The notes under the pieces: model-generated
Seen by the model: only the letters and a program-made list of their open reading frames with translations
The model's database searches: none
Told to the model about the DNA's origin: nothing
Source: Demequina zhanjiangensis
GTDB taxonomy: Bacteria; Actinomycetota; Actinomycetes; Actinomycetales; Demequinaceae
Direction of reading: 5' to 3'
Assembly: GCF_030418315.1 (NCBI RefSeq)
Contig: NZ_JAUHPV010000011.1
Span: forward strand, 1 to 64,000
DNA length: 64,000 nt
Shown: positions 1 to 64,000 of the stretch, piece by piece
How positions within the stretch are numbered: position 1 is the stretch's first letter
Layout of the letters: every line of letters starts with the position of its first letter
Program-made: the position numbers and the translations under genes

Positions 1-1
1 G

Positions 2-26
2 CTACACATTGAATCTGAACTCCACC
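2..26. repeat. Second copy of the ychF 3' end (direct repeat, left copy)
   Basis: These 25 bases match the last 25 bases of ychF (780-804) at 23 of 25 positions and in the same orientation. Read on the minus strand they still encode the YchF C-terminal residues VEFRFNV followed by TAG, but the sequence before them is not ychF-like. Such a duplicated gene end is what site-specific integration into a 3' end leaves behind. No integrase is visible in the 750 bases between the copies; one could lie left of the window. Confidence 0.6.
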
Positions 27-111
27 GCATTCCGTAGCCGAATAACGTCTGGGCGTCCCCACGATGAACAGCCAGTCGCCGGGTTGAGTGAGCTGAGTGC
101 GGCAGGTCAAG

Positions 112-621
112 CTACCAGTCGAGGACGAGTAGCACACCGTCGCCCGAACATGCGGTTGGCACCGTGTGTTCCACGTTGAGGTTGGACAACACGCGCGCGT
201 TTCCGCCAGCCTCCAGGTGGTCGCCGTCCTCGTAGGTCTCGGTCCTGGCGAAACGGGTGATCGTCAGTGATGTGCCGTCATAGGTGAAGCCGCCCTCCGG
301 GAGCATCAAGATCAAAGGATTGCCGACCTTGACAGTGACGCCGTTCTCCTCGGAGGTCATGGACTCACCTGTGTCGATGTACACGCAACCGTCAGCGAAC
401 TGCAGGTCACCGGCGACGCCGACGCCGGCAACCGGCGCGTCCTCGGGGTACACGATCGTCGCGACCTCATCACCAGCGGGACCCGCGTCCGACTGAGCCG
501 TGAACCCCGCGCTGATCGTGGGCCACAACAACGCGGCCACTACCACCGTCAGCGCCATGGCCAGAGCCGCGAGGGTGACGCCTCTGCCGGTCTGTGTCTT
601 CGCCCCCATGGGGGCCATCAT
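112..621 (-). CDS. Orphan membrane-anchored or secreted protein
   Basis: The product is 169 aa and I do not recognise its family. Residues 14-38 form one hydrophobic segment after a short basic N-terminus, which fits a signal anchor. The rest is acidic, rich in beta-forming residues and should lie outside the cell. It contains two cysteines (in DGCVYIDTG and TACSGDG) that could form a disulfide. Two adjacent ATG codons (621 and 618) can start it and no good Shine-Dalgarno is visible. Base composition here looks less GC-rich than in the neighbours, and the gene lies between two copies of the ychF 3' end, so it may have been acquired horizontally. Confidence 0.6.
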   Translation of the reverse strand: MMAPMGAKTQTGRGVTLAALAMALTVVVAALLWPTISAGFTAQSDAGPAGDEVATIVYPEDAPVAGVGVAGDLQFADGCVYIDTGESMTSEENGVTVKVGNPLILMLPEGGFTYDGTSLTITRFARTETYEDGDHLEAGGNARVLSNLNVEHTVPTACSGDGVLLVLDW

Positions 622-779
622 GCGCTCGGCGCAACGCGGGTATCAAGACTGCAATTGTCACGATTGAGCGTAGGTTGCACCGTGCAGACCTACTGCTCCA
701 TTGCCCCCGGACCCCACAGCCTCAGACCGAGAAGATCGACCTGGATGGTTGCGCGCTGCGCTCAGATGTTAGACGGCGA

Positions 780-804
780 CTACACATTGAAGCGGAACTC
801 CACC
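780..804. repeat. ychF 3' end (direct repeat, right copy)
   Basis: This is the last 25 bases of ychF including its TAG stop. It matches positions 2-26 at 23 of 25 bases; both differences fall in one Arg codon (CGC here, AGA in the left copy), so the encoded residues are unchanged. The pair delimits the segment holding the orphan gene at 112-621. Confidence 0.6.
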
Positions 805-1865
805 ACGTCGCCGTCGACCATGACGTAGTCCTTGCCCTCCATGCGGACCCAGCCCTTGGCCTTCGCCTCTGCCATGGAGCCGGCCTCGACGAGGTGGTCG
901 AACGAGACGACCTCGGCCTTGATGAAGCCCTTCTCGAAGTCGGTGTGGATGACGCCAGCAGCCTGCGGCGCGGTCCAGCCCTTGCGGATCGTCCACGCGC
1001 GGGCCTCCTTCGGGCCTGCGGTGAGGTAGGTCTGGAGGCCGAGCGTGTCGAAGCCGATGTGCGCGAGCTGGTCCAGGCCGGACTCGGTCTGGCCGGTCGA
1101 CTCGAGCATCTCGCGCGCCTCCTCCTCGTCCAGCTCGATGAGCTCGGACTCGAACTTGGCATCCATGAAGATCGCCTTCGCGGGCGCGACGAGCGCCTCC
1201 AGCTCGGCCTTCTTGTCCTCGTCCAGGAGGCCAGCGTCGTCCGTGTTGAAGACGTAGATGAACGGCTTCGTGGTGAGGAGGTTCAGCTCCTTGAGCTCCG
1301 CGAGGTCGAGACCGGCGACGGGAGCGCCCGCGAACAGCGTCTGGCCGGCTTCGAGGATCTCCTTGGCCTCCAGCACCGCGTTGAGGAAGTCGGCTGACGC
1401 CTTCTTGGCGCGCACCTCCTTCTCGAGCCGGGGCACGACCTTCTCGATGGTCTGCAGGTCGGCGAGGATGAGCTCGGTGGAGATCGTCTCCAGGTCGCCG
1501 GCCTCGTCGACCGAGCCCTCGACACGGGTGACGTCCGTGTCGGAGAAGGCTCGGGTCACCTGGCAGATAGCGTCCGCCTCACGGATGTTCGCGAGGAACG
1601 CGTTGCCCAGGCCCTCACCCTCGGAGGCGCCCTTCACGATGCCCGCGATGTCCACGAAGGACACGGTGGCGGGCAGCTCACGCTCCGAGTGGAAGATCTC
1701 CGCCAGCTTGCCCAGACGGGCATCGGGCAGCGGGACGACGCCGACGTTGGGCTCGATCGTCGCGAACGGATAGTTCGCCGCGAGCACCTCGGCACGGGTC
1801 AGAGCGTTGAACAGGGTGGACTTGCCGACGTTGGGCAGTCCGACGATTCCGATAGTGAGAGCCAC
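780..1865 (-). CDS. ychF: YchF family ATPase (Obg-related)
   Basis: A cytosolic ribosome-associated P-loop NTPase of the YchF/OLA1 family, 361 aa, the normal length. The start is GTG at 1865, giving the family's canonical beginning (V/M)ALTIGIVGLPN; a TTG three codons upstream is the alternative. Residues 9-14 (NVGKST) are the Walker A motif. The usual NKxD specificity motif is replaced by NTDD, as expected for YchF proteins, which prefer ATP. A helical insertion follows (about 130-200), then the C-terminal TGS domain ending in VEFRFNV. It is divergent from the 57-aa gene at 1939. Confidence 0.95.
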   Translation of the reverse strand: MALTIGIVGLPNVGKSTLFNALTRAEVLAANYPFATIEPNVGVVPLPDARLGKLAEIFHSERELPATVSFVDIAGIVKGASEGEGLGNAFLANIREADAICQVTRAFSDTDVTRVEGSVDEAGDLETISTELILADLQTIEKVVPRLEKEVRAKKASADFLNAVLEAKEILEAGQTLFAGAPVAGLDLAELKELNLLTTKPFIYVFNTDDAGLLDEDKKAELEALVAPAKAIFMDAKFESELIELDEEEAREMLESTGQTESGLDQLAHIGFDTLGLQTYLTAGPKEARAWTIRKGWTAPQAAGVIHTDFEKGFIKAEVVSFDHLVEAGSMAEAKAKGWVRMEGKDYVMVDGDVVEFRFNV

Positions 1866-1926
1866 GGGCGACAAGTCTACCGGCGTGTGCGTGTGCGCGG
1901 CTCAGCCACAGTCCCGGGCGCGCGCC

Positions 1927-1941
1927 TATCCTGACCGCATG
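1927..1941 (+). promoter_or_regulatory. -10 box of a predicted leaderless gene
   Basis: TATCCT at 1927-1932 is followed by six bases and then the ATG at 1939. Transcription would begin at or next to the start codon, and no Shine-Dalgarno is present. This arrangement is common for leaderless actinobacterial mRNAs. Confidence 0.45.
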
Positions 1942-2112
1942 AGCTTCGAGGAGATCTTCGCCCCAGGACTGGGGCGCGCCAAGGAAGAGTTGGAGCGCGA
2001 GAAGATCCTGCCCGCGCCCGCCCCCATCGCAGGCGCGCCTCTGCCCCCGCCCCCGCCCGACGGCGTGGAGATCCCCTCGCTCGACGACCTGGAGCCGTTC
2101 GACGACGAATAG
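1939..2112 (+). CDS. Small acidic actinobacterial protein, 57 aa
   Basis: The ORF begins MSFEEIFAPGLGRAKEELER and continues with a proline/alanine-rich middle and an acidic end (DDLEPFDDE). An upstream in-frame start at 1807 would overlap the coding start of ychF, so the ATG at 1939 with its closely spaced -10 box is preferred. I recall short proteins of this type in Micrococcales, but no function is known to me. It has no membrane segment and is divergent from ychF. Confidence 0.6.
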   Translation: MSFEEIFAPGLGRAKEELEREKILPAPAPIAGAPLPPPPPDGVEIPSLDDLEPFDDE

Positions 2113-2131
2113 TCGGCGCACTAGTAGTCAC

Positions 2132-2165
2132 TGAGTGCTGAAAAGCGCTCGATTGCCAGCACTCA
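2132..2165 (+). terminator. Hairpin after the 57-aa gene
   Basis: TGAGTGCTG (2132-2140) and CAGCACTCA (2157-2165) form a perfect 9-bp stem with a 16-base loop, 20 bases after the stop codon. There is no T-tract. It resembles CIRCE half-sites but in the reverse order, so a terminator or processing hairpin is more likely. Confidence 0.4.
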
Positions 2166-2236
2166 ACGGCTACCAGCGCGCACTGGGCGGGCGGGCGGGC
2201 GCGGCGCGGCACGCCGGGCGCCCGCAGGAACGACGA

Positions 2237-2266
2237 AGGCGGGCCCCGGAACCCCGGGACCCGCCT
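2237..2266 (-). terminator. Terminator of the peptide-transport operon
   Basis: A GC-rich hairpin: AGGCGGG and CCCGG arms separated by one C/A mismatch, loop AACC. It lies just after the stop codon (2282) of the double ABC ATPase gene on the minus strand. Confidence 0.6.
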
Positions 2267-2281
2267 CTCGCCTGTGCGTCG

Positions 2282-4060
2282 CTACAGCCCAGCGGACTCG
2301 CGTCGGCGCGTCTGCTCGAACGGGTCCGGAACCGGAACCGCGGCGATCAGCTTCTGCGTGTACTCGTGCTGCGGGTTCGAGATGATCTGCCGGGTGGTGC
2401 CCTGCTCGACGATCTCGCCCTGACGCATCACCGCGATACGGTCCGAGAGCTGCTCCACGACCGCGAGGTCGTGGCTGACGAAGAGGCAGCCGAAGCCGTG
2501 CTTGTCCTGAAGGTCCGCGAAGATCTCCAGCACGCGCGCCTGCACCGACACATCGAGAGCCGAGGTCGGCTCGTCAGCGATCAGCAGCTTGGGCTCGAGC
2601 GCCAGCGCACGTGCGATACCGATGCGCTGACGCTGACCGCCCGAGAGCTCGTGCGGGTAGCGGTTGCGGTAGGCGCGAGGGATCTCGACCTGGTCCAGCA
2701 GCTCGTTGACGCGAGCGGTGACGCGGTCCTTCTTCCAGCCCGCGAGCACCAGCGGCTCACCGACGGACTGACCGATGGGCCAGCGCGGGTTGAGCGACGA
2801 GCCCGGGTCCTGGAAGACGATCGAGAACGACTTGCGCAGCTGCGCCAGGTCGTGCCTGGAGATGCCGTGCATGTCGGTGTCGTTGACCACGAGCGAACCG
2901 TCGTGCACGGGCAGCAGGCCGACGGCGCAACGGCCGACGGTCGTCTTGCCCGAGCCGGACTCGCCCACCAGCGCGACCATCTCGCCCTTGCGGATCGTGA
3001 GGTCGATGCCGTGCACCGCACGGAACGCCGGCGTCGACCCGTTGCGCGGGTACTCGATGACGAGGTTCTTGGCCTCGAGCACGAGCGGAGCGTCCTCGGG
3101 GATGCGCTGCTCGTTCTTGCTGTCGAGCGAGGCGCCGAGGTGCGGCACCGCGCTGAGCAGCGCCTTCGTGTAGTCGTGCTTCGGGTTGGTGAAGATGTCG
3201 CCCGAAGCGCCCTCCTCGACCACGCGGCCGTCCTTCATCACGAGGATGCGGTCGGCCATGTCCGCCACCACGCCCATGTCGTGCGTGATGAGCACGATGC
3301 CGGCGTGGATGCGGTGCTTGAGATCGCGGATCAGCTCGAGGATCTCCGCCTGCACCGTCACGTCGAGAGCCGTGGTCGGCTCGTCGGCGAACAGCAGCGC
3401 CGGGTCGCAGGCGAGCGCCTGCGCGATCATCGCGCGCTGGCGCTGACCACCGGAGAGCTGGTGCGGGTAGGACTCGAAGCGACGTTCGGGCTCGGGGATC
3501 TCCACCAGGCGGAGCAGCTCGATCGCGCGCTCCTTCGCCTCGTGGGGGCCGAGGTCGGTGTGCTGACGCAGGGTCTCGACGATCTGGAAGCCCACCGTGT
3601 AGACGGGGTTCATCGCCGTCATCGGCTCCTGGAAGATGACGCCGACCTGCGGGCCACGGACACGCGACAGCGCACGCTGCGACATGCCCACGAGCTCGGT
3701 GCCGTTCAGCTTCGCGGAGCCGTAGTGGCGCCCGTTGCGCGGCAGCAGACCGATCATCGCCATGGACGACTGAGTCTTGCCGGAGCCGGACTCACCCACG
3801 ATCGCGAGGACCTCGCCCGCCTTGACCTGGTACTTCAGGTCGATCGCGGCGGGGACCCACTCGCCCTCGACGTAGAAGTCGACGTGCAGGCCGTCCACGT
3901 CGAGCACGAGGTCACCAGGCTTCACCTGGTGGCCGACGCCCTCGACGGGCAGCTCGTCGGGAACTGTCTCAACCGTGGCGTCCGCCTCGGTCTCGACGGC
4001 AGGCGTTACGGCCTCGGTCGTCTCCGGTGTCTCACCGGACTTGTCACGGCGCGGGGTCAC
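2282..4060 (-). CDS. Peptide ABC transporter, fused DppD-DppF ATPase
   Basis: A 592-aa protein with two complete ABC ATPase domains that energise peptide import. Domain 1 has Walker A GESGSGKT at residues 89-96, signature LSGGQRQR and Walker B FADEPTTALD. Domain 2 repeats these (GESGSGKT near 370, LSGGQRQRIGIARAL, IADEPTSALD) and ends with the oligopeptide/dipeptide transporter C-terminal extension. In E. coli DppD and DppF are separate. The first 50 residues are Glu/Thr/Val-rich and probably disordered. The GTG start at 4060 overlaps the stop of the permease gene, so all components are co-translated in one operon (8567 to 2282). Confidence 0.92.
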   Translation of the reverse strand: MTPRRDKSGETPETTEAVTPAVETEADATVETVPDELPVEGVGHQVKPGDLVLDVDGLHVDFYVEGEWVPAAIDLKYQVKAGEVLAIVGESGSGKTQSSMAMIGLLPRNGRHYGSAKLNGTELVGMSQRALSRVRGPQVGVIFQEPMTAMNPVYTVGFQIVETLRQHTDLGPHEAKERAIELLRLVEIPEPERRFESYPHQLSGGQRQRAMIAQALACDPALLFADEPTTALDVTVQAEILELIRDLKHRIHAGIVLITHDMGVVADMADRILVMKDGRVVEEGASGDIFTNPKHDYTKALLSAVPHLGASLDSKNEQRIPEDAPLVLEAKNLVIEYPRNGSTPAFRAVHGIDLTIRKGEMVALVGESGSGKTTVGRCAVGLLPVHDGSLVVNDTDMHGISRHDLAQLRKSFSIVFQDPGSSLNPRWPIGQSVGEPLVLAGWKKDRVTARVNELLDQVEIPRAYRNRYPHELSGGQRQRIGIARALALEPKLLIADEPTSALDVSVQARVLEIFADLQDKHGFGCLFVSHDLAVVEQLSDRIAVMRQGEIVEQGTTRQIISNPQHEYTQKLIAAVPVPDPFEQTRRRESAGL

Positions 4061-5103
4061 GAGCCCACCTCCGACTCCTGCTTGGTCGCGGCACGCTTGG
4101 CGAGCTCGCGCGCCTTCGGGATGCGCTTCTGGCGCGGGTCGAAGGCGTCGCGCAGGCCGTCACCGATCAGGTTGATGGTCAGCGCGAAGGTGATGATGAA
4201 CAGACCCGGCCACCAGAACAGCCACGGACGCACCTGGAAGGAGCTGCTGTACTGGCTGATGAGGGTTCCCAGCGACACGTTGGGCGCCTGGATTCCGAAG
4301 CCGAGGAAGGACAGCGATGCCTCGAGGATCGTCGCGGCGGCCATGAGCAGCGTCGCGTTGACGATGATAACGCCCATCGCGTTCGGCAGGATGTGCCGGA
4401 ACATGATCGAGCGGTCCTCGGCGCCGGCGACCTTGGCTGCATCCACGAACTCGCGCTCGCGCAGCGACAGGTACTCGGCGCGCACCAGACGCGCGAGGCC
4501 TGGCCAGAGAAGCAGGCCGAGCACGAGACCGAAGACCCATGGATCCTTGGTCGTGATCTCGATCGGGCCGAGCACCACGGTCCTGTCGGACAGCATGCGG
4601 CCGACGACCGCGGTGACGACGAGCGTCGGGATGGCGATGACCACCTCGGTCATACGCATGAGGACGTTGTCCACCCAGCCGCGGTAGTAGCCGGCGTAGG
4701 CGCCGATGATGACACCGAGCGTGGTGGCGACGACGCCCATGATCACCATCACGAGCACGGACACCTGGGCGCCCTGCATGACGCGGGCGAAGATGTCTCG
4801 ACCGATCTCGTCCTGGCCGAACGGGTGCTCGCCGATCTGGAACGAGCCGTTCTCGAAGCCCATGGTGGGCGCGCCCTTGGGGTTGACCAGGTCGGACCTG
4901 TCGTTCGGGCCCCACTTCCACCAGCCGGGAAGTGCACCCACGCCGATCGAGGTGAACACAAGGATCACCGTGAAGGCGAGGACGACGGCCGAGACCATCG
5001 CGGCCTTGTGCCGGACGAAGCGCCCCCAGACGATGCGACCGATGGAGAGGCCCTCGGTCTCGTCGGGCTTGTCAGTGTTCTCAGTCATGGTGTTCTCGCT
5101 CAT
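4057..5103 (-). CDS. Peptide ABC transporter permease, DppC type
   Basis: Inner-membrane permease of the BPD_transp family, 348 aa. A cytoplasmic N-terminus (about 30 residues) precedes a first membrane span at about 32-55 (AAMVSAVVLAFTVILVFTSI). A large extracytoplasmic loop follows, with GQDEIGRDIFARVMQGAQVS, typical of DppC/OppC. Five further spans carry the EAA coupling loop (AAKVAGAEDRSIMFRHILPNA, residue range about 220-240). The start overlaps the stop of the DppB-type gene (ATGA at 5103), and its own stop overlaps the ATPase start. Confidence 0.92.
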   Translation of the reverse strand: MSENTMTENTDKPDETEGLSIGRIVWGRFVRHKAAMVSAVVLAFTVILVFTSIGVGALPGWWKWGPNDRSDLVNPKGAPTMGFENGSFQIGEHPFGQDEIGRDIFARVMQGAQVSVLVMVIMGVVATTLGVIIGAYAGYYRGWVDNVLMRMTEVVIAIPTLVVTAVVGRMLSDRTVVLGPIEITTKDPWVFGLVLGLLLWPGLARLVRAEYLSLREREFVDAAKVAGAEDRSIMFRHILPNAMGVIIVNATLLMAAATILEASLSFLGFGIQAPNVSLGTLISQYSSSFQVRPWLFWWPGLFIITFALTINLIGDGLRDAFDPRQKRIPKARELAKRAATKQESEVGS

Positions 5104-6626
5104 GCGTCCACCCGGATTCTCGGGTCGAGGACCGCGTAGAGGATGTCAGCGATCATGTTTCCGATGACGAGCAGCACGCCCGTGACGAGGAAGTAGCCCA
5201 TGAGGACGTTGGTGTTGACCTCACGGAGCGCCGTCACGAAGAGCTTGCCCATGCCGTTCCACCCGAAGACGGTCTCCGTGATGACCGCACCGCCGATGAG
5301 GCTGGCAAGGTCCACGGGGATGATCGTCGCGAGCGGGATCAGCGCGTTGCGGAAGCCGTGACGCATCACGACCGTGCGCTCGGGCAGACCCTTGGCGCGC
5401 GCGGTGCGGATGTAGTCCAGGTTCATCACCTCGAGCATCGAGCCACGCATGTAGCGCGTGTAGCCCGCGAGCGAGATCAGGATGATCGCCATGATCGGAA
5501 GGATCATGTGGGTGTAGGTGTCGATCGTGCCGACCCAGTAGTTCGTGTTGTCGGCGAGCTGCGGGGTGCTCGAGCCGACGGTCGCGATGGGTCGGCCGTT
5601 GATGGTGGAGGTCTCCGTGTAGGGAAGCCACCAGCTCATCAGGTAGTCGAGCCACAGCAGGCCGTAGACGAGGCCACCGGTGATCGCGCCGACGCGGGCG
5701 GAGATCTTCTTGTCCGGTCCACGGAAGAGCAGACCGACGACGTATCCCGCGACGATGAAGCCGATCAGCTGGATGAAGGCGACAAGGCCGTCGGTGTAGC
5801 CGAAGGCCATCTGCATGGGCCACCAGGCGATGCCGCCGACGGCGGCCATCACGAGCGAGGTGTAGAGCGCCTTGCGGTTGTTCAGACCAGCCGCCAGGAA
5901 CGTCACCGCGAGCGCGAAGCCCACGCCGAGGATGAGGATCACCACCGGGCCGAGGCTCGGGTCGAGGAACCAGCCGCTCCACGACATGAACGCGAGCACG
6001 GCCATGGTGAGGACCGCGGTCGTTCCGCCGACGATGAGGCGGCTCTTCCACGCGCCGCCGACGGCGGCACCGACCACCACGCCGAGGACGCCACCGATGA
6101 TCAGCAGCGCCAAGGGTGGGATCGTCGGGTCCGCGAGGAAGTCGTTGAAGCCGATCGCTCCCCATTGCTTCAGGAGCACCGCCACCCAGAACGAAGGCAG
6201 CGAGTAGAGGAGGAAGTTGACCACGGTCACGCCGTAGTCGAAGCCTGTGTACTGCCGCAAGGCGGAGATCACACCGATCATCACGCCGAGGACGATCGCG
6301 GCGACCGAGGAGAATCCGATCAGCTTGAGCGTCTGGCCCGACGCCTTGCCGATCATCTCGGTGACTTCCTGGCCGGTCCTGTAGTCCGTGCCGAGGTCAC
6401 CGGTGACCGCGTCGGCTGCCCAGTAGAAGTAGCGCACGGGGACGGGGACGTCGAGGTTCAGCTCAGCAGTGCGAGCCGCGATGAGCTCCTCACGGTTCTG
6501 CTGGTTCGACGCCCGGAGGTCTTCCAGGGGGTCACCTGCGTTCGCCGCGAGGAGGAAGAAGAGATATGTCGCGGCCAGCAGCACGCCGAGGGCGATGCCG
6601 AGCCGCTTGAAAATGAAGCGGGTCAT
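5100..6626 (-). CDS. Peptide ABC transporter permease, DppB type, with a long membrane insertion
   Basis: The second permease of the system, 508 aa. The start is the ATG at 6626 (MTRFIFKRLG); upstream in-frame codons encode sequence unlike the family. The N-terminal span, the GDLGTDYRTG periplasmic motif and the C-terminal EAA loop (RTARAKGLPERTVVMRHGFRNALIP) are normal DppB. Between them, roughly residues 165-340, is an extra block of about 170 residues with several hydrophobic spans; typical DppB proteins have about 310-340 residues. The gene is separated from the upstream binding-protein gene by two strong hairpins and overlaps the DppC-type gene by four bases. Confidence 0.9.
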   Translation of the reverse strand: MTRFIFKRLGIALGVLLAATYLFFLLAANAGDPLEDLRASNQQNREELIAARTAELNLDVPVPVRYFYWAADAVTGDLGTDYRTGQEVTEMIGKASGQTLKLIGFSSVAAIVLGVMIGVISALRQYTGFDYGVTVVNFLLYSLPSFWVAVLLKQWGAIGFNDFLADPTIPPLALLIIGGVLGVVVGAAVGGAWKSRLIVGGTTAVLTMAVLAFMSWSGWFLDPSLGPVVILILGVGFALAVTFLAAGLNNRKALYTSLVMAAVGGIAWWPMQMAFGYTDGLVAFIQLIGFIVAGYVVGLLFRGPDKKISARVGAITGGLVYGLLWLDYLMSWWLPYTETSTINGRPIATVGSSTPQLADNTNYWVGTIDTYTHMILPIMAIILISLAGYTRYMRGSMLEVMNLDYIRTARAKGLPERTVVMRHGFRNALIPLATIIPVDLASLIGGAVITETVFGWNGMGKLFVTALREVNTNVLMGYFLVTGVLLVIGNMIADILYAVLDPRIRVDA

Positions 6627-6662
6627 AGGTTCCGTGATTTCGGTGCGGGACAGCGGAGGGGA

Positions 6663-6691
6663 CCGCCGCACAAGGGTACAACGTGCGGCGG
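6663..6691 (-). terminator. Intercistronic hairpin 1 in the peptide-transport operon
   Basis: CCGCCGCAC (6663-6671) and GTGCGGCGG (6683-6691) form a perfect 9-bp stem with an 11-base loop between the binding-protein gene and the permease gene. It could cause partial termination or protect the upstream transcript, letting the binding protein be made in excess. Confidence 0.55.
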
Positions 6692-6709
6692 CCCCGTCAC
6701 TGCGTGGGT

Positions 6710-6748
6710 CCTGCGGCCGCGAGGAAGGTCGTCCCCCGCGGCCGCAGG
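6710..6748 (-). terminator. Intercistronic hairpin 2 in the peptide-transport operon
   Basis: CCTGCGGCCGCG (6710-6721) and CGCGGCCGCAGG (6737-6748) make a perfect 12-bp stem with a 15-base loop, 11 bases after the stop codon of the binding-protein gene. With the hairpin at 6663-6691 it forms a tandem structure of the kind expected for an attenuator or mRNA-stabiliser. Confidence 0.6.
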
Positions 6749-6758
6749 TTGGCCTGGA

Positions 6759-8567
6759 TTACTCCGCGGCCGGGATGCCCCACTCCCAGTAGTTCCAGAA
6801 GATGGTCGGCGAGAGCGGGCTCGTCGACACACCGGTCATCTCGGAGTCGTACACCGTGACGCCCGGGAACTGGAAGATGGTGATGCCGTAGGCGTCGTTC
6901 CACAGCTCCGCGTCGATCTGGGCGAGCAGCTCGCGCTGCGCGGCCTCGTCGAACTCGGTCGAGAGCTCGTCGTAGAGCGAGTCCACGGTCTCGTTGGCGT
7001 AGCCGGTGAAGTTCGAGCCACCGTCCGAACGGAAGATCGACTCGGCGCCCAGCGGGGACGTCGAGGTCGACTGCCAGCCGAAGAACCAGGCGTCGTAGTC
7101 CGGGGTGCCCAGGAGCGAGCCCCAGCTCTCGTTTCCACCGTCGATCAGGTTGAAGCCGGCCTCGGCCAGCTGCGCCTGGTACAGGGTGAACTCGTTGACG
7201 CGACGCGTGTTGTTCGACGCGTACAGCATGTTCACGTCGATCGGCGTCTCGACACCGGCCTCCTCGAGCATGGCCATCGCAGCCTCAGCGTCGCCCTGGC
7301 CGTAGACCTCGGAGCCGTTCGCGGCGACCGACTCGTCGTAGCCGGGAGCACCCGGGAGGAAGACCTGCGACTGGTTCCACTCGGCGTTCGCCTGGAGCGG
7401 GATGATCAGCTTGTCGAGGACCTCGTTGACGTCCACCGCGGTGATGAACGCCTGGCGGACGATCTTCGCCGTCTCGGCGTCGCCGCCGTAGGTGGCGGGG
7501 TCGAACGGACCACCGTTGGAGAAGTTGAGGTCGATGTGCTCGTACACGGCCTCGGGCTCGCTGTCGATGGTGACCGCATCGCCGAGCGCCTCAGCAGCCT
7601 CGAGGATGTCCGAGGTCGCCTGCGGCTGGGTGATGGAGATCTCACCGTTCTGGATCGCCTGGATCGAGGCGAGCGGGTCGGTGATGTAGCGAACCGTGAT
7701 GGTCTCGACCGACGGCGCGGGGCCGGCGGCGTAGTCCTCACGCGCCTGGAGGGTGATGTACTCGCCCTCGACGAAGTCGGTGACCTCGTACGCACCGTTG
7801 CCGACCAGGATGTTCTGGTCAGCCTCGGCCGGCATGGCCGTGGTGTCGAAGTCGAGGTTCCAGACGTTCGCGAGCTGGATCAGGGTCTCGGTGTCCGAGT
7901 TCATGATCGCGTCGTAGACGGCCTGCTTGGCCTCCTCGGCGTCCTCGATGCCGAGGGCACGCTGAGCCACGACGTGCGCGGGCACGCCCACGCCGGTCAT
8001 GTTGAGACGCCAGTCGATCGAGGGGACCGTGTAGGTCAGCTCGAGCGCGCCGTCGTCGTCGATGGTCGGGAGCTCGGTGTCCGAGATCGCGGTGCCGTAG
8101 ACGACCGAGTCGAACCACACCGACGAGTCGCTCGGGACGATGACGCCCGTCTCCTCGTCGTACTCCGGCTCGCCCTCGTTGAAGTAGCCGGACAGCGCGG
8201 CCCAGTTGAGCAGCAGGTCGGTGGTGTCGACAGCGACGCCGTCCGACCAGGTCACGTCATCGTTGATCGTGTACTTCACGGTCATCGGGTCCTCGGAGAC
8301 GAGCTCCATGGTGCCGAAGTCCTCGTTGTCGATCAGCTGCTGATCGGCGTCGTAGTAGTTGAAGGACTGCTGCGTCAGGTACAGGATCACGGCGTTGGCC
8401 GTGGCGTTACCTGACGACGTGGACGAGTTGAACGAGTACAGCGGCTGGTTCCATGCCACCGTCACCGCCGTGTTCTCCACGATCGCAGACTGTGCAGAGC
8501 AGGCTGCCAGGGACAGCGTGGCCGCAGCTGCGACCGCCAGTCCCTTGCTCCATGCGCCGAGCTTCAT
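6759..8567 (-). CDS. Peptide ABC transporter substrate-binding lipoprotein (family 5)
   Basis: An extracellular solute-binding protein of the DppA/OppA family, 602 aa. It starts with a lipoprotein signal (positively charged MKLGAWSK, hydrophobic AVAAAATLSL, lipobox AACS with Cys23), so it is anchored to the outer face of the membrane. The body shows family-5 features such as YTINDDVTWSDGVAVD and the C-terminal IFQFPGVTVYD. The ATG at 8567 has a good Shine-Dalgarno (AAAGGAG). It is first in the operon and is followed by the two hairpins, which suggests it is expressed more strongly than the permeases. Its exact ligand is unknown. Confidence 0.92.
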   Translation of the reverse strand: MKLGAWSKGLAVAAAATLSLAACSAQSAIVENTAVTVAWNQPLYSFNSSTSSGNATANAVILYLTQQSFNYYDADQQLIDNEDFGTMELVSEDPMTVKYTINDDVTWSDGVAVDTTDLLLNWAALSGYFNEGEPEYDEETGVIVPSDSSVWFDSVVYGTAISDTELPTIDDDGALELTYTVPSIDWRLNMTGVGVPAHVVAQRALGIEDAEEAKQAVYDAIMNSDTETLIQLANVWNLDFDTTAMPAEADQNILVGNGAYEVTDFVEGEYITLQAREDYAAGPAPSVETITVRYITDPLASIQAIQNGEISITQPQATSDILEAAEALGDAVTIDSEPEAVYEHIDLNFSNGGPFDPATYGGDAETAKIVRQAFITAVDVNEVLDKLIIPLQANAEWNQSQVFLPGAPGYDESVAANGSEVYGQGDAEAAMAMLEEAGVETPIDVNMLYASNNTRRVNEFTLYQAQLAEAGFNLIDGGNESWGSLLGTPDYDAWFFGWQSTSTSPLGAESIFRSDGGSNFTGYANETVDSLYDELSTEFDEAAQRELLAQIDAELWNDAYGITIFQFPGVTVYDSEMTGVSTSPLSPTIFWNYWEWGIPAAE

Positions 8568-8642
8568 ACTCGACTCCTTTCCGTAGTCGATACCCGCCCA
8601 GGAGCACGTGGTCGGTTCCGCTCCAGGGCGCGCACGCTTGTC

Positions 8643-8700
8643 ACGGGGAGGTTCCCCGTTGGCCGAAATCGTAAGGAGCGGTGCGTAACGTTCGCGTTAC
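8643..8700 (-). promoter_or_regulatory. Two palindromes upstream of the peptide-transport operon
   Basis: ACGGGGA-GGT-TCCCCGT (8643-8659) and GTAACG-TTCG-CGTTAC (8685-8700) are perfect inverted repeats 75-135 bases before the binding-protein start codon. Either could be an operator or a 5'-UTR hairpin. No regulator gene is adjacent. I could not identify a convincing -35/-10 pair. Confidence 0.35.
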
Positions 8701-8842
8701 GGGAGACGTGAACTGACCTGATCGTGTCCAAAATGTGACATAGAAGTTCTTGTTTGGCGGAATTCTGACGCGATGGGCACTTTCGCGCAGGAAAACGGAC
8801 AGGCTCGACAGGATTGTCACAGGGCCGTGCGAGAGTCGATCC

Positions 8843-10132
8843 GTGGACATCGTGATCACCGCCCTGCTCGCCCTGACCGTCGGCCTCTCACTGGGCTGGT
8901 TCGTCGCCTCCTCGCGCAGCGCCGCGAAGGTGGCGCGCCTCGAGTCGGAGCTGTCCGCGGCAGCGCGCCGGGAGCAGGACCTGCGCGCGTCGCATGAGGC
9001 CTATCTCGCCCAGGTGCGCGGAGACCACGAGACGCTTCGTCAGGAGTTCCAGGCGCTCTCCGCGGAGTCGCTTCGCGCAAGCCAGGACGCGCTGCTGCGG
9101 ACGACGCAGGAGCGGCTTGAGCGGGAGCGGGACGCCGGCCGCGCGGACCTCGAGAGGCGCGAGCAGTCGGTGCTGAGGCTCGTGGAGCCGATGGCCAAGG
9201 CGCTGGATGAGGTGCGGCGGCAGACGTCTGAGGCGGAGCGCCTGCGGGTGGCAGGCAACGCCGCGCTCGGTGAGCAGGTGCGTCAGATGCTCGAGGCGTC
9301 CGAGAAGGTGTCACGCAAGGCGGACGACTTCATCAACACCCTGCGCCGCTCCGACGTCCGCGGAAACTGGGGCGAGGTGCAGCTGCGCCGCGTGGTGGAG
9401 CTCGCAGGGATGCTTCCGCACGTGGACTTCACGGAGCAGGAGGTCGTCAGGGACGGCGAGGGCAGGATCCTCCGCCCGGACATGACCGTCCGGCTGTCGG
9501 GCGGCAGGACGATCGTCGTCGACTCCAAGGTCGCGCTCGTCGCGCTCCTTGAGGCCTTCGAGACCGACGACGAGCGGGTCCGGGCCGAACGGCTCCAGGC
9601 CCACGCACGCCACGTGCGCACCCATATCGACGATCTCGCGGGCAAGCGGTACTGGGACCAGTTCGACTCCGCACCGGAGTTCGTGGTCATGTTCGTGCCG
9701 TCCGAGGCCTTCTATCAGGCGGCCGTGGAGCAGGATCCGGCGCTGCCCGAGTACGCCTTCGCGAAGAAGGTCGTGATCGCGACCCCCACCACGCTCGTCG
9801 CGATGCTCCGCACCGCCGCGCACGCCTGGCGCGAGGAGGCGCTGGCACAGAACGCGCACCAGGTGCTCACCACCGGCAAGGAGCTGTACGACAGGCTCAT
9901 CACGATGGGCACTCACCTGTCCAAGGTCGGACGCTCCCTGGAGAGCGCAGGGAAGGCCTACAACCAGACGGTCGCGTCGCTCGAGTCCCGGGTGCTCGTG
10001 ACTGCCAGGAGGTTCGGCGAGATGCAGCACCTCGAGGCCTCGCTCGAGTCGCCGGAGCAGGTGTCAGTCGACGCTCGAGAGCTCGCCGCCCCTGAGCTTC
10101 GCGACGCGAGCGCGGAAGGCGCGAGCGACTGA
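8843..10132 (+). CDS. rmuC: DNA recombination protein RmuC
   Basis: RmuC family, thought to limit DNA inversions between short inverted repeats; 429 aa from the GTG at 8843. Residues 1-20 form a hydrophobic N-terminal anchor (VDIVITALLALTVGLSLGWF). A long Arg/Glu-rich coiled coil follows to about residue 150. The conserved RmuC domain starts near the RSDVRGNWGEVQLRRVVELAG motif and includes VVDSKVAL and FVMFVPSEAFYQAA, the nuclease-like core. The ORF is open upstream to 8750, but those residues are unlike the family. It stands alone, convergent with ispH. Confidence 0.9.
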   Translation: MDIVITALLALTVGLSLGWFVASSRSAAKVARLESELSAAARREQDLRASHEAYLAQVRGDHETLRQEFQALSAESLRASQDALLRTTQERLERERDAGRADLERREQSVLRLVEPMAKALDEVRRQTSEAERLRVAGNAALGEQVRQMLEASEKVSRKADDFINTLRRSDVRGNWGEVQLRRVVELAGMLPHVDFTEQEVVRDGEGRILRPDMTVRLSGGRTIVVDSKVALVALLEAFETDDERVRAERLQAHARHVRTHIDDLAGKRYWDQFDSAPEFVVMFVPSEAFYQAAVEQDPALPEYAFAKKVVIATPTTLVAMLRTAAHAWREEALAQNAHQVLTTGKELYDRLITMGTHLSKVGRSLESAGKAYNQTVASLESRVLVTARRFGEMQHLEASLESPEQVSVDARELAAPELRDASAEGASD

Positions 10133-10170
10133 AGGACCGGTCGGCTGAGGGAGACCGAGCGGCTCAAACG

Positions 10171-10190
10171 CAGCCGGGTCAGGCCCGGCC
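10171..10190. repeat. 20-bp direct repeat with internal hairpin, copy 1
   Basis: An exact 20-base repeat of 10204-10223 in the gap between rmuC and ispH. Each copy contains GCCGGG-TCAGG-CCCGGC, a 6-bp stem with a 5-base loop, so the pair forms two identical hairpins with a 33-base period. Confidence 0.6.
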
Positions 10191-10203
10191 AGCGGGCGTG
10201 AGA

Positions 10204-10223
10204 CAGCCGGGTCAGGCCCGGCC
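10204..10223. repeat. 20-bp direct repeat with internal hairpin, copy 2
   Basis: Second exact copy of the 20-base element at 10171-10190. It overlaps the last codons and stop of ispH, so coding sequence was either the source of the duplication or has been invaded by it. Confidence 0.6.
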
Positions 10224-11189
10224 CGCGGCCTCCTTGGCCTTCAGGTCGGCCCGGATCTCGCGCGGGAGCGAGAACATGAGGTCCTCCGTCGCCGTACGGA
10301 CCTCCTCGACCGTCTCGTAGCCGCGAGCCGACAGCGCATCGAGCACGTCACGCACCAGGATCTCGGGGACCGAGGCGCCCGAGGTCACACCCACGGTCTC
10401 GACACCCTCGAACCACTCCTCCTCGAGCTCCGCCGCACGATCGATGCGGTAGGAGGCGTTCGCGCCCGACTGCAGCGCGACCTCGACCAGGCGCACCGAG
10501 TTCGACGAGTTCGCCGACCCGACCACGATCACCAGGTCTGCCTGCGGCGCGATCTTCTTCACCGCCACCTGGCGGTTCTGGGTCGCGTAGCAGATGTCAT
10601 CGCTGGGCGGATCCTGCAGGTTCGGGAAGCGCTCGCGCAGGCGGCGGACCGTCTCCATCGTCTCGTCCACCGACAGGGTCGTCTGCGACAGCCACACCAC
10701 GTTGTCCGGATCCGGGACCACGATGTCGTCCACATCGTCGGGTGAGTTCACGACGATCGTGTGCTCAGGCGCCTCGCCCGCGGTGCCCTCGACCTCCTCG
10801 TGACCCGTGTGGCCGATCAGCAGGATCGTCTGATCCGACTTGGCGAACCGGACGGCCTCCTTGTGGACCTTCGTCACGAGCGGGCACGTCGCGTCGATCG
10901 TCAGCAGGTTCCTGGAATCGGCGGACTCGCGCACCGCCGGCGAGACCCCGTGCGCCGAGAACACCACGCGGGCACCCTCCGGCACCTCGTCCGTCTCGTC
11001 CACGAAGATCGCGCCGCGCTCGGTGAGCGTCTCCACGACGTACTTGTTGTGGACGATCTCCTTGCGCACATAGATGGGCGAACCGTGCAGCTCGAGAGCC
11101 TTCTCGACGGCGATCACCGCGCGGTCGACTCCGGCGCAGTAGCCTCGCGGCGCGGCGAGCAGGACCTTCTTGGTGGTGGTGGCGGGCAT
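10212..11189 (-). CDS. ispH: 4-hydroxy-3-methylbut-2-enyl diphosphate reductase
   Basis: The last enzyme of the MEP isoprenoid pathway, reducing HMBPP to IPP and DMAPP; 325 aa. The three cluster-binding cysteines are present: RGYCAGVD (near residue 20), [12 protein letters not shown] (near 105) and ICYATQNRQ (near 205). They hold the [4Fe-4S] cluster. The start [18 protein letters not shown] at 11189 matches homologues; the longer upstream reading runs into xseA. It is divergent from xseA, as in other actinobacteria, with only 31 bases between the start codons. Isoprenoid supply links it to the UppS enzyme at 29628. Confidence 0.95.
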
Positions 11190-11220
11190 GCTCCTCATCC
11201 TACGTGGCAGGCTGGTGGCC

Positions 11221-12507
11221 GTGAGCGGCGCTGACGGCTTCCCAGGGGACAACGAGCAGAGCCCCGCGACCCTTCCCGGGACCGCGGCGGAGACCGGCCC
11301 GGACCGCCCGTGGCCAGTCCGCCACCTCTCCCCCAAGATCGGCGAGTACATCGCCAGGATGTCGCCCGTCTGGGTCGAAGGCCAGGTGCTGGGGGTCAAG
11401 CGCTGGCGCGACCTCGTCTTCCTCACGCTGCGCGACACCGAGGAGAACATGTCCCTCGGCGCGACCCTGCCCGCCGCCGCGGTGGAGGCGCTGGGGGTGC
11501 CGCTCGAGGACGGCGCGCGGGTGGTCGTCCATGCGAAGCCGCAGTGGTGGACCAAGACCGGGTCCCTTCAGATGCGCGGCAAGGAGGTCAGGACCGTCGG
11601 GCTGGGCGACCTGCTCGCACGCATCGAGATGCTGAAGTCGGCACTGGATGCGGAGGGGCTCTTCGCCGTCGAGCGCAAGATCCCGCTTCCCTTCATGCCT
11701 CGGGTGGTCGGCCTCGTGTGCGCGACGCAGGGCGACGCCGAGCACGACGTCGTCGAGAACGCGCAGCGCCGTTGGCCCGCGGTGCGCTTCGAGATCAGGC
11801 GCGTCACGGTCCAGGGTCCGCGCGCGGTCCCCGAGGTGGTCGGCGCGATGCGTGAGCTGGATTCGCACCCCGACGTGGACGTGATCGTCGTGGCCCGCGG
11901 GGGCGGCGCGCTCGAGGACCTCCTGCCTTTCAGCGACGAGGGAATGGTGCGTGCGGCCGCGGAGATCGTCACACCGCTCGTGAGCGCGATCGGGCACGAG
12001 AAGGACTCGCCGCTGCTGGACCTCGTCGCGGACTGGCGTGCGTCGACGCCGACGGACGCCGGCAAGCGCATCGTGCCCGATGCCGCCCAGGAGCTTCTCC
12101 AGGTCAGCGGCGCCCGCGAGCGGATCCGCACAGCGGTGACCTCGCGGCTCGATCGGGAGGCCCGCGGCCTCGCCACGTTCCGCACCCGTCCGGTCATGGC
12201 GCATCCGGGCCGCATGCTCGACCCGCATCGCGACCGGCTCGAGGCGCTGCATCGGGCGTGCGGTCGTGCGCTCGTTGACGTGCTGAGCACTGCCGACGCG
12301 ACGACGCGCGAGCTCGCGGCCAGCCTGCGCGCGCTCAGCCCGCAGTCGACGCTGGATCGTGGCTATGCCGTGGTGCGCGACGCGGAGGGCGCGGTCGTGC
12401 GAGACGCCGAGCTGCTGGATCCTGGCGACCAGCTGCTCGTCCGCGTGGCGCGCGGCACCTTCATCGCGTCGGTGGACGACGTGGATGTGGACCTGGAGGA
12501 CGCCTGA
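11221..12507 (+). CDS. xseA: Exodeoxyribonuclease VII large subunit
   Basis: Catalytic subunit of exonuclease VII, which degrades single-stranded DNA from both ends; 428 aa from the GTG at 11221. An actinobacterial acidic leader precedes the OB-fold DNA-binding domain ([21 protein letters not shown] to about residue 140). The catalytic domain contains [17 protein letters not shown] and [26 protein letters not shown], carrying the conserved Arg, His and Asp residues. The C-terminus ends with [10 protein letters not shown]. Its partner xseB lies 600 bases downstream, separated by an opposite-strand repeat protein gene rather than adjacent. Confidence 0.95.
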
Positions 12508-12566
12508 CGGCTCCTGGCCCTGCCCGGAGGCGCCTCACCGCCGGTGACGACTCCGCACGGCTGACG

Positions 12567-13004
12567 TCACCCCCGCGGGATCGACATCTTCGCGATCAGC
12601 CCTCGGGCGCCGCCCTGCTCCGCCACGCGGCTCCGTGCCACGAAGGCGACGTCCCTGTCACGGCTGCGCGCGAGCCTGTCGAGCACGGCACGCGAGATCG
12701 CGGGGTTCCCCGCGAGCGCGAGCTTGACCTCGGGTCGCGGATCGGCCGCGAGACGCTCGTGGATGTCCTCGGGCACGTCGGGTCGCGGGTTGCGGGCGAC
12801 GCCAGCCCGGACGGTCGCGGCCTCATCGTCAGCAAGCCGGAGGAGCGCGAGCACCGACGTGTGCGGGTGGGCGGCCACGGTCGCCCGGACCAGCGCCTCC
12901 TCGCTGTTCGCCAGCCGCGCCAGGTCGGCCTGGGACACGCCCGCATCCAACGTGTTCTTCAGGCTTGCGAGCGCGGTCTCCTGCGAGTGCTTGTCGCTGA
13001 ACAT
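12567..13004 (-). CDS. Leucine-rich-repeat-variant (LRV/HEAT-like) protein
   Basis: A 145-aa cytosolic protein built of about four helical repeats of roughly 24 residues, with the pattern LxxLAxDxxxxVRxxVAxNPxT (for example LRLADDEAATVRAGVARNPR and LAADPRPEVKLALAGNP). This matches the LRV/HEAT-like superhelix, a protein-binding scaffold. No enzyme motif is present. It sits between xseA and xseB on the opposite strand. A paralogue (14290-14787) lies on the other side of xseB-pfkB, so the two may derive from an old duplication. Function unknown. Confidence 0.75.
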   Translation of the reverse strand: MFSDKHSQETALASLKNTLDAGVSQADLARLANSEEALVRATVAAHPHTSVLALLRLADDEAATVRAGVARNPRPDVPEDIHERLAADPRPEVKLALAGNPAISRAVLDRLARSRDRDVAFVARSRVAEQGGARGLIAKMSIPRG

Positions 13005-13094
13005 CTCTCACCCCGTTGTGAGTCGTGGTCGGCAGCCCGCACGGTGCGCGGGCGTCGGTCATGGAGGTCCCTGGAGCGGTCCTCCTCGACGCGC

Positions 13095-13109
13095 TACGGT
13101 GGCCTCGTG
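13095..13109 (+). promoter_or_regulatory. -10 box of predicted leaderless xseB
   Basis: TACGGT (13095-13100) is followed by six bases and the GTG start at 13107. No Shine-Dalgarno is present, so initiation on a leaderless transcript is predicted. Confidence 0.4.
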
Positions 13110-13373
13110 TCGAACAATAGCGACGATGTTGCCGGTATGACCTATGAAGACGCGCGGGACGAGCTGATCATGATCGTCGCCAAGCTCGAGGCGGGTGAGG
13201 CGACCCTTGAGGAGTCCCTCGGCCTGTGGGAGCGAGGTGAGGCTCTCGCGGCGCGATGCCAGGAGCTCCTCGACGGCGCGAAGGAGCGCATCTCGACGGT
13301 CCGCGGTGAGGCGGACATGGCGGATGCGGGAGTGGTCGGCATCGTTCCGGCCGAGGAGGAGGACGACGCATGA
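13107..13373 (+). CDS. xseB: Exodeoxyribonuclease VII small subunit
   Basis: Small helical subunit of exonuclease VII, 88 aa. The conserved core MTYEDARDELIMIVAKLEAG...EESLGLWERGEALAARCQELLD, read with the gap, is diagnostic. The GTG at 13107 is chosen because a -10 box lies six bases before it; the in-frame ATG at 13137 would give 78 aa. The C-terminus has an acidic extension (PAEEEDDA). Its stop overlaps the start of the kinase gene (ATGA at 13370). Confidence 0.9.
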   Translation: MSNNSDDVAGMTYEDARDELIMIVAKLEAGEATLEESLGLWERGEALAARCQELLDGAKERISTVRGEADMADAGVVGIVPAEEEDDA

Positions 13374-14287
13374 GCGGTCACGCGCTGGTGATCGGTGAGG
13401 CCCTGGTGGATGTGGTGGTGACGGCCGACGGATCGGTCGCCCGGCATCCCGGCGGTTCACCTGCGAACGTGGCGCTCGGCTTGGCACGTCTCGGGAGGGA
13501 CGCCGAGCTGCTGACGTGGATGGGCGACGACGCCGACGGCGCTCTGGTGCGCGATCACCTCGCGGAGTCGGGCGTGACGCTGTGCGCGGGCTCGATGGAT
13601 GCGTCGGCCACCTCGGTGGCGACGGCGACCCTGGACGCGACGGGCGCCGCGACGTATGACTTCGCGCTCGAGTGGTCGCTCAGCCCTCAGGCGCGCACCC
13701 GCCCGGAGCCGATGGTCGTGCATACGGGCTCGATCGGAGCCGTGCTGGAGCCAGGGGGCGCCTCGGTCGTGGCGAGGCTCGAGGCTGCGCGCGACACCTC
13801 GACGATCAGCTACGACCCGAATGCGCGCCCCTCCCTGATGGGCGATCCGGTGGCGGCGCGTGTCGCCGTGGAGCGGATCGTCGCGCTGTCGGACATCGTG
13901 AAGGTGTCCGATGAGGACGTCGCGTGGCTCGCGCCGGGCGAGGACCTGGAGCAGGTGCTGCTCGGATGGCTGGCGATGGGTCCGTCGTTGGTCGTGGTGA
14001 CCCGCGGCGGTGAGGGCGCGACGGCGTGGACAGCGGAGGGTCGGGTGGACGTGCGCGCCCCGCGCGTCGCGGTGGTGGACACCGTCGGCGCTGGCGACTC
14101 GTTCATGGGCGGCCTGATCGACGGCGTGTGGGAGGCGGGCCTCCTCGGCGCCGCCCAGCGGTCGCAGCTCGCGTCGATGGATCTGGACACCGTGTCGGCG
14201 ATCCTGGAGCGGTGCGCACGGATCGCGGCGATCACGGTCTCGCGTGCGGGGGCGAACCCGCCGTCCAAGCCCGAGCTGGACGCCTAG
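13370..14287 (+). CDS. PfkB-family sugar kinase (fructokinase-like)
   Basis: A 305-aa ribokinase/PfkB kinase that phosphorylates a sugar or nucleoside with ATP. The N-terminal sugar-binding signature PGGSPANVALGLARLG and the C-terminal ATP/catalytic motif VDTVGAGDSFMGG, containing the catalytic Asp, are both present. Overall layout resembles fructokinases, but substrate cannot be read from sequence. It is translationally coupled to xseB, an odd pairing with no obvious functional link, and is convergent with the repeat protein at 14290, separated by two bases. Confidence 0.85.
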   Translation: MSGHALVIGEALVDVVVTADGSVARHPGGSPANVALGLARLGRDAELLTWMGDDADGALVRDHLAESGVTLCAGSMDASATSVATATLDATGAATYDFALEWSLSPQARTRPEPMVVHTGSIGAVLEPGGASVVARLEAARDTSTISYDPNARPSLMGDPVAARVAVERIVALSDIVKVSDEDVAWLAPGEDLEQVLLGWLAMGPSLVVVTRGGEGATAWTAEGRVDVRAPRVAVVDTVGAGDSFMGGLIDGVWEAGLLGAAQRSQLASMDLDTVSAILERCARIAAITVSRAGANPPSKPELDA

Positions 14288-14289
14288 CG

Positions 14290-14787
14290 TCAGTCGGCGA
14301 CGCGGAAGCCTCGCACGGGGGCGAGCCTCATCGGCCGCGCGTCGTCTCCTGAGGCCAGCTTGAGCGCGACGACCGGGGCGGAGACGTCGTAGGCGCGTTC
14401 GGTGTCGAGCCTGCCGGTCGCGGCGTCGCTCTCGGGGCCGCGTGCACGCAGCGCGAGCGCCTGGAGCGTGTGGACGGGCGTCGCGGAGTTGCCGACGAGC
14501 GCGAGCCGCACCTCAACCGACGGGTCTTGGGCGAGCGCGTCGAGCAGCGCTGACGAGCGCGCGATGGCGCGGTTCCCTGCGAGGGCGATGCGCACCTCGA
14601 CGGACCTGTCGGTGGCGAGCCGGAGCATGGTGGGCATGGGGATGTCCGGGCGCGCAGCGATGGCGGCACGTACCGCCCTGTCGCGCGAACGGGCCATCTC
14701 CGCGATCTCCTGCGGATCGAGCCGGTCGCCTGCGGCGGCCTGCGCGAACATCGCGTTGCGCATTACTGTGCGCCATCCTCGAGCCAT
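14290..14787 (-). CDS. Second leucine-rich-repeat-variant protein
   Basis: A 165-aa protein with the same repeat pattern as the gene at 12567-13004: [20 protein letters not shown] and [20 protein letters not shown]. At least three repeats of about 24 residues are followed by a non-repeat tail of about 55 residues. The ATG at 14787 has a strong Shine-Dalgarno (GGGGGA); the longer upstream reading is not protein-like. No enzyme motif is present. It probably acts as a binding scaffold. It is divergent from fumC. Confidence 0.7.
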
Positions 14788-14930
14788 TCGGCTTCCCCCT
14801 TTGTCTGGCGCGCCCTCCCCTGGGTGCACGCCGGTCACAGTATGAGACATCGGATGCCGTGGACGATGACGAAGGTTTTCTGAGGAGATTCTTTGTGCCT
14901 GAGGGCGGATCGACTGCCACAATGGGCGCC

Positions 14931-16322
14931 ATGACAACGGAGTTCAGGATCGAGCACGACACGATGGGTGAGGTGCGGGTCCCCGCCGACGCCCTCTACC
15001 GGGCACAGACTCAGCGAGCCGTGGAGAACTTCCCCATCTCGGGGGTGACGCTCGAGCGGCGCCACATCGAGGCGCTCGCGCGGGTCAAGAAGGCCGCGGC
15101 TCGCGCGAACGCGGAGCTGGGAGTGCTGGACGCGGACATCGCCGACGCGATCGTCGCCGCCGCGGATGAGGTCGCCTCCGGCAGGCATGACGAGCACTTC
15201 CCTGTGGACATCTTCCAGACGGGTTCGGGCACGTCCTCCAACATGAACACGAACGAGGTCATCGCGACCCTCGCGACTCGGACGCTCGGCAAGGAGGTGC
15301 ACCCGAACGACCACGTCAACGCCTCGCAGTCGTCGAACGACGTGTTCCCCACGTCGGTGCACACCGCCGCCGCAGCGACCCTGGTGCAGGACCTGGTGCC
15401 CGCGCTGGAGCACCTCGCCGCGTCGCTCGAGGCGAAGGCGGAGGAGTTCAAGGACGTCGTGAAGTCGGGCCGCACCCACCTGATGGACGCGACCCCGGTG
15501 ACGCTGGGTCAGGAGTTCGGCGGCTACGCCGCGGCGATCCGGCTGGGAATCGAGCGTCTGCTGGTGGCGCTGCCGCGCGTGGCCGAGGTGCCGCTCGGAG
15601 GCACCGCGGTGGGCACCGGCATCAACACTCCGGAGGGCTTCCCGCAGCGCGTGATCGCGCTCCTCGCGGAGGACACGTCCCTTCCGATCACCGAGGCGCG
15701 CAACCACTTCGAGGCGCAGTCCGCGCGCGACTCGCTCGTGGAGATCTCGGGTGTGCTTCGCACGATCGCGGTCAGCCTGACCAAGATCTGCAACGACCTG
15801 CGCTGGATGGGCTCGGGCCCGAACACGGGGCTGGGCGAGATCGCGCTGCCGGACCTTCAACCTGGATCGTCGATCATGCCGGGCAAGGTGAACCCTGTGG
15901 TTCCTGAGGCCGTGCTGATGGTGTGCGCCCGCGTGGTCGGGAACGACGCGACGGTCGCCTGGGCGGGCGCCTCCGGAGCGTTCGAGCTGAACGTGCAGAT
16001 CCCCGTGATGGCGCTCGGCGCCCTCGAGTCGATGCGTCTGCTGTCGAATGCGACGACGGTCCTCGCGGACCGCACGATCGACGGCATCGCCGCCAACGAG
16101 GACAGGGCGCGGTTCCTCGCCGAGGCGAGCCCCAGCATCGTCACCCCGCTCAACCGGGTGATCGGCTACGAGAACGCGGCGAAGATCGCGAAGCACTCGG
16201 TGAAGCAGGGCATGACGGTCAGGGAGGCGACGATCGACCTGGGCTTCGTGGAGCGCGGGGAGATCTCGCTCGAGCAGCTCGATGCTCTGCTGGACGTCAC
16301 CACCATGACGGGGCGCGGCTGA
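14931..16322 (+). CDS. fumC: Fumarate hydratase, class II
   Basis: TCA-cycle enzyme interconverting fumarate and malate; 463 aa, normal length, oxygen-stable class II without a cluster. The superfamily signature [11 protein letters not shown] is near residue 310, with the flexible SS loop carrying the catalytic Ser. [14 protein letters not shown] (near 100) and [13 protein letters not shown] are the other two conserved regions. The start [15 protein letters not shown] at 14931 matches homologues; an ATG nine bases upstream is the alternative. It is a single gene, as in the actinobacterial backbone. Confidence 0.95.
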
Positions 16323-16395
16323 GACCTCCTCGGGGCATCACCCCTGCTGAGAGGCCCGACGCATCGCGGGCTGGGACGTAGGTCCCGCGCGCCGG

Positions 16396-16401
16396 TAAAG
16401 T
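16396..16401 (+). promoter_or_regulatory. Candidate -10 of the ndh promoter
   Basis: TAAAGT 90 bases before the ndh start is the best -10 match in the gap. The -35 region is weak. It would give a leader of about 80 bases containing the hairpin at 16460-16480. Confidence 0.3.
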
Positions 16402-16459
16402 AGGCGCATCACCACGCGCAGCTGCGGGTCTCACGCAGCGGGGAACACCGGCGCGGGCC

Positions 16460-16483
16460 CCTGCTGTTGCACCCAGCAGGAGG
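16460..16483 (+). promoter_or_regulatory. Hairpin covering the ndh Shine-Dalgarno
   Basis: CCTGCTG (16460-16466) pairs perfectly with CAGCAGG (16474-16480) across a 7-base loop. The right arm overlaps AGGAGG (16478-16483), the ribosome-binding site eight bases before the ATG. Formation would hide half of it and could tune translation. Confidence 0.4.
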
Positions 16484-16490
16484 TAACCCC

Positions 16491-17804
16491 ATGACACGTA
16501 CACGTGTGCTCATCCTCGGAGGCGGCTACGTCGGCCTCTACACCGCCCTCACGCTCAAGCGGAAGGCCGGGGACAAGGTCGACATCACGCTGATCGACCG
16601 ACGCCCCTACATGACCTACGCGCCGTTCCTGCCCGAGGCGGGAGCCGGCTCGATCGAGGCGCGCCACGCCGTCGTCCCGTTGCGCCGCACCCTCAAGGGC
16701 GTGCGCGTGCTCCAGGGCAAGGTGACGGGCATCAGCCACGCCGACCGCCGGGTCACCGCTCAGACGGACCTGGGCGAGGGGCTCACTCTCGACTACGACG
16801 AGCTCGTGGTCGCGCTCGGCGCCGTCTCCCGCACCTTCCCCACGCCCGGCCTCGCGGAGAACGCGATCGGCTTCAAGTACGTGGAGGAGGCGGCCGCGGT
16901 CCGCAACCGCATCCTGGGTCGCATCGCCCGCGCGGCGACCACCTCGGACCCGGCGCTGCGCAAGCGTCTGCTGTCGTTCGTCTTCGTCGGCGGCGGCTTC
17001 GCAGGGATCGAGGCGTTCTCGGAGACCGAGGACATGGCGAAGGCCACGCTGCGCTACTACCCCGAGCTGTCCCCCGAGGACCTGAACTTCGTGATGGTGG
17101 AGGCCGCGAACCACATCCTCCCGGAGATGGGCCCTGACATGGGCGAGTACACCAAGAAGGAGCTCGAGTCGCGTGGCATGCGCGTCCTGCTGTCGACCAC
17201 CCTCGACAGCTGCGTCGACGGCCACGTCGAGCTGTCGAACGGTGAGGCCTTCGACGCCGACACGATCGTGTGGACGGCTGGCGTGAAGCCCGCGCCGGTG
17301 CTCGCCGACTCGGACCTTCCGCTCGGCCCGCGTGGCCACGTGAGCGCCTCCCCCACGCTGCAGGTCGTGAACGAGGACGGCAGCGTCGTCCCCGGCGTGT
17401 GGGCCGCAGGCGACGGCGCTCAGGTGCCGAACCTGGTCGAGGGCGAGGGCGACTGGTGCGCCCCGAGCGCCCAGCACGCGGTGCGTCAGGCCCGCCACCT
17501 CGGCGCCAACATCGCCGCTCACCTTGCGGGCGAGGAGCTCCACGAGTACAAGCACAAGCACCTGGGCATGGTCGCGTCGCTCGGCCTCAACAAGGGCGTC
17601 GCGGTGATCATGGGCGTGAAGCTGCGCGGCTGGCCCGCCTGGGTCATGCACCGCACCTACCACCTGTCCCAGATCCCCACCGTGAACCGCAAGCTGCGCG
17701 TGACGCTCGACTGGACGATCGCACTGCTGTTCCGCCGCGACATGGTGTCGCTCGGCCGCGTCGAGGTGCCGCGACGCGCCTTCGAGGAGGCCGCGCGCGG
17801 CTGA
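16491..17804 (+). CDS. ndh: Type II NADH:quinone oxidoreductase (NDH-2)
   Basis: A membrane-associated flavoprotein that oxidises NADH and reduces quinone without pumping protons; 437 aa. The N-terminal FAD site is VLILGGGYVGLYTALTLK (residues 5-22) and the NADH site is FVFVGGGFAGIEAFSE (near 165). The C-terminal FAD motif WAAGDGAQVPN follows, and an amphipathic C-terminus (RTYHLSQIPTVNRKLRV) suits monotopic membrane attachment. The ATG at 16491 has a perfect AGGAGG, partly inside a hairpin. It is a single-gene unit ending at a strong terminator. Confidence 0.92.
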   Translation: MTRTRVLILGGGYVGLYTALTLKRKAGDKVDITLIDRRPYMTYAPFLPEAGAGSIEARHAVVPLRRTLKGVRVLQGKVTGISHADRRVTAQTDLGEGLTLDYDELVVALGAVSRTFPTPGLAENAIGFKYVEEAAAVRNRILGRIARAATTSDPALRKRLLSFVFVGGGFAGIEAFSETEDMAKATLRYYPELSPEDLNFVMVEAANHILPEMGPDMGEYTKKELESRGMRVLLSTTLDSCVDGHVELSNGEAFDADTIVWTAGVKPAPVLADSDLPLGPRGHVSASPTLQVVNEDGSVVPGVWAAGDGAQVPNLVEGEGDWCAPSAQHAVRQARHLGANIAAHLAGEELHEYKHKHLGMVASLGLNKGVAVIMGVKLRGWPAWVMHRTYHLSQIPTVNRKLRVTLDWTIALLFRRDMVSLGRVEVPRRAFEEAARG

Positions 17805-17822
17805 CCCGCGTCAGACACGCGA

Positions 17823-17858
17823 AAGGGCCGCCATCCGCGTCAGCGGGTGGCGGCCCTT
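17823..17858. terminator. Bidirectional terminator between ndh and cpfC
   Basis: A 16-bp stem with one T/G wobble (AAGGGCCGCCATCCGC / GCGGGTGGCGGCCCTT) and a GTCA loop sits between two convergent genes. It has short A/T ends on both sides, so it can serve either strand. Confidence 0.8.
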
Positions 17859-17873
17859 CGTGGTCTGCGGTCG

Positions 17874-19058
17874 CTACTCAGCCGACGCGATGGTGGGCTT
17901 GGCGGCCCTGCCGAGGCAGCAGTCCGTCGGGCAGACGTCCTGCCACGGACCGAGCGACGTGAGCGCCACGCGATCGCGCGGGGCCTCACCGTCACCGGCG
18001 ACGTGACGCTCCTCGACCAGATCGATCAGCCCCGCGACGAACGCGGGATCCACGCCGACCGTGGGCACGCGAACGGCGCTCAGGCCCCGCTCCTCGCACG
18101 TCTCGAGCGCCTCGTTGTCGAGGTCCCACGCGACCTCCATGTGGTCGGACACGAAGCCGACCGGAGAGATCACGAGCCCGGTGGTGGACTCGGGCAGCGC
18201 CTCGATCGCGAGGTTGATGTCGGGCTCGAGCCACGGCACGCGCGGGTCGCCCGAGCGCGACTGGAAGACGAGCGACCACGGGACGTCAGGGAACTCGTCG
18301 GAGACACGGTCCATGATGAGCGCGGCGACGGCTCGCTGCTGAGCGACGTACCAGCCGCCTCCCTCATGCCATTCCTCGCCGCCGCCGGTCGGCACCGGCG
18401 TCCCGTCCGGCAGAGCCTCGCGGGGGCCCGACACGTCGGCCGCAGAGCTGGGGATCGAGTGCGTGGCGAACATGACGTGAGCAGACGCCCCGTCGCCGCG
18501 CTCGGCGAGCTCACGGAGGCCGCCGCGGACGGCGTCGACGTTCGGCTCCACGAAGCCCGGGTGGTCGAAGTACTGGCGCACCTTGTCGAGCACCAGCTCA
18601 CCGGTCAGCCCTGCCTCCTCGAGCGCGGTCGCGAGGTCCTCGCGGTAGGCGCGGCAGCCGGAGTAGGAGGAGAACGCGGTGGTGACCAGCACGAGCACCC
18701 GACGGTGGCCGTCGGCGTGGAGCTCCTTGAGCGCATCGGTGAAGTACGGCTCCCAGAAGCGGTTGCCCCAGTAGATCGGCAGCCCGAGCCCGCGCTTCTC
18801 GATCTCTGCCTCGAGGGCGGCCTTGAGGTCGCGGTTCTGCTGGTTGATGGGGCTGATGCCGCCGAAGTGCCGGTAGTGGTGCGCGACCTCCTCGAGGCGC
18901 TCGTCCGGCACGCCGCGTCCACGCGTCACGTTGCGCAGGTAGGGGATGACGTCGTCCTGACCTTCAGGGCCGCCGAAGCCGGCGAGAAGGATGCAGTCGT
19001 ACGTCGCAGGATCGACGGTGCGGGACGCGGCTGCGAGCGGGGGCAGGGTGTCGGTCAT
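17874..19058 (-). CDS. cpfC: Coproporphyrin ferrochelatase
   Basis: Inserts Fe2+ into coproporphyrin III in the actinobacterial/firmicute heme route (formerly HemH); 394 aa. Conserved elements include LLAGFGGPEGQDDVIPYLRNV, HFGGISPINQQN and the active-site HSIPSS. The C-terminus has CPTDCC, and a further Cys lies in SYSGCRAYRE; these match the [2Fe-2S] ligands described for actinobacterial enzymes. The ATG at 19058 overlaps the chdC stop. It is the last gene of the minus-strand operon hemE-cgoX-chdC-cpfC. Confidence 0.92.
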   Translation of the reverse strand: MTDTLPPLAAASRTVDPATYDCILLAGFGGPEGQDDVIPYLRNVTRGRGVPDERLEEVAHHYRHFGGISPINQQNRDLKAALEAEIEKRGLGLPIYWGNRFWEPYFTDALKELHADGHRRVLVLVTTAFSSYSGCRAYREDLATALEEAGLTGELVLDKVRQYFDHPGFVEPNVDAVRGGLRELAERGDGASAHVMFATHSIPSSAADVSGPREALPDGTPVPTGGGEEWHEGGGWYVAQQRAVAALIMDRVSDEFPDVPWSLVFQSRSGDPRVPWLEPDINLAIEALPESTTGLVISPVGFVSDHMEVAWDLDNEALETCEERGLSAVRVPTVGVDPAFVAGLIDLVEERHVAGDGEAPRDRVALTSLGPWQDVCPTDCCLGRAAKPTIASAE

Positions 19059-19729
19059 GACGCGAGCACCTCCACGGCCTCGGCGGTCGTCACGCGACGA
19101 CCGGTGTAGAACGGCAGCTCCTCGCGCACGTGGCGGCGAGCCTCGGTGTAGCGCAGGTCGCGCATCATGTCGACCAGGTCCGTCACCTCGTCGGCCTCCA
19201 TGGGAAGCAGCCACTCGTAGTCGCCGAGCGCGAACGCGGCCACGGTGTTCGCGACCACGCCCTTGAACGCGGCACCCTTGATGCCGTGCTCGCGCAGCAT
19301 CTGCGAGCGCTCCTCCTCCGGCAGCAGGTACCACTCGTACGACCGCACGAAGGGGTAGACGGTCAGCCAGTTGCGGGGGCGCTCGCCGCGCAGGAAGCCG
19401 GGGATGTGCGCCTTGTTGAACTCGGCGGCGCGGTGGACGCCCGCGGCGGACCACGTGAGGGTCGTGCCTGCGAGCAGCTCGGTCGCGTGGAGCTCGCGAA
19501 GGGCGAGCTGGAGGTCCTCGAGCCGGGGGCCGTGGAGCCACAGCATCACGGTGCCGTCGGCGCGGAGACCGGAGACGTCGTAGATGCCGCGCAGGACCAC
19601 GTCGTGCTCGGCGAGCTCGGTGACGGCCATGTCGAAGTGCTCGACGACCTCGGCGAGCTCCTCGTCCGGCGCGTCCAGCAGTCCGTCGAGGACGGAGAAC
19701 AGGGTGAAGCCATCGGGCTGATCGGTCAT
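19055..19729 (-). CDS. chdC: Coproheme decarboxylase (HemQ)
   Basis: Converts coproheme to heme b with peroxide, the last step of this route; 224 aa, chlorite-dismutase superfamily. The predicted distal-base His (FNKAHIPGFL) and catalytic Tyr (LTVYPFVRS) are 17 residues apart, the same spacing as His118 and Tyr135 of the C. diphtheriae enzyme. EEERSQMLREHG precedes the proximal heme region. The ATG at 19729 overlaps the cgoX stop and its own stop overlaps the cpfC start, so cgoX, chdC and cpfC are translationally coupled. Confidence 0.93.
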   Translation of the reverse strand: MTDQPDGFTLFSVLDGLLDAPDEELAEVVEHFDMAVTELAEHDVVLRGIYDVSGLRADGTVMLWLHGPRLEDLQLALRELHATELLAGTTLTWSAAGVHRAAEFNKAHIPGFLRGERPRNWLTVYPFVRSYEWYLLPEEERSQMLREHGIKGAAFKGVVANTVAAFALGDYEWLLPMEADEVTDLVDMMRDLRYTEARRHVREELPFYTGRRVTTAEAVEVLAS

Positions 19730-21120
19730 GCCGTCATCCTCTCTTGTGAATTGCTCAAAACAAAATCTTGGGAGACGATCGCCGCGATGCCGCTCAGGCC
19801 CGCAGCCGACCCCACGACCTCGAGGTGTGGAGCGTCCCACCCCGGCGCATGCTCGGACGGCGCGGAGTCGGGCCACGCCACCACGCCATGCGCCCTCACC
19901 TGGGCCGGCGTGAGCGTCACGCCAAGCAGCCGCGAAGCGTCCGCGAGCGCCTGTCCCGCGAGCGAACCCGCGCTGGTGACGGGCCCCTCACGATCGAGCC
20001 CCGAGATCGCACGCGCGTCGTAGGAGAGGCGCACGACGTGCCGCCCGGGCGCGCGCTCCGCGAGCCACCGCCACTTCGCCGTGGCGTGGGTGAGGGCCTT
20101 GGCGCGGGTCACCCCGCCCACGGCGAGCACCCCCGTTCCACGCGGAGCGGAATCCAGCGCGGGCGCGTTCAGGACGAGCGTGACAAGGACCGCGCGGCCG
20201 GGCTTGCGCGGCTCCTCGCGGCGCTCCGGACCTGGCAGCAGCCTGTACGCCTCGGACTGCGGCACGGCGACCACGAGCGCACCCACCCTGACGGGGCGCT
20301 TGTCGCTCGCGATCTCCACCAGCCAGCCGTCGCGCTCGTCGGGGCGCACCGACACCACGTCGGCACCGGTGCGGATCGCACCACCCAGCTCGCGCACCTG
20401 CCGGGCCAGCTCCTCGGCGATCGTCGCGATTCCGCCCTCGAGCCCCATCGCCGCGGATCCTGCGGGCGACGCCTGACGGCGAGCGGCGGCGAGGGCCACG
20501 AGCCCGCCCTCGGCCGCGAGGTCCTCGGCCACGCCCTTGCCGAGCGAGGCGAACGGCAGCTCGTCGAGCGGGCGCGAGTAGATGCCCCTGACGACCGGCT
20601 CGACGAGACGGGTCGTCGCGCGCCGGCCGATCCTTCGCCTGATCACGGAACCGGCCGTGGCGGAGGCCGCGGGCTTCGAGACGGGGAGCAGCGTGTCGAG
20701 CCACACTCGCCACGAGCCGAGCCTGCCGAGCGCCGACACCACGTCGGGCGCGAACGGGTCGACCGGCACGCCCATCCAGCCCGCGGCAGGCAGCGGGTGT
20801 GCGCGCGTGGGGCCGACCACCCATGCCGGAGTCGGCGCAGGGGCGACCATCCTGTCCTCGAGCCCCAGCTCCCTGACGAGCCTCTCGACGGCACCGTCGC
20901 GCACCGCGAAGGACTCGGCGCCCGCGTCGAGCTCGAGCCCGTCGAGCTCGAGCCGCGACACCCTGCCACCGACGCGCGGCGCGGCCTCGAGCACCGTGAC
21001 GACGTCACCCGCGCGCAGATGGCGACGTGCGGCGAGAAGTCCCGCGATGCCCCCTCCGACCACAGCGACCGTCCGGCGCTGGGGCAGCGACGGCTCGGTG
21101 CGACCCTCAGGCTCAGCCAT
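19726..21120 (-). CDS. cgoX: Coproporphyrinogen III oxidase, oxygen-dependent (HemY type)
   Basis: An FAD enzyme oxidising coproporphyrinogen III to coproporphyrin III, 464 aa. The N-terminal dinucleotide fold VAVVGGGIAGLLAARR (residues 18-33) and EAAPRVGGRVS are typical of the amine-oxidase-like superfamily. Given the neighbouring cpfC and chdC, the coproporphyrin-dependent role is preferred over protoporphyrinogen oxidase. The start overlaps the end of hemE by eight bases. Confidence 0.9.
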   Translation of the reverse strand: MAEPEGRTEPSLPQRRTVAVVGGGIAGLLAARRHLRAGDVVTVLEAAPRVGGRVSRLELDGLELDAGAESFAVRDGAVERLVRELGLEDRMVAPAPTPAWVVGPTRAHPLPAAGWMGVPVDPFAPDVVSALGRLGSWRVWLDTLLPVSKPAASATAGSVIRRRIGRRATTRLVEPVVRGIYSRPLDELPFASLGKGVAEDLAAEGGLVALAAARRQASPAGSAAMGLEGGIATIAEELARQVRELGGAIRTGADVVSVRPDERDGWLVEIASDKRPVRVGALVVAVPQSEAYRLLPGPERREEPRKPGRAVLVTLVLNAPALDSAPRGTGVLAVGGVTRAKALTHATAKWRWLAERAPGRHVVRLSYDARAISGLDREGPVTSAGSLAGQALADASRLLGVTLTPAQVRAHGVVAWPDSAPSEHAPGWDAPHLEVVGSAAGLSGIAAIVSQDFVLSNSQERMTA

Positions 21121-22201
21121 GCTCGTGGACGTACTCGACGACCTTCTTCACCACGGCGGGGTCCGCGTGCGGCGGCATCCCGTGGCCCAGGTTGACCACG
21201 TGGCCGTGCGCCACGGCGCCGCGCGTAAGGACGTCCTGGACGTGCGCCTCGAGCACGTCGGCAGGCGCGGCGAGCAGTGCAGGGTTGATGTTGCCCTGGA
21301 GGGCGACGTCGGGGATGATCCCGGCCGCCTCATCGAGCGGGGTGCGGTAGTCGACGCCGACTGCGGTCGCGCCTGCCTGAGCGAGCGCGGGAAGCAGATG
21401 GCCGGCCGCTGTCGCGAAGTGGATGCGGGGCACGCCCAGGTCGGCGACGGCGCCGAGCGCGCGGGCCGACCCACCCGCGCAGTGCTCCTGATAGTCGCGC
21501 TCGGACAGCGCGCCCGCCCACGAGTCGAACAGCTGAACGGCGGACGCGCCCGCGAGGACCTGCGCACGCAGGAAGCGGCCCGCGACAGCGGAGGTCCAGT
21601 CGACCAGCGCCTCCCATGCGTCGGGGTCGGAGTACATGAGCTCGCGCGCCGCGAGGTGATCGCGGGAGGGCCGGCCCTCGACCATGTAGGCCGCGAGCGT
21701 GAACGGGGCACCGGCGAAGCCGATCAGCGGCGTCGCACCGAGCTCCGCGACAGTCAGCTCCACGGCACGACGGATGGGCTCGAGCGCGGTGTCGAGCACC
21801 CCGCCATCACCCTCCTCGCCCAGCTCGGGAAGCGCCTCCACGTCGGCCAGAGTGCGGACGGGCGCGCCGAAGACCGGGCCGACGCCGGGCGCGATGTCCA
21901 CGTCCACGCCGGCGGCACGCAGCGGCACGACGATGTCCGAGTAGAAGATGCCGGCGTCCACGTCGTACCGGCGCACCGGCTGCAGGGTGATCTCCGCCGC
22001 GAGCTCGGGCGTGAAGCACGCCTCGAGCATCGTCGAGTCGACGCGGGCGGCACGGTACTCGGGAAGCGAGCGACCCGCCTGGCGCATGAACCACACGGGC
22101 CTGCGCGAGGGCTCACGGCCCTGCAGGGCGGCGATCAACGGGGAGTCCGCGGTGAGGCCGGAGGCGAGCGGATGGCTCACGGGGAGTGCACTCGAGGTCA
22201 T
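21113..22201 (-). CDS. hemE: Uroporphyrinogen decarboxylase
   Basis: Decarboxylates uroporphyrinogen III to coproporphyrinogen III in the cytosol; 362 aa. The N-terminal signature RRPVWFMRQAGRSLPEYRA and the central FAGAPFTLAAYMVEG are diagnostic. The ATG at 22201 (MTSSALPVSHPLASGL) is chosen because the 23 upstream residues are not conserved. It is the first gene of the minus-strand heme operon and divergent from hemA across 67 bases, so early and late steps are probably co-regulated from one short region. Confidence 0.95.
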   Translation of the reverse strand: MTSSALPVSHPLASGLTADSPLIAALQGREPSRRPVWFMRQAGRSLPEYRAARVDSTMLEACFTPELAAEITLQPVRRYDVDAGIFYSDIVVPLRAAGVDVDIAPGVGPVFGAPVRTLADVEALPELGEEGDGGVLDTALEPIRRAVELTVAELGATPLIGFAGAPFTLAAYMVEGRPSRDHLAARELMYSDPDAWEALVDWTSAVAGRFLRAQVLAGASAVQLFDSWAGALSERDYQEHCAGGSARALGAVADLGVPRIHFATAAGHLLPALAQAGATAVGVDYRTPLDEAAGIIPDVALQGNINPALLAAPADVLEAHVQDVLTRGAVAHGHVVNLGHGMPPHADPAVVKKVVEYVHEHG

Positions 22202-22268
22202 GTCTCGATTCTGCCCTGTTCCGGTCGATGTGCTACCCACAGAGAGTGCATGCGAGAATGGATCCGCC

Positions 22269-23576
22269 ATGTTGATGTCCCTCGTGGCCAGTCACCGCAA
22301 CCGCGACCTCGCGCTGCTCGAGCAGTTGAGCCTCGGCGCGCAGAGCGTGGCGGATCTTGCGGTGGACGGCCAGTCCCCCGTCTCCGGCGCCGTCGTGCTG
22401 CCCACCTGCAACCGCTTCGAGGTGTACCTCGAGACCGACGACGCCGCGTCCGCGCGCGCGGAGGTCGTCTCGACCCTCGCCGCCGCCTCCGGACTCGCCG
22501 AGGACGTGGTGGCAGAGGCGCTCCTGGTCTACGAGGACGATGACGCCGCGCAGCACCTCATGTCGGTCGCCTCGGGTCTCGAGTCGATGGTCGTCGGCGA
22601 ACGTGAGATCTCCGGTCAGGTGCGCCGCGCACACCTGGATGCCCAGCAGCGCCACCACATCTCGTCGCGGCTCGATCGCCTCTTCCAGTCCGCGCTGCGG
22701 ACTTCACGCGTCGTCGCCTCGACCACGGGCGTCGGCACGTCCGGCCGCTCGGTCGTGTCCGTCGCTCTGGACCTGGCCGACGAGACCGTCGCCTGGCCCG
22801 GTGCCCGCACCCTGATGATCGGCACGGGCGCGCTCGCCGAGTCCGGGGTCGCGACCCTCCGCGCGCGTGGCGCGGTCCTCACCGGAGTGTTCTCCCCGTC
22901 GGGCCGTGGCCCCCTCTTCGGCTCGCGCCATGGGGTTCCCGTGGTCGAGTCCGACGCGCTCGCCGAGGCCGTGCGCGAGGCCGACGTCATCTACGCCTGC
23001 TCGGGCGGCGAGAGCATCGTCCTCACGCCCGCGCTCGTGTCGAGCGCTCGTGCGGGGGCGGCCCACCCGCTCACGATCGTGGACCTCGCGCTGCACCGGG
23101 ACGTCGCTCCCGGCGTGGAGGACCTGCGGGACGTGCGCGTCATCAACCTGGAGCACGTGGGCCGTCACGCGCCCGGCGAGTCGGTCGAGGCCCTCGAGGC
23201 CGCGCGGTCGATCGTGGCGCACGCCGTCGCACGCCTGGGCGACGGCGAGACCGAGCGCGCGCTCGACCCCGCGATCGTCGCCCTGCGTGAGCACGTGTTC
23301 GGGCTGCTCGAGAAGGAGCTCGCCAGGATCCGCCCGGCCGCGGACGCCGACGCGGAGACGGTCGCGCAGGCCGAGCTCGCGGAGCAGTCGCTCCGTCGCT
23401 TCGCGCGCACGCTGCTCCACACGCCCACCGTGCGCGCCCGCGAGCTGGCGCGCGCAGGCGAGACCGAGCACTACCTTCACGCGATCCGCACGCTCTACGG
23501 GATCGACATCGCGATGCAGGACGACGCATGCCCCGCCCCGGGGATCGTCCAGCAGAGCGACGAGCACTCCATTTAG
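22269..23576 (+). CDS. hemA: Glutamyl-tRNA reductase
   Basis: First committed enzyme of C5 tetrapyrrole synthesis, reducing Glu-tRNA to glutamate-1-semialdehyde with NADPH; 435 aa. The active-site Cys is in LPTCNRFEVY (near residue 50). The catalytic domain continues with SGLESMVVGEREISGQVRRA. The NADPH domain begins around TLMIGTGALAESG and a C-terminal helical dimerisation domain follows. ATG 22269 and a second ATG two codons later are both possible. hemB, hemC, hemD and hemL are not in the window. A -10-like GAGAAT (22254-22259) lies ten bases upstream of the start. Confidence 0.95.
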   Translation: MLMSLVASHRNRDLALLEQLSLGAQSVADLAVDGQSPVSGAVVLPTCNRFEVYLETDDAASARAEVVSTLAAASGLAEDVVAEALLVYEDDDAAQHLMSVASGLESMVVGEREISGQVRRAHLDAQQRHHISSRLDRLFQSALRTSRVVASTTGVGTSGRSVVSVALDLADETVAWPGARTLMIGTGALAESGVATLRARGAVLTGVFSPSGRGPLFGSRHGVPVVESDALAEAVREADVIYACSGGESIVLTPALVSSARAGAAHPLTIVDLALHRDVAPGVEDLRDVRVINLEHVGRHAPGESVEALEAARSIVAHAVARLGDGETERALDPAIVALREHVFGLLEKELARIRPAADADAETVAQAELAEQSLRRFARTLLHTPTVRARELARAGETEHYLHAIRTLYGIDIAMQDDACPAPGIVQQSDEHSI

Positions 23577-23610
23577 CAACGCCATTGTTGCGTTAATTCT
23601 TGCTCCTGCA

Positions 23611-23629
23611 CTAGGTTAGGCAAGCCTCA
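23611..23629 (+). promoter_or_regulatory. DtxR/IdeR-type iron box
   Basis: CTAGGTTAGGCAAGCCTCA matches the 19-base consensus TTAGGTTAGGCTAACCTAA at 15 positions, with an intact left half. It lies 41 bases before the first gene of the ferric-siderophore transporter. Repression by an iron-bound DtxR/IdeR regulator and induction under iron starvation are inferred. Confidence 0.75.
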
Positions 23630-23669
23630 CCGGCGCACACTCGCGCCCTGCCGCCCCCGAAGGAGCCCC

Positions 23670-24665
23670 ATGCGCACGCGCGTCCTCGTCACGATCGCCG
23701 CCGCGATCGCGCTCGTGGTCGCAGTCGCCCTCTCGCTCGCCATCGGCTCACGCGCGATCGACCTCGGGACGGTGTGGCAGGCGCTCACCCAGCTCGATCC
23801 GAACGACCCCGAGCAGCTCATCATCCGAGAGCTCCGCGTCTCCCGCACCATGATCGGGATCCTCGCAGGGGCCGCACTCGGCGTCGCCGGCGCACTCATG
23901 CAGTCGCTCACCCGCAACCCCTTCGCCGACCCGGGACTGCTCGGCATCAATGCAGGAGCCTCGCTCGCCGTCGTCATCGCCCTCTCCACAGGGATCGCCA
24001 CCACCTTCGGCGCGCAGGTGTGGTTCGCCTTCGCGGGCGCCGGCCTCGCCGCCGTCATCGTCTACGCCATCGGCGCACGCGGCGCCGCCGCAGGAGCGCC
24101 CGTGCGGCTCGCGCTCGCAGGCGTCGCGTTCACCGCGCTCGTCACCTCCGTCACCTACGCGGTCCTGCTCGTCAACGAGCAGACCCTCGAGCAGTACCGC
24201 CTCTGGGTCGCCGGCTCCCTCACCGGCCGGCAGAACCACGACCTCACCGCGCTCGCGCTCATCGTCGGCGGCTCGATCGCCGCAGGCCTGCTCGTCTCAC
24301 GACAGCTCCAGGCCATCGCTCTCGGAGAGGACGCCGCGCGCGCACTCGGCGTCAACATCGGCGTCATCCGCGCGCTCATCGTGCTGCTCGTCACGCTCCT
24401 CGCCGGCGCCGCCACCGCTGCCGCCGGACCCATCGTCTTCGTCGGCCTCGCAGTGCCGCATCTCGCACGCGCCCTCGTCGGCGCCTCCCTCCCCTGGCTC
24501 CTCGTCGTGAGCGCGCTCGGCGGCGCCGCGCTCGTGCTCATGTGCGACGTCATCGGCCGCGTCATCGCCTACCCCGGCGAGATCGGCGTCGGCATCACCA
24601 CCGCGTTCCTCGGAGGACTCCTCTTCGCCCTCATGGCACGGCGCATGAAGGTGGTGGAGCTGTGA
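23670..24665 (+). CDS. Ferric-siderophore ABC transporter permease 1 (FecCD family)
   Basis: An inner-membrane permease of 331 aa with about nine or ten hydrophobic spans. RTMIGILAGAALGVAGALMQSLTRNPFADPGLLGINAGASLAV is the classic BtuC/FecCD signature (quoted in parts: GVAGALMQSLTRNP, PGLLGINAGA). PIVFVGLAVPHLAR near residue 255 faces the ATPase. It forms a heterodimer with the next permease. It is the first gene of a four-gene operon under the iron box, and its stop overlaps the GTG of the second permease. Confidence 0.92.
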   Translation: MRTRVLVTIAAAIALVVAVALSLAIGSRAIDLGTVWQALTQLDPNDPEQLIIRELRVSRTMIGILAGAALGVAGALMQSLTRNPFADPGLLGINAGASLAVVIALSTGIATTFGAQVWFAFAGAGLAAVIVYAIGARGAAAGAPVRLALAGVAFTALVTSVTYAVLLVNEQTLEQYRLWVAGSLTGRQNHDLTALALIVGGSIAAGLLVSRQLQAIALGEDAARALGVNIGVIRALIVLLVTLLAGAATAAAGPIVFVGLAVPHLARALVGASLPWLLVVSALGGAALVLMCDVIGRVIAYPGEIGVGITTAFLGGLLFALMARRMKVVEL

Positions 24666-25693
24666 GGATCCTCCGCCTCGGGCCGCTCGGCATCACCACC
24701 CACCGACGCACCTTCGCCGTCGGACTCGTGATGCTCGCCGCCCTCGCCGGCCTGTTCATCGTCGCCCTCACCGTCGGCAAGTCGGACATCACGATCCTCG
24801 ACGGACTCCGCGCGGCCGTCGGCATCCCCGTCGGCGCCCCCACCGACTTCATCGTCGGCCAGGTGCGCGCACCGCGCGCGCTCACCGCGATCCTCGTCGG
24901 CGCGATGCTCGGCCTCTCCGGCGCGATCCTCCAATCGCTCACCCGCAACCCGCTCGCGTCGCCCGACTTCATCGGCATCTCCGCAGGAGCAGGCACTGGC
25001 GCCGTCCTCACCCTCTGGCTCATCGGCGCCAGCTCGCTCTGGGTCGTCGCAGGCGGAGCCATCGTCGGCGCCCTCATCGCGTCCGCCCTCATCCTGCTGC
25101 TGTCCTGGCGGCACGGCATCGTGCCCCTGCGCCTCATCCTCGCCGGAATCGGCATGGGCTTCGTCGCCCAGGCCGCCACCCAGTACTTCCTCACCCGCAT
25201 GGACGTGCACGACGCCGGCAATGCGCTCGGCTGGCTCGTCGGGTCGACCACCGGGCGCACATGGACCCACGTGACGGTCGCCGCGATCGCCCTCGCGGTG
25301 CTCGCACCCCTCGTCCTCTGGAACGCACGCGCCCTGCGCACCATGGAGATGGGAGACGACACCGCCCGCTCGCTCGGCATCTCCGTCGGCCCCGCCAGAG
25401 CGACGCTCGCCGTCTCCTCCGTGCTGCTGGCCGCGAGCGCCGTCGCCCTCACCGGCCCGATCGCGTTCATCGCGCTCGTCGCGCCCGCGCTCGCGCTGCG
25501 CCTCACCCGCAACGCCGGAGTGACCCTCATCCCCTCCGCCCTCATGGGTGCGGTCCTCCTGCTCGCAGCGGACCAGCTCGCGCAGCAGATGCCCGACACC
25601 CTCCAGCTGCCCGTCGGAACATTCACCGCCGTCGTCGGCGCGCCCTACCTGCTGTGGCTCGTGTGGCGCGCCTCCCGAGGAGGCCCTTCATGA
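24662..25693 (+). CDS. Ferric-siderophore ABC transporter permease 2 (FecCD family)
   Basis: A 343-aa partner permease. Family motifs are LSGAILQSLTRNPLASPDF, IGISAGAG and GPIAFIALVAPALALRLT. It starts at GTG 24662, whose G-T-G-A overlaps the stop of permease 1; the N-terminus (about 20 residues) is cytoplasmic. The stop overlaps the ATG of the ATPase gene, so permease 1, permease 2 and the ATPase are tightly coupled. Confidence 0.92.
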   Translation: MRILRLGPLGITTHRRTFAVGLVMLAALAGLFIVALTVGKSDITILDGLRAAVGIPVGAPTDFIVGQVRAPRALTAILVGAMLGLSGAILQSLTRNPLASPDFIGISAGAGTGAVLTLWLIGASSLWVVAGGAIVGALIASALILLLSWRHGIVPLRLILAGIGMGFVAQAATQYFLTRMDVHDAGNALGWLVGSTTGRTWTHVTVAAIALAVLAPLVLWNARALRTMEMGDDTARSLGISVGPARATLAVSSVLLAASAVALTGPIAFIALVAPALALRLTRNAGVTLIPSALMGAVLLLAADQLAQQMPDTLQLPVGTFTAVVGAPYLLWLVWRASRGGPS

Positions 25694-26499
25694 CACCGAC
25701 CCTGAAGACCAGCGAAGCCGTCATCGGATACGGCGGTCCGCCCATCGTGCGGGGCGTCGACGTCGAGATCCCCGACGGCCAGATCACCGCGATCATCGGA
25801 CCCAACGGCTGCGGCAAGTCCACCCTGCTGCGTGCCCTCGCGCGCCTGCTCACCCCCACCGAGGGCACGGTCCTCCTCGACGGCACCGACATCCACCGCA
25901 TCCCCACCCGCGAGGTCGCCCGACGCGTCGGCCTGCTCCCGCAGTCGCCGATCGCACCCGCGGGCATCACCGTGCGTGAGCTCGTCGCCCGCGGCCGCAC
26001 TCCCCACCAGAAGGTCCTCCGCCCGTGGAGCCCCGAGGACGAGACCGCCGTCATGTCGGCCCTCCACTCGACGCAGCTCACCGACATCGCCGACGAGTCG
26101 GTCGACCAGCTCTCAGGAGGCCAGCGCCAGCGCGCCTGGATCGCCATGGCGCTCGCCCAGGACACCCCCGTGATGCTGCTCGACGAGCCCACCACGTACC
26201 TGGACATCGCGCACCAGTACGAGGTGCTCGACCTGCTGCACAGGCTCCACCACCGGCAGGCCCGCACCATCGTGATGGTCGTGCACGACCTGCACCAGGC
26301 GGCCAGGTACGCCCACCACGTCATCGCGATGTCCGAAGGCGAGGTCGCCGCCAGCGGTGCACCCTCCGAGGTGCTCACCGAGCAGCTCGTCAGCTCCGTC
26401 TTCGGCCTCGACGTGCGCGTCCTCACCGACCCCGTCACCGGCACCCCCGTCGTCATCCCTGCCCACTCACCCGGCGGGCACGACGCCGACCCCACCTGA
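25690..26499 (+). CDS. Ferric-siderophore ABC transporter ATPase (FepC/FecE type)
   Basis: A cytosolic ATPase of 269 aa. Walker A GPNGCGKST is near residue 38, signature LSGGQRQRAWIAMAL near 140, Walker B MLLDEPTTYLDIAHQ near 160 and the switch His in VVHDLHQA near 197. The YLDIAHQ variant is characteristic of the iron-chelate subfamily. The last 20 residues are a Pro/Gly/Asp-rich tail. Confidence 0.93.
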   Translation: MTPTLKTSEAVIGYGGPPIVRGVDVEIPDGQITAIIGPNGCGKSTLLRALARLLTPTEGTVLLDGTDIHRIPTREVARRVGLLPQSPIAPAGITVRELVARGRTPHQKVLRPWSPEDETAVMSALHSTQLTDIADESVDQLSGGQRQRAWIAMALAQDTPVMLLDEPTTYLDIAHQYEVLDLLHRLHHRQARTIVMVVHDLHQAARYAHHVIAMSEGEVAASGAPSEVLTEQLVSSVFGLDVRVLTDPVTGTPVVIPAHSPGGHDADPT

Positions 26500-26540
26500 A
26501 CGTCACCACCCCCACCCGGAACCCCCACGAAAGGAACACC

Positions 26541-27632
26541 ATGCAGACCACGACCCGCCGCCTCGGCGCGGCCGCCCTGGCCGCCGCAGCGGCCCTGCTG
26601 ATGGCCGCATGCTCATCCACCGAGAGCACCGAGACGTCGTCCACGCCCGACGCCACCACGTCGACCGAGTCGACCGCCTTCCCGGTGACGCTCGACACCG
26701 CGATGGGCGAGGTCACCATCGACTCCGAGCCGCAGCGCGTCGTCACGCTCGGCTCGCACGAGCACGAGTACCTCTACGCGCTCGGCGTCGCCCCCGTCGC
26801 CGTGCCCGTCAGCTGGCAGGGCTACGACAACGGCACCGGCCCCTGGGCCGAGGCCGACCGCGTCGCCGCCGGCGCGGAGCCCGAGCTGTTCGAGCCCGGC
26901 AGCACCACGTACGACGCCGAGCTCATCGCCTCGTTCGAGCCCGACCTCATCGTCGCGACCTACCCGAACCACACCATGACCCAGGAGGAGTACGACCTCC
27001 TCTCGTCGATCGCGCCGGTCCTCACGCGCCCCGCGACCGACTCCGCGGGCAACGAGACCGTCGAGTGGGGCGTCAGCCTGGCCGACGAGCTCACCCTGCT
27101 CGCGCAGGCCACCGGCACCACCGACGAGGCGGAGACGATCCTCGCCGACATCGACGCGGCATTCGCCGAGGTCCGCGACGCGCACCCCGAGTGGGACGGC
27201 CTCACCTCGCAGGTGGGCGGCTACTACGAGGGCCAGGCGTTCGTGTACGCCGCAGGCGACACCCGCAACCAGTTCCTCGCGAACGTCGGGCTCGACGTGT
27301 CCTCCATCGAGGGCACCGAGGCCGCATGGATGCAGATCAGCGCCGAGCAGGTCGACACCATCCTCGGCGACCTGGACTCGATCGTGTGGCAGGTCGCGAC
27401 CACGCCCGACTCGCGTGACGCGCTTGAGGCGCTGCCGCTGTTCGACTCGCTGAACACCACCCAGGTGGGCGGCAACGTGTGGCTGACCGACCCGATCCTC
27501 GAGGGTGCGTTCTTCGCGAACTCGCCGTCCTCGGTCATGTACTCGATCGACGCCTTCGTGCCGATGCTCGAGCAGGCGCTCGACGGCGACCCGGCCACCG
27601 AGGTCGAGCCGTTCGTCTCGGACGCCTCGTAA
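26541..27632 (+). CDS. Ferric-siderophore-binding lipoprotein (FepB/FecB type)
   Basis: A periplasmic-binding protein of class III (two lobes joined by a rigid helix), 363 aa. The N-terminus is a lipoprotein signal with lipobox LMAACS (Cys24) and then a Ser/Thr-rich linker. PQRVVTLGSHEHEYLYALGV and ASFEPDLIVATY are typical of the family. The ATG at 26541 has an AAAGGAA site. Last gene of the operon, followed by a strong terminator (27738-27770). The particular siderophore cannot be predicted. Confidence 0.92.
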   Translation: MQTTTRRLGAAALAAAAALLMAACSSTESTETSSTPDATTSTESTAFPVTLDTAMGEVTIDSEPQRVVTLGSHEHEYLYALGVAPVAVPVSWQGYDNGTGPWAEADRVAAGAEPELFEPGSTTYDAELIASFEPDLIVATYPNHTMTQEEYDLLSSIAPVLTRPATDSAGNETVEWGVSLADELTLLAQATGTTDEAETILADIDAAFAEVRDAHPEWDGLTSQVGGYYEGQAFVYAAGDTRNQFLANVGLDVSSIEGTEAAWMQISAEQVDTILGDLDSIVWQVATTPDSRDALEALPLFDSLNTTQVGGNVWLTDPILEGAFFANSPSSVMYSIDAFVPMLEQALDGDPATEVEPFVSDAS

Positions 27633-27653
27633 CCCGACCGCCCACCCCGAAGC

Positions 27654-27910
27654 GGGTCACTCAGCGCCGCTTCTGACCCCGATCCGGCTGATCCGGGTCG
27701 CTCAGCGCCGCTGACCCCGCCAAGGGAGCATCTCACGCAGCCCCCGTCGTCCTCGTGACGGCGGGGGCTGCGTCGTCCGTCGAGAGCTCCATCCCCGTGG
27801 CGAGCACGCCGATGGCGCAGGGCGACCCCGCTCCCGCGCGCTCACCGCGAGAGCGACGGTGAGCGACCCCGTTGAGCCGCAGAGCGCCCAGAAGCGACGG
27901 TGAGTGACCC
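27654..27910. repeat. Cluster of four copies of a short repeat, two per orientation
   Basis: Units at 27654-27675 and 27889-27910 are inverted copies matching at 20 of 22 bases (GGGTCACTCA...CGCTTCTG). Units at about 27695-27714 and 27851-27870 are diverged copies (16 of 19 matching). Around the third unit, CGCTCACCG (27839-27847) and CGGTGAGCG (27857-27865) form a perfect 9-bp palindrome. The layout resembles an intergenic palindromic repeat family. Confidence 0.55.
27738..27770 (+). terminator. Terminator of the siderophore transporter operon
   Basis: CAGCCCCCGTCGTC (27738-27751) pairs with 27757-27770 over 14 bp with one G/T wobble and a 5-base loop. It lies 105 bases after the last stop codon of the operon. 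Confidence 0.75.
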
Positions 27911-27984
27911 GCACGGGGACTGGAGGGCGGCCGCGCATCCGACCGCGGGCGGCCGCGCGGCGACAGCGACGTCCCCGGACGCAG

Positions 27985-28022
27985 CGAGGCCCCCGTGCGA
28001 CGCACGTCGCACGGGGGCCTCG
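27985..28022. terminator. Terminator of the PIN-PhoH gene
   Basis: A perfect 18-bp inverted repeat (CGAGGCCCCCGTGCGACG and its complement) with a CA centre, 33 bases beyond the stop of the minus-strand gene. One of the longest perfect stems in the window; it can act in both directions. Confidence 0.8.
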
Positions 28023-28054
28023 TCCCACCCCTGCTGAGGGTGTCGGGGCGAGAT

Positions 28055-29425
28055 CTAGAGGTCGAGCCGCTCGAGCATGTCGGTCACCAGCGCCGCGACC
28101 GCGGAGCGCTCCGAGCGCTCCAGCGTCACGTGCGCGAACAGCGGGTGGCCCTTCAGCGCCTCGATCACCGCGGCGATGCCGTCGTGCCGGCCGACCCGCA
28201 GGTTGTCGCGCTGCGCCACGTCGTGCGTGAGGACCACACGCGAGTCCTGGCCGATGCGGCTCAGCATGGTGAGCAGCACGTTGCGCTCGAGCGACTGAGC
28301 CTCGTCGACGATCACGAAAGCGTCGTGCAGCGAGCGGCCGCGGATGTGCGTGAGCGGGAGCACCTCGAGCATCCCGCGCGCCATGACCTCCTCGACCACC
28401 TCGGACGAGACCATCGCGCCGAGAGTGTCGAACACGGCCTGCGCCCACGGGTTCATCTTCTCGCCCGCATCGCCGGGCAGGTAGCCCAGGTCCTGGCCGC
28501 CGACAGCGTAGAGCGGGCGGAACACCATGATCTTCTTGTGCTGGCGGCGCTCCATCACGGCCTCGAGGCCCGCGCACAGCGCGAGCGCGCTCTTACCGGT
28601 GCCCGCGCGTCCGCCCATGGACACGATGCCGATCGAGTCGTCGAGCAGCATGTCGATCGCGATGCGCTGCTCGGCGCTGCGGCCGTGGACGCCGAAGACC
28701 TCCTGGTCGCCGCGTACCAGCCGCACGGTGCCCTCATCGGTGACCCTGCCCAGCGCGCTCCCGCGCGGCGAGTGGATGACGAGCCCGGTGTGCACCGGCA
28801 GCGACTTCAGGTCCTCGCCGCAGTCGGCCGCAGGCGGCGCGTCGAGCCGCTCGGACTCCCACAGGGCGCTCATCTGCTCGTCGGTCAGCTGGATCTCACG
28901 CATGCCTGTCCAGCCGGACTCCACGGCCAGCTCTGCCCGGTACTCCTCGGCCTCGATGCCGAGCGCCGACGCCTTCACACGCATCGGCAGGTCCTTGGAC
29001 ACGACGACGACGTGGTTGCCCTCCTTGCTGAGGTTCGCCGCCACCGCGAGGATGCGGGTGTCGTTGTCGCCGAGCCGGTAGCCGCTCGGGAGGACCTCCT
29101 GGTCGGTGTGGTTCAGCTCGACGCGCAGCGAGCCGCCCGCGTCGTTGATCGGCACCTGCTTGTCGAGCGTGCCGTGCTTCACCCTGAGCTCGTCGAGCAT
29201 CCGCAGCGCTGACCGTGCGAAGTACCCCAGCTCCGGGTGGTGACGCTTCGCCTCGAGCTCCGTGACGACGACCACCGGCAGCACGACGTCGTGCTCAGCG
29301 AACCTCCTCATCGCTCGTGGATCCGACAGGAGGACCGAGGTGTCGAGCACGTAGGTGCGCAGAGCGACATCGGCCTCGACGGAGGCGTCGGTGGAGGGGG
29401 TGGTGCGGGGCGTGGTGGCGGTCAC
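28055..29425 (-). CDS. PIN-PhoH fusion: RNA helicase/ribonuclease (PhoH2 type)
   Basis: A 456-aa fusion. Residues about 20-150 are a PIN nuclease domain: [16 protein letters not shown] supplies the first acidic residue, VVTELE the second and [12 protein letters not shown] the third. Residues about 230-456 are a PhoH ATPase with Walker [15 protein letters not shown] and Walker [14 protein letters not shown]. PhoH2 proteins of mycobacteria unwind and cut RNA. Starts at GTG 29425 with GGGAG upstream. A hairpin lies in the 5' region (29456-29477). No antitoxin-like ORF is evident upstream. Confidence 0.92.
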
Positions 29426-29455
29426 GAGGGCTCCCAGCGTTCAGGCCGCAGGGCG

Positions 29456-29477
29456 CCGAACGCCCCACGGCGTTCGG
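29456..29477 (-). promoter_or_regulatory. Hairpin in the PIN-PhoH 5' region
   Basis: CCGAACGCC (29456-29464) and GGCGTTCGG (29469-29477) form a perfect 9-bp stem with a CCAC loop, ending 31 bases before the GTG start. It could be an operator or a 5'-UTR structure, and a self-recognised RNA target would be attractive for a nuclease-helicase gene. Confidence 0.35.
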
Positions 29478-29627
29478 TCAGGTCGGCACCGGGTCGGTGC
29501 GACGAGATGGTGTTACCACGCTCCCGAAACTACGCCGGTGTGATGCGCGCCCGGAATGGCGACACGCCAGGTTTCACACGTCCGTAACCTTGCGCGTCGG
29601 CAGGGGAAACACGGGCTTCAGGGGCGT

Positions 29628-30389
29628 TCAGCGGCCCAGACGACGCTCCCGCAGCGCGTAGTCGCGCAGCGCACGGAGGAAGTCGACGCGGCGGAACGCG
29701 GGCCAATAGGCCTCGCAGAAGTAGAACTCGGTGTGCGCGCTCTGCCACATGAGGAAACCGGAGAGGCGCTGCTCGCCCGAGGTGCGGATGACCAGATCGG
29801 GGTCCGGCTGGCCCTTCGTGTAGAGGTGGTCCTCGATGTGGTCCACCTTGAGCCGCTCGGCCGCCTCGGCGAGCGACAGCCCTTCGGCATCGCACGCGCG
29901 CAGGTACGAGCGCACGGCATCGGTGATCTCGTGACGCCCGCCATAGCCGACGGCGACGTTGACCGAGACGCCGGTGGCGCCCTCGGTGCGGGCGACGGCA
30001 GCGGCGATCCGTCCCGCGGAGTCCGCCGGAAGCAACGTCGCGTCACCGACATGCCGAAGGCGCCAGCGTCCGTCGTCCGCAAGCGCCTCGACTGCGGAGC
30101 AGATGATCTCGAGCAGAGGCGCGAGCTCCTTCTGGTCCCTGTCAAGGTTGTCGGTGGACAGGAGCCACAGCGTGACCACCTCGACCCCCGCCTCCTGGGA
30201 CCACTCGAGCACCTCGGTGATCTTGTCGGCGCCCTTCTGGTGGCCGTGCGCGGCGGGCGCGCCGATGGTCTTGGCCCAGCGGCGGTTGCCGTCGAGGATG
30301 ACTCCGATGTGTCGCGGGAGGGAGGCGTCGCGCAGGCTGGAGACGAGCTGACGCTCGTACACGCCGTACAGCAGGCTCCGCAGACCCAT
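29628..30389 (-). CDS. uppS: Short-chain-type cis-prenyltransferase (UppS family)
   Basis: A cytosolic or membrane-bound cis-prenyltransferase, 253 aa, extending FPP or GPP with IPP. Catalytic Asp is in GVILDGNRRWAK (near residue 34). Other family motifs are VNVAVGYGGRHEI, DLVIRTSGEQRLSGF and FYFCEAYWPAFRRVDFL. Length and position next to hemolysin III match the short M. tuberculosis enzyme Rv1086, a Z,E-FPP synthase, rather than the longer Rv2361c, so the product may be a short intermediate. Divergent from the hemolysin III gene. Confidence 0.9.
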   Translation of the reverse strand: MGLRSLLYGVYERQLVSSLRDASLPRHIGVILDGNRRWAKTIGAPAAHGHQKGADKITEVLEWSQEAGVEVVTLWLLSTDNLDRDQKELAPLLEIICSAVEALADDGRWRLRHVGDATLLPADSAGRIAAAVARTEGATGVSVNVAVGYGGRHEITDAVRSYLRACDAEGLSLAEAAERLKVDHIEDHLYTKGQPDPDLVIRTSGEQRLSGFLMWQSAHTEFYFCEAYWPAFRRVDFLRALRDYALRERRLGR

Positions 30390-30460
30390 TCGCGCCCTTT
30401 CCAGGAGGAGGAAGCGCCCACGGGCGCGGCTCCAGAGTAACCCGGAAGGCTAACCTACGT

Positions 30461-30475
30461 TACCGTAGGGTCATG
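30461..30475 (+). promoter_or_regulatory. -10 box of the predicted leaderless hemolysin III gene
   Basis: TACCGT (30461-30466) is followed by six bases and ATG 30473, with no Shine-Dalgarno. The box lies inside CTACGTTACCGTAG, an imperfect palindrome. Confidence 0.4.
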
Positions 30476-31129
30476 GAAGAGAACCTGCCCACCATCGGCA
30501 AACCGATGCTTCGAGGCTGGCTTCACCTCGGCGCAGCCCCGCTCGCCTACTTCGCCGGCATGGCGCTCGTCGTCTTCGCGCCCACGCTGGCGGGCCGGGT
30601 GTCGTCGGCGATCTTCACGACCACCGCGGTGATGCTGTTCGGCACCTCGGCCGTGTACCACCGCGGCAACTGGTCGCCCAAGGCGCAGGCCGTCCTCCGA
30701 CGGCTCGACCATGCCAACATCTTCCTCATCATCGCCGGCACGTACACGCCCCTCACAGTGATGCTGTTGGACGGATCCACCCGCGTCTGGGTGCTGTGCA
30801 TCGTGTGGGCCGGCGCGATCATCGGCCTGCTGTCACGCATCCTCTGGCTGGGCGCTCCCCGCTGGGTGTACGTGCCGATCTACGTGGCCCTCGGATGGGT
30901 CGCGATCGGCTTCATCGGCCCGTTCTACGAGGCGGGCGGCGCGGCCGTCGTCTGGCTGGTCGTCGCGGGAGGCCTGTGCTACACCGTCGGTGCCGTGATC
31001 TACGGCTTCAAGTGGCCGGGAAAGTCAGCCCGATACTTCGGTTTCCACGAGATCTTCCACGCCCTGACGATCGCGGGCTTCGTCTGCCACTACATCGCGG
31101 CGTCGATCGCGATCTACAGCGCGGGCTGA
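30473..31129 (+). CDS. Hemolysin III / TrhA family membrane protein
   Basis: A seven-span membrane protein of the PAQR/hemolysin III family, 218 aa. Conserved motifs include FGTSAVYHRGNWS (Ser, His of the putative metal site), RLDHANIFLIIAGTYTPL and, near the C-terminus, HEIFHALTIAGFVCHYIA with the paired His residues. These residues form the predicted zinc centre. The name reflects history and haemolysis is not implied. In M. tuberculosis the same gene neighbours uppS, as here. Confidence 0.9.
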   Translation: MEENLPTIGKPMLRGWLHLGAAPLAYFAGMALVVFAPTLAGRVSSAIFTTTAVMLFGTSAVYHRGNWSPKAQAVLRRLDHANIFLIIAGTYTPLTVMLLDGSTRVWVLCIVWAGAIIGLLSRILWLGAPRWVYVPIYVALGWVAIGFIGPFYEAGGAAVVWLVVAGGLCYTVGAVIYGFKWPGKSARYFGFHEIFHALTIAGFVCHYIAASIAIYSAG

Positions 31130-31139
31130 CCGGCCGACG

Positions 31140-31319
31140 CTACGGGGTCGACGGGCTGGGCGCCTCGCCTGAGGAGGCGGGCGGCTGAGCCTCGTCGCCC
31201 TTGCCCTTGACCTTGCGCAGGTGCTTGGTGAGCGAGCGGAACAGCAGCACGCCCGCGCCCGCAAGGGTGAAGGTGAACACGAAGGCCAGGAATCCCGGCC
31301 CGCCGGTGAAGTCTTCCAC
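31140..31319 (-). CDS. Small membrane protein, 59 aa (Rv1083-like position)
   Basis: A GTG-started ORF, VEDFTGGPGFLAFVFTFTLA and onward. It has one membrane span (residues 9-28) followed by RSLTKHLRKVKGK, a basic juxtamembrane stretch, and a Pro/Ser-rich tail. An AAAGGA site lies nine bases before the GTG. It occupies the position of Rv1083 in M. tuberculosis and has the same kind of layout. Function unknown. It is divergent from the DUF4307 gene with 39 bases between the starts. Confidence 0.7.
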   Translation of the reverse strand: MEDFTGGPGFLAFVFTFTLAGAGVLLFRSLTKHLRKVKGKGDEAQPPASSGEAPSPSTP

Positions 31320-31344
31320 GGGGACAGTCCTTTCGTCTGGGGAC

Positions 31345-31361
31345 TATCCTGCCTCATCATG
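31345..31361 (+). promoter_or_regulatory. -10 box close to the DUF4307 start
   Basis: TATCCT (31345-31350) precedes ATG 31359 by eight bases, so the transcript would have at most one or two leader bases. No Shine-Dalgarno is visible. Confidence 0.4.
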
Positions 31362-31784
31362 AGCGACCTCCCCGAGCCGAACCGGACACCAGTCGAGAGC
31401 GAAGGCTCCGGCGCGCTTCCGCAGCTGTCCCGGCGCGGCTGGATCCTGGCGATCGCAGGCGTGCTCGCCCTGGTCGCCGCCGTCAGCGTCTACGCGGTCG
31501 CGTCGAACCAGGCCGAGCCGGTGCGCTTCCGCGACGTGGGCTTCTCCGTGGTCGACCAGCACGAGATCACCGCGACCTTCGACGTCTTCCTCTACGCCGA
31601 CGGCGTCGCCTCGTGCACGGTGAGGGCCCTCAACAGCTCTTACGGCGAGGTGGGAGTCGTGACGGTCGACGTGGATTCCGTGGACGGCTCCGAGCAGCGC
31701 ATCGACACGTCGATCGCCACCACCGAGGAGGCGGTGACCGCCTCCGTGCACTCCTGCACCTTCGCGCCGTCGGCCGACGGATAG
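31359..31784 (+). CDS. DUF4307 membrane protein
   Basis: A 141-aa actinobacterial protein with a single membrane span at about residues 25-46 (RGWILAIAGVLALVAAVSVYAVA). An exported beta-rich domain follows, with two cysteines (ASCTVRAL and VHSCTF) that could pair. It corresponds by position and layout to Rv1081c. In M. tuberculosis the mycothiol amidase gene mca lies next to it; it is absent here. Function unknown. Confidence 0.8.
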   Translation: MSDLPEPNRTPVESEGSGALPQLSRRGWILAIAGVLALVAAVSVYAVASNQAEPVRFRDVGFSVVDQHEITATFDVFLYADGVASCTVRALNSSYGEVGVVTVDVDSVDGSEQRIDTSIATTEEAVTASVHSCTFAPSADG

Positions 31785-31882
31785 GTCGCGAGCGACGCTG
31801 ATCTCACCGGCCTCACCACGCGCCTTTCACGCACGGTCCCGAGGTTGATAACCTAGGCAGTCATGCCACAAGGAGGAATGAC

Positions 31883-32365
31883 GTGACGGACACCACCGGT
31901 ACCTGGCTCACCCAGGAGGCCTACGACCGCCTTCAGGCCGAGTACGACCACCTGGTCAACGTCGGCCGCGTCGAGATCGCCAAGGAGATCGACGACCGCC
32001 GCCAGGAGGGCGACCTCAAGGAGAACGGCGGCTACCACGCTGCCCGCGAGGAGCAGGCGAAGCAGGAGGCACGCATCGAGCAGCTGCGCCACATCCTTCG
32101 CAGCGCCACGGTCGGCGAGGCGAGCACTGACGCAGGCATCCAGTCGGGCACCGTCGTGGTCGCCGAGGTCATGGGCCGCGAGATGAAGTTCCTGGTCGGT
32201 TCTCGCGAGGTCGCCGGCGGCACCGACATCGACGTGTTCTCCGCGCAGTCCCCGCTCGGTGCGGCGCTCATGGGCAAGCACCCGGGCGACGAGACCACCT
32301 ACACCGCCCCCAACGGCAACGAGATCCCCGTCAAGGTGATCTCTGCGGAGCCGTTCGGCGGCTGA
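31883..32365 (+). CDS. greA: Transcription elongation factor GreA
   Basis: Rescues backtracked RNA polymerase by stimulating transcript cleavage; 160 aa. The N-terminal coiled coil carries the acidic tip (ASP/GLU pair in RRQEGDLKENGGYHAAREEQ). The C-terminal FKBP-like domain ends near GNEIPVKVISAEPF. It starts at GTG 31883, six bases after AGGAGG (31871-31876); an ATG at 31878 is out of frame. Single-gene unit ending at a strong terminator. Confidence 0.95.
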   Translation: MTDTTGTWLTQEAYDRLQAEYDHLVNVGRVEIAKEIDDRRQEGDLKENGGYHAAREEQAKQEARIEQLRHILRSATVGEASTDAGIQSGTVVVAEVMGREMKFLVGSREVAGGTDIDVFSAQSPLGAALMGKHPGDETTYTAPNGNEIPVKVISAEPFGG

Positions 32366-32379
32366 CCCGCTGACGCTTC

Positions 32380-32414
32380 ACGGAGGCCCTCGCGCATGGC
32401 GCGGGGGCCTCCGT
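32380..32414. terminator. greA terminator
   Basis: ACGGAGGCCC-T-CGCGC pairs with GCGCG-G-GGGCCTCCGT, a 16-bp stem with one T/G wobble and an ATG loop, 15 bases after the greA stop. It also faces the end of the convergent methyltransferase gene. Confidence 0.8.
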
Positions 32415-32465
32415 CGTGCTCGGGGCACGCTCGCGGCTTACGGCGGCGCGAGGTGTCACGGCGCG

Positions 32466-33611
32466 TCACGCGCGCTGCAGCAGGACAGCCGTCTCCGCGT
32501 GGGCCGTGTGAGGGAACATGTCCATGACCCGGATCTCGCGGGCCATCCAGGACGGCATCGCCGCGAGGTCGCGGGCGAGCGACCCAGGGTGGCAGCTCGA
32601 GTACACGACGGTGCGCACCTCCGACCGGTCGAGCCAGCCGGCGAGCGCGGGCCCGATCCCTCGGCGGGGAGGATTGACGACCACGAGCTCGGGCGCGCGG
32701 TCCTGCGCGAGCGCGAAGGCGGTGGCGTCGGCGGCAAGGAAGCGCGCGTCGGCGGCACCAGGTCGACCCGCAGCCACAAGCTCGTCCCGGGTCAAGGCGG
32801 CCGAGGCGATGGCCTGCTCCGAGACCTCGACGCCCAGGACGTCGCGACCAGGAGCCAGCGCGTGCAGCGCGAAGCCGCCCACGCCGCAGTACAGGTCCCA
32901 CACGTCGGCCGGCGCGGCCGCGTCGATCCACTCCTCGGCCTGGCGGTAGAGCGCGCGGGCCACGTCCGTGTTGGTCTGGAAGAAGCTCTGTGGGCGCAGG
33001 TGGAGCGTGACATCGTCCAGCCGCATCGGGAGCGACTCCTGTGCGGTGAGCGGGATCTCCCTGTCGCCCTCGACCACCGCCTTGTGCTCGGGAAGGACGT
33101 TGAGGGACGCGACCGTCAGGGTCGGCAGCGCGCGCTGGAGCGACGGCAGATGCTTGCGCAGCCGCGCGAGCGCCTCCGTGGAGCGCATCACGAAGCGGAC
33201 CATGAGGTCGCTGTCGGGCGACACTGTCACGAGCAGGTTCTTCAGCTCTCCGCGCCGCGTCGTCAGGTCGTACGGCTCGAGCGCGGCCAGGGTGATGAAG
33301 TCGGCAAGCGGCGCGAAGGCGGCCGAGAGCGCGTCCGGGTACAGGTGACAGCCCTGGAGGTCCACTCCCCCGCCGTCCATGTCGAGGATGCCGAGCGTCG
33401 GCGCCTCGACCGTGCCGCCGACGACCATCTTCGCCTTGGTGCGGAATCCCTCCTCAGCGCTGGCCACCGGGGGAAGCCAGACGGCGCCGTCGGCCGTCGT
33501 GCCCATGGTCGCCCTCACCGCGGCGTCCTTGTCCGCGAGCTGACGCGCGTACGGCGTCTCAAGCAGCGCGCACGAGCGGCACACGCCCGCATCGAAGTAG
33601 TCGCACTGCAC
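32466..33611 (-). CDS. 23S rRNA uracil-C5 methyltransferase, RlmC-like (RumB)
   Basis: An SAM-dependent RNA m5U methyltransferase of the TrmA/RlmC/RlmD family, 381 aa. The N-terminal cysteines in QCDYFDAGVCRSCALLE, together with QGCHLYP near residue 90, fit the [4Fe-4S] ligands of RlmC. PQSFFQTN, DLYCGVGGFALHAL and VVNPPRRG are the SAM and catalytic motifs. The catalytic Cys is in YSSCHPGSLARDL (near residue 340). It lacks a TRAM domain, which also favours RlmC. Starts at GTG 33611. Convergent with greA. Confidence 0.85.
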   Translation of the reverse strand: MQCDYFDAGVCRSCALLETPYARQLADKDAAVRATMGTTADGAVWLPPVASAEEGFRTKAKMVVGGTVEAPTLGILDMDGGGVDLQGCHLYPDALSAAFAPLADFITLAALEPYDLTTRRGELKNLLVTVSPDSDLMVRFVMRSTEALARLRKHLPSLQRALPTLTVASLNVLPEHKAVVEGDREIPLTAQESLPMRLDDVTLHLRPQSFFQTNTDVARALYRQAEEWIDAAAPADVWDLYCGVGGFALHALAPGRDVLGVEVSEQAIASAALTRDELVAAGRPGAADARFLAADATAFALAQDRAPELVVVNPPRRGIGPALAGWLDRSEVRTVVYSSCHPGSLARDLAAMPSWMAREIRVMDMFPHTAHAETAVLLQRA

Positions 33612-33647
33612 GGAGCGAGTCTAGGCGCGGTGCGCGGCTGCCAGCCG

Positions 33648-34943
33648 TCAGGACGAGCGGGAGCCGTCCTCGTCGTCGTCCTTGCGACGCACCGGGATCT
33701 GCTCCTCGGTGGGCGGCTCGGGATCGTCGTGGTTGCCGCGGATCCGGATCTGTCCCGTGTGGACGACGCGCTGGAACGCCTCCTTGGACCGATGCGCCAG
33801 CTCCGGCAGCTGGCCGGACAACGGCGCGGGCTCCGGATCGGGCCGGAACTCCTTCTGAAGACCACGCGCGAAGGCGGTGAAGAACGCGACGACGGGGACC
33901 GCGATGATCGCGCCCACCAGGCCGAGCAGCAGCGTTCCGGCGGCGACCGTCAGCAGGATCACCATGGGGTGGAGCGAGGAGACCTTGCCGAACAGCCACG
34001 GGTACAGGACGTTGCCCTCGATCTGCTGCACGAGCAGGACGATGCCCGCCATGATCAGCGCGGTGATCGGGCCGCCGTCCACGAGCGCGACGAGCACGGC
34101 GATGATTCCCGACAGGGTCGCGCCGAAGAGCGGGATGAAGGAGAACAGGAAGACGAGGATTCCGATCGGCAGCGCCAGAGGCACACCGAGGATCCACGCG
34201 CCCACGCCGATGCCGACGGCGTCGACGAAGGCCACGAATACCGACGTCTGCGTGTAGCGGCGCAGCGTGTGCCACGCGTTGTTGCCCGCGCGGTCCACCT
34301 GGTCGATGTTGTCGTCCGGGAGCAGGCCGACCGCCCAGCCCCACATCGAGGAGCCGTCACGCATGAAGAAGAACAGGGACAGGAGCGCGATCACGGTGCC
34401 GGCGACGAGGCCGCCGATCGTTCCTGTGAACGACAGCGCGCCCGAGGCGAGACCGAGAGCATTGCCCTGCACGAGCGAGAGGATGTTGTCCTGGATCTCC
34501 TGCAGCTGCTCCGCGCTGATGTGCAGCGGACCCTCCGAGAGCCACGTGATCAACTCGTTGAAGCCCTGCAGCGCCGCGATCCTGAGCTCATCGAAGCCGG
34601 ACACGATCTCCGCGCCGGCAAGCACCACGAGCGCGCTCACCACGGTGAAGAGCCCCAGGATCGCGATCGCCGAGCCGAGCCCGCGCGGGATATGCCAGGA
34701 CTGCAGCCGGGCCACGACCACCTCAAGCGGCGCCGCGATGAAGAGCGCGATGATCACCGGGATCACGATGGTCGACACGGTCGTGAACAGGGAGCCCGCG
34801 GCGACGACCACGACCCCGACGACGATCAGCCGCCAGCCCCACGCCGCGGCGATCCGCAGCCAGGCCGGCACCGTGTCCGCAGCGTCGGTGCCCTGCATGT
34901 ACGTGACATGCGAGCGGGTCGTGGGGGCGTCCTCGTCGGCCAT
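33648..34943 (-). CDS. AI-2E family transporter (PF01594)
   Basis: A membrane protein of 431 aa with seven or eight spans. A short hydrophilic N-terminus precedes paired spans at about 30-75, then a long amphipathic region, then a span cluster with VPLALPIGILVFLFSFIPLFGATLSG (quoted: FSFIPLFGATLSG). The last 70 residues are polar and highly charged. Family members are mostly Na+/Li+-proton antiporter-like or poorly characterised exporters. A luxS gene lies 19 kb away, but AI-2 export cannot be inferred from the family name. Confidence 0.85.
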   Translation of the reverse strand: MADEDAPTTRSHVTYMQGTDAADTVPAWLRIAAAWGWRLIVVGVVVVAAGSLFTTVSTIVIPVIIALFIAAPLEVVVARLQSWHIPRGLGSAIAILGLFTVVSALVVLAGAEIVSGFDELRIAALQGFNELITWLSEGPLHISAEQLQEIQDNILSLVQGNALGLASGALSFTGTIGGLVAGTVIALLSLFFFMRDGSSMWGWAVGLLPDDNIDQVDRAGNNAWHTLRRYTQTSVFVAFVDAVGIGVGAWILGVPLALPIGILVFLFSFIPLFGATLSGIIAVLVALVDGGPITALIMAGIVLLVQQIEGNVLYPWLFGKVSSLHPMVILLTVAAGTLLLGLVGAIIAVPVVAFFTAFARGLQKEFRPDPEPAPLSGQLPELAHRSKEAFQRVVHTGQIRIRGNHDDPEPPTEEQIPVRRKDDDEDGSRSS

Positions 34944-35052
34944 AGGGTGAGCCTAACCGCCGTCGTCCCTGGCATGACGGCGACGCGCACGGGCCGCCCC
35001 CGGCCGCGGAACAGAAGGCGCGCGCAGGGCGTTTCCGCCTCCAGGAAGGAGC

Positions 35053-35700
35053 ATGATGTTCGGACTGTCGAAGACGACGATGATCACCCCCGACCAGGCG
35101 CTGCCCGGTCGCGACGAGGAGCTGCAGATCTCCCCGACCCACGTGGTGCTGGGGACGCCGCTCAAGGGTCCCTGGCCCGAGGGCATGAAGGTGCTCTACG
35201 TGGGCATGGGCTGCTTCTGGGGATCCGAGAGGATCTTCTGGCAGCTCGATGGCGTGTACTCGACCGCGGTCGGCTACATGGGCGGATGGACGAAGAACCC
35301 CACGTACGAGGAGACCTGCACCGCGAAGACCGGTCACTTCGAGGCCGTGCAGGTGGTGTACGACCCAGCGAAGGTCTCGCTGGACGAGCTGTTCGCCGCC
35401 TTCTGGGAGAACCACGACCCGACGACGCCGAACCGTCAGGGCGGCGACATCGGCACGCAGTACAGGTCGGCGATCCTCGCGACCGACGAGGAGCAGCTCG
35501 CCGCCGCTCTCGAGTCGAAGGAGCGCTACCAGGCGCGGCTCGACGCTCAGGGCTACGGGCCCATCTCGACCCAGATCGAGCTGGCGTCCACCGCGGGCGA
35601 CGGACGGTTCTACTACGCCGAGGAGTACCACCAGGGATACCTGCACAAGAACCCCGGCGGCTACTGCAACCACGGGTTCTGCCAGGTGTCATTCGCCTGA
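35053..35700 (+). CDS. msrA: Peptide methionine-S-sulfoxide reductase A
   Basis: Repairs Met-S-sulfoxide in proteins with thioredoxin; 215 aa. The catalytic motif [13 protein letters not shown] (active Cys near residue 56) and the [31 protein letters not shown] region (in parts: [25 protein letters not shown]) are typical. Recycling cysteines occur at the C-terminus ([11 protein letters not shown]). Two adjacent ATGs (35053, 35056) follow an AAGGAG site. A single gene ending at a 16-bp terminator. Confidence 0.95.
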
Positions 35701-35715
35701 ACGATCCCGAGACGC

Positions 35716-35751
35716 ACGAGGGCCCCGCGGCTGATGCCGCGGGGCCCTCGT
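35716..35751. terminator. msrA terminator
   Basis: A perfect 16-bp stem (ACGAGGGCCCCGCGGC and complement) with a TGAT loop, 15 bases after the msrA stop. Confidence 0.85.
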
Positions 35752-35760
35752 CGTCGATGG

Positions 35761-35781
35761 GGCGGGCGCGCTGCGCCCGCC
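35761..35781. terminator. Hairpin at the end of the Bax-inhibitor-1 gene
   Basis: GGCGGGCGC and GCGCCCGCC form a perfect 9-bp stem with a 3-base loop, five bases beyond the stop of the minus-strand gene. Confidence 0.6.
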
Positions 35782-35785
35782 GCCG

Positions 35786-36598
35786 TCAGCGCTGGTTGAA
35801 GATCGCGATGATGCGCAGGATCTCGGTGTACAGCCACACGAGGGTGACGAGCAGACCGAAGGCGCCCTTCCACTCGAGGTGGGTGGGGGCGCCGCCCTTG
35901 ACGCCGCGCTCGATGAAGTCGAAGTCGGCGATCAGCGAGATGCAGGCGAGCAGCACGGCGACGACGCCGATGATCACGCCGAGCGGCATGCCGAGGATCT
36001 CGACGCCGCTGCGCAGACCCCAGGCGCCCTCGCTGTTGCCGAAGATCATGACGCCGAGGTTCACCAGCGAGAACACCAGGTAGGACACGAGTCCGATCAT
36101 GAGGATCTTCTGGAGCTTGGGCGTGTAGCGGACCTTGCCGGAGCGGTACAGGGCGAGGGTCACACCGAGCGTCACACCGGTCGCGAGCAGTGCCTGAAGG
36201 CCGGCGCCGGGGACATCGAAGTAGACCTCGATCCAGTTCGTGAACGCGCCGAGGAACGCTCCCTCGAGCACCGCGTAGAGAAGCGTCAGCGGAGCCGAGC
36301 CCTTCTTCTTGAACGCGGCGATCATCGCGACGACGAAACCGCCGATCGCGGCGCCGAACATCGGCAGGTACATGGTGTCGAGCGGCGCCATGTAGGTCAG
36401 CGCTGCGGCGATGCCGAGGACGATGAGGGACCCGAAGGTCTTGGTGATGGTGCCCTCGTAGGACATGCGTCCGATCTGGGCCGGCTCCGCTGCCGGGAGG
36501 TCGAAGGTCGCCTCCAGCTGGGCGGCGTCGGCTGCGCCCTGGCGCTGGAGCGCCTCGGGGCTGAAGTCCTTGGACTGGGTGAAGAAGGGGTTGGCCAC
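35786..36598 (-). CDS. Bax inhibitor-1 / YccA family membrane protein
   Basis: A 270-aa integral membrane protein of the bacterial YccA/BI-1 clade. After a cytosolic N-terminus of about 60 residues it has seven predicted spans. The last spans contain LACISLIADFDFIERGVKGG, with the paired Asp residues conserved in BI-1 proteins (proposed pH sensor of the calcium leak). The GTG at 36598 is preceded by AGGAGG. Divergent from the fructose operon. Physiological role uncertain. Confidence 0.88.
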   Translation of the reverse strand: MANPFFTQSKDFSPEALQRQGAADAAQLEATFDLPAAEPAQIGRMSYEGTITKTFGSLIVLGIAAALTYMAPLDTMYLPMFGAAIGGFVVAMIAAFKKKGSAPLTLLYAVLEGAFLGAFTNWIEVYFDVPGAGLQALLATGVTLGVTLALYRSGKVRYTPKLQKILMIGLVSYLVFSLVNLGVMIFGNSEGAWGLRSGVEILGMPLGVIIGVVAVLLACISLIADFDFIERGVKGGAPTHLEWKGAFGLLVTLVWLYTEILRIIAIFNQR

Positions 36599-36708
36599 GG
36601 GGATCCTCCTGGCTCAGTCGAGTGTGCGTCGAGTGTACGCACGCACGCGACCCTCGGGGGATCGTCCGCGAGGACGATTCGGGCCGGACGCCCCGTCGCG
36701 TGCCCGCC

Positions 36709-36810
36709 GATGTGGATTCGATACGTCCCTTGCCAACAAATCTGACACGAATCCACATCAAACAACCTTTGTTTGAGTTGCTTTGTGTCCGTTCTCATGA
36801 TTCGATGTGG
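36709..36810 (+). promoter_or_regulatory. Operator cluster of the fructose PTS operon
   Basis: GATGTGGATTCG (36709-36720) and its exact complement CGAATCCACATC (36748-36759) form a 12-bp inverted repeat spaced by 27 bases. A partial third copy GATGTGG is at 36804-36810. TCAAAC (36758-36763) and GTTTGA (36771-36776) make a further 6-bp palindrome with a 7-base spacer. The DeoR-type product of the first gene is the obvious candidate binder. Confidence 0.6.
36773..36801 (+). promoter_or_regulatory. Candidate promoter of the fructose PTS operon
   Basis: TTGAGT (36773-36778) and CATGAT (36796-36801) each match four of six consensus bases with ideal 17-base spacing. The -35 overlaps the TCAAAC/GTTTGA palindrome and the start point would fall in the third GATGTGG copy, so repressor binding would block initiation. 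Confidence 0.45.
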
Positions 36811-36851
36811 TTATCAGAGCCGATCAGGACCACGAAGGGACGACGCCGTCC

Positions 36852-37613
36852 ATGTACGCAGCGGAGCGACAGCAGCGCATCCTCGCCGAGGCGCGCCGCG
36901 AAGGCCGAGTCGAGGTGTCCGCGCTCTCCGAGCTGCTGGGCGTCACCTCCGAGACCGTGCGCCGCGACCTCACCGCGCTCGAGAGCCGCGGAGCGGTGCG
37001 CAGGGTCCACGGCGGCGCGATCCCCGTCGAGCGGCTCGAGCTCGAGCCCACGCTCGCCACCCGCAGCGCACGCAACGCCGACGTCAAGCGTCGAGTCGCC
37101 GCCCGCGTCCTCGAGGAGCTGCCGCCCGGCGGGACGATCCTGCTCGACGCAGGGTCCACCACGCAGACGATCGTCTCCCAGATCCCCGCAGACGCCGACT
37201 ACACGATCATCACCAACTCGATCCCCGCCGCAGCCGCGCTCGCAGGCATGCCCCGCATCACCCTGCTCATGACCGGCGGACGCGTGCGAGGCGTGACCGG
37301 CGCCGCCGTCGGCCCCTGGACCACCGGAGCTCTCGACGGGCTCGTCGTGGACGTCGTCGTGCTCGGCACCAACGGACTGTCGGTCGCCCGCGGCCTCACC
37401 ACGCCCGACCAGGTCGAGGCCACCGCCAAGCGCGCCATGGTCCACGCCGCACGACGCGTGATCGTGGCGACCGACTCCTCCAAGGCAGGCGACGATCACC
37501 TGCACCGCTTCGCCACGCTCGACGAGGTGGACCTGATCGTGACCGACGACGAACTTCCCGACGAGGTGGCCGCCGAGCTTCGCGCCGCCGGACCCCAGGT
37601 GGTGACAGCATGA
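36852..37613 (+). CDS. DeoR-family regulator of the fructose operon
   Basis: A 253-aa repressor-type protein. The N-terminal helix-turn-helix SALSELLGVTSETVRRDLTA (residues 20-39) and RGAVRRVHGGA are diagnostic. The C-terminal sugar-phosphate sensing domain contains LLDAGSTTQTI and TNSIPAAAALA. The ATG at 36852 (MYAAERQQRILAEARREG) is the family start. It is the first gene of a five-gene operon and its stop overlaps the fruK start. Fructose 1-phosphate is the expected effector by analogy to actinobacterial FruR proteins. Confidence 0.88.
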   Translation: MYAAERQQRILAEARREGRVEVSALSELLGVTSETVRRDLTALESRGAVRRVHGGAIPVERLELEPTLATRSARNADVKRRVAARVLEELPPGGTILLDAGSTTQTIVSQIPADADYTIITNSIPAAAALAGMPRITLLMTGGRVRGVTGAAVGPWTTGALDGLVVDVVVLGTNGLSVARGLTTPDQVEATAKRAMVHAARRVIVATDSSKAGDDHLHRFATLDEVDLIVTDDELPDEVAAELRAAGPQVVTA

Positions 37614-38557
37614 TCGTGACTCTGACCCCCAACCCCAGCGTGGACCACGCGCTGGTGATCGACGAGCTCGAGCGCGGCGAGGTGCTCCGCGCCGCCGACG
37701 CCCGGCTCGACGCCGGTGGCAAGGGCGTGAACGTCTCCCGCGCGCTCGCCGCCAACGGCGCCGAGACCGTCGCCGTCGTCCCCGTGGGAGGACACCAGGG
37801 CCACCTGCTCGCCGACCTTCTCGGAGCCACGGGAGTCAGCCATCGGGACGTGCCCATCTCCGGCGCGATCCGCATGAACGTGTCCGTGCTCGAGCCCGAC
37901 GGCACCACCACGAAGCTCAACGAGCCTGGACCCGTGCTCTCCGAGGCCGAGACGCGCGCCATGGTCGACGCCACCCTCTCCGCCGCGGAGGGCGCCGCCT
38001 GGGTCGCCGTCTGCGGAAGCCTTCCCCCCGGCGTCTCGACCGACGTGTACAGCGACCTCGCCGACGGCGTGCGCGCCCGCGGGGCCCGCTTCGTGGTCGA
38101 CTCCTCCGGCGCACCGTTCCTCGCCGCGGTCGCCACGAAGCCGAACCTCATCAAGCCCAATCACGAGGAGCTCGCAGAACTGGTCGGGCACGACCTGCCG
38201 ACCCTGCGCGACGTCCTCGCCGCCGCACGCGAGCTCGTGACCTCCGGCATCGAGATCGTCGCGGTCAGCCTCGGCGCCGACGGCGCACTCCTCGTCACCG
38301 AGGGCGACGCCGCACACGCCCAAGCCAAGGTCACCACACCGGTGTCCACCGTCGGAGCCGGCGACTGCATGCTCGCCGGACTCCTGCACGGCCTCGCCTC
38401 GGGCCTCCCGATCAGCGAGGCCCTCGTCGGAGGTGTCGCATGGGGATCCGCCGCAGTGGCGCTCCCTGGCAGCTCTGTCCCCACGCCGGACGACGTCCGA
38501 CGTGTCGCCCCCGCCCTCTCCCCCGAACTCCCGCTCTCCCTCGAGCTGGGGCACTGA
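37610..38557 (+). CDS. fruK: 1-phosphofructokinase
   Basis: Phosphorylates fructose 1-phosphate, made by the PTS, to fructose 1,6-bisphosphate; 315 aa, PfkB superfamily. TLTPNPSVDHALVIDELERGEV and DAGGKGVNVSRALAANG are typical of FruK/LacC. The catalytic motif is TVGAGDCMLAG, with Cys in place of the usual Ser after the catalytic Asp. Overlaps the regulator gene (ATGA at 37610) and lies 24 bases before fruA. Confidence 0.93.
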   Translation: MIVTLTPNPSVDHALVIDELERGEVLRAADARLDAGGKGVNVSRALAANGAETVAVVPVGGHQGHLLADLLGATGVSHRDVPISGAIRMNVSVLEPDGTTTKLNEPGPVLSEAETRAMVDATLSAAEGAAWVAVCGSLPPGVSTDVYSDLADGVRARGARFVVDSSGAPFLAAVATKPNLIKPNHEELAELVGHDLPTLRDVLAAARELVTSGIEIVAVSLGADGALLVTEGDAAHAQAKVTTPVSTVGAGDCMLAGLLHGLASGLPISEALVGGVAWGSAAVALPGSSVPTPDDVRRVAPALSPELPLSLELGH

Positions 38558-38581
38558 AGCCACCGGAAGGGAATCCCCACC

Positions 38582-40630
38582 ATGTCTCTGATCACCACCT
38601 CTCAGGTCGTGCTCGACCTGAAGGCCGCGGACCGCGCTGAGGCGACACGCACGCTCGCCGAGACGCTGGTCGACGCCGGCCGCTGCACCGATCTCGACGT
38701 CTTCCTCACGGACGTCACCACCCGCGAGGAGACGATGGCGACCGGCCTCCCCGGTGGCATCGCCATCCCCCACGCACGTTCCGCGGGCATCTCTGAGCCG
38801 TCGCTCGCATTCGGCCGCGTCACCGACGGCATCGACTGGGGCGCCCCCGACGGCCCCGCGAAGCTCGTCTTCCTCATCGCGGCCCCCGAAGGCGGCGGCG
38901 ACGCGCACATGCAGGTGCTCCCCGCCCTCGCCCGTGCGCTCATGAAGTCCGAGTTCACCGAGGGCCTCGCCGCCGCGAAGACCGAGGCCGAGGTCGTGGC
39001 GCTCGTGGAGGCGGAGATCGGCGACGTCGTCCCGGCCGCCGCCCCCGCAGCCGAGGCCGCACCCAAGGCGGACACCCCCCTCGACACCCCGGCACCCGCC
39101 GCGTCGCTCAAGCTCGTCGGCGTCACGTCGTGCCCCACCGGCATCGCCCACACCTACATGGCGGCCGAGGCACTCGAGCGGGCAGCCGCAGAGGCGGGCC
39201 ACACGATCGCGGTCGAGACCCAGGGCTCCGTGGGCGCCAAGGGCCTGTCAGCCCAGCAGATCGCCGAAGCCGACGCCGTGATCTTCGCCCACGACGTGGA
39301 GGTCAAGGGCCGGGATCGCTTCGCCGGCAAGCCGACCGTCGACGTCGGCGTCAAGAAGGCGATCTCCGACGGCCCCGCGCTCGTGGACCAGGCCGTCGCG
39401 ATGGCCGCCGAGTGGAAGGCCGACCCCTCCAAGGCAGCAGCCGCCGCACCTGCGGCAGGCTCAGGCGGCCTCACGTCCAAGGTCGACGACACCGCCGGCA
39501 TCGGCACCCGCATCCGCCAGTGGCTGATGACCGGTGTCTCCTACATGATCCCGTTCGTCGCAGCCGGCGGTATCCTCATCGCCCTGTCGTTCATGCTCGC
39601 GCAGGTCTCACTCGGCGAGAACGGCGCGATCGAGATCGTGAACTACAACCTGACCTCGGGCGACGAGTACAACATCGCCCAGAACTTCGACGTCACCTCG
39701 CTCACCGCATGGGCGGCGCTGCTGTTCGTCATCGGAGGCGCCTCCTTCGGATTCCTGGTGCCGATCCTGTCCGGCTTCATCGCCTTCGCGATCGCCGACC
39801 GGCCAGGACTCGTGCCCGGCATCGTCGGCGGCTCGGTCGCCGCCACCATGGGCGCCGGCTTCCTCGGAGGTATCGTCACCGGTCTCCTCGGCGGCATCAC
39901 CGCCAAGTGGGTCGCCTCCTGGCCCGTCGCCAAGGGCGTACGAGGCATCATGCCGGTGGTCGTCATCCCGATGCTGTCCACCTTCGTCACCGTGGGCCTC
40001 TTCATCACCGTGCTCGGCCGCCCGATCCAGATCGCCTTCGACGGCCTCAACGACTGGCTCACCAGCCTGTCCGGCGGGTCCGCCTTCGCACTGGGCGCGA
40101 TCCTGGGCGCGATGATGGGCTTCGACCTCGGAGGCCCTGTCAACAAGGTCGCCTACACGTTCGCGACGACCGGACTCGCCGCCGCTGGCGCCGTCACCGA
40201 CGCCCCCCAGCTGAAGATCATGGCCGCCGTCATGGCCGCCGGAATGGTCGCCCCGCTCGCGATGGCGCTCGCCACCACGCTCCGCCCGAAGCTCTTCTCC
40301 GAGCCCGAGCGCGAGAACGGCAAGGCGGCATGGCTGCTCGGAGCCTCCTTCATCTCCGAAGGTGCGATCCCGTTCGCTGCGGCCGACCCGTTCCGCGTCA
40401 TCGCCTCCTCCGTCGTCGGCTCGGCCGTCACCGGTGGACTCGCGATGGTCTTCGGCACCACCCTCCGCGCACCTCACGGAGGCATCTGGGTGCTGCCGCT
40501 CATCGGCAACTTCCTGCTGTTCCTCGTCGCGCTGGCAATCGGCGTGGTCATCACGACCGCCATCGTCCTGCTGCTCAAGTCGCGCGACTCCAAGCTCGCC
40601 ACGGTCGACGCCGTGGCCACCACCGCCTGA
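38582..40630 (+). CDS. fruA: PTS fructose transporter, EIIABC fusion
   Basis: Imports and phosphorylates fructose at C1; 682 aa. The order is EIIA (residues 1-150, phospho-His64 in GIAIPHARS), an Ala/Pro-rich linker, EIIB (about 175-275, active Cys in VTSCPTGIAHTYMAAEAL), then EIIC from about residue 310 with eight or more membrane spans (GVSYMIPFVAAGGILIALSF, FVAAGGI core; GGPVNKVAYTF). A single three-domain protein is usual in actinobacteria. Phosphate comes from EI and HPr encoded just downstream. Confidence 0.95.
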   Translation: MSLITTSQVVLDLKAADRAEATRTLAETLVDAGRCTDLDVFLTDVTTREETMATGLPGGIAIPHARSAGISEPSLAFGRVTDGIDWGAPDGPAKLVFLIAAPEGGGDAHMQVLPALARALMKSEFTEGLAAAKTEAEVVALVEAEIGDVVPAAAPAAEAAPKADTPLDTPAPAASLKLVGVTSCPTGIAHTYMAAEALERAAAEAGHTIAVETQGSVGAKGLSAQQIAEADAVIFAHDVEVKGRDRFAGKPTVDVGVKKAISDGPALVDQAVAMAAEWKADPSKAAAAAPAAGSGGLTSKVDDTAGIGTRIRQWLMTGVSYMIPFVAAGGILIALSFMLAQVSLGENGAIEIVNYNLTSGDEYNIAQNFDVTSLTAWAALLFVIGGASFGFLVPILSGFIAFAIADRPGLVPGIVGGSVAATMGAGFLGGIVTGLLGGITAKWVASWPVAKGVRGIMPVVVIPMLSTFVTVGLFITVLGRPIQIAFDGLNDWLTSLSGGSAFALGAILGAMMGFDLGGPVNKVAYTFATTGLAAAGAVTDAPQLKIMAAVMAAGMVAPLAMALATTLRPKLFSEPERENGKAAWLLGASFISEGAIPFAAADPFRVIASSVVGSAVTGGLAMVFGTTLRAPHGGIWVLPLIGNFLLFLVALAIGVVITTAIVLLLKSRDSKLATVDAVATTA

Positions 40631-40654
40631 CGTTCTCTCGAAAGGAGACACACC

Positions 40655-40924
40655 ATGCCTGCACGCACCGTCGCGATCGGCTCCTCCGTCGGACTCCACG
40701 CCCGCCCCGCCCAGCTGTTCGTCAGCAAGGTCCAGGCTGCCGGGATGCCCGTCACCATCGGAAGGCCCGGCTCCGCTGCCGTGGACGCCGGCAGCATCCT
40801 CGGAGTGATGGCGCTCGGCGCCAAGCACGGCGAGGAGGTCGAGCTGACCGCCGACGGCGACGGTGCGGACGCAGTGCTCGACGAGCTCGTCGCGCTCCTT
40901 GAGCGCGACCTCGACGCGGAGTGA
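40655..40924 (+). CDS. ptsH: PTS phosphocarrier HPr
   Basis: Carries phosphate from EI to EIIA; 89 aa. The active His lies in SSVGLHARPAQLFV (residue 16). The usual regulatory-serine region (KSIMGVMSLG in firmicutes) reads AGSILGVMALG; a Ser is present at about residue 52, but whether a kinase uses it is unknown. Good AAAGGAG site upstream. Its stop overlaps the beginning of the EI reading frame. Confidence 0.95.
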   Translation: MPARTVAIGSSVGLHARPAQLFVSKVQAAGMPVTIGRPGSAAVDAGSILGVMALGAKHGEEVELTADGDGADAVLDELVALLERDLDAE

Positions 40925-40929
40925 CGGCC

Positions 40930-42612
40930 ATGTCCGAGCATGAGACCCGACATGGCATCGGCGTGAGCGGCGGCTCAGCCTCCGGGCCCGTGGTCCAGGT
41001 CGCGCCTCCCGTCCAGCCGCCCAAGGACGAGCCCGCGCCGGCCGACGTCGACGCCGCGCTCCAGCACGTGCTCGAGTCGTTCGAGGCGGTGGCGGTCGAG
41101 CTCGAGGCTCGCGCCGCCACCGCGGACGAGCACGCCGCACCCATCCTCACCGCGACCGCGATGATGGCCCGCGACGCGGGACTGCATCAGGGGGCGGGCA
41201 ACCGGCTCAAGGCCGGCGACGGACCCGCGACCGCCATCGCGGCCGCAGTCGAGGAGTACGCCACCCAGTTCGAGGCGCTCGGCGGCTACTTCGCCGAACG
41301 CGTCGCCGACCTGCGAGACGTCGGAGCCCGCGCCGTCGCCGCCGCGCTCGGGCTTCCCGCACCCGGAGTGCCACCGCTGACCGAGCCGAGCGTGATCGTC
41401 GCGCTCGACCTCGCACCCGCCGACACCGCCACGCTCGACCGCGACCTCGCGATCGCGATCGTCACGCAGGCGGGCGGACGCACCAGCCACACCGCCATCC
41501 TCGCCGCTCAGCGGGGAATCCCCGCCGTGGTGCAGGTGCCGGGCGCGACCGAGATCCCCGCGGGCACGCTCGTCGCCGTCGACGGCGACGCGGGTGAGGT
41601 CGCGATCGACCCCGACCCCGAGCTGCTCGAGCAGCAGCGCGTGCGCCGCGAGAAGCGGGCCGCCGCGCTCGCCGCCTCGTCAGGACCAGGCCTCACCTCG
41701 GACGGCCACCACGTGCCCCTGCTCGCCAACATCGGCGGGGTCCAGGACGCCGAGGAGGCCGGCCCCCAGGATCTCGAGGGTGTCGGCCTGTTCCGCACCG
41801 AGTTCGTGTTCCTGTCCGCCACCACCGCCCCGACGCTCGAGGAGCAGACGGACATCTACACCAAGGTGTTCGCCCCCTTCGAAGGCCGACGCGTGGTGGT
41901 CCGGACGCTTGATGCCGGAGCCGACAAGCCGCTCGCCTTCGCCGACCTCGGCGAGGAGGAGAACCCCGCCCTCGGACGCCGCGGGCTGCGACTCTCGCAG
42001 GCGCTTCCCGAGCTGCTCGACACGCAGCTCAAGGCGCTCGCCGCCGCGGCAGAGGCCACAGGAGCCGACGCGCGGGTCATGGCGCCCATGGTCTCGACCG
42101 CCGAGGAGGCCGAGTGGTTCGCCGGGCACGTGCGAGCCGCAGGCCTCAAGAAGGCCGGCGTCATGATCGAGGTGCCCGCGGCCGCGCTCCGCTCCGAGCA
42201 CGTGCTCGCCGACGTGGACTTCGCCTCTATCGGCACCAACGACCTGGCGCAGTACACGATGGCCACCGACCGCATGGCAGGTGAGCTGTCCGACCTGCTG
42301 GACCCATGGCAGCCCGCAGTCATCGACGTGGTCGCCGCCGCATGCAAGGGCGGTGCGGTGCACGACACCCCTGTCGGCGTGTGCGGAGAGAGCGCAGGAG
42401 ATCCGCTGCTCGCACTCGTCCTCGTCGGCCTCGGCGTCGCGAGCCTGTCCATGGCGCCCTCCAAGGTGCCCGCGGTGCGGCTCGCACTGTCTCTCCACAG
42501 CGTCGACCAGTGCAAGGAGCTCGCGGCCATCGCACGGTCCGCGCGCTCGGCGGAGGACGCTCACACGGCGGTCCGCGCCGCCGCCAACCCTGCGCTCACG
42601 GAGATCCTCTAG
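40930..42612 (+). CDS. ptsI: PTS enzyme I
   Basis: Phosphoenolpyruvate-protein phosphotransferase starting the PTS cascade; 560 aa. The phospho-His lies in GGRTSHTAILAAQRG (near residue 187), flanked by the HPr-binding helical domain. The PEP domain includes GVGLFRTEFVFL, GRRGLRLSQALPELL and ASIGTNDLAQYTMATDR, and VGVCGESAGDPL near the C-terminus has the Cys. Start at ATG 40930 is preferred for its GGAG spacing; a GTG at 40921 overlaps the HPr stop. Last gene of the operon. Confidence 0.94.
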   Translation: MSEHETRHGIGVSGGSASGPVVQVAPPVQPPKDEPAPADVDAALQHVLESFEAVAVELEARAATADEHAAPILTATAMMARDAGLHQGAGNRLKAGDGPATAIAAAVEEYATQFEALGGYFAERVADLRDVGARAVAAALGLPAPGVPPLTEPSVIVALDLAPADTATLDRDLAIAIVTQAGGRTSHTAILAAQRGIPAVVQVPGATEIPAGTLVAVDGDAGEVAIDPDPELLEQQRVRREKRAAALAASSGPGLTSDGHHVPLLANIGGVQDAEEAGPQDLEGVGLFRTEFVFLSATTAPTLEEQTDIYTKVFAPFEGRRVVVRTLDAGADKPLAFADLGEEENPALGRRGLRLSQALPELLDTQLKALAAAAEATGADARVMAPMVSTAEEAEWFAGHVRAAGLKKAGVMIEVPAAALRSEHVLADVDFASIGTNDLAQYTMATDRMAGELSDLLDPWQPAVIDVVAAACKGGAVHDTPVGVCGESAGDPLLALVLVGLGVASLSMAPSKVPAVRLALSLHSVDQCKELAAIARSARSAEDAHTAVRAAANPALTEIL

Positions 42613-42771
42613 AGCGCCGCAGAGCCCGACGCCAGGGACCCGCTATCCGCCCTGGCCGTCGACCGGCCCTCTTGCGCCCCGTCACATCCCGCGGGCCGCA
42701 AGGGGGCTTCTCTCATGTGTGAGCGACGCACGCGACACGAGTCGCGCGACTGCGCTGACTCGCGCCCGCGA

Positions 42772-42848
42772 TGGTGCCCTCGGCGGGATTCGAACCCGCA
42801 CTGAGCCGATTTTAAGTCGGCTGCCTCTGCCAGTTGGGCTACGAGGGC
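42772..42848 (-). tRNA. tRNA with UAA anticodon (Leu by codon), short variable loop, CCA encoded
   Basis: A 74-base cloverleaf plus encoded CCA. Acceptor stem GCCCTCG/CGAGGGC, anticodon stem GCCGA/TCGGC with loop CTTAAAA (anticodon TAA), T arm GCGGG-TTCGAAT-CCCGC, discriminator A. The codon read is UUA, so Leu. The variable loop is only five bases (TCAGT), whereas bacterial tRNA-Leu normally has a long class II arm. It lies between ptsI and ppx; I recall a tRNA-Leu near ppx in M. tuberculosis too. Confidence 0.88.
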
Positions 42849-42888
42849 CAGGGGCGTCAGACCCCGCGGGCGCTCGACGCCCGCACCG

Positions 42889-43845
42889 CTATAAGCGCTC
42901 TGCGGCGGAGAAGGCGATGCCGTCCAGGATGTCGTGCTCACTCGTCACGACGTGGGGAAGCTCGCCGCCTGCGTCCTGCACCGCAGTGCGCACACGGGCC
43001 ATGAGCGTGCGCCACACGAGCGCTCCGGCACCGATGACGTCGACGCGGCCGGGGTGCATGAAGCCGAGCGCCGCGCGCGAGTCGTGTGAGGCGTGCAGCA
43101 GCTCGTCGCACGCCTTGATCGCCGCGTCGATCGGCAGCACTGCGCCGTTGATGCGGCTGCGGTCGTACTCATGAAGGCCGAGCGCGTGGGCTGTCACCGT
43201 GGTGATGGATCCGGCGAGCCCCACAAGAGTGCGGGTCCTCTCGATGGCGACACCCTCGAAGGCACGGTCGATCGCGTCGTGGATGTCCTGGGTCGCGCCG
43301 GCGATCTCGTCGGGCTCCGGAGGGTCGCTGCGAAGATGACGCTCGGTCATCCGCACACAGCCGACGTCCATCGAGTGAGCCGCCTCAGGCTCGCGCTCGC
43401 CCAGGACGACCTCCGTCGATCCCCCGCCGAGATCGACCACGAGGTACGGCGCGTCGTGCTCGGCGTCGAGCACCGAGGTCGCGCCGCGGAAGCTCAGACG
43501 TGCCTCCTCGTCACCCGTGATCACCTCGGGCGTCACTCCGAGCCGCTCGCGGATCCCGTCGAGGAACACGTCGCGGTTCCGTGCGTCACGGGTCGCGGAG
43601 GTGGCGACGAAGCGGATCGCCTTCACGCCCGCGTCGGCACACTGCTGAGCGATCTCGTCGGTGGCAGCGAAGGTGCGCTCAAGCGCCTCAGCAGCGAACT
43701 CGCCGGTCTTGTCCACCCCCTGGCCCAGCCTCACGACCGTCATCGTGCGCACCACGTCGGTCAGGGTTCCTGCCTGGGTGTCGACGTCGGCGATCAGCAG
43801 ACGGATCGAGTTTGTTCCACAGTCGATGGCGGCGACGCGAGTCAT
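42889..43845 (-). CDS. Ppx/GppA family exopolyphosphatase or pppGpp phosphatase
   Basis: A 318-aa protein of the ASKHA superfamily. The phosphate-1 motif is VAAIDCGTNSIRLLIADV, followed by ATSATRDARNRDVFL, the catalytic region DEEARLSFRGA (Glu), and VVDLGGGSTEVVLG. It is the short (two-domain) form, like M. tuberculosis Rv1026 (Ppx2), which lacks the C-terminal helical extension. Polyphosphate or (p)ppGpp turnover is expected; which cannot be decided from sequence. Confidence 0.9.
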   Translation of the reverse strand: MTRVAAIDCGTNSIRLLIADVDTQAGTLTDVVRTMTVVRLGQGVDKTGEFAAEALERTFAATDEIAQQCADAGVKAIRFVATSATRDARNRDVFLDGIRERLGVTPEVITGDEEARLSFRGATSVLDAEHDAPYLVVDLGGGSTEVVLGEREPEAAHSMDVGCVRMTERHLRSDPPEPDEIAGATQDIHDAIDRAFEGVAIERTRTLVGLAGSITTVTAHALGLHEYDRSRINGAVLPIDAAIKACDELLHASHDSRAALGFMHPGRVDVIGAGALVWRTLMARVRTAVQDAGGELPHVVTSEHDILDGIAFSAAERL

Positions 43846-43865
43846 GCCACCAGACTAACCGCGCG

Positions 43866-44543
43866 TCACCGTCCGCCGGGCCAGAGCGAACCCTCCGGCT
43901 CGTTGGGGCTCTCCGCCTGGCGCGCCACGTCCGCGCTGTCGGCATCGGACTCGGAGGCCGGCGGCGGCGCGTCGTCCGCATCGTCGTCGAGGCCCGTCAC
44001 CCAGTCGCCTGCGACCGTCAGCCGGATGTCCAGGCGCTCGCATGCCTCGACGAGCGGCTCGAGCGAGAGGGTCGTGGAATCCAGAGGCATCGAGAACTCG
44101 AGCACCTCTCCCCCGCTGTGCCAGCGGTGGAACCGCATGGGGTAGATGCTCTGCGGCCTCGAGTCGGCGTCGAGCTCGAGGAGCCCACCGGCGGGCACCT
44201 CAAGGCGCCAGGTGGATCCGACGAGCCGCGCTCGCGAGGTGGACGACGGCGTCAGGGACAGCACGAGGACCTCGGGAAGCCGATCGAGCTCGACCGGTCC
44301 GGGCTCAGGACGGTCGAAGCGCTTCGCCACGAACACGCCGATCCAGACAGCGGCGATCAAACCGGCGAGGCTCCCGCCGACCACGAACATCTCGGAGGTC
44401 TGCATCGGCCCGTCTGTGAACACGGTGAAGAGACCATAGGCGGGCAGGACCGCCACCAGCAGGAACAGCACCAGGCCCGCGAGCATGGCCATGGGGCGCA
44501 TGCTGCCGCCGTGGTGCAGGATCGTCGCGCGCGACGAGGCCAT
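43866..44543 (-). CDS. Two-span membrane protein of unknown function
   Basis: A 225-aa protein with two hydrophobic segments at about residues 18-38 (MAMLAGLVLFLLVAVLPAYG) and 48-70, then a soluble beta-rich domain and an acidic Asp/Ser/Glu tail. No known motif. ATG 44543 has AAGGA eight bases upstream. It lies 20 bases upstream of ppx in the same direction, so the two may be co-transcribed. A TAGAAT -10 on the minus strand is at 44687-44692. Confidence 0.65.
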   Translation of the reverse strand: MASSRATILHHGGSMRPMAMLAGLVLFLLVAVLPAYGLFTVFTDGPMQTSEMFVVGGSLAGLIAAVWIGVFVAKRFDRPEPGPVELDRLPEVLVLSLTPSSTSRARLVGSTWRLEVPAGGLLELDADSRPQSIYPMRFHRWHSGGEVLEFSMPLDSTTLSLEPLVEACERLDIRLTVAGDWVTGLDDDADDAPPPASESDADSADVARQAESPNEPEGSLWPGGR

Positions 44544-44716
44544 CACACCATCCTTCGTATCCGGGTCGACGCGGGGGTGCGTCGGTGGAATGGACGTGCT
44601 CTGCACCGGGGGAGGCACAGAGCGTCATTGCTCAGGTCTCCCACGTTAGTCCGGCAGCGCCGACGAGGAAACCCCTTGGGGAAACCATTCTAATCGACAC
44701 TCTCAGGACTGAGAAC

Positions 44717-45223
44717 CTACGCCTCCAGCGGCGCGCACGTGCAACGGTCAGGACGCCACGACCCAGAGATGAGCTCCAGCGCCTCGTCTCCGAGCGGGTT
44801 CACGCCCGGGCCCGCCGCGAGAGCGTGCGCGACCAGCACATGCAGGCACTTCACCCGATCAGGCATGCCGCCCGCCGAGATCCCATCGATCTCGGGGACG
44901 TCTCCGAGCTCCGCACGCTCCGCAAGGTAGCGCTCATGCGCCGCACGGTACGCCGCAGCGAGCTCCTGGTCCTCCGCGAGACGCTCCTGCATCTCCTTCA
45001 TCGTCCCGATGGCCTCAAGCGTGGAGACCGCCCCCACGGCGTCGGGGTGGGTCAGGTAGTAGAGCGTGGGGAACGGCGTGCCGTCGTCAAGGCGCGGCTT
45101 CGTCTTCACGACGACAGGGTTGCCGCACACGCAGCGCGCGGCGACGCCGATCACGGCTCGAGGCTGCCTCCCCAGCTGGGATCGCAGCACTGCCATGTCC
45201 TTGTCGTCGACCTCGGTTCTCAC
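44717..45223 (-). CDS. DUF501 family protein
   Basis: A 168-aa actinobacterial protein (Rv1025 type). Characteristic sequence: VCGNPVVVKTKPRLDDGTPFPTLYYLTHP. C-terminal VKCLHVLVAHALAAGPGVNPLGDEAL is also conserved, with cysteines (CVCGN, KCLH, RCTC) that could bind metal. It starts at GTG 45223, overlapping the ftsB stop. Always found with ftsB/divIC and ppx in actinobacteria, so a link to cell division or the envelope is possible. Function unknown. Confidence 0.88.
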   Translation of the reverse strand: MRTEVDDKDMAVLRSQLGRQPRAVIGVAARCVCGNPVVVKTKPRLDDGTPFPTLYYLTHPDAVGAVSTLEAIGTMKEMQERLAEDQELAAAYRAAHERYLAERAELGDVPEIDGISAGGMPDRVKCLHVLVAHALAAGPGVNPLGDEALELISGSWRPDRCTCAPLEA

Positions 45224-46023
45224 CCGCCCAAGTCTACGGTGGTGAGAGGGTCATCGGCCTCCTCGCCGTCGACCTCCTCGCCTTCGGTCTCCGAGCCGTT
45301 CTGCTCAGACTCAGCCTCGGAGCCACCGGCGGAACCCGAGCGATCCACCGCGTCGTCCACGGCCCCCGCCTCGACGACCGACCCCCACAGGTCATCGAAC
45401 CACGCCGTGTCCTCCTGATTCTCAGGAAGCCGCGCCGCCGCGGGCGAACCGTCCGCGTGCTGCTCCACCGAGTCCGGATCGATGACCTTGTAGGCGACCT
45501 CGCCGGGATACACGTACTGGAGGCGCTCGCGGGCCTGAGCGATCACATATGCGTCGTCGCTCCAGCGATCCACATCGGCCTGAAGCGAGTCGACCTCAGC
45601 CTGCGCAGCGTCCCTCTCGGACTGAAGCTCCGACAGCGTCGCCTGCTGGCTCATGTAGACGCGCAGGCTCGGCACCACCACCGCGATCGAGAGCGCGACG
45701 ATCACCACCACGACTCCGGCGCGCCAGGTGAACATCCCCGCGAGCGACCCCTTCCGGCTCGTCGGCTCGATGCGACGGGAGCCGTTCCCCGCACTCGAGG
45801 CGGTAGGACCGCCCGGTCGGGTTGACGCAGTGCGCGGCGCCTTCCGAGAAGGCGCCGCGGATCCCCGCGCGGGTGTGGACCGTGGCTTGCTCGCAGCGGC
45901 AGGCCGGCCCGCCGTCGTCCGCGCGGTCCCAGAGCGAGGAGCCGCCGTGCGCCCCCCGGACGCGCGCGACGCTCCGGCACGGGGGCCGGATCGGGGCGCG
46001 CCAGGACGGCTCGGGGCACTCAT
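45220..46023 (-). CDS. FtsB/DivIC-like septum formation initiator
   Basis: A bitopic divisome protein, 267 aa. Residues 1-96 are a Pro/Arg/Ser/Ala-rich basic region, residues 101-120 the membrane span (RAGVVVVIVALSIAVVVPSL), and about 125-165 a coiled coil (ATLSELQSERDAAQAEVDSL). The conserved ARERLQYVYPGEVAYKVID follows, and the last 80 residues are very acidic. Both flanks are much longer than in E. coli FtsB (103 aa). The start at 46023 was chosen over an upstream reading. Partner DUF501 overlaps it. Confidence 0.88.
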   Translation of the reverse strand: MSAPSRPGAPRSGPRAGASRASGGRTAAPRSGTARTTAGRPAAASKPRSTPARGSAAPSRKAPRTASTRPGGPTASSAGNGSRRIEPTSRKGSLAGMFTWRAGVVVVIVALSIAVVVPSLRVYMSQQATLSELQSERDAAQAEVDSLQADVDRWSDDAYVIAQARERLQYVYPGEVAYKVIDPDSVEQHADGSPAAARLPENQEDTAWFDDLWGSVVEAGAVDDAVDRSGSAGGSEAESEQNGSETEGEEVDGEEADDPLTTVDLGG

Positions 46024-46096
46024 GCGCCCATTGTCACCGGTAGATGCCCATGCTCCCGACTCCAAGGACCGCGCGTCGCGCGATTCGCCATGGCTG

Positions 46097-46636
46097 TCAG
46101 CCGAGCATCCGCCGCTCGAGCACGCACTCCGAGGCGACGCCGTCGACCTCGAGATACAGGTGCCCCTCCGTCACCGACACGGAGAGCGCGCTGCGTCGCT
46201 CGAGGCGTGCCGCCGCGGCCTCGATGAAGCCCGGGTCGAACGAGGTCAGCGTGATCTGCTCGCGCTGATGGATCCGCTTGCCTTCCCACCCTGACAGCAC
46301 CTTCTGAGGGTCGCGGTGCGTGTAGACCGCGGTCCGGTCGGCGAGCCGGCTGCCCCGATGCAGTCGCTCCGCCTCGGGCGCGCCGATCTCGATCCACACG
46401 GTGATGCGACCCGTGAGGTCGCGCACCATGACCGCCGGCTCCTCGGTCCCGGAGATGCCCTGACCGAAGTCGATGCCCTCCTCGAACTCCAGGCAGTAGG
46501 CGAGCACCCGGGTGAGCATGAACGGCGCGGTCTCCGACGGATGCCGCGCCACACGCAGCGACAGCGACTCGTAGACCCCGCGGTCCACGTCCGCGAGCTC
46601 GATCTCGAATGTGTGGACCGTCGCACCTGCTGCCAT
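46097..46636 (-). CDS. YaeQ family protein
   Basis: A 179-aa protein of the YaeQ family (PD-(D/E)XK-like fold). Motifs: ATVHTFEIELADVDRGVYES, RHPSETAPFMLTRVLAYCL, WIEIGAPEAERLHRGS and the tail LYLEVDGV. The Glu/Glu-x-Gly core of the nuclease fold is visible, but nuclease activity is not established for YaeQ. The ATG at 46636 gives the family's N-terminus. It sits between eno and ftsB, where M. tuberculosis has nothing. Confidence 0.88.
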   Translation of the reverse strand: MAAGATVHTFEIELADVDRGVYESLSLRVARHPSETAPFMLTRVLAYCLEFEEGIDFGQGISGTEEPAVMVRDLTGRITVWIEIGAPEAERLHRGSRLADRTAVYTHRDPQKVLSGWEGKRIHQREQITLTSFDPGFIEAAAARLERRSALSVSVTEGHLYLEVDGVASECVLERRMLG

Positions 46637-46810
46637 GGCGGACAGCCTAGGGCCCGAGCGGGTCGACCCTCGGCCCCATCGGCCCTGGTCGGCCGCCCCC
46701 CGGTCGTCACCGCGCCCGCCGTGCTGCCCGGTGCCCCGCCCCGCGCGCCGCCGTCGGCCCATCACACCTCGCCGTCGGCGCGCCCCAGACACTGTGAACC
46801 AATCCGCGCG

Positions 46811-46830
46811 CCGACACGCCAGCGTGTCGG
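46811..46830. repeat. Perfect 9-bp palindrome
   Basis: CCGACACGC-CA-GCGTGTCGG, about 175 bases upstream of the yaeQ start and 225 bases after the eno stop. It could be a yaeQ operator or a terminator. A further GTGTCG motif recurs three times in the next 40 bases. Confidence 0.45.
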
Positions 46831-47007
46831 CGGTCGCCACGGCGTGTCGCCGGGGTGTCGCGCGCCACGTTGGTGCGAACTGTCCGCGCGAGGGTGAAAG
46901 TCCCCGCAGCGCGCGGCTCGGCAGCCGGAAGCGGGGAGGTCGGGCGGCACGAGCCCGCGCTGCGCGGAGCATGTCCGCGACTTCGCCACAGCGCCCCAGA
47001 TACGCGA

Positions 47008-47041
47008 ACGGCGGGTGCGCCCCGAAGGGCACACCCGCCGT
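47008..47041 (-). terminator. eno terminator
   Basis: ACGGCGGGTG-C-GCCC and GGGC-A-CACCCGCCGT form a 15-position stem with one mismatch and a CGAA loop, 16 bases after the eno stop on the minus strand. Confidence 0.75.
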
Positions 47042-47056
47042 CGTGGCTAGGAACGC

Positions 47057-48397
<1,341 letters not shown>

Positions 48398-48438
48398 CTA
48401 GCGACGGACCGGGGATCGCTCCCGCGGTCCTAGGTCCT

Positions 48439-48456
48439 ACCGGATGAACGTCCGGT
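48439..48456 (-). terminator. Weak hairpin after mazG
   Basis: ACCGGA-TGAACG-TCCGGT, a perfect 6-bp stem, lies 16 bases after the mazG stop and before the eno promoter region. Confidence 0.35.
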
Positions 48457-48471
48457 GACGCTTCACCTGAC

Positions 48472-49107
48472 CTATGGTTCCATCCTGCGCGCACCTGCGC
48501 GTTCTGTCTCGCGGGCGGTGGTCTCGTAGGCGCGGACGGCGTCGCGCAGGGCGGCCTCCGCGTCGATCCCCTGCTCCGCGGCTTCGGCGACAAGAGCGAG
48601 CAGCCGCGACCCGACGTCCGAGCCTTGGGGCATGGGCACGTCGAGCTCCGAGCGCTCGGCGCGGGACAGGATCTTCTGCGCGCGCTGCAGCGCGGGGAGC
48701 GCGACGGGTACGCCGTCCATGACCGACTCGCGGTTCATGGTCTGCGACTTGATCTCCTGCCAGTTCGCGATGACCTGGTCTGCGTCGTCGGCCTCGACGT
48801 CGGCGAACACGTGGGGGTGGCGGACGATGAGCTTGTCGACGAGGCCGCGCGCGACATCCTCGATGTCGAACGGGTCGTCGGGGTGCTCCTGCGCGATGCG
48901 CGCGTGGAACACGACCTGGAGAAGGAGGTCGCCCAGCTCGGAGCGCATCTCCTCACGGTCGCCGGCCTCGACGGACTCGGCGAGCTCGAATGCCTCCTCG
49001 ATCGCGTACGGCGCGAGGCTCGCATGGGTCTGCTCCCGGTCCCAGGGGCATCCTCCGTCTGAGCGGAGGGTGTCCATCACCTCAAGGAGGCGGGTCAGCT
49101 CGCTCAC
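48472..49107 (-). CDS. mazG: Nucleoside triphosphate pyrophosphohydrolase MazG
   Basis: Hydrolyses aberrant or excess NTPs to NMPs; 211 aa. The MazG core is intact: CPWDREQTHASLAPYAIEEAFELAE (parts CPWDREQTH, IEEAFELAE), MRSELGDLLLQVVFHARIA with the metal-binding E-x-x-D pattern, and VIANWQEIKSQ. The C-terminal half is short compared with two-domain E. coli MazG. Start at GTG 49107 with AAGGGA upstream; an ATG 27 bases later is the alternative. Downstream of the lipoprotein gene in the mfd unit. Confidence 0.92.
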   Translation of the reverse strand: MSELTRLLEVMDTLRSDGGCPWDREQTHASLAPYAIEEAFELAESVEAGDREEMRSELGDLLLQVVFHARIAQEHPDDPFDIEDVARGLVDKLIVRHPHVFADVEADDADQVIANWQEIKSQTMNRESVMDGVPVALPALQRAQKILSRAERSELDVPMPQGSDVGSRLLALVAEAAEQGIDAEAALRDAVRAYETTARETERAGARRMEP

Positions 49108-49114
49108 GGATCCC

Positions 49115-49801
49115 TTACTCGGTCGCGTCGGTCGAGGGCTCGGGTGTCGCGTCGGTGCCGCCCGGGGCGACCGGCTCCGGCGAGCCGAACCAGTCGGGTG
49201 CGCTCGCGGCGTCCGCGTAGCCGGTGATGGCGACGAACACGACGTAGACGGTCTCGCCGATCGTGCCGACGTTGTCGGAGGCTGAGCTTGCGGCCTGCGA
49301 CAGGGAGTCGAAGAACGCTGCTGCGGTGAAGTCACCGAAGCGCGGGGAGGACACGGAGTCGGCCTCGAGCTCGTTCGCCATGTCGCTGAGGAAGGCGCTG
49401 CCCTCCTCGGACGTGGCGAGGAAGCCGATCGCCTTGGCGGTGTGCGTGACCTCGATCGCCTCAGGGCTCGTGTCGGCATCCGGGTAGCCGATGACCTCGG
49501 CCCACGCCTCGATGTCGGCGGCGATCTCGTCGTCGCTCCACGCCATGCCCAGGTCCGCGGCCTCGTCGATCGCGGCGTCGTGGAACAGCGCGAGGGTCAG
49601 CGCCCAGTCAGCGTTGTCGAGGATGCCGATGTCGAGCAGCCCTTCGCTGTACGACTGGACCTCCTCGAGGGTGACCGTGACGCCTGCGCCCTCGGCTGCG
49701 ACACCTGGGTCGCCCTGGCCAGGGACGGCGCATCCTGCCAGCGTGGACGCGGCGAGGACTGCGGTGGCGGCGAGGGACACGCGGCGCTTATCCGAGAACA
49801 T
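49115..49801 (-). CDS. Lipoprotein of unknown function (SurA-N-like)
   Basis: A 228-aa exported lipoprotein with signal peptide RRVSLAATAVLAASTLAGC (lipobox LAGC, Cys near residue 24). The mature part contains VTVTLEEVQSYSEGL, reminiscent of the SurA N-terminal chaperone domain, but no PPIase domain follows. The C-terminus is a Pro/Thr/Glu-rich tail. ATG 49801 is preferred (AGGA at good spacing) over ATG 49810, which abuts the mfd stop. It lies between mfd and mazG; function unknown. Confidence 0.7.
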   Translation of the reverse strand: MFSDKRRVSLAATAVLAASTLAGCAVPGQGDPGVAAEGAGVTVTLEEVQSYSEGLLDIGILDNADWALTLALFHDAAIDEAADLGMAWSDDEIAADIEAWAEVIGYPDADTSPEAIEVTHTAKAIGFLATSEEGSAFLSDMANELEADSVSSPRFGDFTAAAFFDSLSQAASSASDNVGTIGETVYVVFVAITGYADAASAPDWFGSPEPVAPGGTDATPEPSTDATE

Positions 49802-49811
49802 GAGCCTCATC

Positions 49812-52800
49812 CTAACCGCGTGCGGCAGGCGCGCCGACAGGCTGCAGCGCCTTCACCAGCTCGTGCACCCATTCGAGCATCGGGAGGCCCTCGATGGGCT
49901 TCCCGCCGAGGCGTGCGGTCATGGGTGCGGGGACCAGGATCTGGCGGACGGCGGGCTTGATCATGGTGCCGGGGTACAGGCGCGTGAGGCGCATGGACGC
50001 GGAGTCGGGAAGCTCGACGGGCGAGACGCGGATGAACTTGCCCTGGCTGACGACGTCGGTGATGCCGTGCTCGCGCAGCACGAGCCTGAGGCGTGCGACG
50101 GCGAAGAGGTTCTGCACGGGCTCGGGCAGGGTGCCGTAGCGGTCGTCGAGCTCCTCCTCGATCTCGGCGAGCGTGGCCTCGTCGGAGGCGTCCGCGATCT
50201 TGCGGTACGCCTCCAGGCGCAGCCGCTCGTGCTCGATGTACTTCGTGGGGATGTGCGCGTCGATGGGGAGCTCGATCGTCATCGGCTCCTTCTCCTCGGC
50301 CTCGCCGCGGAATCCTGCGACGGCCTCTCCGACCATGCGGATGTAGAGGTCGAAGCCGACGCCCTCGATGTGGCCCGACTGCTCGCCGCCGAGCAGGTTG
50401 CCGGCGCCGCGGATCTCGAGGTCCTTGAGGGCGACTGCCATGCCGGAGCCGAGGTCGGTGTTGGCGGCGATGGTCTGGAGCCGATCATGCGCGGTCTCGG
50501 TGAGAGCCTTCGACGGCGGGTACAGGAAGTAGGCGTACGCCCTCTCGCGCGCGCGCCCCACGCGGCCGCGGAGCTGGTGCAGCTGGGACAGGCCGAACGC
50601 GTCGGCCCGTTCGACGATGAGGGTGTTGGCGTTGGAGATGTCCAGGCCGGTCTCGACGATCGTGGTGCAGACGAGCACGTCGTACTTCTTGTCGTAGTAG
50701 TCGACGATGACCTGCTCGAGCTGCTTCTCGCTCATCTGGCCGTGGGCGACGGCGATGCGCGCCTCGGGCACGAGCTCGCCGAGCTTGCGGGCGGCGGAGT
50801 TGATGGTCTTCACGGAGTTGTGGATGTAGAAGACCTGGCCGTCGCGCAGCAGCTCGCGCCGGATCGCGGCGGTCACCTGGGCGTCCTCGTGTGGGCCAAC
50901 GTAGGTGAGGATCGGGTGGCGCTCCTCGGGCGGGGTGGCGAGCGTGGACATCTCGCGGATGCCGGTGACGGCCATCTCGAGGGTGCGCGGGATGGGGGTC
51001 GCGGACATGGCGAGCACGTCCACGTCGGTGCGCATCGCCTTGAGGGTCTCCTTGTGCTCGACTCCGAAGCGCTGCTCCTCGTCGATGATCAGCAGTCCCA
51101 GGTCCTTGAAGCGCACGCGCCCGGTGATGAGGCGGTGGGTGCCGATGACCATGTCGATCGTGCCCTCGGCGAGCGCGTCGAGGATCTCCTTGGCCTCCTT
51201 GTCGGTCTGGAAGCGCGACAGCGCGGCGACCTTCACGGGGAACTGGGCGAACCGCTCGGTGAAGGTGTCGAGGTGCTGCTTGACGAGCAGGGTCGTGGGG
51301 CACAGCAGCGCCACCTGGGCGCCGTCCTGGATGGCCTTGAAGGCGGCGCGGACGGCCACCTCGGTCTTGCCGAAGCCGACGTCTCCGCACACCAGACGGT
51401 CCATGGGCACGGAGCGCTCCATGTCGCCCTTGACCTCGTCGATGGTGGTGAGCTGGTCGGGGGTCTCGACGTACGGGAACGATTCCTCGAGCTCGCGCTG
51501 CCACGGGGTGTCCTGCGCGTACTCGCGGCCGGTGGACGCCATGCGCGCGCTGTAGAGGCGGATCAGCTCGGCTGCGATCTCCTTGACCGCCTTGCGCGCG
51601 CGGCCCTTCGTCTTCTGCCAGTCGGCGCCGCCCATCTTGTTGACCGACGGAGCCTCGCCGCCCACGTACTTGGTGACCTGGTCCAGCTGGTCTGTGGGCA
51701 CGGACAGGCGGTCGCCGGGGCCGCCCTTCTTGGAGGGCGCGTACTCGATGACCAGGTACTCGCGCTCGACGCCGCGGACGGTGCGCTTGGCGAGCTCGAC
51801 GAACTTGCCGACGCCGTGGGCCTCGTGCACGACGAAGTCGCCGGGTCGGAGCTGGAGGGGGTCCACCTGGGCGCGCCGGCGGCTGGGCACCTTCACCTTG
51901 GGGCCGGCGGCGGTCGCGGCGCGGCCTGTCAGGTCGGACTCGTGGAGCAGGACGAAGCGCGACTCGGCCACCTCGTAGCCGCGGCCGGTGATGCCTGGCA
52001 CCACCGCGACGACGCCGTCGGCCGCGTCGGCGAGGGACGGGACGACGCGGGCGGGCACGTCGGCGTCGCCGAGCTGCTCGGCGATGCGGTGTGCGGAACC
52101 GGTCGACGCGGCGGCGAGGACGACCTTCCAGCCGTCGGTCACGCGGGTGCGCAGCCAGGAGAGGCCCTCACCGAGGCGTCCGCGGAACTCCTCCGCGGGA
52201 GCGATGCCGGTCTCGACGGCGCCGTGCGAGCCGAACGGCCCGAGCGTCGTCCACGCGAGACCGCGGGACTCGATGCCCTCCTCGAGCTCGGCGAGACCCA
52301 GGAAGACCGCGTCGGCCTCGACGGGTGCCTCGGCACCGGCGCTCGCCGACACCCATGCGGCAGCCAGGAACTCCTGCGCCGTCCGCTGCAGGTCCTCCGC
52401 ACGGCGGGCCAGGCGCTCAGGTTCGACGGCGAGCACGCGGGTGCCGCGCGGGAGCACGGCGGTGAGCGGCTCGAGCTCGTCGAGCAGGACAGGGATGAGG
52501 GACTCCATGCCCTCGACCGCGTGACCGTCAGCGAGGCGGGTGAGCATGTCCGCGGCGGCCGGGTACTCGTCCACGAGCGAGGCGGCGCGGGCCTTCACCG
52601 CGGGTGTGAGCAGCAGCTCGCGGCACGGCGGCGCCCACAGCAGCGGGACGTCCTCGAGCGAGCGCTGATCGGCCACGGAGAACGACCGGAGCGAGTCGAT
52701 CTCGTCGCCGAAGAACTCGATGCGGACCGGGTGGGGGTCGGTGGGCGCGAACACATCGACGATGCCGCCGCGCACCGCGAACTCGCCGCGTCGCTCGACC

Positions 52801-53333
52801 ATGTCGACGCGCGTGTAGGCGGCGGCCGAGAGCGATTCGACGAGGTCGGTGAGGTCGATCCTGTCGCCCACGTGCACACGCACGGGGGTCAGGTCCGCGA
52901 GGTGCGGCACGAGCGGCTGCAGGACCGCACGCAGCGGGGCGACCACCACGTCGAGGCGCGGCAGCCCGGTCTCCGAGGCGACCTCCTCCGGGTGCACGAG
53001 CCTGCGCAGGGTCGCGAGGCGTCGCGCGACGGTGTCGGAGCGCGGGCTCAAGCGCTCGTGAGGGAGGGTCTCCCAGCTGGGGAACAGGCCGATCGTCGCG
53101 GGGTCGAGGTAGGCGCCGAGCGCGAGCGCGAGCTGCTCCGCGTCTCCCCCGGTCGCGGTGACGACCACGACGGGACCGGCGTCGGCGTCGTCCGTGACCG
53201 CACTGGCCACCAGAGCGGGAGCCGCCGCACCGGGGCCGAGCAGGTGCCCGCTCGACGACAGATCGAAGGCGGGCAGCGACGCGAGGGCGTCCGCGAGCGC
53301 GGGTGCAGACGGGGCTGCGGTCTGAGACGACAA
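49812..53333 (-). CDS. mfd: Transcription-repair coupling factor
   Basis: An ATP-driven translocase that removes stalled RNA polymerase and recruits UvrA; about 1173 aa. The N-terminal UvrB-like module includes ATIGLFPSWETLPHERLSP. The RNA-polymerase-interacting domain includes LQLRPGDFVVHEAHGVGKFVEL. The helicase has Walker A GDVGFGKTEVAVRAA, DEEQ box IIDEEQRFGVEHKE and HQLRGRVGRARERAYAYFLYP. The C-terminal TRG/D7 part ends near residue 1150. The likely start is TTG 53333 with GGAGG four bases upstream; an ATG at 53387 or 53408 would add an unlikely leader. Confidence 0.93.
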   Translation of the reverse strand: MSSQTAAPSAPALADALASLPAFDLSSSGHLLGPGAAAPALVASAVTDDADAGPVVVVTATGGDAEQLALALGAYLDPATIGLFPSWETLPHERLSPRSDTVARRLATLRRLVHPEEVASETGLPRLDVVVAPLRAVLQPLVPHLADLTPVRVHVGDRIDLTDLVESLSAAAYTRVDMVERRGEFAVRGGIVDVFAPTDPHPVRIEFFGDEIDSLRSFSVADQRSLEDVPLLWAPPCRELLLTPAVKARAASLVDEYPAAADMLTRLADGHAVEGMESLIPVLLDELEPLTAVLPRGTRVLAVEPERLARRAEDLQRTAQEFLAAAWVSASAGAEAPVEADAVFLGLAELEEGIESRGLAWTTLGPFGSHGAVETGIAPAEEFRGRLGEGLSWLRTRVTDGWKVVLAAASTGSAHRIAEQLGDADVPARVVPSLADAADGVVAVVPGITGRGYEVAESRFVLLHESDLTGRAATAAGPKVKVPSRRRAQVDPLQLRPGDFVVHEAHGVGKFVELAKRTVRGVEREYLVIEYAPSKKGGPGDRLSVPTDQLDQVTKYVGGEAPSVNKMGGADWQKTKGRARKAVKEIAAELIRLYSARMASTGREYAQDTPWQRELEESFPYVETPDQLTTIDEVKGDMERSVPMDRLVCGDVGFGKTEVAVRAAFKAIQDGAQVALLCPTTLLVKQHLDTFTERFAQFPVKVAALSRFQTDKEAKEILDALAEGTIDMVIGTHRLITGRVRFKDLGLLIIDEEQRFGVEHKETLKAMRTDVDVLAMSATPIPRTLEMAVTGIREMSTLATPPEERHPILTYVGPHEDAQVTAAIRRELLRDGQVFYIHNSVKTINSAARKLGELVPEARIAVAHGQMSEKQLEQVIVDYYDKKYDVLVCTTIVETGLDISNANTLIVERADAFGLSQLHQLRGRVGRARERAYAYFLYPPSKALTETAHDRLQTIAANTDLGSGMAVALKDLEIRGAGNLLGGEQSGHIEGVGFDLYIRMVGEAVAGFRGEAEEKEPMTIELPIDAHIPTKYIEHERLRLEAYRKIADASDEATLAEIEEELDDRYGTLPEPVQNLFAVARLRLVLREHGITDVVSQGKFIRVSPVELPDSASMRLTRLYPGTMIKPAVRQILVPAPMTARLGGKPIEGLPMLEWVHELVKALQPVGAPAARG

Positions 53334-53483
53334 GGGTCCTCCAGGGCACGACGAAGCGCCGGAAAAGATCTCCGGTCGCCCTCCCATCGTAGGCGCGACC
53401 CCCGACACGGGATGCCGCCGGTGGAGAGCGCCAGCGGCGGGCGAGAGCCACGGCCGACGCGGTGGGGCCGCAGCCGGGAGGGT

Positions 53484-54197
53484 CTAGACGGTCGTCGCCT
53501 GCGCGGCGGCCTCCCGTGCGAGCAGCTTGAGCACCGCGGCGGCAGAACGCTCCGCGGCGTCGTCCAGATGCTCGTCGAACTCGACGCCACCGTCGCCCTG
53601 GCACATGTCCGACACGCATCGCAGGGAGAGGAACGGCACCTCGCTCATGGTGCACACCTGGCTGACCGCCGCGGACTCCATGTCGGTCGCGATCACCTTG
53701 GGGAAGCGCTCGCGGATCAGGTCGACGGTCTCCGCGACGGCGAACGCGTTCGCGGACGCCAGGTAGCCCTTCTTCGCGCCGAGCTCCACGGCCATGTCGA
53801 CGAGCCGCTCGTCGGACTCGTGGAACTCGTGGTGGCCCGGCACCTGGCCGTAGGCGTAGCCGATCGACGTGGAGTCGGCCGACCAGTCCAGGCAGCAGCA
53901 CGGGACCACGAGGTCGCCGACGGTGACGTGCCCGGGGATGCCGCCGCAGGAGCCGGCGGAGACGATCAGGGTGGGCGTCACGTCGGCGATCACGCCGTGC
54001 GCGACGAGCGTGGCGGCGCGGGCCGCGGCGACCATGCCGATGCCGGTGACGACGAGCAGGTAGCTCGCCTCTCCGCGCTGCACGAGATACGACTCGGGAG
54101 CCTCCGACACCTTCTCGGACGAGTCGGACAGCTTCAGGAACCCCTGTGCCTCCTCCGACATCGCCACGAGGACGGCCGGGATCGCACGGGTCGTCAC
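53484..54197 (-). CDS. mtnN: MTA/SAH nucleosidase (Pfs)
   Basis: Hydrolyses S-adenosylhomocysteine to adenine and S-ribosylhomocysteine, and MTA to methylthioribose; 237 aa. The catalytic residues are recognisable: Glu in VAMSEEAQ (residue 15 or 16), the substrate Glu in [11 protein letters not shown] and the proton donor Asp in RCVSDMCQG. The GTG start at 54197 overlaps the luxS stop (GTGA). Its product is the LuxS substrate, so the gene order follows the pathway. The sequence CCCLDW in the middle is an unusual triple-Cys stretch. Confidence 0.9.
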
Positions 54198-54664
54198 CTC
54201 ATCACGACCAGCAGGTCGTCGGCGTTCTCCAGGAACGCGTGCACCTCGTCGCGCATGTCCTCGAGCGAGTGGTTCGCGCCCCAACCGCACTGGATCGCGT
54301 TGGCTGCAGGCACCTCGGTGAGGTCGAGCATGTCGCGCATGGTCGCGAGGACGAGGCCCTTGACCTCCTCGACCGAGTGGTCGCCGCTCATGATGAGGTA
54401 GAAGCCGGTCTGGCATCCCATGGGGCTGAAGTCGATCACGTCCTCGGAGAGCGAGCGCACGCATTCGGCGAAGGAGTGCTCGATCGAGTGCACGGCCGTC
54501 ATCTCGAGGTGCTCCTCGTTCGGCTGGCAGAAGCGCACGTCGAACTTGGTGAGCACGTCGCCGTGCGGCAGGACCTTGCGGTCGGCGACGCGGATGTAGG
54601 GGGCGTCGACCTTCGTGTGGTCCAGGTTGAAGGACTCGACCTTCATCTTGCGCGGTTCGGTCAC
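54194..54664 (-). CDS. luxS: S-ribosylhomocysteine lyase LuxS
   Basis: Cleaves S-ribosylhomocysteine to homocysteine and DPD, the precursor of autoinducer AI-2; 156 aa. The metal site HSIEH (two His) and the Cys in [11 protein letters not shown], plus [17 protein letters not shown], are as in characterised LuxS. The start is GTG 54664, eight bases after AAAGGAG; upstream in-frame sequence is not LuxS. A hairpin lies in the leader (54693-54712). It is uncommon for actinobacteria outside a few groups such as bifidobacteria. Confidence 0.95.
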
Positions 54665-54692
54665 GGCGACCGCTCCTTTCGCCTCGGGGATG

Positions 54693-54712
54693 CGGCGAGC
54701 GTGTCCTCGCCG
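54693..54712 (-). promoter_or_regulatory. Hairpin in the luxS leader
   Basis: CGGCGAG (54693-54699) and CTCGCCG (54706-54712) form a perfect 7-bp stem with a 6-base loop, ending 28 bases before the GTG of luxS. A weak -35-like TTGACC is at 54743-54748 on the minus strand. Confidence 0.35.
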
Positions 54713-54798
54713 ACTCGTCTCCCATCGTCCAACCAGGGGGACGGTCAAGGATAATCCGCAGGCGGGCGGCCGCACCAGGGCTGACGGGCGCGGCATCG

Positions 54799-54832
54799 GG
54801 ACACGTGTCCGATCCTTAGAATTGTGGCCATG
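54799..54832 (+). promoter_or_regulatory. Promoter and operator of the SAHH-like operon
   Basis: TAGAAT (54817-54822) matches five of six -10 consensus bases and lies seven bases before ATG 54830, predicting a leaderless mRNA. Just upstream is the perfect 12-bp palindrome GGACACGTGTCC (54799-54810), between -10 and -35, a classic repressor position. It could control luxS as well. Confidence 0.5.
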
Positions 54833-56296
54833 TCCGATCCCGTCCTTGAGGCCGAGCGCCTGCTGCGCCGCTTCGCTCGGGACACGAATCTGCTGATCGC
54901 GGGCCGGCCCATGCGCGTCGTCGGCGACGGTCGTGTCGCCGATGCGCTGCGCTCCATGCTGAGCGGCATGGGCGCCCGGCTCTCGTCCACTGGCCCGGCC
55001 GACGCCTCAACCGCCTCCCCCGACGAGGTCGCCTTCGACGTCGCATCCGGTGCGATCACTCTCGGAGGCTCCCCCCTCGCGGACCGCGGCGACGCCTCAG
55101 GCCGCCTGGACTTCGCCGCCGCGCACATGCCGGTCACGCGCGCGATCGCACGCTCGCTGGACGAGGCCGACGCTGTGAGGGGACTCCGGATCGGCGTCTC
55201 CATGACGCTCGAGCCGAAGACCGCGAACCTGGCGCTCATGCTCGCCGACGCGGGCGCCAAGGTCGCGGTCTACGCGCACCCGGACGAGACCGACATGGAC
55301 GTCGCTCAGGCGCTTCGGGACCGCGGCGTGCCCTGCGACGCCGACGCGACGCTCGCGCCTGAGCAGGAGCGCGGGGCGGCGCTCGCCTTCCTGAACCGGG
55401 GCTTCGACGTGCTCGTCGACGACGGCAGCCACCTGACCCGTCTCGCGCACGAGAAGGGGCTCGCCTGCGAATGGGTCGGGGCGACCGAGGAGACCACCTC
55501 CGGCCTGACCCCGCTGCGACGCATGCAGGAGTCAGGGGTGCTCTCGATCCCCGTGATCGCCGTGAACGACGCCGCGACGAAGACCGGCTTCGACAACCGC
55601 TACGGCACCGGTCAGTCGTGCGTGCTCGCGATCGCGGACCTGCTGGACGGCGCCGGGGTGACCCTGCGCGATCAGCCCGCCCTCGTCCTCGGGTACGGAC
55701 CCGTGGGGGTGGGCGTGGCCGCGCACCTGCGCGCGCTCGGCGTCGAGGTGAGGGTCGCGGAGGTCGACCCTGTGCGGGCCCTGCTCGCGGCGCACGACGG
55801 CTACGAGGTGGGCGCTGCCGACGCCCTGGGGTCCGGCGCGCTCGTCATCTCGGCGACAGGTGTTCCCGCGACGGTGTCGCCCCACCTGCTCGTCGCGGCC
55901 AAGGCTGTCGCCGTCGCCGGCGGTGTTCCTGGCGAGGTGGTGCTCGACGGGCTCGCTGACGCCCTCGAGCCGGTCGCCACCGACGTGGAGCGGCTCCCGA
56001 GCGGTGCGCTCCTGCTCGACCGTGGCGGCTGCATCAACGTCACCGCCGCCGAGGGCAACCCGATCGAGATCATGGACCTCAGCTTCGCGACCCAGCTCGC
56101 GGCCGTGGCGGAGCTCGTGACCGCCAGGCCCGGCGTCGGCGTGCACGCGCTGTCCGACGCAGCCGTCGCACGTGTCGGCGCCGCGGCGGCGCGCGCCCGC
56201 GGCCTCTCGCTCTCCCCCGCGCCCCCTGCGTCGTCACCGACGCAGGGAGACTGGCGCTCCCCCCGCTTCGCCACCACTCCCAAGGAGCCTGCATGA
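54830..56296 (+). CDS. S-adenosylhomocysteine-hydrolase-like protein lacking the active-site histidines
   Basis: An NAD-dependent SAHH-family protein, 488 aa, closest in motif style to the archaeal/Thermotoga branch (DNRYGTGQS). Aligned to human SAHH by eye: Asp131 is Asp198, Glu156 is Glu221, Asn181/Lys186/Asp190/Asn191 are Asn246/Lys251/Asp255/Asn256, and Asn346 is Asn403. The NAD site GYGPVG is at 288-293. However His55 is Thr126, His301 is Val366 and His353 is Asn410. So the cofactor site and Lys/Asp pair are kept while all three catalytic histidines are lost. The leading ATG is predicted leaderless. Coupled to the aminohydrolase by an ATGA overlap. It is not a standard AhcY. Confidence 0.8.
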
Positions 56297-57612
56297 CGGC
56301 GTTCCCCGTCACCCTCTACTCGGCGTCCCTCGTGCTGCCGATCACCGCCCCGCCGATCCTTGACGGCGCGATCGCCGTGCGCGGCGAGCGGATCCTGCAC
56401 GTCGGCTCCCGCAGCTGGGTCGAGCAGTCGCTCCACGAGCGCGGCCTCCCCGTGGAGCACGTGCACTGGGACGGCGTGCTCATGCCGGGCCTCGTCAACG
56501 CGCACACGCACCTGCAGTACACGGGCATGGCGTCCGTGGGCCGGGGACGCTACCAGGGCTTCGACGACTGGGCGACGGCGTTCAACCCCGTGTACGCGCA
56601 GCCGCACGACTGGGCACGCGACGCCGCTCTCGGCGCCTCCCAGATGATCGGGGCCGGTGTCACGGCCGCCGCGGACATCGTGACCGATCCCGAGGCCGCG
56701 CGCGCCCTCCACGACGCGGGCCTCGCGGGCATCGCCTACTGGGAGGTCATCGACTGGACCAACGACGATTGGCGCGCCCAGGGCCGCAAGGAGGTGGAGG
56801 CCGCGCTCGACTCGCTCCCCTCCCGGCCCGGCACGGGCCTGTCGCCCCACGCGCCCTACTCGCTCGAGATCGTCCCGCTGCTCGAGATCCCGGACATCGT
56901 CCGCGAGCGCGGCAGCCGCATCCACATCCACCTGGGTGAGTCGGGCATCGAGCGCGAGTTCGATCACGATCGCCACGAACCGTGGCAGTCGCAAGGGCTC
57001 GGCAGCCTGATCGAGCTCCGGCAGGCCGGCTTCGGCACCTCCGCGACCGAGTACGTGGACCACCTGGGGGTGCTCGGCCCGGACTGCCACATCGCTCACG
57101 GTGTGTACATGAGCGAGTCCGACCGCGCGATCCTCCGGGCCCGCGGCACCACCGTGGCGCTGTGCCCGCGCTCCAACGAGGTGATCGGCCTCGACGCCCC
57201 TCCCGTCGCCGCCTACCTGCGCGAGGGCAGCCCCATCGCGGTCGGCACCGACTCCCTGTCCTCGTCGCCGTCGCTCGACCCGATGGCCGACGTCGCCGCG
57301 CTGATGGGGATCGCCCGCAACCAGGGCTACTCGCACGACGACCTCGCCGAGCGGCTGCTCCGCGCCGCGACCCTGGGCGGCGCGCACGCCATGGGGATCG
57401 ACGAGGGCCAGGAGCGCACGGGCTACCTCGCAGTCGGCGCGATCGCCGACCTCGCGTTCTTCGACATCCCCGTGACCGATGTGACGCAGACCCTCACCAC
57501 GCTCGCCGAGTCCGGCGAGGGACGTGCCGCCGCGACAGTCTCGTCGGGCCGCGTCCGCTACGCGACCCCCGCGTTCACCAACGCCACCGGAGTCTCCGAG
57601 GAGCACGCATGA
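56293..57612 (+). CDS. COG0402 aminohydrolase (MTA/SAH or aminofutalosine deaminase type)
   Basis: A metal-dependent amidohydrolase of 439 aa. The metal and catalytic residues are present: HTH in VNAHTHLQYTG (near residue 70), HLGES with Glu (near 215), IAHGVYM His (near 270) and VGTDSLSSSPSLD Asp (near 325). CPRSNEVIG is closer to aminofutalosine-type than to classical MTA/SAH deaminases (CPQSN), so deamination of an adenine-containing nucleoside is likely but the exact substrate is open. Stop and start overlap on both sides, tying it to the SAHH-like and cupin genes. Confidence 0.82.
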   Translation: MTAFPVTLYSASLVLPITAPPILDGAIAVRGERILHVGSRSWVEQSLHERGLPVEHVHWDGVLMPGLVNAHTHLQYTGMASVGRGRYQGFDDWATAFNPVYAQPHDWARDAALGASQMIGAGVTAAADIVTDPEAARALHDAGLAGIAYWEVIDWTNDDWRAQGRKEVEAALDSLPSRPGTGLSPHAPYSLEIVPLLEIPDIVRERGSRIHIHLGESGIEREFDHDRHEPWQSQGLGSLIELRQAGFGTSATEYVDHLGVLGPDCHIAHGVYMSESDRAILRARGTTVALCPRSNEVIGLDAPPVAAYLREGSPIAVGTDSLSSSPSLDPMADVAALMGIARNQGYSHDDLAERLLRAATLGGAHAMGIDEGQERTGYLAVGAIADLAFFDIPVTDVTQTLTTLAESGEGRAAATVSSGRVRYATPAFTNATGVSEEHA

Positions 57613-58043
57613 CCGTCCCCGCCACCGCGTCGGCGCTGAGCCTCGAGCCGCATCCCGAGGGAGGCTGGTTCCGCCGCTACTACACGTCGCCGATCCCGGT
57701 CGAGACGCCCGGCGGCGCCCGCCCTGCGGTCACGATGATCCACTACCTGCTCGCCCCCGGCGAGCACAGCGCGTGGCACGTCGTGTCGTCCGACGAGATG
57801 TGGCTGTGGCACGGTCCCGGCCGCCTCGAGCTCGCGCTCGGAGGCGAGGGCGACGAGCCCGGCGAGGCCTCCGTCGTCGTGCTCGGGCCCGATGCTCAGA
57901 GCGGCGACGCCCAGCAATGCCTGGTACCTGCAGGGGTCTGGCAGTCGGCCAGGCTCGTGGCCGAGGAAGAGGTGCTCGTCAGCTGCGTCGTATCCCCCGG
58001 CTTCGACTTCGCCGATTGGAGACTGGCGGAGCACGACCAGTAG
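57609..58043 (+). CDS. DUF985 cupin protein
   Basis: A 144-aa single-domain cupin. Motifs of the family: LEPHPEGGWFRRYYTSP, IHYLLAPGEHSAWHVVSSDEMWLWHGPG (in parts HSAWHVVSSDE, MWLWHGPG) and VPAGVWQSARL, with PGFDFADWRLAE at the end. His and Glu residues could bind a metal, as in other cupins. Whether it is an enzyme or a binding protein is unknown. It overlaps the aminohydrolase gene by four bases and precedes the ABC transporter by 68 bases. Confidence 0.85.
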   Translation: MTVPATASALSLEPHPEGGWFRRYYTSPIPVETPGGARPAVTMIHYLLAPGEHSAWHVVSSDEMWLWHGPGRLELALGGEGDEPGEASVVVLGPDAQSGDAQQCLVPAGVWQSARLVAEEEVLVSCVVSPGFDFADWRLAEHDQ

Positions 58044-58111
58044 GATTCTCACACCCGCGAGCGATCGATGAGGATCTCGCTCGACCCCCCTTTCTGTCCC
58101 AGGAGAGATCA

Positions 58112-58984
58112 ATGCACATTGCCCCTGCCCTGCGTCGCGCCTCCGTGGCCGTCGTCGCCCTCTCGACGCTCGCGCTCGCGGGCTGCTCCAGCTCCACCGA
58201 GGCCGAGACCTCGGCCACGCCGACCGACGCCGCGACCGCAGGCGCCGAGGCCGCGCTCGAGACCTTCACGGAGGGCAAGCTCACGATCGCCACCGGCGAG
58301 CCCGCCTACGAGCCGTGGGTCATCGGCGACGCCCCCGAGTCCGGCGAGGGCTTCGAGGCCGCCGTCGCGTACGCGGTCGCCGAGGAGCTCGGCTTCGCCG
58401 CCGACGACGTCGTGTGGGTCCGCACCACCTTCGACTCCGCGATCGCCCCCGGCGCCAAGGACTGGGACTTCAACATCCAGCAGTTCTCGATCACCGACGA
58501 GCGCCGCCAGGCCGTGGACTTCTCCTCGCCGTACTACGTGACCACGCAGGCCGTCGTCTCCGTCGAGGGCAACGACTACGCCGAGGCCGGCTCGATCGCC
58601 GACCTCGAGGGCGCCGCCATCGGCGTCGCGGTCGGCACCACGTCCTACGACGTCACCGCCGAGGCGCTCGGCGAGGACAACATCCAGGTCTTCAACTCCG
58701 TCGCCGACGTGGTCGCCGCCCTCAACTCGGGCCAGATCGACGCGTTCGTCACCGACCTCCCCGGCGCCTTCTACTCGGCCTACGTCGAGGTCGAGGGCGG
58801 CACGATCGTCGGCCAGTTCGCCTCCTCCGAGGGCGGCGACGAGTTCGGTCTCGTCCTCCCCAAGGACTCGCCGCTGACCGACGCCGTGACCGGCGCCGTC
58901 GACACCCTCACCGAGAACGGCACCCTCGAGACGCTCGAGACCGAGTGGCTCTCGGCGGCCGTCGACGTTCCCGTCCTCAACTAA
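58112..58984 (+). CDS. Polar-amino-acid-type ABC transporter binding lipoprotein
   Basis: A 290-aa lipoprotein of the family-3 (HisJ/GlnH) solute-binding group. The signal peptide MHIAPALRRASVAVVALS continues to the lipobox LAGCS (Cys near residue 24), then a Thr/Ala/Glu-rich linker. EPAYEPWVIGD, GFEAAVAYAVAEEL, SITDERRQAVDFSSPYYVT and IGVAVGTTSYD match the fold. AGGAGAG lies before ATG 58112. The ligand is probably an amino acid or amino-acid conjugate, given the upstream enzymes. Confidence 0.88.
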   Translation: MHIAPALRRASVAVVALSTLALAGCSSSTEAETSATPTDAATAGAEAALETFTEGKLTIATGEPAYEPWVIGDAPESGEGFEAAVAYAVAEELGFAADDVVWVRTTFDSAIAPGAKDWDFNIQQFSITDERRQAVDFSSPYYVTTQAVVSVEGNDYAEAGSIADLEGAAIGVAVGTTSYDVTAEALGEDNIQVFNSVADVVAALNSGQIDAFVTDLPGAFYSAYVEVEGGTIVGQFASSEGGDEFGLVLPKDSPLTDAVTGAVDTLTENGTLETLETEWLSAAVDVPVLN

Positions 58985-58996
58985 GGACCTCCACGC

Positions 58997-59866
58997 ATGA
59001 CCACTGACGGAGCGCCCACGCTCACCTGGCAGCCCAGCACGCTCGAGCTCGAGCGTCGCGCCGTCCGCAAGCGGGCGTCAGGGCGCTCCGTCATGGTCGC
59101 GCTCGCATCGACGGTGGTCTTCGCCGCCGTCGCGGGCACGCTCGTGCTCACCTCTCCCGGCTGGGAGAGCGTGCAGCGCACCTTCTTCAACCCCGAGATC
59201 GCGATCGACAGCCTCCCTCGGATCCTCGAGGGCCTGTGGCTGAACATCCGCGTGCTGTTCTTCGCCGCCATCGGCGTCGCAATTCTCGGCACCCTGCTCG
59301 CGGTGCTCCGCTCGCTCCGCGGCCCGGTGTTCTTCCCGCTGCGCGCCCTCGCCGCCGGGTACACCGACCTGTTCCGCGGACTTCCCGTGCTGATCGTCCT
59401 CTACCTGGTGGGCTTCGGCATCCCCGCGCTCAACCCGACGGAGCGCTATCCCGCCGCAGTGCTCGGCACGATCGGCATCATGCTCTGCTACTCGGCCTAC
59501 GTGGCCGAGGTGCTGCGCGCCGGCATGGAGGCCGTGCATCCGTCGCAGCGTGTCGCCGCCCGCTCTCTCGGGCTGTCGCACGGAGCGACGCTCCGGATGA
59601 TCGTCATCCCGCAGGGCCTGCGCAAGGTGGTGCCCGCCCTCATGAACGACTTCGTGTCGATGCAGAAGGACGTGGGCCTCATCTCCGTCCTCGGCGCAGT
59701 CGACGCCATCCGCGCCGCCCAGATCGTGCAGGCGCAGACCTACAACTTCACGCCCTACGTGGTGGCAGGACTCCTCTTCGTCGCGCTGAGCTTCCCGATG
59801 ATCCGCCTCACCGACCACATCTCCGCGCGCATGGCGAGCCGCGAGCAGATCGGAGGCACCGTATGA
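58997..59866 (+). CDS. Polar-amino-acid-type ABC transporter permease
   Basis: A 289-aa membrane protein of the HisM/GlnP family with five or six spans. An N-terminal polar stretch of about 30 residues precedes the first span (SVMVALASTVVFAAVAG). Central LFRGLPVLIVLYLVGFGIP and the EAA loop EAVHPSQRVAARSLGLSHGATLRMIVIPQGLR (in parts AARSLGLSHGATLR, IVIPQGLR) are typical. It lies 12 bases after the binding-protein gene and overlaps the ATPase gene. It is the only permease gene, so it probably works as a homodimer. Confidence 0.9.
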   Translation: MTTDGAPTLTWQPSTLELERRAVRKRASGRSVMVALASTVVFAAVAGTLVLTSPGWESVQRTFFNPEIAIDSLPRILEGLWLNIRVLFFAAIGVAILGTLLAVLRSLRGPVFFPLRALAAGYTDLFRGLPVLIVLYLVGFGIPALNPTERYPAAVLGTIGIMLCYSAYVAEVLRAGMEAVHPSQRVAARSLGLSHGATLRMIVIPQGLRKVVPALMNDFVSMQKDVGLISVLGAVDAIRAAQIVQAQTYNFTPYVVAGLLFVALSFPMIRLTDHISARMASREQIGGTV

Positions 59867-60648
59867 GCGCCGTCGAGCCCGGCAACGTCCCCACCTCCGG
59901 CAGCACCGCCACCGGCGGCGTCCTCGAGCTCCAGGACGTCCACAAGCTGTTCGGCGACAACCACGTCCTCAAGGGCATCGACCTGCGCATCGCCAAGCAC
60001 GAGGTCGTGGTCGTCATCGGCGCCTCCGGGTCCGGCAAGTCGACCCTCATGCGCACCATCAACCTCATCGAGCGCGTCGACGACGGCCGGATCCTGCTGT
60101 CGGGCGACGACATCACCGAGCCGCGCATCAACGTGGACAGGGTCCGCTCGCGCATCGGCGTGGTCTTCCAGCACTTCAACCTGTTCCCGCACATGAAGGT
60201 GATCGACAACGTCACCCTCGCCGCGCGGAAGGTCCACAAGATGCCCGCGGCCGAGGCCCGCGCCAAGGGGGTGGACCTGCTCACCCGTTTCGGCCTGGGC
60301 GACAAGGTGGACGAGTACCCCGACCGTCTCTCAGGCGGTCAGCAGCAGCGCGTCGCGATCGTCCGTGCGATCCTCACGGACCCGGAGCTGCTGCTCCTGG
60401 ACGAGATCACGTCCGCGCTCGACCCGATGCTCGTGGGTGAGGTGCTGGACCTCGTGCGCTCGCTCAAGGAGCAGGGCTCCACGATCCTCATGGCGACCCA
60501 CGAGATGTCCTTCGCGCGCTCCGTGGCCGACCGCGTGGTGTTCATGCACCAGGGTCGGATCCTCGAGCAGGGCAGCCCCGAGCAGCTCTTCGGCGCACCT
60601 CGCGAGGACGCCACGAAGGAGTTCCTGGCGCGCGTCACGTACCGCTAG
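59863..60648 (+). CDS. Polar-amino-acid-type ABC transporter ATPase
   Basis: A 261-aa GlnQ/HisP-type ATPase. An N-terminal 20-residue leader precedes the domain. Walker A GASGSGKST is near residue 54, signature LSGGQQQRVAIVRA near 155, Walker B LLLLDEITSALD near 178 and the His switch ATHEMSFARSVADRV near 212. The usual 'DEPTSALD' is DEITSALD, a variation seen in the subfamily. Last gene of the operon; it is convergent with the GH65 gene and no strong terminator is visible in the 28-base gap. Confidence 0.92.
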   Translation: MSAVEPGNVPTSGSTATGGVLELQDVHKLFGDNHVLKGIDLRIAKHEVVVVIGASGSGKSTLMRTINLIERVDDGRILLSGDDITEPRINVDRVRSRIGVVFQHFNLFPHMKVIDNVTLAARKVHKMPAAEARAKGVDLLTRFGLGDKVDEYPDRLSGGQQQRVAIVRAILTDPELLLLDEITSALDPMLVGEVLDLVRSLKEQGSTILMATHEMSFARSVADRVVFMHQGRILEQGSPEQLFGAPREDATKEFLARVTYR

Positions 60649-60676
60649 ACCGCGATCGGCCCAGCGCCGGACCGGG

Positions 60677-63205
60677 TCAGTCGACCACCTGCTCCTCGCC
60701 CGCGTCGTTCACCATGGCGGGCAGCGACGCGGTGATGACCGAACCGTCGGCGCGCAGCGTGCCATGGAACGCCGCGGGGTCAGGCGCCCCATCGATGCGC
60801 GGTCCCTGGTGCTTGAGCGGCACCACGACCTCGTTCTCGGGCGTGACCAGATGCCGCTCGCCACGCACGTTCACGGACAGGGCGCGGCCGCGCTCGATCT
60901 CGAACGAGATCGTGCTCTGACGCACCGTCACCTTGAGGCGGTTCGCGTGGACCGTGACGCGGTAGGTGAGCGACTCCCAGCTGTCGGGCAGGCGGGGGTC
61001 GAAGTTGAGCCCCTCGCCGTGGTCGCGGAAGCCTCCGAAGCCGTGGACCAGCGCCGACCACACGCCACCGGTGGAGGCGACGTGCACACCGTCGGCGGTG
61101 TTGTCGTGGAGGTTGGCGAGGTCGACGAACAGCCCGTCCCAGAAGTAGCGCAGGGCGAGCTGGTGGTAGCCCACCTCGGCCGCGATGATCGACTGGACCA
61201 CGCCGGACAGGGTCGAGTCGCCCGTGGTGATCGGGTCGTAGTACTCGAAGTCGGCGCGCTTCTCCTCGGGAGTGAAGTGCTCGCCCTGGAGGAACAGCGC
61301 AAGCACCACGTCGGCCTGCTTGAGGACCTGGAAGCGGTAGATGACCAGCGGGTGGAAGTGCAGCAGGAGCGGTCGCTTCTCGGGCGGCGTGTTCTCGAGG
61401 TCCCAGACCTCACGCTCGTGGAACAGCGCATCCTGCGGGTGGATGCCCAGCTGCTCGTCCCAGAGGATCGCCATGCCCTCGGCGGCGCGCTCCCACTCCT
61501 CGATCTCCTCCTCCTGGAGGTCGAGGCGGGCGACCATCTTGGCGTACTGGTCGGGCCACTGGCCCCGCAGCTTGCGCACGGACTCGGCGGCACAGCGCAG
61601 GTTGAAGCGCGCCATGACGTTCGTGTAAAGGTTGTCGTTCACGACCGTCGTGTACTCATCGGGCCCGGTGACGCCGTGGATGCGGAACGACTCGCCCTCA
61701 CCGCGGGAGTGCCTCCAGAAGCCCAGGTCGGCCCACATGCGCGCCGTCTGCACCAGGATGTCCACGCCCTCCCGGGCGAGGAACTCGTCGTCCCCTGTGG
61801 CGAGCACGTACTTGTTGATCGCATAGGAGATGTCGGCGTCGATGTGATACTGCGCCGTGCCCGCCGCGTAGTAGGCCGACGCCTCCTCGCCGTTGATCGT
61901 GCGCCAGGGGAACAGCGCGCCGTTCTGCGCGAGCTCGCCGGCCCGGCGCTCCGCCGCAGGAAGCAGTCGATACCGGTAGCGCAGCGCGTTGCGCGCGATC
62001 ACCGGGGACGTGTAGATGAAGAACGGGACGGCGTAGATCTCGGTGTCCCAGAAGAAGTGACCGCCGTAGCCGGAGCCGGTGACGCCCTTCGCGGGAACGC
62101 CGTACCCGTCGCCACGCGCGGCCGCCTGCAGCAGCTGGAAGATGTTCCAGCGCACCGCCTGCTGGATGTCCGACATGCCCTCGATCTCGACGTCGGACCG
62201 CTCCCAGAAGTCGGCGAGCCACTGACGCTGGTCCTCGAACTGCTTCTCCACGCCCTCCTCGCGGACGCGGTCGAGCGTACGGATGCAGCGGTCGGCGAGC
62301 TCGCGCGGAGGCACCATGCGCGACGTGTGATAGCTGACGACCTTGGTGAGCGAGAACGTCTCTCCGGGCTGAAGGCGGGCCCGGTACAGCTGCTTCGCAT
62401 AATCGGGCGCCACCTCTGTGGTGGTCGAGTACTCGACGTCGGACTCGATGTGGTGCTCCATGGAGCACGCGAGCGTCATGCCGGAGTCGTGGGTGCGGTA
62501 GCCCAGGACGACGCGGTGGTCGTCGCCGTGGTGGATGCGCGGCTCGAGCACCCGCTCGTCGAGCTTCTCCGCCTTACGGGGGTCGAAGCCTGACGTGGGC
62601 TGCTTGGTCGCCCGGTACTCGTCGAGCCCCGCACCCCGGTTGAGCATCTGCGACGAGATCGCGATCGGCGCCTCGTTGTCCAGGAGCGTCACCTCGAAGC
62701 GCATCACCGCCAGGTGGCGCTGCGCGAAGGACACCATGCGGGAGGACCTCACGCGCACCCTGTTGCCCGCGGGCGTGCGCCACAGGAGGTCGCGCGTCAG
62801 CACGCCCTCCTTCATGTCGAGCGTGCGCGAGTAGTCGATCAGGTCCGCCACGGAGAGCAGCAGCGGCTCGTCGTCCACGTAGAGGCGGATGACCTTCGGG
62901 TCGGGCACGTTGACGATCGTCTGGCCGGTGCGCGCGAATCCGTACGCCTCCTCGGCGTGGCGGATGGGCCACGTCTCGTGGAAGCCGTTGATGAACGTGC
63001 CGTGCTGGTGGGCGTCGTGCCCTTCCTCGATGTTGCCGCGCAGGCCGAGGTAGCCGTTGCCGACGGCGAAGAGCGTCTCGGTCGTGCCGAGGTCATCGAC
63101 GTCGAAGGAGGTCTCGATCAGCTTCCATGGGTCCGCGGGGAAACGCAGGCGGTCCATGTACTCGGGCGCACTCGTGTCCCGGAGAGGCCGGTGAGCAGCC
63201 TTCAT
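60677..63205 (-). CDS. GH65 disaccharide phosphorylase
   Basis: A glycoside hydrolase family 65 enzyme, 842 aa, phosphorolysing an alpha-glucoside (maltose, trehalose, kojibiose or nigerose) to beta-glucose 1-phosphate and glucose. FWDTEIYAVPFF and the catalytic region HGVTGPDEYTTVVNDNLYTN (catalytic Glu in GPDEY) are diagnostic; R-P-L-LLHFHPLVIYR binds phosphate. The N-terminal beta-sandwich and C-terminal module are present. The exact substrate cannot be read. ATG 63205 (MKAAHRPLRDTSAPEY) is the start; the open frame upstream is antisense overlap with the phosphatase gene. It overlaps that gene by four bases. Confidence 0.92.
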   Translation of the reverse strand: MKAAHRPLRDTSAPEYMDRLRFPADPWKLIETSFDVDDLGTTETLFAVGNGYLGLRGNIEEGHDAHQHGTFINGFHETWPIRHAEEAYGFARTGQTIVNVPDPKVIRLYVDDEPLLLSVADLIDYSRTLDMKEGVLTRDLLWRTPAGNRVRVRSSRMVSFAQRHLAVMRFEVTLLDNEAPIAISSQMLNRGAGLDEYRATKQPTSGFDPRKAEKLDERVLEPRIHHGDDHRVVLGYRTHDSGMTLACSMEHHIESDVEYSTTTEVAPDYAKQLYRARLQPGETFSLTKVVSYHTSRMVPPRELADRCIRTLDRVREEGVEKQFEDQRQWLADFWERSDVEIEGMSDIQQAVRWNIFQLLQAAARGDGYGVPAKGVTGSGYGGHFFWDTEIYAVPFFIYTSPVIARNALRYRYRLLPAAERRAGELAQNGALFPWRTINGEEASAYYAAGTAQYHIDADISYAINKYVLATGDDEFLAREGVDILVQTARMWADLGFWRHSRGEGESFRIHGVTGPDEYTTVVNDNLYTNVMARFNLRCAAESVRKLRGQWPDQYAKMVARLDLQEEEIEEWERAAEGMAILWDEQLGIHPQDALFHEREVWDLENTPPEKRPLLLHFHPLVIYRFQVLKQADVVLALFLQGEHFTPEEKRADFEYYDPITTGDSTLSGVVQSIIAAEVGYHQLALRYFWDGLFVDLANLHDNTADGVHVASTGGVWSALVHGFGGFRDHGEGLNFDPRLPDSWESLTYRVTVHANRLKVTVRQSTISFEIERGRALSVNVRGERHLVTPENEVVVPLKHQGPRIDGAPDPAAFHGTLRADGSVITASLPAMVNDAGEEQVVD

Positions 63206-63942
63206 CGTGCGATCGTCTCGCTGAGATCCTTGACCACGACGTTCGCTCCGGCGATCTCGAGCGCGTCCTCGCCTGCACCGCGGTCGACGCCGAGCACGAG
63301 GCCGAAGCCTCCCGCGCGCCCTGCGGCGACGCCGGTGAGCGCGTCCTCCACGACCACGCACTCCTTGGCGGGAACTCCCAGCAGGTCCGCCGCGAGCAGG
63401 AAGGTGTCGGGCGCGGGCTTGCCGGGAAGGCCCTTCTCGGCGGCCGTGACCGCGGACACGACCACGGGGAAGCGCCCGGCGAGGCCTGCGGCCTCCAGGA
63501 CGGCGTCGGCGTTGCGCGAGCTCGACACGACGGCCATCGGCACGTCGCCGATCGACTCGAGGTGCTCCACGAGCTCCATCGATCCGGGGTAGGGCGTCAC
63601 GCCGGTCTCCTTGAGCACTGACAGGTAGGCCTCGTTCTTCGCGTTGCCGAGGCCGCAGACGGTCTCGGTGCCGGGCGCGTCGGCCGGGTCGCCCCAGGGG
63701 ATCTCCACCCCGCGGGACTTGAGGCAGCGCGCCACGCCGTCGTACCGGGGCACGCCGTCGACGTGCGCGAAGTAGTCCGCGCTCGAGTACGCGGGTGTGA
63801 TGCCCTGCGCGGTGAAGTAGTCGTCGAAGAGACGCTGCCATGCGGCCATCTGCACCTCGAGCGTCGGCGTCAGGACGCCGTCGAGGTCGAACAGCGCGGC
63901 CGTGTACCCCTCACCCGGGGCCTGGGGGATGTGCCACGACAT
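63202..63942 (-). CDS. Beta-phosphoglucomutase-like HAD phosphatase
   Basis: A 246-aa HAD-superfamily protein. Motif I FDLDGVLTPTLEVQMAAW (Asp nucleophile), motif II VVSSSRNADAVL (Ser), the Lys of motif III near GLPGKPAPDTFLLAA and motif IV VVVEDALTGVAAGRAGGF are all present. In this context it most likely converts beta-glucose 1-phosphate to glucose 6-phosphate for glycolysis. An AGGAGG site precedes ATG 63942. It is upstream of and translationally coupled to GH65; the promoter lies beyond the window edge. Confidence 0.9.
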   Translation of the reverse strand: MSWHIPQAPGEGYTAALFDLDGVLTPTLEVQMAAWQRLFDDYFTAQGITPAYSSADYFAHVDGVPRYDGVARCLKSRGVEIPWGDPADAPGTETVCGLGNAKNEAYLSVLKETGVTPYPGSMELVEHLESIGDVPMAVVSSSRNADAVLEAAGLAGRFPVVVSAVTAAEKGLPGKPAPDTFLLAADLLGVPAKECVVVEDALTGVAAGRAGGFGLVLGVDRGAGEDALEIAGANVVVKDLSETIAR

Positions 63943-64000
63943 GATGCGCCTCCTGCGAGTGCTCGGTCGGTCACGCAGGCCCGGGCGGGAGAGTCCGGGA

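Follow-up and report, generated by a model that had tools for sequence, protein, structure and literature searches.

The window, the 64,000-nucleotide stretch of Demequina zhanjiangensis DNA analyzed here, contains a run of six genes in which a relative of S-adenosylhomocysteine (SAH) hydrolase (EC 3.13.2.1, formerly 3.3.1.1) is combined with a deaminase, a cupin and an ABC importer. The question raised by this locus is which compound is imported and what the hydrolase relative does with it. The first-pass annotation had described six same-strand genes at 54830-60648, three of whose junctions overlap by ATGA (56293, 57609 and 59863) while the other two are separated by 68 and 12 bases. The open reading frames, overlaps and gaps were all verified, and the Pfam matches agree with the gene content that it had assigned (SAHH homologue, COG0402 deaminase, cupin and polar-amino-acid ABC importer):

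54830..56296, + strand: SAHL, divergent SAH-hydrolase-family protein of 488 aa (PF00670/PF05221, residue reading, AlphaFold model)
56293..57612, + strand: DEAM, COG0402-type amidohydrolase (deaminase) of 439 aa (PF01979)
57609..58043, + strand: CUP, DUF985/Cupin_5 family cupin of 144 aa (PF06172, 145.1 bits, cut-off 25)
58112..58984, + strand: SBP, family-3 solute-binding lipoprotein (PF00497)
58997..59866, + strand: PERM, polar-amino-acid-type ABC permease (PF00528; HEQRo_perm_3TM, 58.6 bits, cut-off 42.2)
59863..60648, + strand: ATP, polar-amino-acid-type ABC ATPase (PF00005)

The complement of a polar amino acid importer is present (SBP_bac_3, HEQRo permease domain and ABC ATPase). The top NCBIfam scores of ATP are for amino-acid-type ATPases, every one under its cut-off.

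Conservation was assessed in the surroundings of 95 related loci (L032-L126). The sample is not random: 80 are the top-scoring of 148 relatives from one scan and 15 were picked from the matches of another search. SAHL is a separate gene in 94 of the 95, and in all 94 it is adjoined on its 3' side by a same-strand deaminase gene; in the remaining locus, L112, SAHL and the deaminase lie in one open frame. Loss of the transporter and cupin in relatives had been named beforehand as the finding that would count against a single pathway. The whole six-gene order, transporter and cupin included, is kept in 83 of the 94 loci. The six genes are a genuine conserved unit, beyond chance. Membership of the amino-acid importer in this unit is upheld for most loci and is not universal: a sugar-type ABC system lies nearby in its place in L115, in L119 and on a Roseateles plasmid, and no transporter was found in the fetched locus of L109. 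Since the same enzymes occur with two ABC types, an amino-acid tail on the substrate may not be universal. No cupin was found in 5 of the 94 loci (L050, L052, L113, L115 and L119), and a contig end is not responsible. An NtaA/DmoA-type monooxygenase and an inosine-uridine nucleoside hydrolase are encoded beside the genes of L115. The operon recurs, little changed, in many actinobacteria, across several families; SAHL is present in 30 of the 34 genomes of the genus and is also found on the proteobacterial plasmid. Mobile carriage was considered and dropped, with just 2 of 72,556 plasmid records matching SAHL (E < 1e-30), one of them of a third type.

SAHL is built on the SAHH fold and contains both the AdoHcyase and the NAD domain (PF05221, 57 bits; PF00670, 60.5 bits). 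Its AlphaFold model has a mean pLDDT of 94, the nearest structures in the fold search are the Pyrococcus and Thermotoga SAHH enzymes, and the window protein carries an additional N-terminal segment of about 88 residues. The scores lie under all listed NCBIfam adenosylhomocysteinase cut-offs (271.2/485, 258/275, 232.5/497.6, 146/512 and 38/440 bits). Neither the HxTxE/Q motif nor the His-Phe molecular gate was found. The catalytic histidine is T126 in the window protein and is not His in any of the 126 alignment rows; the gate His is replaced by Gly (G365 in the window protein) in 126/126 rows and the gate Phe by V, I or T, and the canonical H353 is also missing. Residue 204 is Arg in every row. 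These residues and scores set SAHL apart from ordinary SAH hydrolases.

The remainder of the active site is preserved. The equivalents of D130, D131, E156, N181, K186 and D190 are invariant (126/126), among them the ribose/C4' residues D131, E156, K186 and D190 of SAH hydrolase, and the residues that serve oxidation and C4' chemistry are therefore kept; D198, R204, E220, N246, K251, D255 and N410 were also read in the window protein. The NAD/ribose residues are thus invariant while the 5'-side positions are altered (the C79/N80 equivalents, the gate His-Phe pair and the catalytic His), with roles of the ribose/C4' and 5'-side residues as given in the excerpts of PMC4647836. The motif at 127-130 is L-E-P-K, in which E128 and K130, the E-x-K of HxExK, are invariant (126/126). 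The excerpted text of PMC10978960 associates this part of the motif with hypoxanthine-containing substrates. The invariance fits the order suggested in the first-pass annotation, in which DEAM deaminates first and SAHL acts next. Loss of both 5'-handling histidines together with R204 makes it unlikely that SAHL is a simple S-inosylhomocysteine (SIH) hydrolase. The archaeal pair of deaminase and SIH hydrolase, offered earlier as the nearest parallel, is upheld in that place by the E-x-K; the two lost histidines and R204 had not been anticipated.

R204 goes with the histidine loss in every protein checked. A second, Rubrobacter-like clade has likewise lost the histidines and carries Arg at the equivalent place. 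The tree splits this clade from SAHL, with the single-clade alternative unrejected (p-AU 0.067), and the Arg-for-His change there is possibly independent of that in SAHL.

Residues H71, H73, H213, E216, H269 and D320 of DEAM, which we take to be the amidohydrolase metal-site residues, are invariant in 22/22 aligned sequences. In the fold search the structures nearest to the DEAM model are the Oleispira amidohydrolase 3lnp and the adenosine/methylthioadenosine deaminases 4dzh, 4gbd and 4f0r. The highest score with any NCBIfam model is 114.7 bits, where the cut-off is 540, and the MTA/SAH model gives 58 bits for a cut-off of 779. Solved relatives of the DUF985 protein CUP are 1znp, 3loi/3lzz, 1yud, 3m3i and 1xe7. 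SBP has R131 in 91/92 and D215 in 88/92 sequences, presumably the Arg/Asp pair that grips an alpha-amino acid, by analogy with R75/D157 of GlnBP, and an unusual Q123-Q124-F125.

Two genes of SAH metabolism lie divergently, directly upstream of the operon, with an overlap of 4 bases:

54194..54664, − strand: LuxS, S-ribosylhomocysteinase, outside the operon (PF02664, 163.8 bits)
53484..54197, − strand: MTA/SAH nucleosidase, Pfs (TIGR01704, 117.9 bits, cut-off 73.8; PRK05584, 133 bits, below its cut-off of 169)

The first-pass annotation mentioned neither these divergent genes nor the histidine loss in SAHL. Of the 10 LuxS-bearing genomes of the genus, 9 have LuxS no more than 5.7 kb from SAHL. 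SAHL is also found in genomes of the genus without LuxS (24 of 34), so the link is not obligatory, and it may reflect one acquisition inherited within the genus. In L123, L124 and L125 an MTA/SAH-nucleosidase-type gene lies within the cluster and scores over the TIGR01704 cut-off and under that of PRK05584; L122 and L126 have a look-alike, putatively of the same type. The window genome has four PF01048 proteins, and a PF01156 nucleoside hydrolase was not found in it.

In two distant versions of the cluster (G1102 and the Roseateles plasmid), an SIH-hydrolase (SIHH)-type paralogue with the full-His HxExK motif precedes or adjoins SAHL; for this reason SAHL probably performs a step other than that of the paralogue. 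The S-C5' cleavage may be carried out by the paralogue in these two cases. The plasmid also carries a nucleoside hydrolase. No SIHH paralogue was noted within the clusters surveyed for gene order.

One element before the operon is predicted to be a promoter:

54817..54822, + strand: TAGAAT, resembling a −10 element and located 7 nt ahead of the SAHL start codon (TANNNT enrichment in related loci)

A TANNNT hexamer that ends 5-11 nt ahead of the SAHL start is present in 58 of the 63 distinct upstreams, where shuffling predicts 1.6; the same test gave 0/27 for DEAM, 0/20 for SBP, 0/27 for PERM and 0/3 for ATP. The test used the loci among L003-L115 whose match begins at the protein start, and was devised after the pattern had been seen in the upstreams. 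TAGAAT would then belong to an operon mRNA that is leaderless or nearly so. A scan of 54100-60900 with the sigma-70 consensus found no promoter-like site. No Rfam match, and thus no riboswitch, was obtained in 48000-64000 of the window at E up to 5, and eight related loci gave two tRNAs and nothing else at Rfam gathering thresholds. The palindrome GGACACGTGTCC at 54799 was rejected as an operator; it is unique to the window among 76 upstreams, the others differing by at least 3 bases.

The reading that we favor, with a probability just short of even, is import-coupled salvage of SAH or a close 5'-substituted adenosine with an amino-acid tail. The importer would take up the substrate by its alpha-amino-acid end, as R131/D215 of SBP suggest, and DEAM would convert adenine to hypoxanthine, as its family, metal-site residues and closest structures suggest. 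SAHL would bind the 6-oxopurine nucleoside through E128/K130 and oxidize the 3'-OH of the ribose, using a tightly bound NAD; D198 would act on the C4' proton, and the 5' group would be released. With the water-activating and gate histidines missing and R204 gained, SAHL would have to differ from SAH hydrolase either in its leaving group or in what becomes of the 4',5'-unsaturated intermediate. The weakest step is the last, in which the cupin, whose family has a GDP-bound structure, might act on or bind the 6-oxopurine product, leaving a sulfur amino acid and purine/ribose to be salvaged.

Salvage of SAH or a close analogue is favored by the conserved gene order, the constant SAHL-DEAM adjacency and the single open frame of L112, by the invariant E/K of the SIH-type motif, the retained oxidation and C4' residues and the similarity of the DEAM model to adenosine/MTA deaminases, by R131/D215 of SBP and the adjacent LuxS and nucleosidase-type genes, and by the monooxygenase and nucleoside hydrolase of L115 and the nucleoside hydrolase of the Roseateles plasmid. 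The histidine loss is hard to reconcile with plain SIH hydrolysis. Also counted against this salvage are the two ABC types found with the same enzymes, the SIHH-type paralogues of G1102 and Roseateles, SAHL in genomes without LuxS, the loci without cupin, the genome without PF01156, the riboswitch not found, and DEAM and SAHL scores below the curated cut-offs of their nearest NCBIfam families.

The same pathway logic could serve another substrate, an adenine nucleoside with an anionic or unusual 5' group such as a nucleoside antibiotic or S-adenosylmethionine; we regard this as rather unlikely. An unusual 5' group would account for a 5' side rebuilt with R204, H150, D152, E153 and D155 beside an invariant base and ribose site (roles as excerpted from PMC4647836), and is in keeping with the coupling of R204 to histidine loss and with the SIHH-type enzyme in two distant operons. 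The LuxS and nucleosidase neighbors suggest SAH/MTA instead, and presence in 30/34 genomes of the genus is unlike a sporadic resistance trait.

It is less likely still, and on balance improbable, that SAHL acts without 5' cleavage as a nucleoside 3'-oxidoreductase, epimerase or base-eliminating lyase, with the SIHH-type paralogue, cupin or nucleosidase completing the pathway. SAH hydrolases are known to release the nucleobase as a side reaction (excerpted text of PMC10978960). Retention of the 3'-oxidation residues with loss of the 5'-side catalysts would suit such an enzyme, as would the full-His paralogue before SAHL in two unrelated records. However, a pure dehydrogenase would have no need of D198, the residue assigned to the C4' proton, which is present in 126/126 rows, and no such paralogue was noted in the gene-order clusters.

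A non-catalytic regulatory role, for which we take the AHCYL proteins as the comparison, would explain the two lost active-site histidines and is very unlikely, given seven invariant ribose/C4'/hinge residues (126/126) and the constant pairing with a deaminase, in L112 within one open frame. Identity with the organism's ordinary SAH hydrolase is highly improbable and was dropped. Although SAHL is the sole PF05221 match in the window genome and its plasmid relative is annotated as adenosylhomocysteinase, 23 genomes of the genus hold SAHL and a second, separate SAHH-level match, which reads canonical HxTxQ in both fetched genomes (G009 and G045); the window genome has LuxS/Pfs, and the cut-offs and histidines tell against it as well. 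Action of DEAM on aminofutalosine in menaquinone synthesis has a negligible chance, because the 101 bits with the aminofutalosine-deaminase-family model are well under its cut-off of 320 and lower than with four other models, adenosine/MTA deaminases outrank the Helicobacter aminofutalosine deaminase among the fold matches, and we know of no place in that pathway for an importer and an SAHH relative.

A broader proposal, which we put forward tentatively and hold to be well short of an even chance, is that SAHL represents a new functional clade of the SAHH family: a His-less, Arg-bearing NAD enzyme of undescribed C4'/C5' chemistry, acting after a dedicated deaminase in import-driven catabolism of adenosyl amino acids, and beside an SIHH-type enzyme in its most distant copies. 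If SAHL performs new chemistry on the SAHH scaffold, the sequence-based reading of a well-studied family would change; the Roseateles plasmid gene is labeled adenosylhomocysteinase despite the absence of the residues that define that activity. No description of the six-gene set was recognized among the top-ranked papers of a search that most subscription journals lay outside, and the operon looks undescribed.

The handling of SAH is nearly universal; besides SAH hydrolase and Pfs/LuxS, the SIH route of archaea is known. Pfs/LuxS detoxification acts on SAH and its genes adjoin the operon in the window genome, but the proteins are unrelated in sequence to the operon enzymes and adenine is removed first, without deamination. 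The MTA/SAH deaminases of the TM0936 type share the COG0402 fold and metal-site residues with DEAM, whose sequence identity in the fold search is about 20-26% and whose 58 bits lie far below the cut-off of 779. Canonical SAH hydrolase (AhcY) shares with SAHL the fold, NAD domain, ribose 2'/3' residues and C4' aspartate; SAHL lacks its HxTxQ/E motif, gate His and H353 and misses the NCBIfam cut-offs. The plasmid of Roseateles sp. XES5 (NZ_CP084754.1, flagged UNVERIFIED_ORG) encodes in a single, uncharacterized run of genes an SAHL-type protein, an ABC importer and a protein 43% identical to DEAM, and differs in its extra full-His SIHH-type paralogue, nucleoside hydrolase and sugar-type transporter and in having no cupin in the stretch shown. 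The excerpted text of Koeppl et al. (PMC10978960) leaves open how SIH is degraded by the Streptomyces that make it. The operon, in other actinobacteria, is a concrete candidate, with wide conservation, for a related route beginning outside the cell. Closest to it is the pathway of DadD and S-inosyl-L-homocysteine hydrolase in Methanocaldococcus jannaschii, with a similar pair in Thermotoga maritima, which likewise joins a deaminase to an SAHH-family E-x-K protein. A deaminase-family gene adjoins SAHL in 94/94 loci, whereas the HxExK His is absent in 126/126 rows; SAHL also differs in the missing gate His, in R204 and in its extra N-terminus of about 88 residues, and importer and cupin genes accompany the deaminase-SAHL pair in its operon here.

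The six genes, with the coordinates, overlaps and gaps reported for them in the first-pass annotation, were all confirmed on the window sequence. The Pfam domains in gene order are AdoHcyase/AdoHcyase_NAD (the SAH-hydrolase-like protein, SAHL), Amidohydro_1 (the COG0402 deaminase, DEAM), Cupin_5 (the DUF985 cupin), SBP_bac_3 (the binding protein, SBP), BPD_transp_1 (the permease) and ABC_tran (the ATPase). Genes for LuxS and an MTA/SAH nucleosidase, absent from that annotation, are divergent and lie directly 5' of the operon.

Conservation of the gene order, proposed earlier as a check, was assessed using a set of 95 loci selected by similarity and thus non-random. This set consists of the best 80 of 148 loci from one genome-collection scan, which span Demequina, Microbacterium, Agromyces, Salinibacterium, Frigoribacterium, Leifsonia, Curtobacterium, Frondihabitans, Schaalia and others, and 15 loci from genomes of the same order (L112–L126). 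Five more distant SAHH relatives (L127–L131) were handled separately. A separate SAHL gene is present in 94 of the 95 loci. The DEAM gene comes next, in the same orientation, in 94/94, at an estimated distance from the alignments of ≤60 bases in 89, and the complete six-gene order is found in 83 of these 94 similarity-chosen loci. Among the 11 exceptions, the cupin is missing in three (L050, L052 and L113), and SAHL and the deaminase are the only genes of the six seen in three (L060, where the contig ends ~1.4 kb after SAHL, L115 and L119). The transporter is divergent in L098 and L099, the final one or two genes are missing in L061 and L077, both cut by a contig end, and no transporter was seen at the fetched locus of L109. 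SAHL and the deaminase form a single uninterrupted open frame in L112, where a separate internal start is possible. An additional gene is located between the cupin and SBP in a Curtobacterium locus (L104, 12519–13310). The conserved gene unit, the residue pattern of SAHL and the identity of the neighboring genes are direct observations.

SAHL was detected in 34 of the 44 Demequina genomes (30/34 and 4/10 in two scans), one copy being in broken pieces: that of the 50%-complete genome G867 (C1:853849–855110) consists of overlapping pieces in different frames, from either decay or an assembly error. The genus is taken to be Demequina, as L005 and L012 match the Demequina loci L033 and L034, respectively, in the SAHL upstream sequence compared. 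The protein was found at E < 1e-40 in 41 of the 151 genomes of family f4, which we tentatively take to be Bifidobacteriaceae from the radA–ribF gene context. At E < 1e-50 it was found in 3/394 genomes of a class-wide sample, the window genome among them, and all three belong to the same taxonomic order.

One putative regulatory feature was identified directly upstream of the operon:

54817–54822, + strand, -10-like element conserved directly before the SAHL start codon

Translation of SAHL begins with the ATG at 54830. The pattern TANNNT was spotted first by viewing the upstream sequences and counted afterwards: 58 of 63 distinct sequences have it ending 5–11 nt ahead of the SAHL start, versus 1.6 expected from shuffles. 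At the same spacing it occurs in 0/27 deaminase, 0/20 SBP, 0/27 permease and 0/3 ATPase upstream sequences. The position of this element implies that the operon mRNA would have a single conserved start point and be leaderless or nearly so.

The solved structures related by sequence to SAHL are SAH hydrolases, with the Thermotoga type at the top, and one S-inosylhomocysteine hydrolase entry. The AlphaFold model of SAHL (mean pLDDT of 94) is closest to the Pyrococcus and Thermotoga enzymes and contains an additional folded N-terminal segment of ~88 residues, which the SAHL of Roseateles sp. XES5 (411 aa) does not have. The alignment of SAHL contains 126 rows, 101 of them distinct; some genomes are represented by two rows, and the locus of the window is included as both L001 and L002. 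The position of the catalytic histidine is occupied by T (57 rows), V (57), I (7), F (4) or M (1). The histidine of the His-Phe molecular gate is G, and the equivalent of H353 is N, in 126/126 rows. The E and K of the HxExK motif (E128 and K130) are invariant, as are D197, D198, E220, N246, K251, D255 and N256. On the 5' side, H150 is found in 112, D155 in 122, H201 in 114 and R204 in all 126 rows; R204 was not found in the Thermotoga SAHH or in the 6 canonical and 5 distant rows compared.

Koeppl et al. 2024 (PMC10978960) report that HxExK enzymes prefer S-inosylhomocysteine. For the mouse structure, PMC4647836 assigns contacts with the 2'-OH to E156/D190, with the 3'-OH to T157/K186 and with the 5'-OH to H55/D131/H301; H55 is the base for water, D131 is the C4' proton residue, and C79/N80 line the homocysteine channel. 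When these roles and the HxExK preference are mapped onto the alignment, SAHL appears to have kept the residues that read the base and those that serve oxidation and C4' chemistry, and to have rebuilt its 5' side.

Related genes were also found at greater distance. The Roseateles sp. XES5 plasmid (NZ_CP084754.1, a record flagged UNVERIFIED_ORG) encodes a LacI protein, an HxExK paralogue with all histidines, a SAHL-type protein, a sugar-type ABC system, a relative of DEAM with 43% identity and a nucleoside hydrolase. Two tandem genes of this plasmid operon (L155, 7676–16584) are annotated as adenosylhomocysteinase, and only one has the catalytic histidines. G1102, a genome related at the phylum level only, has in a row SBP (46%), permease (44%), ATPase (53%), a full-His HxExK paralogue, SAHL (37%) and DEAM (43%), and a single reading frame of 141 residues was called in the interval from the ATPase to the paralogue. 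The gate of its SAHL is Met-Gly versus Gly-Val. The phylum search gave matches in 208/296 genomes; among the proteins fetched and aligned, only that of G1102 is of the SAHL type, and the others are HxExK, HxTxE or of a third type. In this third type (G900 and G886, with Rubrobacter), Pro replaces the catalytic His, the gate residue is Gly, position 204 is Arg and H353 is kept. Its loci are L179 (7910–16450), L170 and L156 (6088–7353); in L179 the gene adjoins those for a QueT-like ECF transporter, a luciferase-like monooxygenase and a purine/cytosine permease.

In a tree of 41 selected proteins, the 18 SAHL sequences form a single group (support 100/99) and the third type falls apart from them, among the HxExK enzymes. 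The SAHL group was recovered at 100/100 when five trait columns and a single long-branch row were removed, but a constraint placing both types in the same clade could not be rejected (p-AU 0.067). Arg-204 is thus seen together with loss of the histidines in two groups, whose changes may have been independent. The five distant relatives L127–L131 form a separate HxExK clade with D131N, D190E, N at 353 and both histidines kept in 5/5; the neighbors include an adenosine deaminase in L128 and a PfkB-type kinase and nucleoside hydrolase in L131. This clade is possibly a second actinobacterial SIH-type hydrolase.

The metal-site residues of DEAM are invariant in 22/22 aligned sequences. The best fold match of its model is an Oleispira amidohydrolase, followed by adenosine/MTA deaminases; isocytosine deaminase and triazine hydrolases rank not much lower. 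The DEAM sequence scores below the threshold of all NCBIfam models listed. R131 and D215 of SBP are found in 91/92 and 88/92 sequences, and Q-Q-F at residues 123–125 (58478–58486) in 92/92. Aligned relatives differ at Q-Q-F, the first two having A-G-M at one or both sites, which suggests that the ligand of SBP may differ from theirs. One DUF985 structure, 3LZZ, has GDP as its ligand in a table of PMC11594714, so it is plausible by analogy that the cupin binds a 6-oxopurine.

LuxS is encoded in 10 of the 44 Demequina genomes; SAHL is present in all 10, and no second SAHH-level match was found in any of them, with ≤4 candidates scored per genome in the main scan and part of the matches fetched and read. 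Of the 34 genomes that lack LuxS, 24 have SAHL and 32 gave a match to an ordinary SAH hydrolase; the two without such a match are incomplete. LuxS and ordinary SAH hydrolase were mutually exclusive in these searches. LuxS lies ~0.1–0.2 kb upstream of SAHL in 7 genomes, ~5.7 kb downstream in 2 and on another contig in 1 draft. Either flank of the operon can hold LuxS, which in the window lies with the nucleosidase gene at 53484–54664. A PNP_UDP_1 gene is located between the cupin and SBP in L123, L124 and L125, and scores 94.9, 74.1 and 74.9 bits, respectively, against the TIGR01704 MTA/SAH-nucleosidase cut-off of 73.8; all three miss the PRK05584 cut-off. L122 and L126 have a putative look-alike gene at the same position. 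In L115, DEAM is adjoined by an NtaA/DmoA-type monooxygenase, beyond which lie a nucleoside hydrolase and a sugar-type binding protein, and the gene run in L119 is the same as judged by eye. The proteins of the window genome include four of the PNP_UDP_1 family; an IU nucleoside hydrolase was not found among them.

We infer the substrate class, the order of steps and the chemistry of SAHL. No description of the gene set or the SAHL clade was found in the literature searched. There is a real chance that SAHL catalyzes new chemistry, and the operon is rated as a variant, newly recognized here, of the deaminate-first SAH route.
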